Part shown: positions 1-45,404 of the stretch, piece by piece
Layout of the letters: each line of letters starts with the position of its first letter
Position numbering within the stretch: position 1 is the stretch's first letter
Origin: a virus
Direction: 5' to 3' (one strand)
DNA: 45,404 nucleotides
IMG/VR virus record: IMGVR_UViG_3300046168_000055
Coordinates: 1 to 45,404 of that record
Made by a program: the position numbers and the translations under genes
The notes under the pieces: model-generated
What the model was told of the DNA's origin: nothing
What the model saw: only the letters and a program-made list of their open reading frames with translations
The model's database searches: none

Positions 1-170
1 TACTTGGTTTCTCCGACTACGATTTTATCAACAACACCTTCTACTTGTGTATAAGTTTCAAATGAAGACTCCGTATATACTCCTTGAGTCGGTAACAAAG
101 ATTGTGTTGCACAACCTCCGGTAAAAAATAGTAATCCCATTGCTATGAGTATATTCGGCGTTTTATTCAT
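1..170 (-). CDS. putative phage lipoprotein, 3' end outside the window
   Basis: The frame starts with ATG at 170 and stays open to the window edge, giving 56 codons. The protein begins MNKTPNILIAMGLLFFTGGC: a short polar start, a hydrophobic stretch and Cys20 preceded by Thr-Gly-Gly. This looks like a type II signal peptide with an imperfect lipobox, because position -3 is Thr rather than Leu. The mature part starts CATQSLLPTQG. A clear ribosome binding site (AGGAGA on the minus strand, 178-183) lies 7 bases before the ATG. The gene follows the terminase by about 25 bases and is probably co-transcribed with it. Phage lipoproteins can be outer spanins or superinfection-exclusion proteins, but nothing visible selects between these, so the function is unknown. 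Confidence 0.7.
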   Translation of the reverse strand, partial: MNKTPNILIAMGLLFFTGGCATQSLLPTQGVYTESSFETYTQVEGVVDKIVVGETK

Positions 171-195
171 TGTGTTGTCTCCTAATTGTTGTTGT

Positions 196-1797
196 TTATT
201 TAAGTAACCAGTCTAAATTTTCTGTTCCACCGTGTGGATTTTTCATTTCGTATGGATTTGTAGTAAGACCAGATTGACGATAATTTGATCCTGCATCCAT
301 ATTCGCTGTACTTCCCATATAATCAAATAAAGATTTTTGTGTCTCTATATTTTCAGAACGAAATCTAAGTGCAGTATCACGGACCCATAGTGCAATGCAC
401 AAACTCATAACCAAATCATCATTGTATCCTTGCATTGCTTCTGCTTTTTGTCCGTTCCAAATAAATGTAAACATTTCATCAAGAGTTCTTTCCGAAAAAA
501 TCTCAACTTCTTTTTCACGAACATATGTTTCCATTTTACTGATGATGAGTGGTCGAGTTTTAATAGATGTAGTAAAACCAGGTACTTGCTTTTTATCCAT
601 ACGGCTTAATTTATTAGTATGTTGAGAAAATTCATCTATATATTGAAAATCTCGTTGTGTGTAATATAAATTACTATACCCCTTATCTATAATTTGTTGA
701 AGAACCGCCCAACCTATATTTGCATTTTCCACCACAAGCAATGCTCCATTGAATTCACTTGCAACTGCAACTAACAAATTTCCAAAGTCTTTTGTTTCAA
801 CTTCTCCTTTGAACTCTGCAACTTGTCGTACATTTTCTACATCAAATACATGAAATGCACTTTTATCACGACCATCTCCACGGGCAACATCAGCTGCTAT
901 AACATAATCTTTGTTGTGGTTGGGATATTCCCATATCCAGTATTCTTTATTTGCTCCTCGTTTTTCAACGGGTTCTTTCATTAAAGTTTCTTTGTACCAT
1001 TCTATGAGGTCTGCATCAATAACCGAACGACCACTACTAATAAAGTCACAATCACATTCTTGGGCTGCATCTTTGTCTCCAAGCAACTTAGTTTGTAAAT
1101 CTCGCCAAGTTTGGTCACGATCAGGATGTAAATTCCAATGAAGTTTAATTGGATTAAAATCGTTTGATCCGTCCATTGAACCAACCCAAGTTTTATGAAA
1201 GAAGTTACCAATTCCGTTTGGAGTAGATAGCAATATAGAACGACCACCTGTTGTAATTGTTGATTGTGATGCAGTCCATATATCTTCCATATTTGAAATA
1301 AACGCACACTCGTCCACGATAAGTAAACTCAACGAAGTAGAACGAGACGCATCAACACTACTTGAAGCTGCACGAATGCTACTTCCGTTTTTAAAACGCA
1401 TACTCAGTTTATTTTTTTCTGTACACTCACTGCGTAACCAACTTGGTAAATTTTCTGACATATGTGTCACTTTAGTAACAATATTTTTTGCAGTTTCTTG
1501 GTTGATAGCAATACACAGAATTGACCTATCGGTAAAAAATGTCATTAACCACAGGGCATATCCAGATACCAACGTGGATATTCCCATTTGTCTTGCTTTT
1601 AGAACAATATTAAATTGTTCTTCTTTAAAACTTTCTAAAGTTTTCTCCTGAAATTCATACAAATGAAACGGTATTGTTCCTAATGTTGGGTGTTGAATTT
1701 TACAATACTTTTTCATAAAGTATATAGGTGATTTCAAACACTCTGTATACTCTTGTTTTATTAATTCCCTTAAGGGCATTTTTTGTCCGTCTGCCAT
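196..1797 (-). CDS. terL: terminase large subunit (TerL, T4 gp17-like)
   Basis: This is the packaging motor ATPase and headful nuclease that docks on the portal and translocates DNA into the prohead. At 533 residues it is somewhat shorter than T4 gp17 (610). Visible motifs are an adenine-binding YEFQ at 47-50, a Walker A-like ARQMGIST at 68-75, Walker B LLIVDE at 158-163 and the coupling motif LLSTPNG at 189-195. The C-terminal RNase H-fold nuclease has its acidic residues in AADVARG (Asp303), VVENAN (Glu358) and YNDDLVMS (Asp460/461). All catalytic positions are present, so the protein should be active. ATG 1797 has no good Shine-Dalgarno sequence, and Met7 is an alternative start. A terminator and a late-type promoter box lie directly upstream, so terL appears to head its own transcript. 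No small terminase subunit was recognised in the window. Confidence 0.95.
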   Translation of the reverse strand: MADGQKMPLRELIKQEYTECLKSPIYFMKKYCKIQHPTLGTIPFHLYEFQEKTLESFKEEQFNIVLKARQMGISTLVSGYALWLMTFFTDRSILCIAINQETAKNIVTKVTHMSENLPSWLRSECTEKNKLSMRFKNGSSIRAASSSVDASRSTSLSLLIVDECAFISNMEDIWTASQSTITTGGRSILLSTPNGIGNFFHKTWVGSMDGSNDFNPIKLHWNLHPDRDQTWRDLQTKLLGDKDAAQECDCDFISSGRSVIDADLIEWYKETLMKEPVEKRGANKEYWIWEYPNHNKDYVIAADVARGDGRDKSAFHVFDVENVRQVAEFKGEVETKDFGNLLVAVASEFNGALLVVENANIGWAVLQQIIDKGYSNLYYTQRDFQYIDEFSQHTNKLSRMDKKQVPGFTTSIKTRPLIISKMETYVREKEVEIFSERTLDEMFTFIWNGQKAEAMQGYNDDLVMSLCIALWVRDTALRFRSENIETQKSLFDYMGSTANMDAGSNYRQSGLTTNPYEMKNPHGGTENLDWLLK

Positions 1798-1815
1798 TAA
1801 GGATAAATATATATG

Positions 1816-1822
1816 TATTTAG
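1816..1822 (-). promoter_or_regulatory. candidate T4-type late promoter box for terL
   Basis: The minus strand reads CTAAATA, a form of the late -10 box (T4 TATAAATA; CTAAATA/NATAAATA reported in marine T4-like phages). It lies 19 bases upstream of the terL ATG, just after a terminator hairpin. The window encodes a gp55 late sigma factor that could read it. In AT-rich DNA such a short box can occur by chance; its position is the main support. Confidence 0.45.
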
Positions 1823-1836
1823 TTTTCTATAATATA

Positions 1837-1865
1837 AAAAGTTTCAAGGTATCGTTGGAACTTTT
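1837..1865 (-). terminator. rho-independent terminator upstream of terL
   Basis: An 11-bp inverted repeat (plus strand AAAAGTTTCAA at 1837-1847 and TTGGAACTTTT at 1855-1865, one G-T pair) encloses a 7-base loop. Read on the minus strand, the stem runs into TTTTTATATT, the usual uridine-rich exit. It overlaps the stop codon of the broken gene upstream and separates that gene from terL. Confidence 0.65.
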
Positions 1866-2091
1866 AAAATTCTATATCTGCATACTCGACAAGTTCTTTT
1901 TCAATATCACCAATTCGCTCTTCAACTTGTTTGATATCAGAGTTCAAATCTTCCATTAATTTGCCTTTTTCTGGAATATTCCACTTTTCAAGTGAACCAT
2001 CTTCGTTTAAAAATTTGAGGATCATTAATGTATATGCTTTGATTCTGCATTTTGATTTTCTAGATAGAAAAAACTTTTTCGTTTTCAGCAT
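1864..2091 (-). CDS. 75-residue frame, probably the tail of the broken gene
   Basis: This is the longest intact piece of the shredded gene and has its own ATG at 2091. Residues from about 27 onward (FLNEDGSLEKWNIPEKGKL, then an acidic heptad-like helix ending VEYADIEF) look like genuine coding sequence. The first 26 residues (MLKTKKFFLSRKSKCRIKAY...) look like out-of-frame translation of a region that reads better in the other two frames. No ribosome binding site is evident before 2091. If translated alone, it would give a small coiled-coil-like protein. I think it is a remnant rather than a separate gene. Confidence 0.35.
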   Translation of the reverse strand: MLKTKKFFLSRKSKCRIKAYTLMILKFLNEDGSLEKWNIPEKGKLMEDLNSDIKQVEERIGDIEKELVEYADIEF

Positions 2092-2128
2092 AGTCTTTTT
2101 TCGTATGCTTCGTATTTACCTTCGTCTT

Positions 2129-2380
2129 TTAATTTTTGCTCATGCTCTTGACGCAATCAAAACACATACCTTTCATAGCAACATTCTTTGCATTAAACTT
2201 AGTGGTATCACAGTACAAACTTCCTTGGGCAGTGTGTGCTTCTTGAAAGTTTTTCTGATTTTGTCCATCATGTCCTGTTCGTTCACTTTGTATTTGCACC
2301 GACCTTTTCCATTCTTTTCCGTCTTTATCGTCCATAATTCTCCTGGTTGACGAATAACAGTTCTTCAACTTCTCCTTCAT
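2129..2380 (-). CDS. 83-residue frame, middle piece of the broken gene
   Basis: This open frame carries two stretches that look genuine: DKDGKEWKRSVQIQSE and the Cys-containing YCDTTKFNAKNVAMKGMCFD. Between and around them the sequence (RTGHDGQNQKNFQEAHTAQG, and the first 18 residues) reads better in neighbouring frames. It has no recognisable ribosome binding site. It is listed because a gene caller may report it; it is best treated as part of the pseudogene at 1864-2468. Confidence 0.25.
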   Translation of the reverse strand: MKEKLKNCYSSTRRIMDDKDGKEWKRSVQIQSERTGHDGQNQKNFQEAHTAQGSLYCDTTKFNAKNVAMKGMCFDCVKSMSKN

Positions 2381-2507
2381 AACCGTGAACTTAGGGAATT
2401 TCTTCTCCTTTAAAATTTCTTCGACCGATAACGTATTTTAAATCTTCTTTATCCATTTTAAAGGCCATAACTTTATTATTCCATTCTTTTTTTGTTTTGT
2501 CAAACTA

Positions 2508-2909
2508 TTAAGATATGTTTTTAAGATTTAGTATACATTCATCTAAAAACACATTCACTAAAAAGTTTTCATATTGGGTTCTATACTTCTTGCGTTGAGA
2601 CTCCGTTAAGTCGTATTGCATAAAATATAATTTGCTACAACACTCTTCATGTTTTCTAAATCTATCTGCTATTGCGTGTATTATTTTTTTCACGGGAGCA
2701 TAATCTTCTCCATATCCATATAAATAATATGCACACAATGATGCGTTCTTTGCCTCTGTGTTTAAGACTTCCACAAATTCACGATCAAGGTATGTTACCT
2801 GTTGTGGAAGAATTGCACGATGAGAAGTTCTGAATCGGTTTACTGTATCACTCACGATTTTATCAATCTCCAACTCCGTCAAATAAATGTTTCCATTCAA
2901 CTTGATCAT
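2508..2909 (-). CDS. hypothetical phage protein, 133 residues
   Basis: The ATG at 2909 follows a good Shine-Dalgarno (AAGGAG, 8-base spacing). The protein is soluble and mainly helical by composition. It starts MIKLNGNIYLTELEIDKIVSD, has a Tyr-rich centre (CAYYLYGYGEDY) with HEECCSK further on, and ends VFLDECILNLKNIS. No signal peptide or membrane segment is present. It lies about 12 bases after the preceding gene and about 40 before the shredded gene. I do not recognise the family. Its place two genes upstream of terL recalls where a small terminase subunit sits in T4, but no DNA-binding motif supports that role. Confidence 0.75.
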   Translation of the reverse strand: MIKLNGNIYLTELEIDKIVSDTVNRFRTSHRAILPQQVTYLDREFVEVLNTEAKNASLCAYYLYGYGEDYAPVKKIIHAIADRFRKHEECCSKLYFMQYDLTESQRKKYRTQYENFLVNVFLDECILNLKNIS

Positions 2910-2920
2910 GCTATTGCTCC

Positions 2921-3265
2921 TTATACGGTAATTGTATATGTTCCTTGTTTTGCCACGAAGTTCGGCTTTATCATAACAGTCATAACCACAAACATAAGAT
3001 TGTATGGGGACTTCTCTTGTAGTATTCCGATTAAATTTAATGCACTTTTTTTATCGTTTACATGAATATAGTCACCTACATCAATTCTATCAAATAACAA
3101 TGCTTTTGAAATACTAGGTATTGCTTTATCAGCAACATTCATAATATCGTTTTCAGATATTTGTGTATGATCGTGTCGTGATTGACGATCACCTGCGTGT
3201 TTTGTTTTATTGATTTGAACGGAAATTGTGACCTTGTCACTAACCGTTCCTATAACTGCGTCCAT
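2921..3265 (-). CDS. hypothetical protein, possible small nuclease-like fold
   Basis: The 114-residue protein starts at ATG 3265, four bases after the stop of the upstream gene, so translational coupling is likely. An early segment HAGDRQSRHDHTQISENDI is rich in His, Arg and Asp. It is followed by a helix (VADKAIPSISKALLFDRIDVG) and alternating strands (SALNLIGILQEKSP, YNLMFVVMTVMIKPNF). That order (basic/His motif, helix, beta-meander) is reminiscent of small RelE/barnase-type phage nucleases, but the resemblance is only impressionistic. No signal or membrane segment is present. Confidence 0.7.
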   Translation of the reverse strand: MDAVIGTVSDKVTISVQINKTKHAGDRQSRHDHTQISENDIMNVADKAIPSISKALLFDRIDVGDYIHVNDKKSALNLIGILQEKSPYNLMFVVMTVMIKPNFVAKQGTYTITV

Positions 3266-3269
3266 TAAC

Positions 3270-4316
3270 TTAATCGTATTTCCCTTTTTTGAAGTCTTTT
3301 CTGTCGTATGTTTTTTTGCTTTTCATTGGTCTGCTTTTAGGTAGTGTTTCTTTACGGACTTTTTTATAAGCATCCATCTTAGACATAAACTTTTTCTTTT
3401 TTGCTTCCGATAAGTTTCTTATTTTATGAACAAGCATCTTGATATATTCTTTTTTACTACCACGACCTTTGAAGTATGGACTTTGATCACTCAGCATTTT
3501 TGCTATATCAAGCATTGCTTTTAATTCTTTTGCATCTTCTTCATTTTCTTTGTTTTCGTTCATTTCAGTCCATCCTGTTTTTGGTACAAATTGATATTTT
3601 TCAAGTTCAATGCCCTTTGGAGATAATACCATCAAAAATTCGTTTCCTTTTGCACGAACTTTTTTGAAAGTAAATTTATCATTTGGGTATTGTTTCTTCC
3701 AATCTTTTTTTATTTCGTTTGCAGTTTTGTATTCAACCCTCTCGTTAACCGGTCCATCAAGTTTAGTAAACTCTACATAAAACAAACCAGTATCCATTGA
3801 TTCAAACGGCTTTCCACCAACATTATCTGTATGTTTTTTAGCATCTTTTCTTGTTTTGAATACATAAGGTTTGAGTTCCCCGTCCACATATCGTGCAGAT
3901 ACTTCTGGTTGCGAACCATTCACACTTAATGTAAGAACTCCGTGCTTTCCATCCACAGACTCTTGAACATCGTTACTACCTGCTCTTGCTTTTTTAACAC
4001 GTTCTTTTTCTTTTTTCTTTACCCGAGGTAATAATTTTTTTGCAACTTTTGCTATTAAACCTTTCTTCGCATCAATTTTTTTGTCAACCTTTTGCTTTTG
4101 ACTTAGAGATAATTTTGCATACGGTAAACCACCCGTTATTCTTTTTACCAACAAATTTTTTGCGGTTTTTTCAGCAGATGCTTTTAATTTAGCAGGAGTC
4201 TTCATTCTTTTTGCAAGAAGTTTTTTCTTTTTTGCTCTCTTTTTTGCAGTTCTTCTTGCCGACATAGCAAGTTTTCTTCGTGCTTGACGAGATAAATTTC
4301 TTTCATCAACTTCCAT
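3270..4316 (-). CDS. very basic hypothetical protein, likely nucleic-acid binding
   Basis: The first 120 of 348 residues are extremely Lys/Arg/Ala-rich (for example ARRTAKKRAKKKKLLAKRMK). A more balanced middle part follows, with beta-like segments (HGVLTLSVNGSQPEVSARYV, FYVEFTKLDGP), and the C-terminus is again basic and ends RKDFKKGKYD. The charge pattern suggests binding to DNA, RNA or the capsid interior. The family is not recognised. ATG 4316 lies immediately after the stop of the gene at 4319-5248, indicating a tightly packed operon. The low-complexity start makes homology to histone-like proteins an easy false lead. Confidence 0.75.
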   Translation of the reverse strand: MEVDERNLSRQARRKLAMSARRTAKKRAKKKKLLAKRMKTPAKLKASAEKTAKNLLVKRITGGLPYAKLSLSQKQKVDKKIDAKKGLIAKVAKKLLPRVKKKEKERVKKARAGSNDVQESVDGKHGVLTLSVNGSQPEVSARYVDGELKPYVFKTRKDAKKHTDNVGGKPFESMDTGLFYVEFTKLDGPVNERVEYKTANEIKKDWKKQYPNDKFTFKKVRAKGNEFLMVLSPKGIELEKYQFVPKTGWTEMNENKENEEDAKELKAMLDIAKMLSDQSPYFKGRGSKKEYIKMLVHKIRNLSEAKKKKFMSKMDAYKKVRKETLPKSRPMKSKKTYDRKDFKKGKYD

Positions 4317-4318
4317 AT

Positions 4319-5248
4319 CTAAAATCTCATTATTCCCATGATTTGATTTATAGGAGCAAATGTTCCTGTTAATTTATATGTCCCACCCTTATATTGGAAT
4401 ACGATTCCTTCACTTGGTGCGATAACCTTTGTTCCACCAATCGCAGTTAATCTGTCAAGGTTCTTGAAGAGTTTTGCAATATCCTTTTTAAACTTTTCAG
4501 GAGATTCCACCGAACTAATCTTTTTTGCTTTTAAAGTTTTAGTGTGTGCATCGAGTGCTTTTGCTATATCATCACTTCCACCAGCAGCCACAAATCCTTT
4601 AACATTTTGCAGAACTTCTGCTCCAAGTTTCAAAAAGATGAATTGAAATGGCCACATATTTGCTTCAAATTGTTTTACGATATCTTCTTTTTCAAATTTA
4701 TTGACCCAATCTTTAAGTTTGGGTTGTTCGGATAAATCCATTCGTATCGTTGTGATCTTATTTGATTTATCATTGTATGCCCACCTACCTATAAGTGCTT
4801 CATATACTTTTGATGGAAATACCTCTTTTAATTTGCTTTGTTGTTTATTTAAAAGATTTCTCCACCAAGCATCGTGATACTTCATTACTTTATCATTGTC
4901 TTTTAATTTAAATTCTTTTTTAAGTTTATCAAGCATCGCAGAATACTTTGCAAAAGAATCTCCGAATGTTTTACTTTTCGGAAGTTCCACGACAATTGGT
5001 GCGTTCAGTGAATAACGACTTTGAACATCTGCATTGATTTGTTTGAGCATACCACTTAGCATACGAGCAGAATCTTTAAGTTCGCCAGTTATATCATTAC
5101 CATCCGAATCTTCTGAAACGGGTTTGCCGGCAGAGTCGTATGCCTGTGTTCCGTGGAAAACCAACATATCTACATTTTGAGGTATGACATTTTGTGTAGC
5201 AGGAGTCATTACCTCTATGTTCATAAATCGTTCACCTTCTTTAAACAC
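4319..5248 (-). CDS. C-terminal half of a ligase-type nucleotidyltransferase fusion protein
   Basis: This 309-residue frame continues the protein encoded at 5308-7776. Upstream of its first ATG the frame stays open to about 5344 and encodes DRPENIRDAFVSAVKDLESA, which joins sensibly to residue 811 of the upstream frame. It carries the later motifs of the covalent nucleotidyltransferase (DNA/RNA ligase) superfamily: RFMNIEVMTP (motif III-like), SEGIVFQYKG near residue 280 (motif IV-like) and TYKLTG (motif V-like). Motif I lies in the other frame. ATG 5248 has no clear ribosome binding site and would remove part of the domain, so it is probably not a natural start. A -1 shift at 5344-5348 would give one protein of about 1152 residues. 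Confidence 0.7.
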   Translation of the reverse strand: MFKEGERFMNIEVMTPATQNVIPQNVDMLVFHGTQAYDSAGKPVSEDSDGNDITGELKDSARMLSGMLKQINADVQSRYSLNAPIVVELPKSKTFGDSFAKYSAMLDKLKKEFKLKDNDKVMKYHDAWWRNLLNKQQSKLKEVFPSKVYEALIGRWAYNDKSNKITTIRMDLSEQPKLKDWVNKFEKEDIVKQFEANMWPFQFIFLKLGAEVLQNVKGFVAAGGSDDIAKALDAHTKTLKAKKISSVESPEKFKKDIAKLFKNLDRLTAIGGTKVIAPSEGIVFQYKGGTYKLTGTFAPINQIMGIMRF

Positions 5249-5307
5249 TTTATTTTTCTGTGCATCACTTAAACTTGAAATTGCTGATTCTAAATCTTTA
5301 ACTGCAC

Positions 5308-7776
5308 TTACAAACGCATCACGAATGTTCTCAGGACGATCCGAAAAATACTTTCAAATTCAGAAACATCGGGTGCGGCCGCACCTGCATTTTTCAAATG
5401 ACCTTGATTTCTCGCCGAGACCAACTTTCCATCTTTCCAAGAAAACATTAAATTTTGACCATCAAGTTTTTCAGTAACTTCCTTTTCAACATTAAGTTCA
5501 CCTGCTAATGATCTACGAATCATTTCCTTCAAATCCGCAAAAGTTAAATCTTTATCATCAAACGGATGACTCATGTGACCAGCCGCCCCTCCTTCTGTTA
5601 AAAGTTTATTTTCTTTGATTGCCTGACCTTCGACTCCTTTATCTATTTTGTCTTCGTTTTCATCATCTTCTACATCAAGTGTATTTCCATCTACATTTTC
5701 TTCACCTGTTTTATCATCTTTTCTAATAGATGCTTCTGAACCAACGAAGTCAATTAGTTTATATCCTGATGTTTCTGCTACTCCGTCAATGAATTCAACC
5801 CATTGATCATGTGCAGATTTACTTTTATCAATCGAAATCTGATTATTTGCAGTCGTTTCGTCTGTAACTCCTGCTGGATAAAAACTTACTGCTGGAACAG
5901 GACCTGCGTATTTTCCCCATTCACGATAATCCATATTACGACCCAATCCGTGTTTTCCGACAACATAGTCAAGCAAATCATACCCAAGTTGTTTTACACG
6001 GGCATCACTTTCTTTTTCATAAACATCACCGGGAAAAAACGAACCAGGACCATCATCTACAAGTGATAATCCTGATAATGCAATTGTACTTATTTCGTTA
6101 ACAAGATTTTCAAACTTAGGATACTCGTATAAGAAACTTTCAAATAACTCTTCGTTTTCAAATAGTGTTGAGAATTTTTTGGTCAAATACTTAAATATCT
6201 TTTCATCATACCAACCAAAAAGTTCTTCAAATGCTTTAATCTTTGTCATTTCATCATACTCAGGACTTCCAAGTAGTTCACGTATGTATGTTCCGTTTAC
6301 TTCTTTTCCAAGTACCTTGATGCTTACGTGTGGAGCAACAATAAAATATCCGTGATTTTTGTATGGTTCTAAATTATTTTTATTCTTTTTATATGATTGG
6401 TAGTATCCAGGAGTTCCATCAACTTTTTTAGTTTTCAATCTACCTGCATCTTTTTCTCCGAAGATATACACAACTGCCGTGGTTTCTGGATCATAATTAT
6501 CTAATAGTTCCGCACATACATATGGATTCTTAACCTTGACCACATTTCTTACTTTGTGCTTTTTCCATATCATATTCTTTTCTTTGAAATCCAATGGACT
6601 TTTTGTTGTGTCAGTTTTATCACTTGTTGCAACCCAAGCTTCATCAAATTGTTTGTCTAACCACTTGTATGTTTTATAGTGGTGAGCACCCGCGGGTTGG
6701 AATCTACCTGGATAAATTCCTATTACCTTTGTAACATTAGAATTTTCAAAAATTGTTTCTATTTCTTCGGTTAAATAATTTTCAAGTGTTTCTTTTACAG
6801 AAACGTCTGGTGTAATATCTATAGGTTTCTTTATAGCACTTTTTTTGTCTTCGGGTGATGTTGTCACGTAATCTTGGTACTTTCCGATTGGTGTTGTTTC
6901 GTATTTTCTAATGTTGCAAGAAATCTTAGCATCATATTCATTTGGCAAATTGTTTTCTATACCAGTAAACTTTACTGCATCAGGAACCAAATACAATATC
7001 ATTTCTTTTTTATTTAAATTCATAAGTTGCTGACTTGATGTCCACAAATAATGTTGGGTTCTTACTATATCGTATTTAGGACCCCTTTCTTGTTGGTGAT
7101 TGTAAAACGCAGGAAACATTTCTTCGTATACATCTGCACCATTAACCAACTGTTCAGCATTCTTCATACGAATTTCAGAAGAATCTCTGTTGTCACCAGG
7201 AGCATATCCAGAAGTAGGATCAGCAATTCCGTGGTTGGTTCTAATCACTGGTTCTGTTAACTCGGTATCTGTAACCGTTGGTTCTGTTTTGCTTGTATTT
7301 TCAATGACCTTGGTTGTAGTTCCGTCACTTACAATCGTATGACCTTTTACACCCTTTTCAAAGTTTAACAACGACTCAACAACCTCGTTTAGAGTTTTTT
7401 TGCTGAGTGCTTCTTTAATTCTGATTCCGTCTTTTGATGGTTTCTTGGTTTTCTTGGCAATCTTTTTTTCTTTTTCGTCACGTTTTACCATCAACGCACT
7501 ATTCACAATTCCAATTCCCTCGGAATTCATTCCTTCTGACCAACCCGTATCTTGATCCACTACATAGCATAACTCAACACCTTCACTTGTTAGTTCCCTA
7601 ACAACTTTCAAACTTGGTGCATAATTTCTATCTCGGTTTTTACCAAGAACAACGTCTTCACCAAACTTTTTAGCACACACAACGCATTCTTCTATAGGAC
7701 CTGCTTCACACAATGAAATATCATTTGTTAGCAACTCGGATAGTTTCGTGCCGAAATCTGTGCTTAAATGCTCCAT
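5308..7776 (-). CDS. fusion of Ntn-hydrolase-like, NMNAT-like and ligase-type motif I domains
   Basis: There are at least three parts. Residues about 25-250 resemble Ntn-hydrolases of the penicillin V acylase/C45 type: candidate nucleophile Cys31 in ECVVCAKKFG, then LGKNRDRNY and SEGMNSEGIGIVNSALM. Residues 351-510 form a HIGH-type nucleotidyltransferase (IYPGRFQPAGAHHYKTYKWL, later GTYIRELL, like the SSTxIR of NMNAT enzymes). The first His of the usual HxGH is replaced here. Residues about 735-811 start a ligase-superfamily domain with motif I EKLDGQN (Lys770). The last 11 residues (RIVLRTFVMRL) are out-of-frame; the next ORF supplies the rest. ATG 7776 abuts the upstream stop. The domain mix suggests nucleotide, NAD or RNA end chemistry, but the substrate is unknown. 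Confidence 0.8.
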   Translation of the reverse strand: MEHLSTDFGTKLSELLTNDISLCEAGPIEECVVCAKKFGEDVVLGKNRDRNYAPSLKVVRELTSEGVELCYVVDQDTGWSEGMNSEGIGIVNSALMVKRDEKEKKIAKKTKKPSKDGIRIKEALSKKTLNEVVESLLNFEKGVKGHTIVSDGTTTKVIENTSKTEPTVTDTELTEPVIRTNHGIADPTSGYAPGDNRDSSEIRMKNAEQLVNGADVYEEMFPAFYNHQQERGPKYDIVRTQHYLWTSSQQLMNLNKKEMILYLVPDAVKFTGIENNLPNEYDAKISCNIRKYETTPIGKYQDYVTTSPEDKKSAIKKPIDITPDVSVKETLENYLTEEIETIFENSNVTKVIGIYPGRFQPAGAHHYKTYKWLDKQFDEAWVATSDKTDTTKSPLDFKEKNMIWKKHKVRNVVKVKNPYVCAELLDNYDPETTAVVYIFGEKDAGRLKTKKVDGTPGYYQSYKKNKNNLEPYKNHGYFIVAPHVSIKVLGKEVNGTYIRELLGSPEYDEMTKIKAFEELFGWYDEKIFKYLTKKFSTLFENEELFESFLYEYPKFENLVNEISTIALSGLSLVDDGPGSFFPGDVYEKESDARVKQLGYDLLDYVVGKHGLGRNMDYREWGKYAGPVPAVSFYPAGVTDETTANNQISIDKSKSAHDQWVEFIDGVAETSGYKLIDFVGSEASIRKDDKTGEENVDGNTLDVEDDENEDKIDKGVEGQAIKENKLLTEGGAAGHMSHPFDDKDLTFADLKEMIRRSLAGELNVEKEVTEKLDGQNLMFSWKDGKLVSARNQGHLKNAGAAAPDVSEFESIFRIVLRTFVMRL

Positions 7777-8301
7777 TTACTTTTCGAGTAATTCGGATAA
7801 AATCTTGCGAATTTGTTTTCTGAGTTTTTGTTCGTGTACTTTTCTTGATACAAACTGATTGAATTGTATTTTTGACATTGAAGCAAGTTCGTCTGCCATT
7901 TCGTCAAATCCTTTTCTTTCAAGAAACTTGATTACTTTATCTTTTGCTTTCAAAATACTTGAGTGCAAACCAGACATAAAATCAAGTGCTTTTTTGTACT
8001 CAGGACTTGTTAGTTTTATTTCATTTGTTTTTTCCATTTTTGATTCCTCGTATTGAGACATATAAAAATCTTCATCAGATGCAGCTGCTTGAAAGTCTCT
8101 ATATGCTTGTTCTGCTTTTTTTCCTACTAATATTACTTTTCCTTTTGGATAATAAAGTATTTCATCACCCTTCTTAAATTTTACTTCGCCTTTACGTAAT
8201 CTACGTTGAACAGGTAATCTTTGTTCACCCGACACTCCATCGTATTTTGAGTTCATCCAAAATGGATCATCTTTGTATCTTTTGTATTCTTCGATGCTCA
8301 T
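7777..8301 (-). CDS. hypothetical protein, 174 residues
   Basis: It starts at ATG 8301 behind GAGGA and ends one base before the next ATG. The N-terminal part (YKDDPFWMNSKYDGVSGEQR, then a small basic beta-rich segment KGEVKFKKGDEILYYPKGK) resembles a short SH3-like strand set by eye. The C-terminal half is a charged helix ending RKQIRKILSELLEK, probably a coiled coil or interaction tail. No signal or membrane segment is present. Its place next to the kinase and nucleotidyltransferase genes suggests a partner role, but I do not recognise the family. Confidence 0.75.
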   Translation of the reverse strand: MSIEEYKRYKDDPFWMNSKYDGVSGEQRLPVQRRLRKGEVKFKKGDEILYYPKGKVILVGKKAEQAYRDFQAAASDEDFYMSQYEESKMEKTNEIKLTSPEYKKALDFMSGLHSSILKAKDKVIKFLERKGFDEMADELASMSKIQFNQFVSRKVHEQKLRKQIRKILSELLEK

Positions 8302-8303
8302 AA

Positions 8304-8654
8304 TTAATCCTCAAGATATTCTTCTATCTTTCCTGTTTTAAGATGCCGCGTACACGCCTTGCGTTTATCACGATGCATATGTGGTGCTTTTTTCAAATAC
8401 TCATCGGTGCAATGAAATACATATCCATCAACTACAGGGCCCTCACTGGTTTCTCCTTCACTGAATATTCCAATAAACTTAAAATCTTCTTTTTCTTTTT
8501 GCACAAGTTTATTTGCCATTCCTCTTGCCCAAGTTTCGTTTCCAAACTTAGACGATGAAAAACTATAACGAGCATGAGTAGGAGCCATTTCAAGATGCCA
8601 AGCCTCACCCAACTTATCTTCTGAAATTAATTCATCTATAATTTTATCAAACAT
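8304..8654 (-). CDS. hypothetical protein, 116 residues
   Basis: The start chosen is ATG 8654 (MFDKIIDELISEDK), which has AAGGAG ten bases upstream. An upstream TTG at 8657 would add one residue and is less likely. The start overlaps the TGA of the upstream kinase gene (TGATG). The sequence has a Cys/His-rich end (GYVFHCTDEY, APHMHRDKRKACTRHLKTG) that could bind metal. An aromatic HARYSFSSSKFGNETWARGM segment sits in the middle. It is short and soluble, and the family is not recognised. Confidence 0.75.
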   Translation of the reverse strand: MFDKIIDELISEDKLGEAWHLEMAPTHARYSFSSSKFGNETWARGMANKLVQKEKEDFKFIGIFSEGETSEGPVVDGYVFHCTDEYLKKAPHMHRDKRKACTRHLKTGKIEEYLED

Positions 8655-9703
8655 CAATCTTTTTCTCCTTTGAATTTCATAGTTCTAATATGATGGAAAT
8701 ACTTTACAAGTTGGTTTCTGCTCAGATTTAAACTTTCTACCAACCTCGATAGCACCGCAAGATTTCTTTTTTCATTTAGCTTAAACTTGTTGATAACGTG
8801 AATCGAACGACTTAAATGTCGTTCCAAATCCATAGGAAGAACAACTTCTTCCATAGATACCATATCGAGGTCTTCGTTCATACGGTTTCGTTTATCACCA
8901 CTCTTACTCATTTTATCGTGTTTCATCATCAAAGTAATCCACTGTTTACCGATTGGATTTTTAATAGGTTTTCCAATGAACCGTGCAGTTGCTTTTAATA
9001 TAAATGGAGCAAGATTGAGTTTACCTGGTTTTGTTTTGCTTCTTAAATCTTCTGAGTTATCAATAATAGTAAAATTCTGCTTGAATACACTTTGAAATTT
9101 TCCCATATTCTTTTGAACATCTTTCCATATAACATCCACAATTTTACGTGGAAGTTTTCTTGCACGAAAAGCATTTCGTTGTTGTGCAACTTCAAGTGTT
9201 GTATTAACAAATACCATATAACAATCGTATCCAAGTTTTTCCAACTCTTTCTTTTGTTTTGATATTTTAGCATAATCATCACCTGTTCCATCAACAATAA
9301 CACCCAACCTACCATTTTTGTAATGCTCGTATTGTTTGAGCATAATGTTTTTGGCACGTGAACGAATTGAGTTTGGATTACTGCTTGTTATTTGTTGAAA
9401 CACATCATCATCAAGTGAACCTAAATCTAAACTATGTCCTGCTTTTTTCAACAAATGCTCAAACGAACTATCACTATTTACTATTTTTAATCCAGTTGAA
9501 GTTAATGACTTTACTTCGGGTGTTGTATTAAAAACGGTATCTACAACTGCTGATTTACCTGCACCAGGACCACCCGCTAAAAACACTGCTTTCAAAATAC
9601 CAGGATCATATACACCTTCAACGAGTGTAAAATATCCTTTGCGAAGACCGGCCTTGATAAGACTTTCTTCTTGGACTTCTTGGTTTTCTTCGGAATTACT
9701 CAT
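8654..9703 (-). CDS. P-loop kinase, zeta-toxin/polynucleotide-kinase-like
   Basis: The 349-residue protein has a clear Walker A, FLAGGPGAGKSAVVD, near residues 42-56. Features typical of small-molecule or polynucleotide kinases of the zeta-toxin group follow: IVNSDSSFE after the P-loop, VIVDGTGDDYAKI (Walker B-like) and CYMVFVNTTLEVAQQRNAFRAR with the lid arginines. The C-terminal 110 residues are a helical extension of unknown role. The substrate could be a nucleotide, UDP-sugar or nucleic-acid 5' end; the sequence does not decide. No antitoxin-like partner is adjacent. It starts the block that includes the ligase/NMNAT-like fusion, so a shared nucleic-acid or cofactor repair role is possible. 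ATG 9703 has only a weak ribosome binding site. Confidence 0.85.
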   Translation of the reverse strand: MSNSEENQEVQEESLIKAGLRKGYFTLVEGVYDPGILKAVFLAGGPGAGKSAVVDTVFNTTPEVKSLTSTGLKIVNSDSSFEHLLKKAGHSLDLGSLDDDVFQQITSSNPNSIRSRAKNIMLKQYEHYKNGRLGVIVDGTGDDYAKISKQKKELEKLGYDCYMVFVNTTLEVAQQRNAFRARKLPRKIVDVIWKDVQKNMGKFQSVFKQNFTIIDNSEDLRSKTKPGKLNLAPFILKATARFIGKPIKNPIGKQWITLMMKHDKMSKSGDKRNRMNEDLDMVSMEEVVLPMDLERHLSRSIHVINKFKLNEKRNLAVLSRLVESLNLSRNQLVKYFHHIRTMKFKGEKD

Positions 9704-9746
9704 AAATACACTTCAGGTACATAATAAATATATATCTAAATATGTT

Positions 9747-12350
9747 TTATGCTCCGTAATTTATCTTACTAAAAGAACCTTCTTTTTGAATTTCAATAAT
9801 CTCGTCCACCATATCTCTCATTACGTCCAAGTGACTTATAACCATTATGAACTCAAACTGCCCCTTTAAATAGGTAAACAGATTAAATACACTACTTATG
9901 TTGTCTCCGTCTAATGAACCCCATCCTTCGTCAATAACAAGGAAATTAGAACGTGGTAAACTACTTACGTTGATAAGTGCTACTCGCATTGCGATACTGC
10001 TGATGAATCGTTCCATTCCACTGCACATTTCTAATGGCCAATGGCGATCTTCATATGTGATCTTTGAATAGATATGTTTTCCATCCATTTCAAGTTGCAT
10101 ACCAAAATCTACAATCTGAGAAAGAATATTATTAACTTCACTTTCAATACTCGGTATCGTTTTGGAAATAAGTTCATATGAAATACCATCACGTTTAACT
10201 GCATCAAGATACAATTCGTATCCTCGTTTTTTTCGTTCATATCCCTTTGCTTCTTCGATTGATGCGACTACATCTTCGTGTTCTTTTTCAACAATCTTAA
10301 CTTCACCAAATAAAGTTTGAAGTTTTTCGGTCTCTTCGTTTGCGGTTTCATTTATACCTAGTAATTTGTTTTCAAGATCATTAACTTCAAATTGCAATTT
10401 TTTATTAAACTCAATAATATCTTTACATTCATAATATTCTTCGATAGTTTTATCGTTGATAACAACATCCTTTTCCAATGATTCTATCATACTTGATAAC
10501 GCAAGTACTTTAGAGTCTGCTTCGTTTATTTCGTATGTGAGTTGAGTTGTTTCATTTTTAAGTTTACCGTGCAACTCATATTCCGATTCAACATTTTTAT
10601 ACTCATCTAGAATTTTTAATAATTCGTTCTTCTGAGTTACAAGTTCGTCCGCTGCCGCTTTATCTTTATCAAGTTCAATTTTAGTTTGTTCGGCACTTTC
10701 TATTAGATTTTTGGAATTGGTAACGCAAAATTTACAATTAGGATCGTATTCGTGACAATCATAATGTTTTAATTTATCAAGTTTTGCGTTTACTGATGTA
10801 CGTAAAACTGCCAAATCTTTATCAACTAAAGTTATATCTTCACGAATTTTTAGAACCTTAACATACTTTTCATCAACACCATCCAACTTGAGCAGGTCTG
10901 AAGATTTTTCTTTTCGGGTGGTCGCTAATTTTTTCTTTCTCTCTGATTCAGTGTCTCTATTATCAGTTGCAACTTCAAGTCTTTCTTTTAGATTCTTTTT
11001 GTTAAATTCAAGTTCATCGATATCAACCGAGGTTTCATCGAAAGAACAATTCTTAAATTGAGAGTTTTTATCAGCAAGTTTTTTGTTGAATTTTTTTTGC
11101 TCAAGGAGTGCTATATTTGTTGTACTATCTTGTTCTGTGTACTTTTTGTTTATGTCCTCAAGTTTTTCTTGAACACTTGCCAAAGTTTCGTCAAAATCTT
11201 CACGATTAAATCTTTTTAATAGTGCATTAATTTCTTTGATGTCTTCAGATGCAGTTGTGTGCAATTGATCAAATGTATCAATGCCCATAAATTGTGCAAG
11301 TAAGTCTTTTCGTTCACTTTGACTTTTATCTATAAAAATTGCATTATTGTTTTGCAAACTCAGTGTTGTTAATACAAAATCATCATATGAACCGACGTGG
11401 TCACGAATAGAAGCATTTGTTCCTGCCCGTTGTTCACCATTTAGAGATACTTGCTGGCCGTCTTCATCTAACTTCCAAAAGTCGACCACGACAGTTACAT
11501 CACCATTTTTTTTGGTAGTTGCAGTTCTATCTATATAATAATTTACTCCGGAAATTTCAAAATTTAATTTGCAGTAAAAAGATTCTGTTTGTGTGTTAAG
11601 TACGTGGGCTGCTTTGAATGCTCTATCACATTTGTCAAATAAACAAAAACTTAATGCACTCATTACACTACTTTTACCACTTGCGTTTGACGCAAATAAT
11701 CCCATAACACTTTTCATGTTAGTAAAATCAACTACATTTGCATCTCCGTAACTGAACATATTACCAAACTCAAACTTCTTGGGTTTCCAAATACAGTTCC
11801 TAAGAACTTCTTTTACAACCAATTTATCATTCACTTCTTTGTTTATATCAAGTGCAGTTTGAACCTGATCGTCATCAACAACAAAATTTCTTCTTAAGTA
11901 ATCTTCAATTAAATCGTTTTGAACTTGAACCAACGATATATCACCAAAGTCAAATTTGTTATCTCGATCAAATTTCTTTGCTTCTGATATTGCGTCACAT
12001 CTCGTAACATTAAGATCACTTATACTTGTTCGTTTGCGAATGTCTGCGATGATTTCCTTTGTTTCCGTAGCAGTTGTGTTGTACACCTTCACCCGCAGTC
12101 TTGCTTTTTTCGGCAACTTACTCAGATCACTAACACACTTTCCATCACGAACTTCAATTGTATAATACCCATAGTCATTATGAACTTCGTGGTGAGTGTG
12201 TTTACGTTTTGGTAAGTCCCATAGCACATACCCGTGGCCTTGTGGTTTTTCTCCATGATTTTGTTGAATCATACTTCCTGAGTAGACTACAACTGGTTTA
12301 TTTTGGTTGTGTCTTCTTACCTTTACATATCGTTCTTTAACTTCATCCAT
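9747..12350 (-). CDS. gp46: Mre11 C-terminal segment fused to Rad50/gp46 ATPase
   Basis: Residues about 15-70 are the C-terminal part of an Mre11/gp47 nuclease (KPVVVYSGSMIQQNHGE, then HGYVLWDL). From about residue 185 the protein is Rad50/SbcC/gp46. It has Walker A GLFASNASGKSS (about 217-228, with Ala in place of the first Gly), long coiled coils and a zinc hook with CKFC near residue 540. The signature CSGMERFISS and Walker B FLVIDEGWGSLD (about 811) follow. T4 gp46 lacks the Mre11 part; fused Mre11-Rad50 proteins are known in some viruses. The start is ATG 12350, inside the TGA region of the glycosyltransferase gene (ATGGATGA), without a strong Shine-Dalgarno, so re-initiation is likely. 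An upstream TTG at 12359 is less plausible. The complex processes DNA ends for recombination-dependent replication. Confidence 0.9.
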   Translation of the reverse strand: MDEVKERYVKVRRHNQNKPVVVYSGSMIQQNHGEKPQGHGYVLWDLPKRKHTHHEVHNDYGYYTIEVRDGKCVSDLSKLPKKARLRVKVYNTTATETKEIIADIRKRTSISDLNVTRCDAISEAKKFDRDNKFDFGDISLVQVQNDLIEDYLRRNFVVDDDQVQTALDINKEVNDKLVVKEVLRNCIWKPKKFEFGNMFSYGDANVVDFTNMKSVMGLFASNASGKSSVMSALSFCLFDKCDRAFKAAHVLNTQTESFYCKLNFEISGVNYYIDRTATTKKNGDVTVVVDFWKLDEDGQQVSLNGEQRAGTNASIRDHVGSYDDFVLTTLSLQNNNAIFIDKSQSERKDLLAQFMGIDTFDQLHTTASEDIKEINALLKRFNREDFDETLASVQEKLEDINKKYTEQDSTTNIALLEQKKFNKKLADKNSQFKNCSFDETSVDIDELEFNKKNLKERLEVATDNRDTESERKKKLATTRKEKSSDLLKLDGVDEKYVKVLKIREDITLVDKDLAVLRTSVNAKLDKLKHYDCHEYDPNCKFCVTNSKNLIESAEQTKIELDKDKAAADELVTQKNELLKILDEYKNVESEYELHGKLKNETTQLTYEINEADSKVLALSSMIESLEKDVVINDKTIEEYYECKDIIEFNKKLQFEVNDLENKLLGINETANEETEKLQTLFGEVKIVEKEHEDVVASIEEAKGYERKKRGYELYLDAVKRDGISYELISKTIPSIESEVNNILSQIVDFGMQLEMDGKHIYSKITYEDRHWPLEMCSGMERFISSIAMRVALINVSSLPRSNFLVIDEGWGSLDGDNISSVFNLFTYLKGQFEFIMVISHLDVMRDMVDEIIEIQKEGSFSKINYGA

Positions 12351-13275
12351 TAGTCGCAATTTCTAAAATCTGTTCACCAACTTCATAATCACTCAAAAAA
12401 GGATTTAGGTGAACGTGGTTATCGTTTGGAAAATATTTACAAGGTCCTAAAAACGGAATTCTTGTTTCTAAATTGAGAACATCCCCACCACGTTGTTGCC
12501 AGTGGACTCCACGGGGACCAAACATCTGATAAATGTAATCGGTTGTAATTATGGTCGGAGTTCCGACTGCTGATGATATGTTTGTGAGACATCCTTCTGC
12601 TCCTACCACATAGTCACAATTTTTCATCAAACTAGCAGTAAACGAAAATTTGCTAGTAGAGTTCAAACAAGGATAGTTTTTAGATATTTTGTCTTCAAGA
12701 CCAAGTGCAAATATTATAACATTTGGAGATACTTCTAAGCAATTTATAATATCGAATACATTTCGTTTTCCTTTTCCATATCCAGTTCCGTCTTCTCCAC
12801 CAACAGATTGAGTGTATTCGTCTTCAGTAAACAAAAAACTTTTTCTATCCCAATCAGATTGATATCCAATTTTGATAAAATCACGATCCCATTCATTTAC
12901 ATTTACCAATTCTTCCATACTTCTTTTTATGGAATAGTCAAGGTGTGGGTTTGTATAAACTTCAAAACAATCATCATAATCTTCTATACCACACATTCGT
13001 TGGAACTGAGACACAGCTGATTCGTATGGGTTGAGGGTTGATACATCGTTATTCATTATTTGATAAACAACATCGTAATCTACTTCCGCATTTTCTTTGT
13101 AATAAACTCCGTCAATATACGGATTGTTAATAAGCAACTCCATTGGTTGTAAATAATTAACATCATAGTGAATTACACAATTTGGATTTTTTTGTTTTAG
13201 TTTTTTTGCTACACTACTACAAAAAATAACATCACCTATGTGAATGTTTCTACACTTAATTAGTATATTAGTCAT
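12343..13275 (-). CDS. GT9-like glycosyltransferase inserted in the Mre11 gene
   Basis: The 310-residue protein looks like a family 9 (heptosyltransferase-type) glycosyltransferase. It has an N-terminal CRNIHIGDVIFCSSVAKKLK Rossmann start, NPYIDGVYY, and a C-terminal nucleotide-sugar site with VVGAEGCLTNISSAVGTPTI. Family members transfer sugars from activated donors, usually onto cell-envelope glycans; in phages they may modify DNA, virion proteins or host surface. ATG 13275 overlaps the stop of the Mre11 N-terminal half (GTG 13278 is an alternative), and the TGA at 12343-12345 overlaps the start of the Mre11-C/Rad50 gene. It thus sits inside what should be one Mre11(-Rad50) reading frame. 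No transposase or homing endonuclease frame accompanies it. The substrate is unknown. Confidence 0.85.
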   Translation of the reverse strand: MTNILIKCRNIHIGDVIFCSSVAKKLKQKNPNCVIHYDVNYLQPMELLINNPYIDGVYYKENAEVDYDVVYQIMNNDVSTLNPYESAVSQFQRMCGIEDYDDCFEVYTNPHLDYSIKRSMEELVNVNEWDRDFIKIGYQSDWDRKSFLFTEDEYTQSVGGEDGTGYGKGKRNVFDIINCLEVSPNVIIFALGLEDKISKNYPCLNSTSKFSFTASLMKNCDYVVGAEGCLTNISSAVGTPTIITTDYIYQMFGPRGVHWQQRGGDVLNLETRIPFLGPCKYFPNDNHVHLNPFLSDYEVGEQILEIATNG

Positions 13276-13972
13276 CACTTACACACCAACCTTCTAGTTT
13301 ATACTCATCTATTTTATCTTCAGGAATAAACCTATGCTCAGATTGATGTTCTTGTAATACTTGATATTTGTGGATATCACCTAACATAACGATATCATAT
13401 CCATTAAACATAGGAAGTTCAATGTCACCTCCCATTACCACATATCCTATATCAGTCATACTTCGTTTTACTGCCCCGTGGTATACTGCAATTTTAGTTT
13501 GAACTTCTTCATCGATAATATCTAATCCAGATACATAGTTTTCTGGATCATCTAATATACTGAATACACCCACCGCAACATCTCCAATTTTATACACACC
13601 ACTATCTTTCAGATAAAATAAATCATCATCGTCCATCATATCCATTATAGGAGATAATACATCAAGACGGTCTGGATTATTTAGATTACAATCGTGATTT
13701 CCCGCAATCACAAGAGTTGGGTGTAATTTTGCACACTCTCTTAGAAATGATGAAATTTGGTGTATAAGTTCAGGACTCATTTCTGTTTTTGCGTGGGCAA
13801 TATCTCCACCAATAAAAATTATTGCGTTGTCGAAGTTATCTTCCTTTACTTGTTTGTAAAAATTTTCAAATACTAAAGAGTATTCACTGTGTCGTTTTAC
13901 GTTTCTTATGTGAATGTCTGCTAAGTGGTATACTTTTTCAACATTTTTCAAATCCGATTTTAATTCATGCAT
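13268..13972 (-). CDS. gp47: Mre11/gp47 nuclease, catalytic N-terminal half
   Basis: All metallophosphoesterase motifs of Mre11/SbcD are present in 234 residues: ADIH (Asp19, His21), GGDIAH (Asp57), GNHD (Asn92, His93), VYHGAV (His165) and LGDIH (199-201, in place of the usual GHxH). The family sequence breaks off after VLQEH at residue 209. The last 25 residues (QSEHRFIPEDKIDEYKLEGW and onward) do not look like Mre11. The missing capping part is found fused to Rad50 at 9747-12350. The start overlaps the primase stop by 13 bases, and the stop overlaps the glycosyltransferase start. The two Mre11 parts may assemble in trans on Rad50. If they do not, nuclease activity could be lost or altered. 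Confidence 0.88.
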   Translation of the reverse strand: MHELKSDLKNVEKVYHLADIHIRNVKRHSEYSLVFENFYKQVKEDNFDNAIIFIGGDIAHAKTEMSPELIHQISSFLRECAKLHPTLVIAGNHDCNLNNPDRLDVLSPIMDMMDDDDLFYLKDSGVYKIGDVAVGVFSILDDPENYVSGLDIIDEEVQTKIAVYHGAVKRSMTDIGYVVMGGDIELPMFNGYDIVMLGDIHKYQVLQEHQSEHRFIPEDKIDEYKLEGWCVSDD

Positions 13973-14886
13973 AATTTCTGCTTCATCAATTCACTAAAAT
14001 CAAGGAGATTTGTATTTTTGATTTTATGAATAATTTTATTAAACCCCAAGTCCGCTGCATCTTCGTTCTCCATTTTAATTAGTTTAACTCGGATGCTATC
14101 GTTCATCAACGACTCGGACATTGCCAACGCATTTTTATATGCATCGTTGTCCAATACAATGCTAACCTCTTTTACCCCGTATTCTATCAGTCGCATTTTT
14201 AATTTACTTGGAATATTTTTTCCCAACAAAGCAATTGCATTTCTACGAATTGCAATCGCATCGAACACACCCTCACAAAAAACGAGAGGTTCTGTAAAGT
14301 CAATTTGGTTTTCGAATACCACCACATCTTTACTTACAGGTGGATTCTTGTACTTCAAATACGCAGTTCCTGTAAAATCTCTTGCTAGAAAGTAATTTAA
14401 TTTATTATCTATATCAAACGATGGAACTATTATTCGGCCTGCGTAATCTCCTTTGTCACAATATCCAATATCATATCTTTCAATATCATATGACTTAATC
14501 CCACGATTTTTGAGATACTTCATTGCTTTGGAATAAGAAAAATCAGTATGTGTTTCGGTCAATCGTTTGAACTCATAAGGCAATGCTACATATTGATTCT
14601 CTGTGTCTGCTAAATTTGTGTTCTTGGGAAGTTTTACAATTTTTGATAACTCCGCAAAATAATTACTCGGAACCTGTAACCTCTTGAACAAAGCAAAGAT
14701 ACTACGACCTTTGGCATTTGTATCAATCCAACTTTGCCACCGTTGTGTTGTAAGATTAACTGCCAATTTTGGTTTTCTGTGGTGTGAAAATGGACACACA
14801 AACATAACTTCGTCTTTAGAGACGATTTTACCGTTACCAAGAACCTTTTGCAAAAGGTTAAGAAGTTTTTGTTCGGAAATGCCCAC
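13960..14886 (-). CDS. gp61: DnaG-type DNA primase (T4 gp61-like)
   Basis: It makes RNA primers for lagging-strand synthesis. The N-terminal zinc-binding region is degenerate (VCPFSHHRKPKLAVNL, lacking the full CHC2 pattern). The RNA-polymerase basin is seen in GRIIVPSFDIDNKL, and the TOPRIM domain in LVFCEGVFDAIA (Glu205) and IVLDNDAYKN (Asp246, Asp248). The length of about 308 residues is close to T4 gp61 (342). I place the start at GTG 14886, two bases after the stop of the RuvC-like gene. The in-frame TTG at 14904 would overlap that gene and has no ribosome binding site. The stop overlaps the start of the Mre11 half. Primase, resolvase and Mre11-Rad50 thus form one compact replication-recombination operon. 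No helicase is in the window. Confidence 0.85.
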   Translation of the reverse strand: MGISEQKLLNLLQKVLGNGKIVSKDEVMFVCPFSHHRKPKLAVNLTTQRWQSWIDTNAKGRSIFALFKRLQVPSNYFAELSKIVKLPKNTNLADTENQYVALPYEFKRLTETHTDFSYSKAMKYLKNRGIKSYDIERYDIGYCDKGDYAGRIIVPSFDIDNKLNYFLARDFTGTAYLKYKNPPVSKDVVVFENQIDFTEPLVFCEGVFDAIAIRRNAIALLGKNIPSKLKMRLIEYGVKEVSIVLDNDAYKNALAMSESLMNDSIRVKLIKMENEDAADLGFNKIIHKIKNTNLLDFSELMKQKLCMN

Positions 14887-14888
14887 TG

Positions 14889-15413
14889 CTAAAAGGAGTA
14901 CCAATGATGCAAAGACGCCACCACGGCATCGAGCATATCATAGTTTTTTTTATCATAATTCTGCCTACTATTATAGAAGGTAAACTCAGATAAATCAAGC
15001 ATATTATCGAGGTTGTTCTTTACGAATATTTTACTATCTAATCCTTTTTCTCTGCTTTTGCCAAATACAGCTTTACGCATAGTAGACACATTTATATGCT
15101 GTACTTCAAGATTATACAGTTCTTCTACCACGTAACTTATTATGGCATTACACTTAGCAAGTTTAACTATAGTTTGTTGACTTGTTCGTCCACCTCCAAA
15201 ACCACTCAATGAATCTTCTACAATTACAACAAAAGGTTGCAGTTGAATATTTTTCAATTCCTCTGCAACCTTCTTTGCTTTATTTCTTATGGAGAATTCT
15301 TTATGAACCGATATGAAACCTGCGTGGTTTATATCAGTTTTTGAAGATGAAAAGCAATAACCTATTGTAGTTGAACTTATATCAAGTCCAAGGGAAACAT
15401 TATTATTTGGCAT
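14889..15413 (-). CDS. RuvC-like Holliday junction resolvase
   Basis: The 174-residue protein has an RNase H-fold arrangement of acids: SLGLDISSTTIGYC (Asp11), VVIVEDSLSGFGGG (Glu66/Asp67) and the C-terminal MLDAVVASLHHW with Asp159/Asp162. These match the D, E, DxxD spacing of RuvC. It would cut branched DNA made by recombination-dependent replication before packaging. T4 uses the unrelated endonuclease VII (gp49) for this, so here a RuvC-like enzyme takes the place. ATG 15413 is the only sensible start; a TTGACT element lies about 30 bases upstream. It is followed directly by the primase. Confidence 0.85.
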   Translation of the reverse strand: MPNNNVSLGLDISSTTIGYCFSSSKTDINHAGFISVHKEFSIRNKAKKVAEELKNIQLQPFVVIVEDSLSGFGGGRTSQQTIVKLAKCNAIISYVVEELYNLEVQHINVSTMRKAVFGKSREKGLDSKIFVKNNLDNMLDLSEFTFYNSRQNYDKKNYDMLDAVVASLHHWYSF

Positions 15414-15418
15414 ACATT

Positions 15419-15447
15419 AAAGTACACCAAATAATTTTAAAAGTCAA
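15419..15447 (-). promoter_or_regulatory. weak candidate sigma70-like promoter before the resolvase
   Basis: On the minus strand TTGACT (15447-15442) is followed after 17 bases by TACTTT (15424-15419). The -35 is good and the -10 poor. Transcription would start almost at the ATG, giving a near-leaderless message. The same TTGACTTTTA string occurs before the gene at 43090-43344. It sits at the switch from virion genes to replication genes, where an early promoter would make sense. Confidence 0.25.
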
Positions 15448-15449
15448 TG

Positions 15450-16046
15450 TTATTTAACACCTTGACGTGAGTTACCTAAAACTCCACTTCCAGATGAAGA
15501 TGCCTTAGTTCCTTGTGTACCCACAAGATCACCCATCCAATCTTTATATCTTTCTGTGTCAAACTGACCATTTCCTGAACGATAGTAACTTGCGTCCGCA
15601 GTATTTCCTATTGCACCGTTGTTTGCACCAAAATCACTATAAGTTGACATACCTCTACTGATTTTAGTTGTGAATCCACTAATTGTTGCTTTACCACTAA
15701 ACGAATCGTTCAATCCTTCATCAGCATCTGAAGATGCACGATAAATTTCGTTACCGGATGATCCTGTTTGTCCACCTTTGATACCTGCTCCGTATTTGAA
15801 AAAGTTTACACCAGTTCCTCGTCCTGATTTATCTGCGAATGAACTGAGTTTGGGTGCATCACCTTGAGTTGGTGATGGCATACCATCGCGATAGTATGTT
15901 CCTTTTAATCCAGATGGGTCTACACCACCAGAAAATCTTCCTGCGATACCACCCCGTCTGCGGTTGAATCCACTTGAAAATTGTGAAAGTCCTTGGCCAG
16001 TTTCTAAACTGTCACCTGTTCCTGCTTCATTTGCTAATCCTGCCAT
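15450..16046 (-). CDS. Gly/Ser-rich protein, probably virion-associated
   Basis: The 198-residue protein is rich in Gly, Ser and Asp throughout, with short aromatic patches (GVNFFKYGAGIKGG, ASYYRSGNGQFDTERYKDW) and no long hydrophobic stretch. It has a strong Shine-Dalgarno (AAGGAG, 16055-16060) eight bases before ATG 16046, the best in this region, suggesting high expression. Composition and position at the end of the tail-fibre block suggest a structural or decoration protein. I recognise no family. It could also be an intrinsically disordered assembly factor. Confidence 0.75.
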   Translation of the reverse strand: MAGLANEAGTGDSLETGQGLSQFSSGFNRRRGGIAGRFSGGVDPSGLKGTYYRDGMPSPTQGDAPKLSSFADKSGRGTGVNFFKYGAGIKGGQTGSSGNEIYRASSDADEGLNDSFSGKATISGFTTKISRGMSTYSDFGANNGAIGNTADASYYRSGNGQFDTERYKDWMGDLVGTQGTKASSSGSGVLGNSRQGVK

Positions 16047-16099
16047 AATTTTGTCTCCTTAAGTTATTAGGTTTGTGTATAAATATTAACGAATTTTCC

Positions 16100-19000
16100 C
16101 TAAACGTCATATTTTATTAAAAAGTTGATTGGATAGTTGGGAACTAACTTAACTGGATTTGCTAATTTGGCGGTCATGACCAAATCAGGTCCATCGTATA
16201 ATCCTATTGTTGTAGCATACGGAGCAAGAAAACTTCCTGTTTTATCTTTTTTGTTTTCATCTTCGTAATCAAGAAATCCTTCTCGTATCTTACGACCACG
16301 ATATTTTCCTGTCATTTCATCAAGATACTCAATGATTTGATACGCACCTTGACGTTTGCTGTTTTTATTAAGAGGACTAATTAAATTTTCAATGAGTGAA
16401 GAACCAGTTCTTCCTACAAAGTATCTTGCTAATAACTTGGCATCTACTGCACTAACCACTCCGTCCATATCTATATCTAAACCAGTTTCTTTCAACAAAC
16501 TTAGTTGGTCTAGTTTGTCTAGCATTCTTAGTTCTTCTTGTTTATCCAAAGTAACATTTGCAGTTAAATTAGTTAGCACATTCATTAAAATTACGTCATC
16601 GGATTCACTAAGAATAATATCTTCGTTTGGCCACATTTTATCTTGCTCAAGAACTAAACTTCCATCGGGTTCTCCTGTATTTTCATCAGTTGCACTTGCT
16701 CGTTTGAAAGAACCAAGTATATAACGATAGATGTAAGATAAATCTACGATATCAAATTTATTATCTCCATTAATATCAAACGGTATTTCTTCGTATTCAA
16801 CTGAAGATGGATTGGTGCTTGTGTTAAACTCTTGTGGATCAACCTTACATACGATTTCATTTTCATATATGCAGTTGACTCCATCAAACGATATTTCATA
16901 TCCTCTGCGACCACCCATACTTAGTATATTTTCAAAATAGTCGGTTAGTTCGGTTATCACCGCAATTCCGTTTTTGTAAAATACATTTCCTACATACACT
17001 CGGTCACCGTCTCTTATTGTTTTAATATCATATGCAACAATTGATCCTTCTAAAAGTAATTCGTTGTTTTGTAAGTTCCCCCATATAATATCTCCACGTT
17101 GTGAAAATATATGAGAACATGAATCAAATGAAACAATTTCATCATCTCCAAAACTTGAAATCTGATCAACTGGCCAATCACCCGTTACGGAGTTACCTAC
17201 ATAAATTCGGGTAGAACTCAACGAAACATCAATACCGTATTGACTTTTTATGTTGTTTTTTTGCTTTACACTTTTGATTGTTTTTATAGACATCAAAGTT
17301 CCATCATCATTTATTCTAAAATATTTAACGCGGCCTTGAATACTGTTTTTCTTAATTGTATATATAAACTCTATTTCTTCAATCGGATCAAACAAGTGAG
17401 ATATTGTTTTAACATAAAAATGAACTTCTCCGTTTGTGTGTTTGGTTTTATCACGATAAACTCCGTTTGTCAAAGTTCCGTGGTCGGTGTCTACAAGATT
17501 TTTATCGGAGGATATAAACGATGCACGAATTTCAAAATCAGATATATTTTCAAGATCAATGTTAATGATACTCTTAACATCAATTTTTATTACCATATCA
17601 ACAAATTCATTTCCTATGAATTCGTGCGTAAAACTTGTATATAAACTTTGCAATACAGTATAATAATCTTCATCGTTGTTTTCTACTCCAACTGAGTAAT
17701 CAGGAATCATAAACTCAGTTCCATTGTTGTTGATCATTATTTTACTTTCATCTGAACAAGGTGATCCAACGAGTAGGTCATTTCCAATTAAAGACAACCC
17801 ACATCCAAATCTATTATTGTAACGCATTTCTTCTTGTTCTTCTTCGTATATTTTTCGTATGTAATTGATTGATTCGTCAGTAACTTCATACATCCACACA
17901 GCACCTGCCGAATAAGAAATTCCTTGTAAAAGTTCAACATCGGTATCTACATATTTTCTATCATTGTCATCTCCAATGAAAATATATTTTCCGTTTGTTT
18001 CAATTGATGTTCCATAGTTTGATTTATTGTGGTCAAAATATTGATATGGATATCGTACCGTATCTTGTCGTGATTCAACATTATTTATAGTTGGATTTAT
18101 AGAAAAGGAAATAGCCGAAGGATTTCCTACTAAAACTAAACCCTTATATCTTCCTATATAAAGTGTATAATCTCCGTTTGGAATATCAACTAATTCAAAT
18201 TTATTAGTAGTAATTACATTTCCACCATGAACTATTTTACTATTATACTTATCAGTTCCTTCTCCAAATCGTTTATTGAATCTATAAACGAAACCTTCAT
18301 CGGTTGGTTCGGTAATCGTTTTTGTATCTACTTCAACTGATAGTTTATTTCCCGTTACCTCGTATTTTATTTCATCAAAAGATTCCGATAAAATTAAATT
18401 ATCGTTGTCTAAATTATAAATTTCGTTTTTGTGTAATGTTTGTGTATTTACCCAAATATCACAACTACCTGTGGTTGATTGTTTTTTGGTGAAAATATGA
18501 GCAAGTTTAGATTCTGTTTTTGGAGATGTTGAAATTAACATATCTCCAAATAATTTAATGTTTTGACCTAGCATATCACTACCGGGTGCTTTAATGATTG
18601 AAACTAATTCCCAAGTTACATCACCAACTCCCATTGTTGGTGTGCGATTTCCGTTTTCAAATTCGTGATATTTTGAAACAGGAAATCCGGTTTCAAATCC
18701 AAATGAAGAAACACTTTCATTTTCATCAAACATAGAGATTTGGTTTTCTTCACACTCATCTGGTTCACTTCCGAAATAAGTAATTTCATACTCATCAGGA
18801 GACGCAGTTGAAATTTTCCAACGATACGTTGAAGAATTTATTTCTTTAAGTTTGTCACACACAGGAAAACCTGTGAAGTTTTTTGTTACTTCATTGTAAC
18901 AATACTTTGAATGCGAATCTGATATTCTATACCAAGGCATTGTTTCGTTTCTTATTTTTTTCTCAAATAAATAAATTGCTCCTTCGCAATCATACATACC

Positions 19001-20209
19001 GGGAGCACCAATGGCCATATACTTTCCGTGAATTGATATGGACGCACCAAACTCTGATCCGGGATCACCTTCAAGAATATTAGTGATACCCCAATGTTCC
19101 GATCCACCTTTGTCAACATCATATAAAAATACGTGACCTGTTCTTGACTCGTTACAATCTCCGTGGATATGTGAACGAGATGAACCCACTGCACACGTTC
19201 CATTTTTTAATTCAATCGCCGAACCGAACTCATCGTTTATGGAATAATCTTTTCCACCCAAAAGTTGACCGAGTTCAGTTACTAAAAATCCAGATGAATT
19301 AAGTTCCGATTCAGCTATTAATCCTTGTTGAGTAAATGGGCAACTGAAATTTCGTATAACTCTATATTCTTTAGTGAGTGGATCGTACTTGAATAAAGAT
19401 GCACTTCCTGTTAAATAATCACTTGGTGAATCTTGGTGCATAGGAGCACCTGATAAAACATAATCTCCATCTGATGATATTGTTTTTCCGACAAGCATAT
19501 CAGATGAATTGAATGTTTTATTTTTTCCAGGTTTTTCTTCATTTGCAGTTGATCGTTTTATTTCTTTTATTTCGTTAAAAGAAGTTTCACTTATTACTAA
19601 ATTGGTTGCACCATCATCAACGATTTCTATTACACCATACGGAGAACTATAATCTGTTATTTTGAAGTTATTTGGTTTTATTTTTTCTCCAAATTGTGTT
19701 TTAGAAAACTCAATAACAAGAATATCATCTTTTATTACACGACGTTCATAGTTGACCGAGCGATTACCAAACGCATCAGTTTCGTTTTCGTTGGTTTTGT
19801 ATTGACCTGTTTCAGAACCAAAAACCATTAAAGGATTTTTGACGTCTTCTGTGTTTTCGTAAATTCCATATTCGTTATAAAATAAATGCTTTATGCTACT
19901 ATAAACACTTCGGTAATAAGACCCGTCATAATTTATTTGTTCAACAGACGGATTGTGGTTTTTATGACCGACTGGATAAAATGTACCCGTTAATTTCTTA
20001 CCACGTTTGATTTTTACTTTTGTTTTGCTTGAACTCTGTTCAGTCGCAAGACCCATTCTCTCGTCAAGTGTTATTGTAGCATTTTCTCCATTTTTACGTG
20101 GTTGTTCCAACACAATATTGGTAAGAGAATCTACAGTTGAGTGTTCCCAAGACTTATGTGACTTAAATTTTCTAACTATCTTGTCAGAAACTTTCAGAGT
20201 TTTAATCAT
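16100..20209 (-). CDS. large adhesin-like tail protein with FG-GAP repeats and dockerin-like pair
   Basis: At 1369 residues this is a probable host-contact protein. It contains several FG-GAP/beta-propeller-type blades: FGSAIELKNGTCAVGSSRSH, FGASISIHGKYMAIGAPG, YGTSIETNGKYIFIGDD and FGCGLSLIGNDLLVGSPC. Near the C-terminus are two dockerin-like calcium loops, DINGDNKFDIVD (from 1145) and DIDMDGVVSAVD (from 1245), each followed by the expected helix. The end (TTIGLYDGPDLVMTAKLANP) matches the end of the next protein and is probably an attachment module. No signal peptide is present. A CTAAATA box lies 12 bases before ATG 20209, which has an AT-rich leader and no Shine-Dalgarno. Binding partners cannot be predicted. 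Confidence 0.82.
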   Translation of the reverse strand: MIKTLKVSDKIVRKFKSHKSWEHSTVDSLTNIVLEQPRKNGENATITLDERMGLATEQSSSKTKVKIKRGKKLTGTFYPVGHKNHNPSVEQINYDGSYYRSVYSSIKHLFYNEYGIYENTEDVKNPLMVFGSETGQYKTNENETDAFGNRSVNYERRVIKDDILVIEFSKTQFGEKIKPNNFKITDYSSPYGVIEIVDDGATNLVISETSFNEIKEIKRSTANEEKPGKNKTFNSSDMLVGKTISSDGDYVLSGAPMHQDSPSDYLTGSASLFKYDPLTKEYRVIRNFSCPFTQQGLIAESELNSSGFLVTELGQLLGGKDYSINDEFGSAIELKNGTCAVGSSRSHIHGDCNESRTGHVFLYDVDKGGSEHWGITNILEGDPGSEFGASISIHGKYMAIGAPGMYDCEGAIYLFEKKIRNETMPWYRISDSHSKYCYNEVTKNFTGFPVCDKLKEINSSTYRWKISTASPDEYEITYFGSEPDECEENQISMFDENESVSSFGFETGFPVSKYHEFENGNRTPTMGVGDVTWELVSIIKAPGSDMLGQNIKLFGDMLISTSPKTESKLAHIFTKKQSTTGSCDIWVNTQTLHKNEIYNLDNDNLILSESFDEIKYEVTGNKLSVEVDTKTITEPTDEGFVYRFNKRFGEGTDKYNSKIVHGGNVITTNKFELVDIPNGDYTLYIGRYKGLVLVGNPSAISFSINPTINNVESRQDTVRYPYQYFDHNKSNYGTSIETNGKYIFIGDDNDRKYVDTDVELLQGISYSAGAVWMYEVTDESINYIRKIYEEEQEEMRYNNRFGCGLSLIGNDLLVGSPCSDESKIMINNNGTEFMIPDYSVGVENNDEDYYTVLQSLYTSFTHEFIGNEFVDMVIKIDVKSIINIDLENISDFEIRASFISSDKNLVDTDHGTLTNGVYRDKTKHTNGEVHFYVKTISHLFDPIEEIEFIYTIKKNSIQGRVKYFRINDDGTLMSIKTIKSVKQKNNIKSQYGIDVSLSSTRIYVGNSVTGDWPVDQISSFGDDEIVSFDSCSHIFSQRGDIIWGNLQNNELLLEGSIVAYDIKTIRDGDRVYVGNVFYKNGIAVITELTDYFENILSMGGRRGYEISFDGVNCIYENEIVCKVDPQEFNTSTNPSSVEYEEIPFDINGDNKFDIVDLSYIYRYILGSFKRASATDENTGEPDGSLVLEQDKMWPNEDIILSESDDVILMNVLTNLTANVTLDKQEELRMLDKLDQLSLLKETGLDIDMDGVVSAVDAKLLARYFVGRTGSSLIENLISPLNKNSKRQGAYQIIEYLDEMTGKYRGRKIREGFLDYEDENKKDKTGSFLAPYATTIGLYDGPDLVMTAKLANPVKLVPNYPINFLIKYDV

Positions 20210-20220
20210 AAATATAAATA

Positions 20221-20227
20221 TATTTAG
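20221..20227 (-). promoter_or_regulatory. candidate late promoter box (CTAAATA)
   Basis: The minus strand reads CTAAATA 12 bases before ATG 20209 in the short gap between two structural genes. If used by gp55 polymerase, the message would have a leader of only a few bases. This fits the missing ribosome binding site. Confidence 0.4.
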
Positions 20228-20241
20228 ACTAAGATATTAAG

Positions 20242-21738
20242 TTAGAAATCTAATTTAACCTTTATTAAGGTTTCTGTATCAAAACTTTTTAACACAGGAA
20301 CACTTAATTTTGCAACTGCAACCAATTCGTTATTATCTGTATATAAACCAATTGTTGTTATATACGAACGTGGATCATTTGCAAATGAATCAAATCTAAG
20401 ACGACCTGTAAAATATTCAAGTGGCATTCCATTTGAAGTCGCAAGTTCTCTTGACTCTTTGTTTTGGAAAATGTAACTTGGATTGTTACTATAATTGAAA
20501 TCAGAATTTCTAACTCGTATAAAATAGTGCTTAGATGGAACTAACTCACTACTTCTACTTTTGAAATTTCCACCCAATTTCAGCATATAAAATGCTTTTA
20601 AGAAGTTTTGATGATTACGTTCAATTCCGTATTTTACATTATCAGCATAATCAGATGAAGATGAATTTTGGTCAACTGATCCGTACCAAGAAATTATACG
20701 ACCTGCATTTTCTTCTCTTGAGGGAAATATATTTGATTTTGTAGGAGTATACCACTCATCGTACCAAGTTTCCATTCTTGTTCCAAATTCACACGCAAGT
20801 GCATACGGATTTAGTATAATCAAACCAAGGTCTGGATACAATAAACCAAACCCTTCACCGGTTCCTTCTCCTGAACCAATTGCGTATTTGTCTGACTCTT
20901 GTGGATTTCCGTCAGCAAGTGTTCCTTTAATTATATTAAAAGATTTTTCTACTTTCTTTTCTCCTGTAACAGATAGCAAATTTTGTTCGTATCTTGAATC
21001 ATCTCTAAATGTTTGTGTAAATGTTTTTTCTATAAACTCGTCAACTCCATTTTCTGTATACGAAAATTTGGCAGTTAAACTTAATGTGAACTCAAGGTTT
21101 CCTTCGTCAATTTTTTCTTTCAAAGAAGTTGATGAAAAGTTGATTGCGAAAAAAGAATCTCTGTCTTTTCCTGACAAACTTGCATTGTCAGAAGTAAATG
21201 TAAAACTTTCATCACCCGGACCTAATAGTATATTTCTATATTGGTTATATATTGCTTGAGTAACCGAGGCAGTTTTAGTTCCTTTTCTGCTTCCGTATCC
21301 GTGTTTATTTCCGTATGTAACTGAGAATTGTAAATCCGAGTTTTCATTCTCAAGTTCGCCTATCATTGGTTCTTCATTGTATACATTTGCATAATAGTCA
21401 CCAAACCTTACATCAGTCCAATGACCTTCGTGATAATTTTCAGTTACATCTACGGTTGGTGAATATCCTTGTACCATAAACTTTGAATCATATTCAGCAT
21501 AATCTGGACCACTTACAAAATTTCCGATTGTTAAATCTTCAGAACTCAATCCCAATAAATCAGAATTGTCTTCAGTTTCTCCTGCACCAGATTGAACATA
21601 CTTAGTAAGTTCCGAAGTTAGTTCTCGTTCATCTGTGTACATACCTATCAACTGAAATCCGTCTGTGAAACTTCCTGTTGATATTTTTTGCGAACGACCA
21701 AAGACTTTGTCTTCTTCTTCTATTTGTTTATAAATCAT
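20242..21738 (-). CDS. virion structural protein, tail/fibre region
   Basis: The 498-residue protein starts MIYKQIEEEDKVFGRSQKIS, with an early GFQLIGMYTDERELT segment. Motifs that look conserved among marine phage structural proteins follow (LQFSVTYGNKHGYGS and TQAIYNQYRNILLGPGDESF), as far as I recall the family. The C-terminal segment (YITTIGLYTDNNELVAVAKL) is shared with the 1369-residue protein downstream. It is predicted mostly beta, with no signal or membrane segment. ATG 21738 overlaps the TGA of the upstream gene (ATGA). Likely a tail or baseplate-peripheral component; exact role unknown. Confidence 0.78.
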   Translation of the reverse strand: MIYKQIEEEDKVFGRSQKISTGSFTDGFQLIGMYTDERELTSELTKYVQSGAGETEDNSDLLGLSSEDLTIGNFVSGPDYAEYDSKFMVQGYSPTVDVTENYHEGHWTDVRFGDYYANVYNEEPMIGELENENSDLQFSVTYGNKHGYGSRKGTKTASVTQAIYNQYRNILLGPGDESFTFTSDNASLSGKDRDSFFAINFSSTSLKEKIDEGNLEFTLSLTAKFSYTENGVDEFIEKTFTQTFRDDSRYEQNLLSVTGEKKVEKSFNIIKGTLADGNPQESDKYAIGSGEGTGEGFGLLYPDLGLIILNPYALACEFGTRMETWYDEWYTPTKSNIFPSREENAGRIISWYGSVDQNSSSSDYADNVKYGIERNHQNFLKAFYMLKLGGNFKSRSSELVPSKHYFIRVRNSDFNYSNNPSYIFQNKESRELATSNGMPLEYFTGRLRFDSFANDPRSYITTIGLYTDNNELVAVAKLSVPVLKSFDTETLIKVKLDF

Positions 21739-22394
21739 AATGAGTCTGAGATTCCACTTTCTGATATAGCATCTGTGAATACACGCACAGGAATAGTTAC
21801 CGAACCACCACTTTCATTTCCAATAATAGTTAGTGTTGCAGTTCTATCTTTATCAATTGATCCGTTTGGACGAAATGTAAATGTTAATCCAACTTCAGTT
21901 TGTGCTTGTTCACTTGATGTGTCACCGAGAAATAAAGCAGATGAAGAGGCCGCAGTTCCATCTACACCCGAACCTGTTATTGTTCCTACCCGTCTGTCAG
22001 ATAAAACTGCCGTGTATCCAAGTGTAGTATTATACACAGGATCAGTTGTTGGAGAAATTGTAACCACTCCATTATAGTTTTTATCAAGAGTGATACTTTG
22101 CTGGCCGAGTTTAATGAGAGGAATGTATTGTGTTCCAGGAGGTAAAGTTACTAACTTATATTTTAGTGCCTGTGTTTCGTCTGTAAGAGGTTCAAATACG
22201 GGCATACTACGAATAGCTGCATCGTAGTATTGTGTTCCACCTGGATGATTAGGATCGTATAGACTATAATCGATTTCATCGTCAGCAAGAGCAAAACTTG
22301 TGATATTAAGTCCAGATTCAGATGCAAGTAACTCACGACCTCTTTTCGTAAGTGTTGCTTCTACTGTTATTGTTTCGTTGTTTAAGTAACCCAT
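21735..22394 (-). CDS. virion structural protein, 219 residues
   Basis: It starts MGYLNNETITVEATLTKRGR, followed by FALADDEIDYSLYDPNHPGG and a long Thr/Val/Gly-rich beta region (TATLTIIGNESGGSVTIPVR) that suggests an immunoglobulin-like C-terminal domain. The first 90 residues resemble a segment I associate with conserved marine phage tail genes. A TATAAATA late promoter box lies 39 bases upstream, so it probably leads the transcript covering 15.4-22.4 kb. The leader before ATG 22394 is AT-rich with no clear Shine-Dalgarno. Confidence 0.78.
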   Translation of the reverse strand: MGYLNNETITVEATLTKRGRELLASESGLNITSFALADDEIDYSLYDPNHPGGTQYYDAAIRSMPVFEPLTDETQALKYKLVTLPPGTQYIPLIKLGQQSITLDKNYNGVVTISPTTDPVYNTTLGYTAVLSDRRVGTITGSGVDGTAASSSALFLGDTSSEQAQTEVGLTFTFRPNGSIDKDRTATLTIIGNESGGSVTIPVRVFTDAISESGISDSL

Positions 22395-22432
22395 AATAAA
22401 TATATATATTCAGTTCGTTCTAATTTAATAAA

Positions 22433-22440
22433 TATTTATA
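22433..22440 (-). promoter_or_regulatory. T4-type late promoter box TATAAATA
   Basis: This is an exact minus-strand match to the T4 late consensus in the 69-base gap between 22394 and 22464. It is the only exact minus-strand copy I found in an intergenic gap. It would drive the fibre-region genes through gp55. Confidence 0.55.
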
Positions 22441-22463
22441 TATTAACATTTTAATCAATAAAG

Positions 22464-23495
22464 TCACTCCATTTCTCGTATATCTCCACCAAAAGTCATA
22501 AATTTATCGTTTGCATACACTCGCATCCCCTCATTTACTCCTCCGGTGATCGTATGTTTCTGCTCATTTAACATTTCTTGTGTCTGTGACTTTATTACCT
22601 CAGAAATTTTTTCTCCGTTTAGAACCCGTGACTTTGTTCTTTGATTGTATAACAAATTTGCTTCTACATATTCGGTTGGTTGTTGATAATGGAATTTTAT
22701 TCCACCGGCCGGAGGTTGTGCTATATATTGAGAGGTTGGTCTTTTTGATTCCAACGGATTTTGCCTACTTGTATTGTATAAGTAAGACATTTCAGATGTT
22801 ACCTCCATTCCTTCATCTACATTTCCATAATCAATGTTGTCGGAAAAAATAAATACACTATCAACAAGACCACTGAATCTACCTACTTCTAAATTTTTTA
22901 ATTTTAATATATCACGTGCATATCCCTCGTCATATGATTTTCTGTATATATTGTCCACAAACAAACGGGTTGTACCAGATGGATATATGCTTAAAACAAT
23001 CCACGTCCATTTATTTTTGGGAATGGTTACATCAAACATTATGTCTTGATATCTCCATTTAGTAGTTCCGTCTTCAATTTCTATTTTATGGTTTGCCCAA
23101 GTGTATCCAAGTGATCCAGTTATATCTTCATCACCGGTTTCTTCATTTGCGTTTACTATCAAACCACACCGGTTAGTATCATCGTTTGTTCCTATAATCA
23201 AAGAAGACATTAAAGATTCTCCTTGAAAATTCACCCAAGCAGCCAGTGTAAGTGCATTTGTTTCTATGGGTGTACCAGTATCTCTAATTTCTACATGATC
23301 ATATGCTTTGAAAGTTTCTTCGTCTGCACCCGATATGTCATTTGATAATTTTGCAAACCTCGAAGTGTTTCTATCTAAACCACCATCTGTTACTTTTCCG
23401 TGCAAATGTGCGGTTCTTTTTTTATCTGACAAATCATCAACTCTGTAATGATCTTGTGGAGGTATCTCCATTGGTGTTGGTGTTTCTTCTGCCAC
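22464..23495 (-). CDS. LamG/concanavalin-like tail protein
   Basis: The 343-residue protein has a central LamG-type jelly-roll. LTLAAWVNFQGESLMSSLII, NKWTWIVLSIYPSGTTRLFV, DNIYRKSYDEG and EVGRFSGLVDSVFIF follow the usual strand order (about residues 80-215). Such domains bind glycans or act as fibre modules. The start is GTG 23495, overlapping the TAG of the giant upstream gene (TAGTG), with AAAGGAG eight bases before it. The C-terminus ends ANDKFMTFGGDIREME. It probably assembles with the giant tail protein, whose own LamG-like region is similar in type. Confidence 0.82.
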   Translation of the reverse strand: MAEETPTPMEIPPQDHYRVDDLSDKKRTAHLHGKVTDGGLDRNTSRFAKLSNDISGADEETFKAYDHVEIRDTGTPIETNALTLAAWVNFQGESLMSSLIIGTNDDTNRCGLIVNANEETGDEDITGSLGYTWANHKIEIEDGTTKWRYQDIMFDVTIPKNKWTWIVLSIYPSGTTRLFVDNIYRKSYDEGYARDILKLKNLEVGRFSGLVDSVFIFSDNIDYGNVDEGMEVTSEMSYLYNTSRQNPLESKRPTSQYIAQPPAGGIKFHYQQPTEYVEANLLYNQRTKSRVLNGEKISEVIKSQTQEMLNEQKHTITGGVNEGMRVYANDKFMTFGGDIREME

Positions 23496-26400
23496 TACTT
23501 AAACTCCTTTGTTAAATCTGGACCACCTTTTATATTTTTCAGCACAGATATATTTCCAGTTCCCTCAATATACTCACCAAAACAAGCACTCGCAGGAATT
23601 TCAACCAACGAAGTTCTTGATATTTTTACCGACCAAACATTTGATCCACCCTCTGATGTTTGCGTGATTTGTTCCTGTTGGTTTGGTTTATACCATCCTT
23701 CGGATAGATTATATTGGTATGCGTTAGAATCACATCCTGTGTAATTAAATTCCATTCCTTCAATATAAAAAATATCTTGCTTGGTTATAGTATTTGTATT
23801 GTTTGTTGATCCTTTTAATGGTGTTGCCTTTAATTGAAAATTATTGGTGGAATTATTAAAGTTGTTTTCTGATGATGTTCCGTGTACGGAATAAGTTTCT
23901 ATATCAAACATACCTGACAAATCTTCTGTTAAAGTTGGGTTTTCTTGCATTTCATTAGGATCATCAACGTTTCCATACCACTTCCATTCTGTGACTAATC
24001 CTGGGTGTATTGCAGATGATGACGCATAATAGTGCTTTGTTTTGGTTGGTGACCAAACACCGTCTTCATCTTTTACTTTAGATGATATGTACCAGTAGGA
24101 GCTTAGACCCGATGTCTCATACCAAATTTCCACCTCCACTTTGTCTTTATTCAAATCCCACATATTGGTGTAAACTGGTCGGTTGTTGTATCGTGAAACT
24201 AAATAATAAACACCATCAAGAATTATATTTGTATCACTTGCTTTTGCTTTTGCTCCACTCAACTTGAACGATGTGGGAGTTTCTTCGTCTCTTGCTAAAA
24301 AGGTTGGTACATACGGAGTTGATGTCAAACTTGGAGTAAAAGACGCAGTTGGAGATGGAGTTGCTGATGCAGTGCTTGTAGGTGTGATTGTTGGGGTGTG
24401 TGTATTTGTTGGAGATGGTGTAGAGGTTAATGTCGGAGATTGTGTTGGTGTACCTGTTGGTGATGGAATTGGTGTTGGTGATGGAAGTGGTGACGGAGTC
24501 AGTGTCGGTGTATTAGTCTCCGTTGGAGTTGCGGTGTTTGTGGGAGATGGAGTTGGTGTGTTTGGCCAAGATATTTCATATGCAGTATTAAAAGAATAAT
24601 ATGCTTCAAGTTTTGAACGAGTTTCATTAGATAGATCAGAAAATCCTTTGTATGTTCTTGGTGGAACTGGTGTCGTTTGTGTTACTACCGGTGTATCATC
24701 TGTAAACCAAAATGAGTCGTGTGTAGTACCACCCACTCTATCAAGAGGAACTCGTTTTCTAACTATTGGTGGTGTTCTGTCAATTTCACCGGCACGATTA
24801 ACAGTAGTATTTACTGAATTTGCAGTTCTCTTTCTGAACAAATTTCTTCGTTTACTTAGGTGTTGTTTTTGTTTTCCGCGTGAAACCAAATCTCCATCTA
24901 TCTTTATTTTATTAACATCACACAACCTATAATCAATTTCATTGAAATACAGACATCTGTTTGTGAATGGTACTATTAGTTCACGTGACATTTCGTCCGA
25001 TCCGTCTTCAAATGATTCAACTATATCCTTTGCTTCATTTATCAGTTTTTCGTTTTCAATAATATATGTTTGATCTTTTGATGTAAAAACATCAACCTTA
25101 GTGGTTAGTGAAATTTTTCTTATCTCGGGAACACTATTTGAAATTTGTTTATTAAGTCTAAACCTTTTTGTTGTTAGTGTGTTGGTAATTTGCTCAGGAT
25201 TGTCCTGAGATAAAAACTCGTAATTGAATGTCTCCGAAACTTCATTTGTAGTTCTTTTGTATTGATCTTTTATTCTTATTTGAATGTCTTCTTGAATTTT
25301 GTTTTCTAAAAAATCTATACTAAAATCTACGACTGGATTAGAAACATTGTTTAATTTACCATCATTACTGATTCTTATTTTTGCAGACTTTGGTATATCC
25401 AACCCAAAGAAATCAGGTTTGTAATTAAAATCAACAGGAATATTAGTTGAAATTCTGTTACTGGTTGTTGAAAGAACTTTTCTAACATCAAACGCATCTG
25501 TATCATCTTGATATCCATACTCAGAACGAACCTTGTATGTGAATGTAGATGGATCATATTTGTTTATTTCAAGTGTATCGTTTTCTGAAATCGTAAAATT
25601 TATTTTTCGGTTTGCTACTATTGCCTTGGTTTCATCAAAATCAAGTTCACCCTGTCGTTCTATATAGTAAATCCCGTATATTTCATCCATATCATTTCCT
25701 GTTCCGTCATCACGAACACGTTCTTTGTATTGTATTTTTTTATCGGATAATATATCACTGATACACCAGGATTGGATTTCGGTAAACTCGTCTATGTTTG
25801 AGAAAATAAACCACTCGTAGTTGCTATGCCAAACTGATTTGTTATTTTTTATTAATGTTGTTTTTATGAACGTTCTGTTGTGAACTTGGTCGTTGTCTGA
25901 CATTATATGCAACAAAATGTCATCGTACTCATCCTTTTCTAAATACAAGTAAGATATACTTCCTGCATCTGAAATATATTCTCCATATTTTGGGTACTCA
26001 CAACTCGGATTTCGTTCTGTTACTTTCGTGCTTTTGCTTGAAATTAATTTATTCGTTGATCTTTCATTCAGAATTCTAAGATAACTTATTTCCCAACCAG
26101 TGGTTTCTTTGTTTACTACTACATTGTCTTGAATTTGGTTTACATATTCTACACCTTCACCGGACTCAAACTCTGTTGATGTGGAGTATGTTCCATAAAA
26201 GTCAAGTAATTCCTCGTCACAATCAAGACGAGTACATTCTATATCAAGAACAACGGTTGCATCGATTTCATCAAGTGCTTTACGAGAACCAATATACAAA
26301 GAAGATGCATCAGTTGGTGTTATTGAAATATCGTATGTTGGATAGTCCATATCATCACAAGTTGAACAGGCACTTTCATTTCTAATCATTCCCCACACAA

Positions 26401-29400
26401 CACCACCTCTGGAAGAGTTGGATGTAGAAGCATTTTCAAACGCAGTTGCAATGGTAAGATTTCTATGACGGGTTGAATATACGTTGGGTGTCATGTCGTA
26501 TCCAAGTCTAAAGTTAAAGTCATCGGTGGTGCAAGTGCCCGATGAAGAAACGAAAACCACTCTATCAGAATCAATCAAGTCTTCTGGATTTGTAGATAGT
26601 GGTTGAGAATCACTAGAAACTACCCAAACTGCTATATTTCCTTCTTTGGTTGAGTATGTATCTTTCCAAATATAATAATCATTTGCGTTTCTATAAACAG
26701 GAAGTTGATTTCTGATAAGACTTATCATATAATATTCACCTTCAATTTTACTGAACGTGGACAATCTTACATCTGATCCAACTAAATTAACACTTGGTCT
26801 TGTTATTCCTGATTTATTGGTATAACTAACCTCAACCGAAACATCAAAGTCTTTTGTGGGATATATTTTTTCGTAAACTGCTCGGGTTGGAAATTTGTTT
26901 TCAACTGAATCGATATGAACCGACCAAGCAAGAATATTATTTCTCGCACCTATATAATTAACCCCATATCTATCAGCAACTTCAAATGTTTGTTTTACTG
27001 GAATAAGTGTAAATGATGTATCTTTTACTTCTTCGTTTCTCAACTTTGCTTGTTCTTCTACAAAAGTTTGACTTTCACATAGTTTTTTATACATTGATAT
27101 AGTTCCTGTATATCTGATGTCCGTTTCGTTTGGTCCCGTTCCGTAATTGGTATCAAACGATTCTGCCCGAAGTTCTATATCGTTATATGAAATTTCATTA
27201 GTAGAATTAAAATCACTTTCATTGAAAGCATACATATACAATGCATCATCTGTGGAGAATATTTCTGCTTCCTCTTTTTCAAAAAACATATTTGGTTTTA
27301 TTTTTGCAAGAACCCAAGCACCTCTAATTCCAATCTTGTTGCAGTTTGGTTTAGTTAAACTGTAAAAAACAATCCAGTTACTTGATTCGTGGATGTATGT
27401 TAATTTTTTGTTTTTTCTGTTGTGTGTTCGGTATTGACCATTTGCCGACTTCCATCTACCCACAAACCCGTCAACCAAAAATCCGTTATACTCAGATGTA
27501 CCAAGAACCAAAAAGTATTTACTCAACGATTTTTCTTGTGGAAAATAACCTTGATTGAAAATGGGATCAAGTGTACACTTATATGTTAAAAATTTATCTT
27601 TAATGTTTATAGTAGATACTGCATTTAGAGTGTCTTTTGTATAAATTAATGCTTCTGCATCATCTTCTTGTGTTACATCAAGTTCACGATTAACAGGAAG
27701 ATAATACTTCATTTTTTCATTTGCAGTTATTTCAAGTGAAAGTTCATCACCTATATCTAAGTTGGGATCGGTTTGTTTGTGATACAAATGCTTAACTTCT
27801 ATTAAGTCATTTCGTATTGTTTTAGAAGTTTCATCTTCTAATTCGATTACCTTAGAGTTTAAGTAGTTAACACCACCATAATTAAATTCTTCTTGTGCAT
27901 TCTGAACAAAGTCGTAGCTATGCACGTCTACTATTTTGGTTGATGTATCATCCAAGTTTCCAAGTAAGTATACCCAATACTCTTGGTCTGGATCAGAACT
28001 TACATCATAAGCAAGTATACAACAATTATTTTGATTTAGTTCACTCAGCAAATCATCTTTGCTTTTCTTTAGAATTAAATTTTCAGTTGCATAAAGTGCG
28101 TCAATAATTGCATCACCAACAACTACTCCTGTAAAATCGAGTTCCAACGGAGTTTCAACCTTGGATGTGTTATTTAGGTTATTACCAATATACACTATAT
28201 TCTTTTGTAAAGACTTACCCGGTGAATATTTTGTGATGTCGCAAACATAGTCTTGGTGTATCTCACTGTATTTGAACTTTATTGATAAATCTATTTCGTT
28301 TTGTTTCTCGTTAACACTTACAGATTTATAATGCACTCGGTATTCTAGTTTATAGTTTACATCAGTTGAAGTTAAATCTTGGTTGTACGCAATTACATCA
28401 AGTTTTCTAAGTTCAGTTGTTTCCAATTTCATATTGGTGGTCAACCGTATATTATTTAGCATTGGTTGTTGGATAATGTCTTTTGTTTTGTGATAAAACA
28501 AATTATCATATTTGGCAAATGTATTTCGTTTTGGTACTCCGTCTTCATAGAATACAATGTTACCCGAGTTTCTTTTTAATTCAATGCGTCTGTTGGCATC
28601 TATCTTATTTTCGAATTTGTACTTAATTTTAGTTGGAGTGGGAATTAACTTAATTTTATCAAACTCTTTTTCATTTTTTGTTATTATAGAACTATCATAC
28701 AAGTCTAACTTTACTTTAACATAAGACGGATCATTTTCCACTATGTCATTGATATTACCCAACATTTTCTTGTTACTAAAACTACACCCCCCAAACCGAG
28801 TGTTATTGTAAAAACCGTCACTTAGTGTCAACACACTTCCGGTTTCTTCGTTTCCAACAGTTCCACGATCAAGAGTTGCAGATAAAACTCCGTTTAATCT
28901 AAGTTTATGTTTTGAACCAGAAAATCTAAAATGACCCTTCTTTCTTTCTACAACTTCAGTTCCATTTTCACTTATAAGTGATTCTGCATACTCTCCCGTG
29001 AATGATCCGTTTATGTGACAATTTACGATCCCATTCACCGAACCGTCAAGTTTCATTAGTTTGTCATCAACTATCGTTACAGAGGAAGTGATTGAATAAA
29101 ACTTATAGTATCCGATTGGTCCTGTTTTTCTTTCGTTTACAAAAAAGTCACTCCAGGTTGTATAGTTGCCTGTAAGTTTTCGTACTTCTTCTTGTACATT
29201 TAATGAAAATGTAGCAGGAAAGTATCCATCTTCATCCACAGGTGCATAGAATCTAATCTTAGTTCCATTAGAAAGAAGTGTTTCAGTATTCTGATAATTA
29301 AATGGATTGTCGTTTATTAAAACCCAAGATTCTACATATGGTTCATAATAAATAAACCAAGTCTTTGCTGAGTTTTCAAAAACTCTTCTTTTATTTTTAT

Positions 29401-32400
29401 TGCGTGAAGATACATACCTACCATCAACTGATGACAAATTATTTCTTTCAGCAGATGATAGTTTATTTTTGTCATCAACGGACACATCAATAAAGTATTT
29501 GGATGTTATGGTGTAATCAACTAAACCAGAGTTAAACTTTGTTGAAACATACCTAGACTCTTTGGAGTGTTCAACTCTATACAAACTTCCGTCTATATAA
29601 TAATGACCAAACGAACTTGTTAGCCCATACGCATCAGGAGAAAGTGTGTTTTCGTAAAAGTTATTATATAGGTTTTCTTTGAAACTTGTTCCAGAAACTT
29701 GCTTGTAATTGAACTTACTTGTTAAGCAAACGACATTATTATCGTTTGGTTTTCCTTCAAACACAGGTTCGTTAGCAAATGATACTATGTCTTTGTTTTT
29801 ATTCCGACCAGACAAAGTTATATTTTTAAGTGGTTTGATCTTTTCCGTTGGTTCGATTACGGTCAACTTGCTTACATTTGATTGTATTTCATTGGAAACG
29901 GCTGTTCCTTTGAATTTTGTTCTCTCTAACAAAGTCGGTTCAATTACCAAACCCGATATGACTCTTGTTCTTGCTGGTAATAATTTTTCGAAATTTTCAA
30001 ATAAAGATGGATCAATGTACCCTTTCAATGTATTTAGGTAAACACTCCAATCAACACGTTGAAACCCCTCTCTATAAAACAACTTTCTGAAATTGTTCAA
30101 ATCTTTGTATTTAGATTTGTCGTAATCTTCCGGATTTCCTATATAGTCACCAAGTTTAAAGTCTCCAAAAAACTTTATTATTTCCTCGTTCAAAGGAACA
30201 CTTGGACCAAAGAACAACCCAATTGAATTTGAATCTTTACCCGCACGATCAAGTGATTTTTTCGTTGCTCTATTGTAAGGCGATAAAGGACCAACTATTT
30301 CCTGTTGTTCTGTTCTTATCTTATTGTTGTTAAAAACGTGCATCCCAAAACTAGGAAGTTGTGCAAACTCTCGTTTGAACTTGCCTATAAAGTCGTAAGG
30401 AAATTCAGTTTTAATAAAGTTAAAACACTTTGCGTGAGTTTCAAGAGATTTTCCGAATGCACCGTTTGAGATGATTCCGTATCCAGTTTTATAGTTTGAC
30501 ATCTCTGATATGTCGTGTGGTGAATCAAAGTTAGTCTTAAATAATAATTGCTTGCTTAAATTCTCGGCAGAACCTATATCGTATGATTGTGAAAATAATA
30601 TATGGTTTTCAAATATTGATTCTGAGATAGGCTCTGTGTATATTCTTATACGATCAATTAGACCTCTAAATTTGTGATCAGATTGATTGCCAATGTAAAT
30701 AGATTTGTCTGTTGAAAACAAAGTATATATTTCTTCGTTTACTATAACATCCGTGGTGTCACTAAAAACTATTCGGTTATCTATTTTTCGTTTTACTAAA
30801 ATTGATATTGTTTTTCGTTTAAGTGCATCAAATCTTTGATTTTTTTGCAATAGTATTTCATACCCACCCTCAAACCACATATAAATTGGTTCAGTTGATT
30901 CAACGGGACAAAAACTTTCCGAGTCATTTGATTTAAAGTAGAACCTACCGTATTCTCCACGACTTGTGTTGTCTAATTTTACACCAAATTCCCAGCTGGT
31001 TCCCGATAATATAACTATAGGTGTTCCTATGTCTCTTGCTTCTTCATTCAGTACAACTTTAAATTCTATGCATCGTGCTTCTGCGTTTTCATATGACCAA
31101 GGCAATTCTACATATTGATTTTCTTCACTTATGCTCAATCCATAGTCATATGAATCAAAGACAAACGCAGATTTATTTGATACATCATCTGAATACTCTG
31201 TTACTCCTCCATATTCTCGTACCGAAAACAATTGCTCTGGTATATCATAGCATCTTAACAAAGCATTAATAGATGCAAGTGTTCCTTTCGTTTTTAATAA
31301 ATATGGTAAGTTGTTTAGGATTCTTCTCCATATTTGGTTTCGTCTGTATTCTGTTGAGTTTTTATCTACTATTCCTGTTTTTTTAATTTCATCTGAAGAT
31401 GAATCTTGTCCCGCAAAGTTCATTCCCAGTGAGTTTAAGAAGTAGTAAATAAGTTGGTCAGGTATTCCTTTTTCTCTATCGTTTCTTACACCACGACTAT
31501 TACCCATATTTTCAATATAACCATGAATCTCATCAAACTGTAATCCTATTATATTTAGAAAGTTAATGAAGTCATCGTTTGATTCATCTCGAATCAAAAA
31601 CTCAGGTATATTCATAACAAGAGATTCGTCATTGGTTTGGTCATAATATACCGCATCTTTAAGTTTTTTAGTATACCAAGCATATCCGTGTGTTAGTTTC
31701 CACTCATTTGCATTTGATAAGATTGGATCAGGAGCAACTACTTGAGATTCTCCTGATAAACCCACGTCTATTACTCCAGGTGCCGACGTAATTGTGTCCA
31801 GTGGGTCAAACCCTGCGTGGTTTCTTTCTGATATAACCGGTACTACGAAGTAATATTTTTCGTTTTTTACTTCAATCCAATTTGATAATTTAAAATGTTT
31901 AGTGTCGGATAAAATCCAAGCAGAATCTTGGTCTTCCCACCATATATACCACTCACCATATCTGTGCTTGAACATGGGTTTGTCGTTGTAAACCCCAATT
32001 GAATCATATCGTCCATTTGCTAATGTATTTTTTTTAGTTAAACTTCGTATAGTTACATAAGAATTCCTTGGCCAAGCATCTTCAGACTCTGTATACAGAA
32101 GGAACCGTTCATATTCACTCAGTGTAGCAAGTTCATTAAACACTTTTGTTTTTGTATCAGCCAGATCAATATTACGTAAAACTGAGGTTGCTGAGTTGGC
32201 ATCTGCTTCACTCACTATATTGTTTCTTATATCCTCTTCAAGTGACTTGATTAAATACTCATACCGATCAATTTCACTCCACCACTTTGAAAGTTTTTCA
32301 AGTTTTTGACGGAATAATTCTAACTGTCGTGTTGCTGATGAATATTTTACAAAGTTTTTGAAATTAGTATAATCTTTGTCGTTGTTATTTATATTTTTAT

Positions 32401-33745
32401 TAAAATAACTTGAAATTGCTTTGGTTGTGTCATCCAACCTTGATTCTTCTTCCGTCTCAAGTTCTTCTTGTTTAAATTGCTTGGTTCCTGTGGTAGAACG
32501 TGTGGCACTTAAATTTGGTCCTCTAAGTTTGAATGATGAAATCTTACTTGACTTAAAGAAGTTACACTTCTGCATAATATCATCTGAATAAATTCCTGAT
32601 GAAATGTAGAACTTAGTCCCTATCTCAATGTCAATGGGAAGTGGTTCATACAATTTTAGTACAATCGGTGTGTGTTTGTCTGGATCATTTAAGTTTTCGT
32701 TTGTTGGAATTATACCCAACAACGGATATTTTGATCCATTACCTAGATTTAAATAATTAGTTAAATATGTATCGAACCGGGAAGCATACATTGATTCAAG
32801 ATAATCAACATCAAATAGAGATATCAGTATAGTCTTGAAAAAATCAACAACCAGTGAATCTGTTGTGTCACGACCAAGTCTTGGGTGGGATGATATTATA
32901 TAGTTTACTGAATTTAGATACTCTATATAATAGTCACTTTTTGTGAATGTGTTATTATACTTCGTTATTAAAATATTTTTATACAAGTTGTATACATCAG
33001 ACTTTATTGTATCTGCGTTTATGTAAACATCTTTTTCCGTTCCCCCTCCTAGAATATTTATTGTTTTTTCAACAACATCTTCATAGTCTTCCACCAACAA
33101 ACTAAGTTCAGATTGATACTCTTTAGATTTTACATCAGAGTCCTTTAACAACTTGTCAGTAAAATTGTAAAGAGCCGCACCTGGTAGTTTTTTATTAATA
33201 AGGTTTATGTACTCGTAACTTAAAGAAACTGCCGATGGTTTGACTGAAGTTTTTAAGCACTCGGGAACAATCTTTATTTCAGTTCTTGTTTGAGATATAT
33301 CCTTTACTACTAATTTTGTTTCATTTTCGTATGAACCACACAAATTATTTAGGAAGCAATATCTGACATAATACGTTCCTCGGTCTAACTCCAATTTTTG
33401 TAGATCGTGTGTGGGTGATACAAGCACACTATTTCCCAAACTTGTGTAATTTTGAGAAAACAAACGTGAACTGCCGGTTACATAATCACCCTCGTAATTA
33501 GTAAACTCAATATTAACTTGCTCATATGTGGGTAGTTCATCTACAACACGCCAACCTAAAAGTTGCTGATCCAAATTATAAACAGACATTTCAATAACAT
33601 CTTTTGGACTTTTACCAAACTCACTTTTAACCGCAGTGGTTTCGTATGATAATTTTAATGTATTTTCATCTACATAATAACCACGGGTTAATCTACCCTC
33701 AAGTTCGGGTTTATATTCTTGAATGTATTGTAATCCCGATGCCAT
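23495..33745 (-). CDS. giant tail/baseplate protein, 3416 residues
   Basis: This is the largest gene here and fully open. Residues 440-560 are charged and helical. Around 800-850 lies a conserved-type block ([17 protein letters not shown], then LFSVREYGG) that I associate with baseplate-peripheral proteins of T4-like phages. Residues about 870-1040 look LamG-like ([17 protein letters not shown], then [13 protein letters not shown]). A long beta-rich body follows. At about 3060-3145 there is a Pro/Ser/Thr linker, and a terminal domain with several aromatics ends DLTKEFK. The position after gp25 and gp6 is where T4 has gp7, gp8 and gp10, so it may replace one or more of those. No protease or lysozyme motif was seen. 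ATG 33745 has a weak ribosome binding site. Confidence 0.82.
24310..24570 (-). repeat. Pro/Thr/Ser-rich linker repeat in the giant tail protein
   Basis: About 85 codons of irregular (T/S)P repeats ([18 protein letters not shown] and similar), seen on the plus strand as GTTGGTG/GGAGATGG-like runs. It links the main body to the C-terminal domain, probably as an extended flexible or polyproline stalk. The low complexity gives a false plus-strand frame at 24264-24599. Confidence 0.8.
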
Positions 33746-33749
33746 CGTT

Positions 33750-34340
33750 TTATTGACCTAAGAATGGAAAGTTTTCAATGCGATCCAGTGACTTTTCTTT
33801 TTCTTCAGATGTTTTTGGTAAAAATGGAAATACATCCTGAAAATCATCGGCGGAAGTTCCTTCACCTGACGTGATTCTCTGTGATATGATTGTGTCTTTT
33901 GCAGCCAAGTACATCTCGGCCGAGTCTTCTCTAAATTTAACATTCTTACTCATTTCTTCATCAAGAGTAGAACTGAGTTCGTCTATTTGTGCTTGTAGCA
34001 TCTGTTCGTTTGATATTGCATCATCCAAATCTTCTTCAATCGATGATAACTCTTCATCGTCTTCTGGAAGAACTTCCTCAATTTCTTCAACATCATCTGC
34101 ATACTCTATTACGTCGGTGGCTGCATATGTTTCTACTTGGGGTGGTATAATTGGCAACTTCTCCATTGGGATTAGTAACAGATGCTCTTCTAATTTAGAT
34201 TCACTTGTTTCTTCGTTCAAATTGAAATTCAAAACCCCAAAGTTGTCTTCACTGCGATCAAGTTCTCCTTCGGTCAAAAGTTTTTTTAATTTTTGTTGAT
34301 CGAATTTGCTTTCTTTTAAGTATGTTGGTAAGTTATTCAT
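33750..34340 (-). CDS. acidic hypothetical protein in the baseplate block
   Basis: The 196-residue protein is strongly acidic in the middle ([20 protein letters not shown]). A predicted coiled coil follows ([20 protein letters not shown]), and the C-terminus runs [20 protein letters not shown] to NFPFLGQ. ATG 34340 has AGAGGT upstream and directly follows the previous gene; the stop lies five bases before the giant gene's ATG. It could be an assembly chaperone or tether for the giant tail protein, by position only. No family is recognised. Confidence 0.75.
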
Positions 34341-34343
34341 TTA

Positions 34344-35633
34344 TTAAACCTCTACTGACAGAGTCCTTTCATCCTCAAACACCTCATCTCCATACTCACC
34401 TTGTATCATTAGAAAAAATTTATAATAACGACCCGGTTGTAAACAAGAATAACTCATATTAAAAAAATGACCAGATTCATCACAACTAATCTGTGAATAT
34501 TTATCAAACATAATTATGTTTTCGTGTGTCTCTGCGTCTCGTATTCCATAAAACATATCGTAATCAGTATAATTGTTTCCAAGATAACTTGCTTTTTTGT
34601 TGAATGTCTTAATTGGATTTTTGTTTCTAACCCCCACATCCATTCTTACAATCTCAGAAGTTCTATATATTTTTTTTATGTTTTTGATTTTTGGAAACAA
34701 CTGACCCGATACTTTTGTTAACTCATCGGATGCAATCAAAGAATGCTCTTTGTATACAATCTCTTGACAAGTTGATGTAATTAGTTTGGTTACATCAATT
34801 GGTGGTTCATCTGCTATATCCACACTCGCATCAGAAAACCCTACATAGTCTGCTTCACTTTCAATTAGTGATCCTGATATACTACCTGATATACTACCCG
34901 ATATACTACCCGATATACTATCGTGATGACCACACGTCTGATCAGTTGTTGTTTTGCATCCATAAAAACTATAATCTATGTAAGAAAGTCTTAATGATGG
35001 TGAGTATATGGTATTTGTATCTCTTGAGAAAAATTTCAAACTACCGACTGAGTTTTGAGTGTTTGGTGAATCGTCTATTAATTTTAATACTAGCCCGTTA
35101 TTTGGAATGTCTCCCATTATCCACCTAAGTGCTATGTTGGTTATATCAATAGAAATGTCCGAGGTTTTGTCTTTTAGTATAAATTTAGAGTTTATTTCAT
35201 ATGTAACTCCCGCACAATCTTGGATGTGTGTGTAGTATGTTGGACCTGTGCTACCTTCTTCCGTCCATTTTGTGTCGGATGTTTTATATATCCAGTTGAC
35301 CGGATCATATAAAGGGTCAGTGTCTGATCCACGACCGTTTCCTTCAACCCAAGTATCACACACAGGGTACGCAGAAACTCCTACTTCTCCTGTTAGGTCT
35401 TCACTTTCAGTAATTTTTAATTCAAGTGTAAACTTAATGTTTGGGTAGTTTTTAAGTTCTTCTTTTTTTATCGGAGTTTCAAATTGAATTAGTATCTGAG
35501 AGTTTGTTTGTCCGACTGACTCAGAAAATGTGTTTTTAAGTTCAAGAATCTCACTTCTACCAAAATTTAATTCACGTAAAGCTTTTGAAGAATAAACAGT
35601 TGAATCTTGTGTGGGTTTATATAATGTATTCAC
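34344..35633 (-). CDS. DNRLRE-like baseplate/tail protein
   Basis: Residues 1-210 resemble DNRLRE/CBM-like jelly-rolls: DSTVYSSKALRELNFGRSEI at the start, ILIQFETP, CDTWVEGNGRG, DITNIALRWIMGDIPNNGLV and YSPSLRLSYID. A short SISG repeat linker follows (about 238-252). The last 170 residues form a separate beta-rich domain ending EVFEDERTLSVEV. The start is GTG 35633, overlapping the gp6 TAG (TAGTG), with GGAGGG just upstream. It lies directly after gp6 and probably belongs to the baseplate periphery or a fibre connector. Ligand binding is not proven by any visible site. Confidence 0.75.
   Translation of the reverse strand: MNTLYKPTQDSTVYSSKALRELNFGRSEILELKNTFSESVGQTNSQILIQFETPIKKEELKNYPNIKFTLELKITESEDLTGEVGVSAYPVCDTWVEGNGRGSDTDPLYDPVNWIYKTSDTKWTEEGSTGPTYYTHIQDCAGVTYEINSKFILKDKTSDISIDITNIALRWIMGDIPNNGLVLKLIDDSPNTQNSVGSLKFFSRDTNTIYSPSLRLSYIDYSFYGCKTTTDQTCGHHDSISGSISGSISGSISGSLIESEADYVGFSDASVDIADEPPIDVTKLITSTCQEIVYKEHSLIASDELTKVSGQLFPKIKNIKKIYRTSEIVRMDVGVRNKNPIKTFNKKASYLGNNYTDYDMFYGIRDAETHENIIMFDKYSQISCDESGHFFNMSYSCLQPGRYYKFFLMIQGEYGDEVFEDERTLSVEV
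34873..34920 (-). repeat. 12-bp tandem repeat, four copies, encoding SISG
   Basis: Four head-to-tail copies of CC(T/C)GATATACTA (plus strand) encode Ser-Ile-Ser-Gly on the minus strand. The first two copies have T and the last two C at position 3. Because the unit is four codons, copy-number change keeps the frame; it forms the linker between the two domains of the DNRLRE-like protein. Confidence 0.9.
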
Positions 35634-37606
35634 TATACCACCCTCCCTACTATATCCCGTGCAGGATATTTAATTTCAAATATAGATGGGTCCATGGATG
35701 GATATATAACTTTATTTACAGTTGCTCCTTCGATGTCGTATTCGTTTTCAGAATAATCACCGTCACTATTTGTTAAGTTGACGAATTGTAGGTTTGCTAC
35801 TGACTTTACTCCCTTAATCTGAGATATTAGTAACTCTACATTACCGATTTCTATTGGTTGGGAAATTTGCCAAGAACCTATATCAAAGTGTTTTTGAACC
35901 TCTGTCATTGAATTTAATAGGACTTCTTTTTTGTTAAAGTTTTGAAACACGGAAATTTCAAAATATACCCCCACATTAATCACGAATGCATTTGTAATAT
36001 TTATTCCATCCGTGAGCATTCTGTAGTTTGTCAAGTATGTGGTTAAGTTATGCAAAACCAAGTCGTTGGGTTTTATTAGTTTTTTATTTTCATCATAACT
36101 TAGTATGTACATATTAACTGCGAATGGATTATTTATTTCTCCATAAACAGAATTTAATCCGTTTGGTTGTACATCGGTGTCTGCTTGATTTGTTGATTTT
36201 ATCAAATCAATTTGAGATTTCGTGTCAAGAATTCCGTCTTTAGTTACAAATGCTTTGGCAACACTTCCATATTTACTTGGCATAGCATATGATCGTATAA
36301 CATAATCTTCTTTTGTTACTGCCCTCATTTGCGATGACAAATTTGCAAGTCCACGCATTCTTATTTCTTCATCTGTTTCTTGGCCACGACCCCCACGTGC
36401 AGGATTTAAGTTGTTTACTTGTAAACTGCTTTTTATGGTTTGCATCACCCGTTGTTCTACATCGGTTAAAAACTCATTACCGTCTGCGTACTGAACGGTC
36501 CCTAATGAGTTCAATGAGTGCGATTGAACATTTGATTCATTACCTCCACCGACATAATATTCAACAGTGATCGTTGTATTACTAGGTGATTCTCCATATG
36601 ACTCTGACTTCAAAAAGTTTGATGGGTCGTATCCCATATCTAAGGTACTTTTTGTTGTATTGACCACACGACCAACATTATTCATTGATGGTGCTATTAT
36701 TTCATCGTCGAGTCTGTCACTACCCTTTCCGAACTCAATTGTAACCGAGTTATCAGAGTTTGTATGTGTTATATATCTTCTTGAAGTTTTTATATACCGC
36801 AATACATACGGAACACTTGACGCATATTGATAAAAAGTTGGACTATTTCTTTTGTTGTTTTGGTCTTCAACCAGCACCAAATCTTGTGCCATATATGGAA
36901 CTTCGTGCCATACATTTCCGTCCGAATCCTTGACTGATACGATTTCTACTACATTTGGTTCGGTTAGTTCTATTTCAAAGAATTCTTGTGGAGGTCCAAC
37001 TGTAATTCTTTTTCTTATGAGTTGACCACTTGTTGCGTGTGCTGTTTTTTTCAATAAGTAGAAAGTTGGTTGAGACGATGAATCTCGTTCAAATACACTT
37101 ATTTCAAGTGGTGAGTCTACCGTATTTTCTCCAAACTGGATGCTGTTTGTTGTTCTAAACACTACGTCTGGATTGGCAGCTGATCTGACTTCCATTCCCG
37201 ACTTTATGTTTAGTGCGTATTTTAAGTCAGGAACATTCTTACCCTCGTCATTCAACTTAGACGGAACAACGTGCATAACAGTCAGCATAGTTGATGCAGG
37301 TCGTGCAGGTGATGGTTTATAACCTAGATAGTTTGCAAGTGTTAATATGTTTTTTCTTTCTGTTGCATATTGCAAAAAACTTTCTTTAAACTGATAATCT
37401 ATGTAGTAAGATAATACATCCCCAACATAAGATGCAAGTTCTACGAACATCATACCCGTAGAATTTTCAGAGAAGTCTGTGTATGTTCCTGGATAATAAG
37501 ACTTTATATGTTCAGTTAAACTTGCCTTGAAACTATCAAAGTCACGACTTAAATAGTTTATATCTTTTGCTTTTATGTTTGAATAAATTTGAAAATCATC
37601 TGCCAT
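35633..37606 (-). CDS. gp6: baseplate wedge protein gp6
   Basis: At 657 residues it is almost the same length as T4 gp6 (660). The N-terminus (INYLSRDFDSFKASLTEHIK, then STGMMFVELASYVGDVLSYY) is the typical gp6/baseplate-J start. The middle has ARGGRGQETDEEIRMRGLAN and TKEDYVIRSYAMPSKYG, the core-domain pattern of this family. gp6 forms the ring that joins the wedges and triggers sheath contraction. ATG 37606 has GGAGGT upstream. It sits between gp25 and a tail protein, as in T4. Confidence 0.93.
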   Translation of the reverse strand: MADDFQIYSNIKAKDINYLSRDFDSFKASLTEHIKSYYPGTYTDFSENSTGMMFVELASYVGDVLSYYIDYQFKESFLQYATERKNILTLANYLGYKPSPARPASTMLTVMHVVPSKLNDEGKNVPDLKYALNIKSGMEVRSAANPDVVFRTTNSIQFGENTVDSPLEISVFERDSSSQPTFYLLKKTAHATSGQLIRKRITVGPPQEFFEIELTEPNVVEIVSVKDSDGNVWHEVPYMAQDLVLVEDQNNKRNSPTFYQYASSVPYVLRYIKTSRRYITHTNSDNSVTIEFGKGSDRLDDEIIAPSMNNVGRVVNTTKSTLDMGYDPSNFLKSESYGESPSNTTITVEYYVGGGNESNVQSHSLNSLGTVQYADGNEFLTDVEQRVMQTIKSSLQVNNLNPARGGRGQETDEEIRMRGLANLSSQMRAVTKEDYVIRSYAMPSKYGSVAKAFVTKDGILDTKSQIDLIKSTNQADTDVQPNGLNSVYGEINNPFAVNMYILSYDENKKLIKPNDLVLHNLTTYLTNYRMLTDGINITNAFVINVGVYFEISVFQNFNKKEVLLNSMTEVQKHFDIGSWQISQPIEIGNVELLISQIKGVKSVANLQFVNLTNSDGDYSENEYDIEGATVNKVIYPSMDPSIFEIKYPARDIVGRVV

Positions 37607-37607
37607 G

Positions 37608-38069
37608 TTAAACCTCCACTGTTATTTCGAGTTCGTTTTCGGAAGCAGGTATTGCCACCACGGAATAAGTAACTTTAATGTTGGCTGCGTAAAAGTTTTC
37701 AGATTCTTTAGTTGTGTCTCTGGTTACCAAGACCTCCTCTATTAAAATCTCAGGCATCCATCTTTCAACCGAAGCAGTTATTGCGTCTTCTAATAAAGAG
37801 TCAAGATGTGCTTCGGTGTTCTGTTCAAACAACAGTGCTTTTAATTCACTTCCGTACTCAGGAACCATAGGTCGTTCTCCTTTTGCTGTCATTAAAAGCA
37901 TCTTGAGGTTGGTGTGATATCGTTCCCGTGTGCTTGTTATAGCTCCAAAGAAACCAAATTCGTTGTCGCGACCAAATGGCATTTTTATGCCAAGTGGAAC
38001 TTTATCGACAGGACCCAGTTGAGTGGGTACTTCGGTTTGATAATTTCTTGGTGGAACACGACTTTTCAT
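37608..38069 (-). CDS. gp25: baseplate wedge protein gp25
   Basis: At 153 residues it is slightly longer than T4 gp25 (132). It has the gp25/lysozyme-like fold signature: a basic start, NLKMLLMTAKGERPMVPEYG (the R-x-M-x-P-x-(F/Y)-G motif), LKALLFEQNTEAHLD and AITASVERWMPEI. gp25 binds gp6 and starts sheath polymerisation at the baseplate. The stop is one base before the gp6 ATG, and ATG 38069 follows AAGGAA. Order gp25-gp6 is as in T4. Confidence 0.93.
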   Translation of the reverse strand: MKSRVPPRNYQTEVPTQLGPVDKVPLGIKMPFGRDNEFGFFGAITSTRERYHTNLKMLLMTAKGERPMVPEYGSELKALLFEQNTEAHLDSLLEDAITASVERWMPEILIEEVLVTRDTTKESENFYAANIKVTYSVVAIPASENELEITVEV

Positions 38070-38495
38070 TTAGTTTCCTTTTTTAGCATCCACTGCTTTA
38101 AGTAATTGTGAGTAATCTTTTGTCAATGCAGATGATACGTGATCAGGTAGTGCATCAACATTTACATTATTTCCGTTCAAATCCGTAAATTCGTTATGTG
38201 GTTGGTGACCAGAAACCAACGATCCTTCTTGTGGTACACCACCCCTGGTTGCATTTAGTGCTTCGTTTATTGCCAAATTCTTACTATATTTTATTTTTGG
38301 TTTTTTACTAGTAGATACGACCTGCTTTGAGTTTTTTAGAACCTGTTCGGTTAGTTTTACCGGATCGGTTTCTTTTATCATTGGTGACTGGTCTTCCAAT
38401 GGATTTAAAATTTCTTTTATCATTTTTGGTAGAGACTCACTCAACTCTTGCTTTACAGCCACTCGTATTATATTTATCAGTTCTTGCTTTTTCAT
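38070..38495 (-). CDS. small hypothetical protein of the baseplate operon
   Basis: I place the start at ATG 38495 (MKKQELINIIRVAVKQELSE, 141 residues). The longer frame to 38552 would add MDRWLIYVCRLIYICRKKI, overlap the spike gene and has no ribosome binding site. The N-terminal 30 residues form an amphipathic helix. The middle is Lys-rich (KKPKIKYSKNLAINEAL), and the C-terminus contains HQPHNEFTDLNGNNVNVDAL. No family is recognised. The position between the spike protein and gp25 suggests a baseplate assembly role. Confidence 0.7.
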   Translation of the reverse strand: MKKQELINIIRVAVKQELSESLPKMIKEILNPLEDQSPMIKETDPVKLTEQVLKNSKQVVSTSKKPKIKYSKNLAINEALNATRGGVPQEGSLVSGHQPHNEFTDLNGNNVNVDALPDHVSSALTKDYSQLLKAVDAKKGN

Positions 38496-38536
38496 AATTT
38501 TCTTTCTACATATATATATTAACCTACACACATATA

Positions 38537-40732
38537 TTAACCATCTATCCAAACTCTTGTGCTATGTAATGTAGGAAGTCTCGCACGGAGTCCTGCAAGT
38601 TGACCCTGTTGTGCAGGGGTTGATGTAGTAATATATGGGTCGTTGTGGACGTGACCCGACAACCAACCACACAAACTTGACAACCAGGCAGTGGTAACAT
38701 CCCCCTTTAAAACCGGGTGTCGTGTAGTAATATATGCACCTAAGTGTATTGTGGGTGATATAACCGATGTATGTGTTTTTGTATCGATTACATATCTTTG
38801 TAGACAATTCATTGTAATTTCATCATCAGTTGCAATTCCGTATTTACCCTTGGAATATGTAACAAACTCTTTTGTTTTTGCTGATATAATAATGCGTTCG
38901 GAGTTCATTATTATTTGGTTACCGTCTAATGTTGGAAGTTGTTTACCAAACATTAAATTTCCGGCGGCCTGTGATACTACTTTTTCTTCGACCTGTGCAA
39001 GTTCATCTTCGAGTGTTTTCTTTCTTGCTTCTTTTGCTTGCTTTACCGAATCATTTACTGCTTTTTTGTCTGTTAGTGTATTGAAGTCTTCTGGATGTAA
39101 CAATGCTACTGCGTTTAAGTCTGCATTTGCGATGGGTGTTCCTTGTAGTTGCTCTTTGGTTATTTCTTCTCCCGTGTGAAATGACTTTACACTTGTTGGT
39201 TCTTGTTGAGCAGGTTGGGCATTATCACTTGAACTTGGTCGGGTTGTTGTAGTTTTTGGTGTTATACCACCTGTTTGTTTCGTGGGAGAGTTTGTTGATT
39301 GTGACGAAGTTGGTGATTGTGTTGAACTTTGTGTGGAAGGTGTTTGGTTGGATGCTCTCGCCGGGACACTTCCCGTATTATTTGATGGTTGTTGTGGGGT
39401 TTGTCTTGAGGTAGTCGAGTTATCAGTGGGTAATGGTGAATCAGATTGTTGGTTTGTGTCAATATTTGCCCCAGTTGAAATACCCGATGAACCGGATGTA
39501 CCTGATGATCCCGTTGCACCCGCAGCTCCGAATGACACCCCCGAACCGAATGAAGCATAATTAATTTCTCCTGCATCTTTTGCGACATTAACCGATGCCA
39601 CGTTTGCTTTACTAAAGTTAAAGTTAGAAGAAAATGGACTTTGTTCTTTGTTTCTAAATAATCCAGTCAGTGGATCAAATCCCATTGTTGCTACTTGATC
39701 ACTTCCTTTGTTTAACGATAACCCCATTGAACCAAACGAAGCACCTGCAGCTTTTAGTTGGGCCTTCTCTTCTTCTGTTATGATTGATGTATATTGTTGC
39801 TTAAAATCTTTATCATTTTTTGCAAATGGATTTAAAATACCCTTACCACTCAAATCGTCACCAAGTGCCTTTACTTTATCTTTTGGGTTGAGGGGTCCAA
39901 ACATTTTTGATGCTTCACCGGTGAGGGTGTCTGTTAGATTAGAACCAAATTCTACTTGATTAATCCAATCACACAGATCAAATGAAAGTTTATCTAGATC
40001 AAATCCGAAATCAAACATAGCACCAAAGTTGAACTTTAAGTTTCTAAGTCTTTCGAATATTGCCATAAGAAGTGCAAGCAATTCTAGGTTTATTCCGAAC
40101 GACAACAACCATCCAAGTGACTCCTCTGTTTTCGATCCAAATTCTTTTTTCTTTTTCAAAGCACCACATATTGATTTTAATCCAAACGATGCCAGTTTAA
40201 ATATCTTAAACATAGGACTATCTTCAGAATTCATTCCAATTCCCTTAACTCCATCTACATCAATTCCGAGTGAGTTGGCTGCCGACAAAGCTCTTCCTGC
40301 TTTAGTCTTTTTTAGTAGTGTTGACTTTCCCACACTATTTGCTTTTTTTAATGCACCAACTAACCCACTTTCATATGTAGAGTTTAATGAAAAGTTACCG
40401 ACACCTATGCCCTTTGTAAATTTTGATTTTCCCGTAGAAGAATTAATAGAGTGTGTAATGTTAGAAGATGATCCGACACCAGATGAACCAACACTGCCAC
40501 CAATACTTGCACCAACTCCCGATGAAGATGAAACACCCTGTACATTTACAATCTTAGACGCATTTGCTGGTCCCATTTTGCCAAGCCTATCACCCACAAG
40601 TTTTCCGTCTTCTTCTCCGATTGCAGTTCCCATGCTTGCACCCATTGATCCAGACCAATTCCCTTTTGCGGCCTGTGAAGCAGCTGCACTTGGACCTGTT
40701 GATCCCGTGCTTGATTTGTTCATTGCATTCAT
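38537..40732 (-). CDS. gp5: baseplate spike/hub protein, C-terminal part
   Basis: The 731-residue frame has a Gly/Ser-rich start, a hydrophobic helix (SFGINLELLALLMAIFERLR) and long Ser/Thr/Gln low-complexity. It ends in a beta-helix-like spike (QIIMNSERIIISAKTKEFVT, ISPTIHLGAYITTRHPVLKG) closing with GQLAGLRARLPTLHS, a tail typical of phage spike proteins. ATG 40732 has no Shine-Dalgarno. The same frame is open further upstream to about 40960, encoding GGGGGGGSQQKKKSNPAS and then VPPSPTQKGQVSPGP. This shows it is the continuation of the gene at 40875-41849. A +1 shift at 40941-40949 gives one protein of about 1103 residues. Confidence 0.8.
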   Translation of the reverse strand: MNAMNKSSTGSTGPSAAASQAAKGNWSGSMGASMGTAIGEEDGKLVGDRLGKMGPANASKIVNVQGVSSSSGVGASIGGSVGSSGVGSSSNITHSINSSTGKSKFTKGIGVGNFSLNSTYESGLVGALKKANSVGKSTLLKKTKAGRALSAANSLGIDVDGVKGIGMNSEDSPMFKIFKLASFGLKSICGALKKKKEFGSKTEESLGWLLSFGINLELLALLMAIFERLRNLKFNFGAMFDFGFDLDKLSFDLCDWINQVEFGSNLTDTLTGEASKMFGPLNPKDKVKALGDDLSGKGILNPFAKNDKDFKQQYTSIITEEEKAQLKAAGASFGSMGLSLNKGSDQVATMGFDPLTGLFRNKEQSPFSSNFNFSKANVASVNVAKDAGEINYASFGSGVSFGAAGATGSSGTSGSSGISTGANIDTNQQSDSPLPTDNSTTSRQTPQQPSNNTGSVPARASNQTPSTQSSTQSPTSSQSTNSPTKQTGGITPKTTTTRPSSSDNAQPAQQEPTSVKSFHTGEEITKEQLQGTPIANADLNAVALLHPEDFNTLTDKKAVNDSVKQAKEARKKTLEDELAQVEEKVVSQAAGNLMFGKQLPTLDGNQIIMNSERIIISAKTKEFVTYSKGKYGIATDDEITMNCLQRYVIDTKTHTSVISPTIHLGAYITTRHPVLKGDVTTAWLSSLCGWLSGHVHNDPYITTSTPAQQGQLAGLRARLPTLHSTRVWIDG

Positions 40733-40874
40733 AGGACCCGGAGAAACTTGACCTTTTTGGGTTGGACTTGGTGGAACAGCTGCTGACGAAGGAACATTCC
40801 CTGTTCCAACTGACGAGTTTGCTACTTTAGCAAGACCACCAAAGTTGCTTGGTTCTTTTTTTACAGCTGATTTT

Positions 40875-41849
40875 TTAACCGCAGGTTGTGATGCTGGATT
40901 TGATTTCTTTTTTTGCTGAGAACCCCCACCACCCCCACCACCAGGGGCCTGATAAGGTTGGTATAAACTTGGAAACAGTTTTTCCGGATGTTATATGTAT
41001 AGAAGAACCATCTGCGTTGATATCTTCTAAAAGTGTGTGAGAGTATATTCCCTCTTTTCCGTATTTTACTCTTTGTCTATTTCTGATTAAGATTTGAGGG
41101 TTTCCGAGGTTTCCTCCGTAATCATCTCCATTTCCTTGGTTGGTACCTGCATCGATAGTTGGGTTATCTTCATAGCACCCAAATCTAATACTATTTCCAA
41201 ACCTACTTTCAATTATAGTGTCACCCTCAAAGTGACGGAGTGGTCGCACACGGTTGTTTGCTTTGAAATATTTCCCCAAGTATTCTCCAAATTCATTTGG
41301 ACCCGAACCTAAATTTGACGGATTTCTTGCACCCACAAGGTTTGGGCAATTCTTTTTTGTAAGTTTGTTGTTTGCTCCGTATCTTGGTTCTGTTCTAAAA
41401 TCTGCCGAATTATTCAAAAAGTTTCTTGAATTTATTCTTCGTGTATAATACACATTGTTTAAGTATTTTACGATAACTACATTTTCATTAACAAGTGGGA
41501 ACTCTTTTATTCCAGTTTCAAGTGGCAACACCCAAGATAACTCTGCCATCGGTGCTTTGTTTTGACTAAATAGTGCTCTTGCTTTTATTCTTCCAATCCA
41601 AGAGTAATCTGGGTCTTCTTTGTTATTATATCCACCCGGCCACTCAGAGTCTATTATTTTTGGGCATTTCTTTTTATCTTTGAATTGCGGATGATTTTCG
41701 TCTCTAATTACATCAAGCACAACTGCCGGTTCAAGTTCATAGAATTGGGCTGTGTCTGGTGAGGAGGCGAACATTTTCCTCTGAGTCATCAGATGGTTTG
41801 TACTCAACTCTTTGGTGACAGACTTTTTTGTAAAGTTAGTATATGCCAT
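40875..41849 (-). CDS. gp5: baseplate hub/spike protein gp5-like, N-terminal OB-fold part
   Basis: The 324-residue frame starts MAYTNFTKKSVTKELSTNHL. It contains an OB-fold-like region (YSWIGRIKARALFSQNKAPM, AELSWVLPL, PLVNENVVIVKYLNNVYYTR), as in gp5/VgrG-type spike proteins. The frame's last 25 residues read WWWGWWGFSAKKEIKSS, an implausible ending that turns into a poly-Gly linker one frame over. No lysozyme domain like that of T4 gp5 was seen. ATG 41849 has AGGG upstream. It is read together with 38537-40732 as one gene. Confidence 0.8.
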   Translation of the reverse strand: MAYTNFTKKSVTKELSTNHLMTQRKMFASSPDTAQFYELEPAVVLDVIRDENHPQFKDKKKCPKIIDSEWPGGYNNKEDPDYSWIGRIKARALFSQNKAPMAELSWVLPLETGIKEFPLVNENVVIVKYLNNVYYTRRINSRNFLNNSADFRTEPRYGANNKLTKKNCPNLVGARNPSNLGSGPNEFGEYLGKYFKANNRVRPLRHFEGDTIIESRFGNSIRFGCYEDNPTIDAGTNQGNGDDYGGNLGNPQILIRNRQRVKYGKEGIYSHTLLEDINADGSSIHITSGKTVSKFIPTLSGPWWWGWWGFSAKKEIKSSITTCG

Positions 41850-41854
41850 TAACC

Positions 41855-42256
41855 CTATTCCTCAACTACAGTTTCTTCAATCTTTTTTTCTATAAGTTTT
41901 TCTTGTTGTTCTAAATCGTCAAGTTCTTTTTTTACATTATTTAAGAGTTCTTCTTTTTCCGATTCGGACAAACCCCCACCACCCGATCCGTCATCTGATG
42001 AACCACTTGTTCCTGCTATGAATCTTTGCAACACTGCTGATAATTTTACAAGTTGATCATCGTTTTTGATACCGACATCAATGTAGTCTTTAATCATAGG
42101 TGCAATTACCGTAGCAGAACCGACATCTTTAACCATCTCACGCAAATCTTTTATGAGTTGGTTGATTTGATCTTTTTTGTGATTAGAGTTAAAGTAAATG
42201 TCCTTTACAAGTGATGAAAAGGTTTTTCCTTTGAATATTTCTACGTCAGATTCCAT
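41855..42256 (-). CDS. hypothetical helical protein before the hub gene
   Basis: The 133-residue protein has an N-terminal helical part (KTFSSLVKDIYFNSNHKKDQ, INQLIKDLREMVKDVG), a Ser/Gly linker (GTSGSSDDGSGGGGL) and an acidic coiled-coil end (NNVKKELDDLEQQEKLIEKK). No membrane segment. The stop lies five bases before the hub ATG. The leader before ATG 42256 is pure AT (TATATTTATATTT) without a Shine-Dalgarno. The family looks like one found in the same place in other marine T4-like phages, by memory only; function unknown. Confidence 0.75.
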   Translation of the reverse strand: MESDVEIFKGKTFSSLVKDIYFNSNHKKDQINQLIKDLREMVKDVGSATVIAPMIKDYIDVGIKNDDQLVKLSAVLQRFIAGTSGSSDDGSGGGGLSESEKEELLNNVKKELDDLEQQEKLIEKKIEETVVEE

Positions 42257-42298
42257 AAATATAAATATAAATGTATATATTTTTTATGGTTTATATAA

Positions 42299-43093
42299 TC
42301 AGTCTATATCAATATATCCGTGTTTTAAGTAAGAACGGGTCAACTGTGCCTGTACATCCTTCATCTTATTAACAACCTTAGTTATGTTTTGAGTTTTACA
42401 ATCGGTCATTTCACGTATATACAAATACAAAGCCTTCTTATTAAAGTTTTCAATACTATCGCACCTTCTGAATATTTCTATTACTGCTCCTGCTATCTGT
42501 AACTCTTGTTGTTTCTTGAATAAACGTGGGAGGTTTTTATCATAATATTCGATCATCAATGTGACGAATTCGTTTAATTCTTTTCGTTTTGTTTCATTCT
42601 TTGGGTTGATTGTAAGTTCTTTTTTTTCGTAAATAATTTCTTCATCATCAACACTTTCGTGTCTTTTAAATTTTTTGTAGTTGCCATTATTGTATAAAAT
42701 GAGGAAATTTTTAGCAATTATACTGAAGTAGGAGAATGCTTTTCCGTTACCTTGTTTGTATTTGTGTATGTTACTAACCAAGTTGCTCACTACTTCTTTT
42801 TGAACTTCTTCGTGACTACATTGAAAGTAAGAAAACTTAAAGGTGTTTAATATATTTTCAGCAAGTTTGTCAAACGGATAACTTATTCGTTCATTATATA
42901 ATTTATTACGTTCTATCATATCTTCTGAACTATTATACTCTACAATTGCGTCTTCTGTATCTTGTGTGAAGTATTGCTTTTTATTTTTTGACCTTGGCTT
43001 TCTTCTTTTTTTAAGTACAGTTTCAACTTTAGTTTCAGTTTTAGTTTTATCTACTGTATTGGTTTCTTTTTGTTTTTTCTTTTTTGAAATCAT
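42299..43093 (-). CDS. gp55: late-transcription sigma factor gp55-like
   Basis: The 264-residue protein directs host RNA polymerase to late promoters. After a Lys-rich start of about 45 residues, it has EDAIVEYNSSEDMIERNKLY. The sigma region 2-like stretch follows: LAENILNTFKFSYFQCSHEE, VQKEVVSNLVSNIHKYKQGN and GKAFSYFSIIAKNFLILYNN, the strongest signature of the gp55 family. T4 gp55 is 185 residues; the extra length is at both ends. The start overlaps the stop of the upstream small membrane protein (ATGA). It is probably the regulator of the CTAAATA/TATAAATA boxes in this window. Confidence 0.88.
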   Translation of the reverse strand: MISKKKKQKETNTVDKTKTETKVETVLKKRRKPRSKNKKQYFTQDTEDAIVEYNSSEDMIERNKLYNERISYPFDKLAENILNTFKFSYFQCSHEEVQKEVVSNLVSNIHKYKQGNGKAFSYFSIIAKNFLILYNNGNYKKFKRHESVDDEEIIYEKKELTINPKNETKRKELNEFVTLMIEYYDKNLPRLFKKQQELQIAGAVIEIFRRCDSIENFNKKALYLYIREMTDCKTQNITKVVNKMKDVQAQLTRSYLKHGYIDID

Positions 43094-43344
43094 TCGTCTT
43101 CTACCTTTTCGTTTAAGTTCTGTATTAATTCATTTATTTCTTCGAAAGTCGCACCGACCTCGTCATCTTTTTCAAACATTTGGTTTGTGTCAAGTTTTCT
43201 CCAGTTTGTTTTCACGTCTAACAAGTTCTGTCGAGTTTGTACAATCCACCCCTCGTATAATGAGTTTTTTACATACAGGTTTCGTATGATGTATCCAGTC
43301 ACCAATAAAAGAACGCATAAAAATATGATTATATATATGTACAT
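43090..43344 (-). CDS. small membrane protein upstream of gp55
   Basis: The 84-residue protein has one N-terminal membrane segment (IYIIIFLCVLLLVTGYIIR). A short soluble part follows (SLYEGWIVQTRQNLLDV, MFEKDDEVGATFEEINELI). The topology suggests a type II-like anchor with a helical soluble domain. I recall similar small proteins in marine T4-like phages but no function. ATG 43344 has only a weak GGAA upstream. A sigma70-like promoter candidate lies just before it. Confidence 0.78.
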   Translation of the reverse strand: MYIYIIIFLCVLLLVTGYIIRNLYVKNSLYEGWIVQTRQNLLDVKTNWRKLDTNQMFEKDDEVGATFEEINELIQNLNEKVEDE

Positions 43345-43353
43345 ATTCCATAA

Positions 43354-43382
43354 AATAAAACACTAAAATCACTAAAAGTCAA
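43354..43382 (-). promoter_or_regulatory. candidate sigma70-like promoter before the gp55 operon
   Basis: On the minus strand TTGACT (43382-43377) and TTTATT (43359-43354) are spaced by 17 bases, directly before ATG 43344. The -35 is the same TTGACTTTTA string as before the resolvase gene. A 7-bp inverted repeat (AAGTCAA/TTGACTT, 43376-43404) overlaps it. gp55 would need to be made before late genes, so a host-type promoter is logical. Confidence 0.35.
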
Positions 43383-43406
43383 GAACTTATTAAAACATTG
43401 ACTTAA

Positions 43407-44022
43407 TTAGTCGTTTGATTTATCGTCTGTTGGAATATTACCAAGTGTACTATTTGGGATATATCCTTTGGAGTTTTTGTATATTTTTTTTGCAAAATAT
43501 TTATCGTGTGCTTCCATTGAGGACGGTTTCCAGGGAACATAATATGGTCCTCTTGTTGATGATTCGGGTGTTTCTGATGTGTCATACATAGGAGTTGATA
43601 AAACATTATCGTCTTCTTTCTTTACTTGCTTTTCAAACGGTCGTTTAACAGAAATTGGTGTTGGAGTTGGTGTTGGTGTTTCTTCGGGAGTTGGTGTTGG
43701 TGTTGGTGTTGGAGTCGGTGTTTCTTCGGGAGTTGGTGTTGGTGTTGGTGTTGGAGTCGGTGTTTCTTCGGGAGTTGGTGTTGGAGTTGGTGTTGGAGTT
43801 GGTGTTTCCTCGGGAGTTGGTGTTGGAGTTAGTGTTGGAGTTGGTGTTTCTTCGGGAGTCGGAGTCGGAGTTGGTGTTGGGGTTGGTGTTTCCTCGGGAG
43901 TTGGTGTTGGAGTTAGAGTTGGGGTTGGTGTTTCTAATAAAACAACAACCTCGTCTTCTTCAAAGTCACCTTCTTTTTGTAACTTATCAGCAAATGGTAA
44001 ATTATCTATCCAATTTTTTTTT
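43407..44022 (-). CDS. Thr-Pro repeat tail, C-terminal continuation of the membrane coiled-coil protein
   Basis: The frame is open from the poly-A run near 44020 to the stop at 43407, about 200 codons. I find no ATG, GTG or TTG before 43589, so it cannot start on its own in full. It encodes [20 protein letters not shown], the 14-residue (TP)6EE repeats, then [17 protein letters not shown] and [20 protein letters not shown] to the end. It joins the 44006-44986 frame by a -1 shift on ten A residues. ATG 43589 could give only a 60-residue tail. The repeats would form a stiff polyproline-type stalk. Confidence 0.65.
43681..43932 (-). repeat. 42-bp minisatellite, six copies, encoding (TP)6EE
   Basis: Six head-to-tail units start TCTTCGGGAG or TCCTCGGGAG on the plus strand, at 43681, 43723, 43765, 43807, 43849 and 43891. 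A partial unit precedes them. Units 1 and 2 are identical; the others differ by a few substitutions. Each is 14 codons, so gain or loss keeps the frame. The minus strand encodes alternating Thr-Pro with a Glu-Glu pair per unit. Confidence 0.92.
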
Positions 44023-44986
44023 TCGGTAACTCTTCTCCAAGAGTCATTCTTCCACCTACCATAATATTGTAAGCAAGCACAAGTGCAACTGCCACAGGAT
44101 CAAAAACTAAAACAATAACGATAATAAACCACTTAACAACCTGATCAACTGGCATACCAAACGACTCTGCAATGAAACGAAAACTTCCTATGTCAGTTGC
44201 ACGAATTCCCTCTTTTTCTTTTAATATCTCTGCTTGGTTAGACTTGATCTTGGTATATTTGTCTTCAATGACTGATACATTATCTAAATCATTTGTTGTA
44301 TCACGAAGACCATTTACCTTTTCCACAAATTTATCATATTCTGATGTAATCTCTTCATCTATTTTTGCAAGTGATTCGTTGTATCGTTTTGTTGCGGATG
44401 TTTCTTCTTCTGAAATAGATGATAGTGAAGATGCGATAGAATCTCGTTCTGGTTGTTGTGCTATCTTTAATTCTTCGAGTTTCTTTTTGTTGCTTGAAAA
44501 TAATCCACCACCCTTTGATTCAATTGCAGTTTTTGCGGCGTCTAATGTAGATAAACGATCAAGTAATTGTTGTCTGCGAGTAGTTCTTGCTTCCGTATCT
44601 GATTTATTGCGTGTTGATAAAGCATCTTGTCTTGCTCTTCTGTCTGCAACATAATCGTCATAAATTTTTTGAAATCCTGCAATCGTTTCCGTCTTTTTGT
44701 CTTCAACGGTTACATCTGTGTTTTGTAGTGTCTTGATTTCGGTTTCTATTACAACTATCTCTTTATTTAATGTTTCAATGTTACTTTCGTGCATTTCGAC
44801 CCTTGAACGAGTGTCATCATAAGCATCACTTAAAAATCCATAAATACCAAGAGACGTTATTCCTATCAGAACAACAACTGCTATTGTGCAGTACCACTTC
44901 AACATTCTTGGAATTCTTTCCCAATAACGATATAAAAAAGAAGTCATAGCAAGTTTACCTGCTTCTAAAACACCCGCCATTACCAT
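44006..44986 (-). CDS. membrane coiled-coil protein, main part
   Basis: The 326-residue frame has a membrane segment at about 30-52 ([20 protein letters not shown]). A long charged coiled coil follows ([20 protein letters not shown] through residue 260), with a second membrane segment near the end ([20 protein letters not shown]). The family appears in marine T4-like phages as an unannotated membrane protein. The first residues ([20 protein letters not shown]) look like the middle of a domain, and ATG 44986 has no Shine-Dalgarno. The true start is probably ATG 45105 through a frameshift. The end (LPKKKIG) runs into ten A residues, where a -1 shift would add the Thr-Pro tail. Possible roles include envelope interaction or lysis control. 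Confidence 0.75.
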
Positions 44987-45105
44987 AGCTGCGATAGCTG
45001 CACTGCACCTGCGAATAATAAACCAATACCACGAACAGAAAAGAAAGCAGCCGTTCCTGCTACTGCGAGTGCCAATCCCCCAATGATTGCAGTAAATAAT
45101 CTCAT
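44980..45105 (-). CDS. N-terminal membrane segment of the coiled-coil protein
   Basis: ATG 45105 has a strong AAGGAG (45118-45123) and starts MRLFTAIIGGLALAVAGTAA, followed by FFSVRGIGLLFAGA, a membrane hairpin-like start. The frame then ends QLSQLW, while the neighbouring frame continues [19 protein letters not shown]. One missing base near 45002-45008 explains this. Translated as read, it is a 41-residue membrane peptide whose stop lies beside further ATGs (TAATG), so re-initiation could also couple the two. I favour one gene of about 565 residues spanning 43407-45105. Confidence 0.6.
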   Translation of the reverse strand: MRLFTAIIGGLALAVAGTAAFFSVRGIGLLFAGAVQLSQLW

Positions 45106-45178
45106 ACTAATACATATCTCCTTGTTTTATTTTCCCAATCACCACGTTATATGTATAAATATAATATAGTTATAAAAA

Positions 45179-45203
45179 AAGAGGGTAAATTTTTTACCCT
45201 CTT
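45179..45203 (-). terminator. strong rho-independent terminator after the hsp20 gene
   Basis: A perfect 11-bp inverted repeat (AAGAGGGTAAA, TTT loop, TTTACCCTCTT) is followed on the minus strand by a run of T residues and TATA. It lies 28 bases after the Hsp20 stop codon and ends that transcript before the next gene. It is near-symmetric but has its longer T tract in the minus direction. Confidence 0.88.
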
Positions 45204-45230
45204 AAAATATTAAAGTATTTTGGTTAAATG

Positions 45231-45404
45231 TTAAAGAATTTTTACCTTCTTTGCTTTTGTTTCAATTACTTCTTTTTTTGGAATAGTTACATTAAGAATT
45301 CCATTGTCAAACTTTGCGGAAATCTTATTTACATTTAGTGTTGCATCATCGACCTTAAACGATCTTTTAAACGAAGACCTCTTGAGTTCCTTATATACAT
45401 ACTT
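45231..45404 (-). CDS. hsp20: small heat-shock protein Hsp20, 5' end outside the window
   Basis: The last 57 codons are visible. They encode the end of an alpha-crystallin domain: KRSFKVDDATLNVNKISAKF, then DNGILNVTIPKK, the conserved NGxLxxxxPK signature, and a C-terminal KVKIL (I-x-I/V-like anchor motif). Hsp20 holds unfolding proteins in soluble form; phage versions are common in marine T4-like phages and may help virion protein folding. It is followed by a strong terminator. The start and N-terminal region lie outside the window. Confidence 0.88.
   Translation of the reverse strand, partial: KYVYKELKRSSFKRSFKVDDATLNVNKISAKFDNGILNVTIPKKEVIETKAKKVKIL

What the first reader, a model, noticed from the sequence alone, without database searches (positions are those of the whole stretch)
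4319..7776. Three-enzyme fusion: Ntn-hydrolase-like, NMNAT-like, ligase-like
One polypeptide of about 1150 residues appears to join a self-processing Ntn-hydrolase-type domain (candidate Cys31), a HIGH-type nucleotidyltransferase with a changed first His (GRFQPAGAHH), and a covalent nucleotidyltransferase with KLDG, EGIVF and YKLTG motifs. The combination suggests a pathway that cleaves an amide, transfers a nucleotide and adenylates an end or cofactor. I know no described system of this composition.
Basis: partly seen in the sequence, partly recalled or inferred. Interest (0 to 1): 0.68.

Follow-up and report, generated by a model that had tools for sequence, protein, structure and literature searches.

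The report
Segmented phage cargo polyprotein with Ntn-hydrolase
A marine T4-like virus of bacteria encodes one long protein that strings together three different enzymes, and the linkers between the enzymes in this protein family carry what look like cut sites for the virus's own capsid-maturation protease, which suggests a kit of enzymes that is packed into the virus head, cut apart there and injected into the host.

Summary
The three domains are real (minus strand), but in this window they are not one reading frame: a single base is missing in a T-run at 5344-5348, splitting the gene into an 822-aa and a 309-aa ORF. A near-identical virus (L002) reads through as 1152 aa. Domain 1 is a C45-type Ntn hydrolase (AlphaFold2/Foldseek: isopenicillin N acyltransferase, E 1.7e-9) with nucleophile Cys31. 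Domain 2 is a HIGH-family nucleotidyltransferase of NMNAT type. Domain 3 is a divergent covalent nucleotidyltransferase resembling RNA ligases. NMNAT plus ligase is a very common marine-phage gene; the Ntn domain is a mobile extra module. Relatives shuffle these modules with kinase, tRNA-nucleotidyltransferase and KOW-like modules. Module starts are preceded by [LIVMF]xE within unrelated linkers: 24/24 kinases, 80/82 NMNATs (shuffles 19), 17/17 Ntn directly before the Cys, 22/22 KOW, 45/71 ligases. The same motif lies at the putative capsid-protein maturation site, and relatives encode a T4-type prohead protease. Best explanation: a head-packaged, prohead-protease-cut cargo polyprotein, related in concept to T4 Alt and 'polyvalent proteins'. 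Substrates are unknown. No virion proteomics exist for this family; only more distant NMNAT-like proteins have been found in cyanophage virions.

The parts
5308..7776 (-). ORF 1 (822 aa): leader, Ntn hydrolase, NMNAT-like domain, unassigned middle region, start of the ligase-like domain
   Evidence: the ORF listing; intact 1152-aa counterpart in L002 4076-7534
4319..5248 (-). ORF 2 (309 aa), -1 frame: remainder of the ligase-like domain
   Evidence: in frame with ORF 1 in L002 and in the relatives
5344..5348 (-). T-run of five where L002 has six: the one-base difference that splits the gene in this window
7687..7776 (-). 30-residue leader ending LCE-AGP-IEE directly before Cys31; capsid-targeting-like in length and form
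   Evidence: comparison with relatives' leaders
6829..7686 (-). Ntn-hydrolase module (Cys31 to residue 316), C45/acyltransferase type
   Evidence: NCBIfam C45_proenzyme E 4.6e-8, below its cut-off; AF2 model pTM 0.77 and Foldseek to 2x1c E 1.7e-9
7684..7686 (-). Cys31, candidate N-terminal nucleophile, preceded by invariant Glu30
   Evidence: E30 and C31 invariant in 17/17
6745..6774 (-). LTE...IFE sites in the linker before the NMNAT-like domain
   Evidence: 80/82 relatives have such a site here
6142..6729 (-). HIGH-family nucleotidyltransferase (NMNAT-like) domain
   Evidence: Pfam CTP_transf_like in 23/39 fusions, best 8.2e-11; PDB NMNAT hits
6679..6708 (-). GRFQPAGAHH, the GxHH form of the HxGH motif
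6280..6297 (-). NGTYIR, second signature of the family (SGTxxR)
   Evidence: G, T, R conserved in the sequences that hold the domain
5602..6141 (-). middle region, no assigned fold, low model confidence
5593..5601 (-). LTE site directly before the ligase-like domain (GGAAGHMSHPFDD)
   Evidence: 45/71 distinct linkers have [LIVMF]xE directly here
5350..5592 (-). start of the ligase-like domain, with KLDG (5458-5469)
   Evidence: K, D, G invariant in 63/63; Pfam RNA_ligase sub-threshold at this spot in L002 and relatives
4364..4411 (-). EGIVF (motif IV) and YKLTG (motif V-like) of the ligase-like domain
   Evidence: E, G, K, T, G invariant
8654..9703 (-). neighbouring zeta/AAA_33-type kinase gene with TLVE-G before the catalytic domain; fused into the same polypeptide in many relatives
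   Evidence: Pfam Zeta_toxin 7.1e-11; 24/24 with the site
196..1797 (-). large terminase, marking the late/packaging context
   Evidence: PHROG terminase 1.6e-49

Best explanation
The gene encodes a cargo polyprotein of a T4-like marine phage. It is made late, packed into the prohead by its N-terminal leader, and cut by the phage's S77 prohead protease after [LIVMF]-x-Glu in the linkers. The cuts free an Ntn hydrolase (with Cys31 now N-terminal and therefore active), an NMNAT-like nucleotidyltransferase and an RNA-ligase-like nucleotidyltransferase, which enter the host with the DNA. Shown here: domain identities, module shuffling, the site motif and its conservation, the presence of the protease in relatives, late gene context. 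Inferred: packaging, the cutting itself, injection, and the role. The likeliest role is repair or protection of tRNA/RNA and nucleotide cofactors against host defence, because sister modules are a PNK-like kinase and a tRNA nucleotidyltransferase; that is a lead only. The Ntn substrate is unknown.
For: (1) [LIVMF]xE precedes each module type although the linkers are unrelated: NMNAT 80/82 (shuffles mean 19.2, maximum 32) and 18 of 19 linker types; kinase 24/24 at a fixed offset (shuffles mean 7.2, maximum 14); KOW-like 22/22; ligase 45/71; baseline 2.0% per position and 17% per nine positions; Ntn 17/17 with P3 = V/I/L and E directly before Cys. (2) The putative maturation site of the major capsid protein has the same form: IDE-S, IDE-G, ISE-A in three related phages, and FLTE-A in T4 gp23 read from the record. 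T4 gp21 cuts the packaged enzyme Alt at ITE and LTE (PMC5694885). (3) The S77 prohead protease is found in 15 of 17 related records. (4) The gene lies close to the terminase, and head genes follow. (5) NMNAT-like proteins are found by mass spectrometry in virions of several cyanophages (PMC10665884, PMC9602691). S-SCSM1 gp91, one of them, begins MKSFLQFLKE-A. (6) Folds and invariant catalytic residues.
Against: No virion proteomics exist for this family. The cyanophage NMNAT-like virion proteins are of the same superfamily but do not match the family profile, and their authors note that carry-over in purification is possible. About a third of distinct ligase linkers lack the site (KELLLM-GG). 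A solo Ntn homologue (L064) starts MINE-C, a leader too short to be obvious targeting, so I-x-E-C may serve autoprocessing. The window contig holds no recognised protease gene (fragment). Short acidic motifs can also act as helix caps or solubility linkers.
Confidence: 0.62

Rival explanations
1. The Ntn module processes itself: cleavage between Glu30 and Cys31 is autocatalytic as in other C45 enzymes, and the prohead protease plays no part at this site. The rest may or may not be cut.
For: Autocatalytic exposure of the Cys is the rule for C45 pro-enzymes (established family knowledge; NCBIfam describes C45_proenzyme as autoproteolytic). The solo homologue L064 with a 4-residue leader keeps I-x-E-C.
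Against: It does not explain the same motif before kinases, NMNATs, tRNA-nucleotidyltransferase and KOW modules, which cannot cut themselves.
Confidence: 0.4
2. An intracellular multifunctional enzyme that stays uncut; the xE motifs are only helix-ending linkers.
For: Gene fusions of enzymes are common in large phages; there is no direct evidence of cleavage in this family.
Against: P3 and P1 are conserved while P2 and the rest vary, across unrelated linkers; the same pattern occurs at the capsid-protein site; module order is shuffled.
Confidence: 0.2
3. One reading: the three activities act in sequence on one substrate (amide cleavage, nucleotide transfer, adenylation).
For: They share one polypeptide in L002.
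Against: Most relatives lack the Ntn domain; its position and partners change; no NAPRTase partner was found in eight records.
Confidence: 0.06
4. Assembly chimera: the Ntn part was joined to the gene by mis-assembly.
For: Close relatives lack the Ntn part at this locus, and the window has a frameshift.
Against: L002, a separate contig that differs by 55 mismatches, has the same junction; Ntn-NMNAT-ligase recurs in other phages.
Confidence: 0.02

Closest known systems
Polyvalent proteins of phages and conjugative elements (Iyer et al. 2017, PMC5512222)
   Same: Many enzymatic domains in one phage polypeptide, shuffled between relatives, in late or virion gene context, proposed to be injected and to counter host defences
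   Different: There, processing is proposed through a built-in MPTase domain; here the modules are separated by prohead-protease-like sites. The term Ntn does not occur in the paper, and the passages found report no RNA ligases fused in polyvalent proteins. A sub-threshold MPTase-PolyVal match appears only in relative L029.
T4 Alt and internal proteins IPI-III (capsid targeting sequence plus gp21 cleavage)
   Same: Short N-terminal leader; cleavage motif [I/L]xE; enzyme cargo entering the host; S77 protease in the genome
   Different: T4 cargo proteins are one enzyme each; here several enzymes are in tandem with sites between them
Family C45 Ntn hydrolases (isopenicillin N acyltransferase, NAAA) and choloylglycine hydrolases
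   Same: Fold, Cys nucleophile position, KNRD, GMNS..N and TNH motifs
   Different: Only remote sequence similarity (NCBIfam 32.8 bits against a cut-off of 85); embedded in a phage polyprotein; E-C junction with aliphatic P3
NMNAT/NadM-type HIGH nucleotidyltransferases
   Same: GRFQP and SGTxxR motifs, fold
   Different: GxHH replaces HxGH in about two thirds of the members examined; no Nudix domain seen and no NAPRTase (NadV) partner in eight records
T4 RNA ligase 1/2 (Pfam RNA_lig_T4_1, RNA_ligase)
   Same: KxDG, a glutamate in a motif III-like segment, EGxVF, a lysine in motif V
   Different: About 200 mostly helical residues between motifs III and IV; K-x-T instead of K-x-K in motif V; below Pfam cut-offs

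Membership tests
Polyvalent proteins | two or more distinct effector/enzyme domains in one phage polypeptide, shuffled between relatives | tested here: met
   architectures; Pfam/PHROG domains
Polyvalent proteins | late or virion-gene neighbourhood | tested here: met
   terminase at 196-1797; head genes and S77 protease downstream in relatives
Polyvalent proteins | MPTase or another of the described core domains | tested here: not met
   none in the window protein; a weak MPTase-PolyVal match (E 0.034) only in relative L029
T4-type ejected cargo (Alt/IP) | leader and [I/L]xE sites for a gp21/S77 protease | tested here: met
   protease
T4-type ejected cargo (Alt/IP) | present in the virion and delivered to the host | not testable with these tools
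   only the analogy with cyanophage NMNAT-like virion proteins
C45 / Ntn hydrolase | Ntn alpha-beta-beta-alpha fold | tested here: met
   AF2 pTM 0.77; Foldseek 2x1c E 1.7e-9, TM 0.57
C45 / Ntn hydrolase | nucleophile Cys that becomes N-terminal | tested here: inconclusive
   Cys invariant 17/17 and correctly placed; cleavage not testable
C45 / Ntn hydrolase | score above the NCBIfam cut-off | tested here: not met
   32.8 against 85 bits
NMNAT / HIGH nucleotidyltransferase | HxGH and SGTxxR motifs | tested here: inconclusive
   SGTxxR met; HxGH present in 22/62 and GxHH in 40/62
NMNAT / HIGH nucleotidyltransferase | fold and Pfam match | tested here: met
   relatives up to E 8.2e-11; best Foldseek hits are NMNAT/PPAT; the window protein itself is below cut-off
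RNA ligase | motifs I, III, IV and V | tested here: inconclusive
   I, III-like and IV invariant; V is K-x-T
RNA ligase | profile match above cut-off | tested here: not met
   PF09414 E 0.001-0.015 at motif I; PF09511 none; hhalign P 0.0065 to T4 Rnl1, probability 5.8%; ligase-like domain not reached in the fold search

The most novel reading that the evidence does not exclude
A virus keeps an Ntn hydrolase as a zymogen inside a packaged multi-enzyme polyprotein and switches it on during capsid maturation: the prohead protease cuts [VIL]xE-Cys, so the nucleophile is unmasked only inside the head, just before delivery. More broadly, marine T4-like phages use their capsid protease to turn exchangeable enzyme modules into an injected kit.
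Probability: 0.33. Interest if true: 0.82.

Novelty: new variant of a known kind. Interest (0 to 1): 0.64.

Why it matters
If right, the motif [LIVMF]xE before a domain becomes a reading rule that picks out head-packaged, injected enzymes in uncultured marine phages, a set that is otherwise very hard to recognise from sequence. The mosaic order of modules gives a catalogue of cargo to test for counter-defence.

Tried and rejected
Self-contained pathway: rejected as the leading reading because the Ntn module is optional and moves. Chimera: rejected by L002. Programmed -1 frameshift in the window: a slip on the T-run would restore the protein, but the relatives are simply in frame, so it is not needed. 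ADP-ribosyltransferase domain at the N-terminus of relatives L056/L059: an S-T-S/ExE-like pattern was read by eye, but Pfam and PDB searches gave nothing, so it is not claimed. Ntn relatives in bacterial genomes: none confirmed. Defence-system models (PADLOC): no match. NadV partner: none in eight records. Fold search of the 818-aa model was dominated by the NMNAT-like domain and did not settle the ligase-like or middle region. An early note read the window as an indel-prone assembly; one search showed that all gaps but one lie in a variable intergenic stretch (2008-2460).
Full report
Observation. The finding lies on the minus strand. The motifs are all present, but in this window the protein is split: ORF 5308-7776 (822 aa) stops shortly after KLDG and the rest (EGIVF, YKLTG) continues in the -1 frame as ORF 4319-5248. 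L002, a contig of a near-identical virus, has one more T in the run at window 5344-5348 and gives 1152 aa in one frame. Over 11.9 kb this is the only indel inside a listed gene; all other gaps lie in the variable intergenic stretch 2008-2460. The relatives are in frame. So the fusion is real, and the break in the window is an error or a strain-specific defect.

Domains. The N-terminal domain matches NCBIfam C45_proenzyme below its cut-off (4.6e-8). An AlphaFold2 model (pLDDT 74, pTM 0.77) finds isopenicillin N acyltransferase as the best solved structure (E 1.7e-9, TM 0.57), followed by bile salt hydrolases, penicillin V acylases and NAAA. Glu30-Cys31 and the KNRDR, GMN..N and NHG residues are invariant in 17 relatives. 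The second domain is a HIGH-family nucleotidyltransferase: Pfam CTP_transf_like in 23 of 39 fused relatives, best 8.2e-11, and weak NMNAT hits by profile and by fold. Its motif exists as HxGH or as GxHH, with SGTxxR kept. The C-terminal domain has invariant KxDG, ARN, a motif III-like glutamate, EGxxF and K-x-T-G. It rings Pfam RNA_ligase sub-threshold in six records at the KxDG region and aligns weakly in register with T4 Rnl1. I call it RNA-ligase-like, not a proven ligase. A middle region of about 180 residues remains unassigned.

Family. NMNAT-middle-ligase without Ntn is the common form: L003 and other relatives with about 75-85% DNA identity in the flanking genes have an 832-850-aa protein at the same locus, with about 27 codons where the window has about 347. 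The Ntn module is found in 14 viral loci from its own scan, embedded in ORFs of about 970-1676 aa in most and solo in a few (L064, and the Chryseobacterium phages MA9V-1 and MA9V-2), with none confirmed in bacterial genomes. Architectures by motif scan: NMNAT-ligase; Ntn-NMNAT-ligase; kinase-NMNAT-ligase; KOW-kinase-Ntn-NMNAT-ligase; KOW-Ntn-tRNA-nucleotidyltransferase-NMNAT-ligase; NMNAT-KOW-Ntn-ligase; nucleotidyltransferase-Ntn-kinase-zincin-like (module families). In the window the kinase is a separate gene, with two small genes between it and the fusion gene.

Linkers. Before each module the family has [LIVMF]xE. Before the NMNAT domain it is within 3-11 residues in 80 of 82 dereplicated sequences, against 19.2 on average and 32 at most in 2000 shuffles, and in 18 of 19 linker groups with unrelated sequence; P2 varies freely. 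Before the kinase: 24 of 24 at the same offset, shuffles mean 7.2, maximum 14. KOW-like: 22 of 22. Ligase: 45 of 71 distinct linkers directly at the boundary; most of the others read KELLLM. Baseline in the same proteins is 2.0% per position and 17% per nine positions. Before the Ntn Cys: E in 17 of 17 with V, I or L at P3. Relatedness among sequences inflates plain counts, which is why the linker groups are given as well; shuffling does not model evolutionary relatedness.

Protease. T4 gp21 cuts after such motifs, including Alt at ITE and LTE (PMC5694885). T4 gp23 in the record reads FLTE-AEIGG at residue 65 (65-residue propeptide per PMC5694885). The capsid proteins of three related phages have LIDE-S, LIDE-G and LISE-A at the corresponding place; this position is inferred by similarity, not by experiment. 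S77 prohead protease is encoded in 15 of 17 related records, close to the fusion gene and with head genes around it in L003's genome.

Virion evidence. NMNAT-like or cytidylyltransferase proteins were found by mass spectrometry in virions of cyanophages S-CBWM1, S-SZBM1, S-SCSM1 and S-CREM2 (PMC10665884, PMC9602691), with the authors' caveat about carry-over. The S-SCSM1 protein begins MKSFLQFLKE-AAES and its neighbours are annotated as virion proteins. It is not a close homologue: the family profile did not match that genome. This is support by analogy.

Mechanism. I propose: late synthesis; packing through the leader; cutting by the S77 protease at [LIVMF]xE; release of active enzymes, the Ntn hydrolase becoming active when Cys31 is the N-terminus; ejection into the host. 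Shown: sequence, folds, conservation, gene context. Inferred: packing, cutting, delivery, role. Whether E30-C31 is cut by the protease or by the Ntn domain itself cannot be decided here: the motif fits the protease, but a solo homologue with the 4-residue leader MINE keeps it too. The role in RNA and cofactor repair is a guess from module company (PNK-like kinase, tRNA nucleotidyltransferase, ligase-like domain); no NadV partner was found.

Known and new. The concept of injected multi-domain phage proteins is known ('polyvalent proteins', PMC5512222), and so is prohead-protease trimming of single cargo enzymes. I found no paper that describes cargo polyproteins segmented by prohead-protease sites, or an Ntn hydrolase in such a protein; the library held is open-access only, so absence there is weak evidence. 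I rate it a new variant of a known kind.

Noticed in passing
window 23495-33745 (-): A 3416-aa ORF with no Pfam match and only one PHROG of unknown function (phrog_15511, near its C-terminal end); it lies between baseplate wedge genes and an FG-GAP/dockerin protein, so probably an adhesin or tail-fibre-like protein.
   Followed up: partly
window 16100-20209 (-): 1369-aa protein with FG-GAP repeat and dockerin matches, unusual for a phage adhesion protein.
   Followed up: no
family-wide, motif at window 6679-6708: The HIGH motif exists in two forms in one phage protein family, HxGH (22/62) and GxHH (40/62), as if His and Gly had changed places.
   Followed up: partly
window 2008-2460: Intergenic stretch that is hypervariable between the window and L002 while the flanking 11 kb is about 99% identical.
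   Followed up: no
L029 7107-10016, L054, L056: Related cargo-like proteins combining a pol-beta-type nucleotidyltransferase, the Ntn module, a kinase and a C-terminal HExxH segment with a weak MPTase-PolyVal match (tested in L029).
   Followed up: partly
window 3270-4316 (-): Very Lys/Arg-rich 348-aa protein directly downstream of the fusion gene, and a 117-aa protein at 8304-8657 starting LMFDKIIDELISE-D; possible further head-internal proteins.
   Followed up: no
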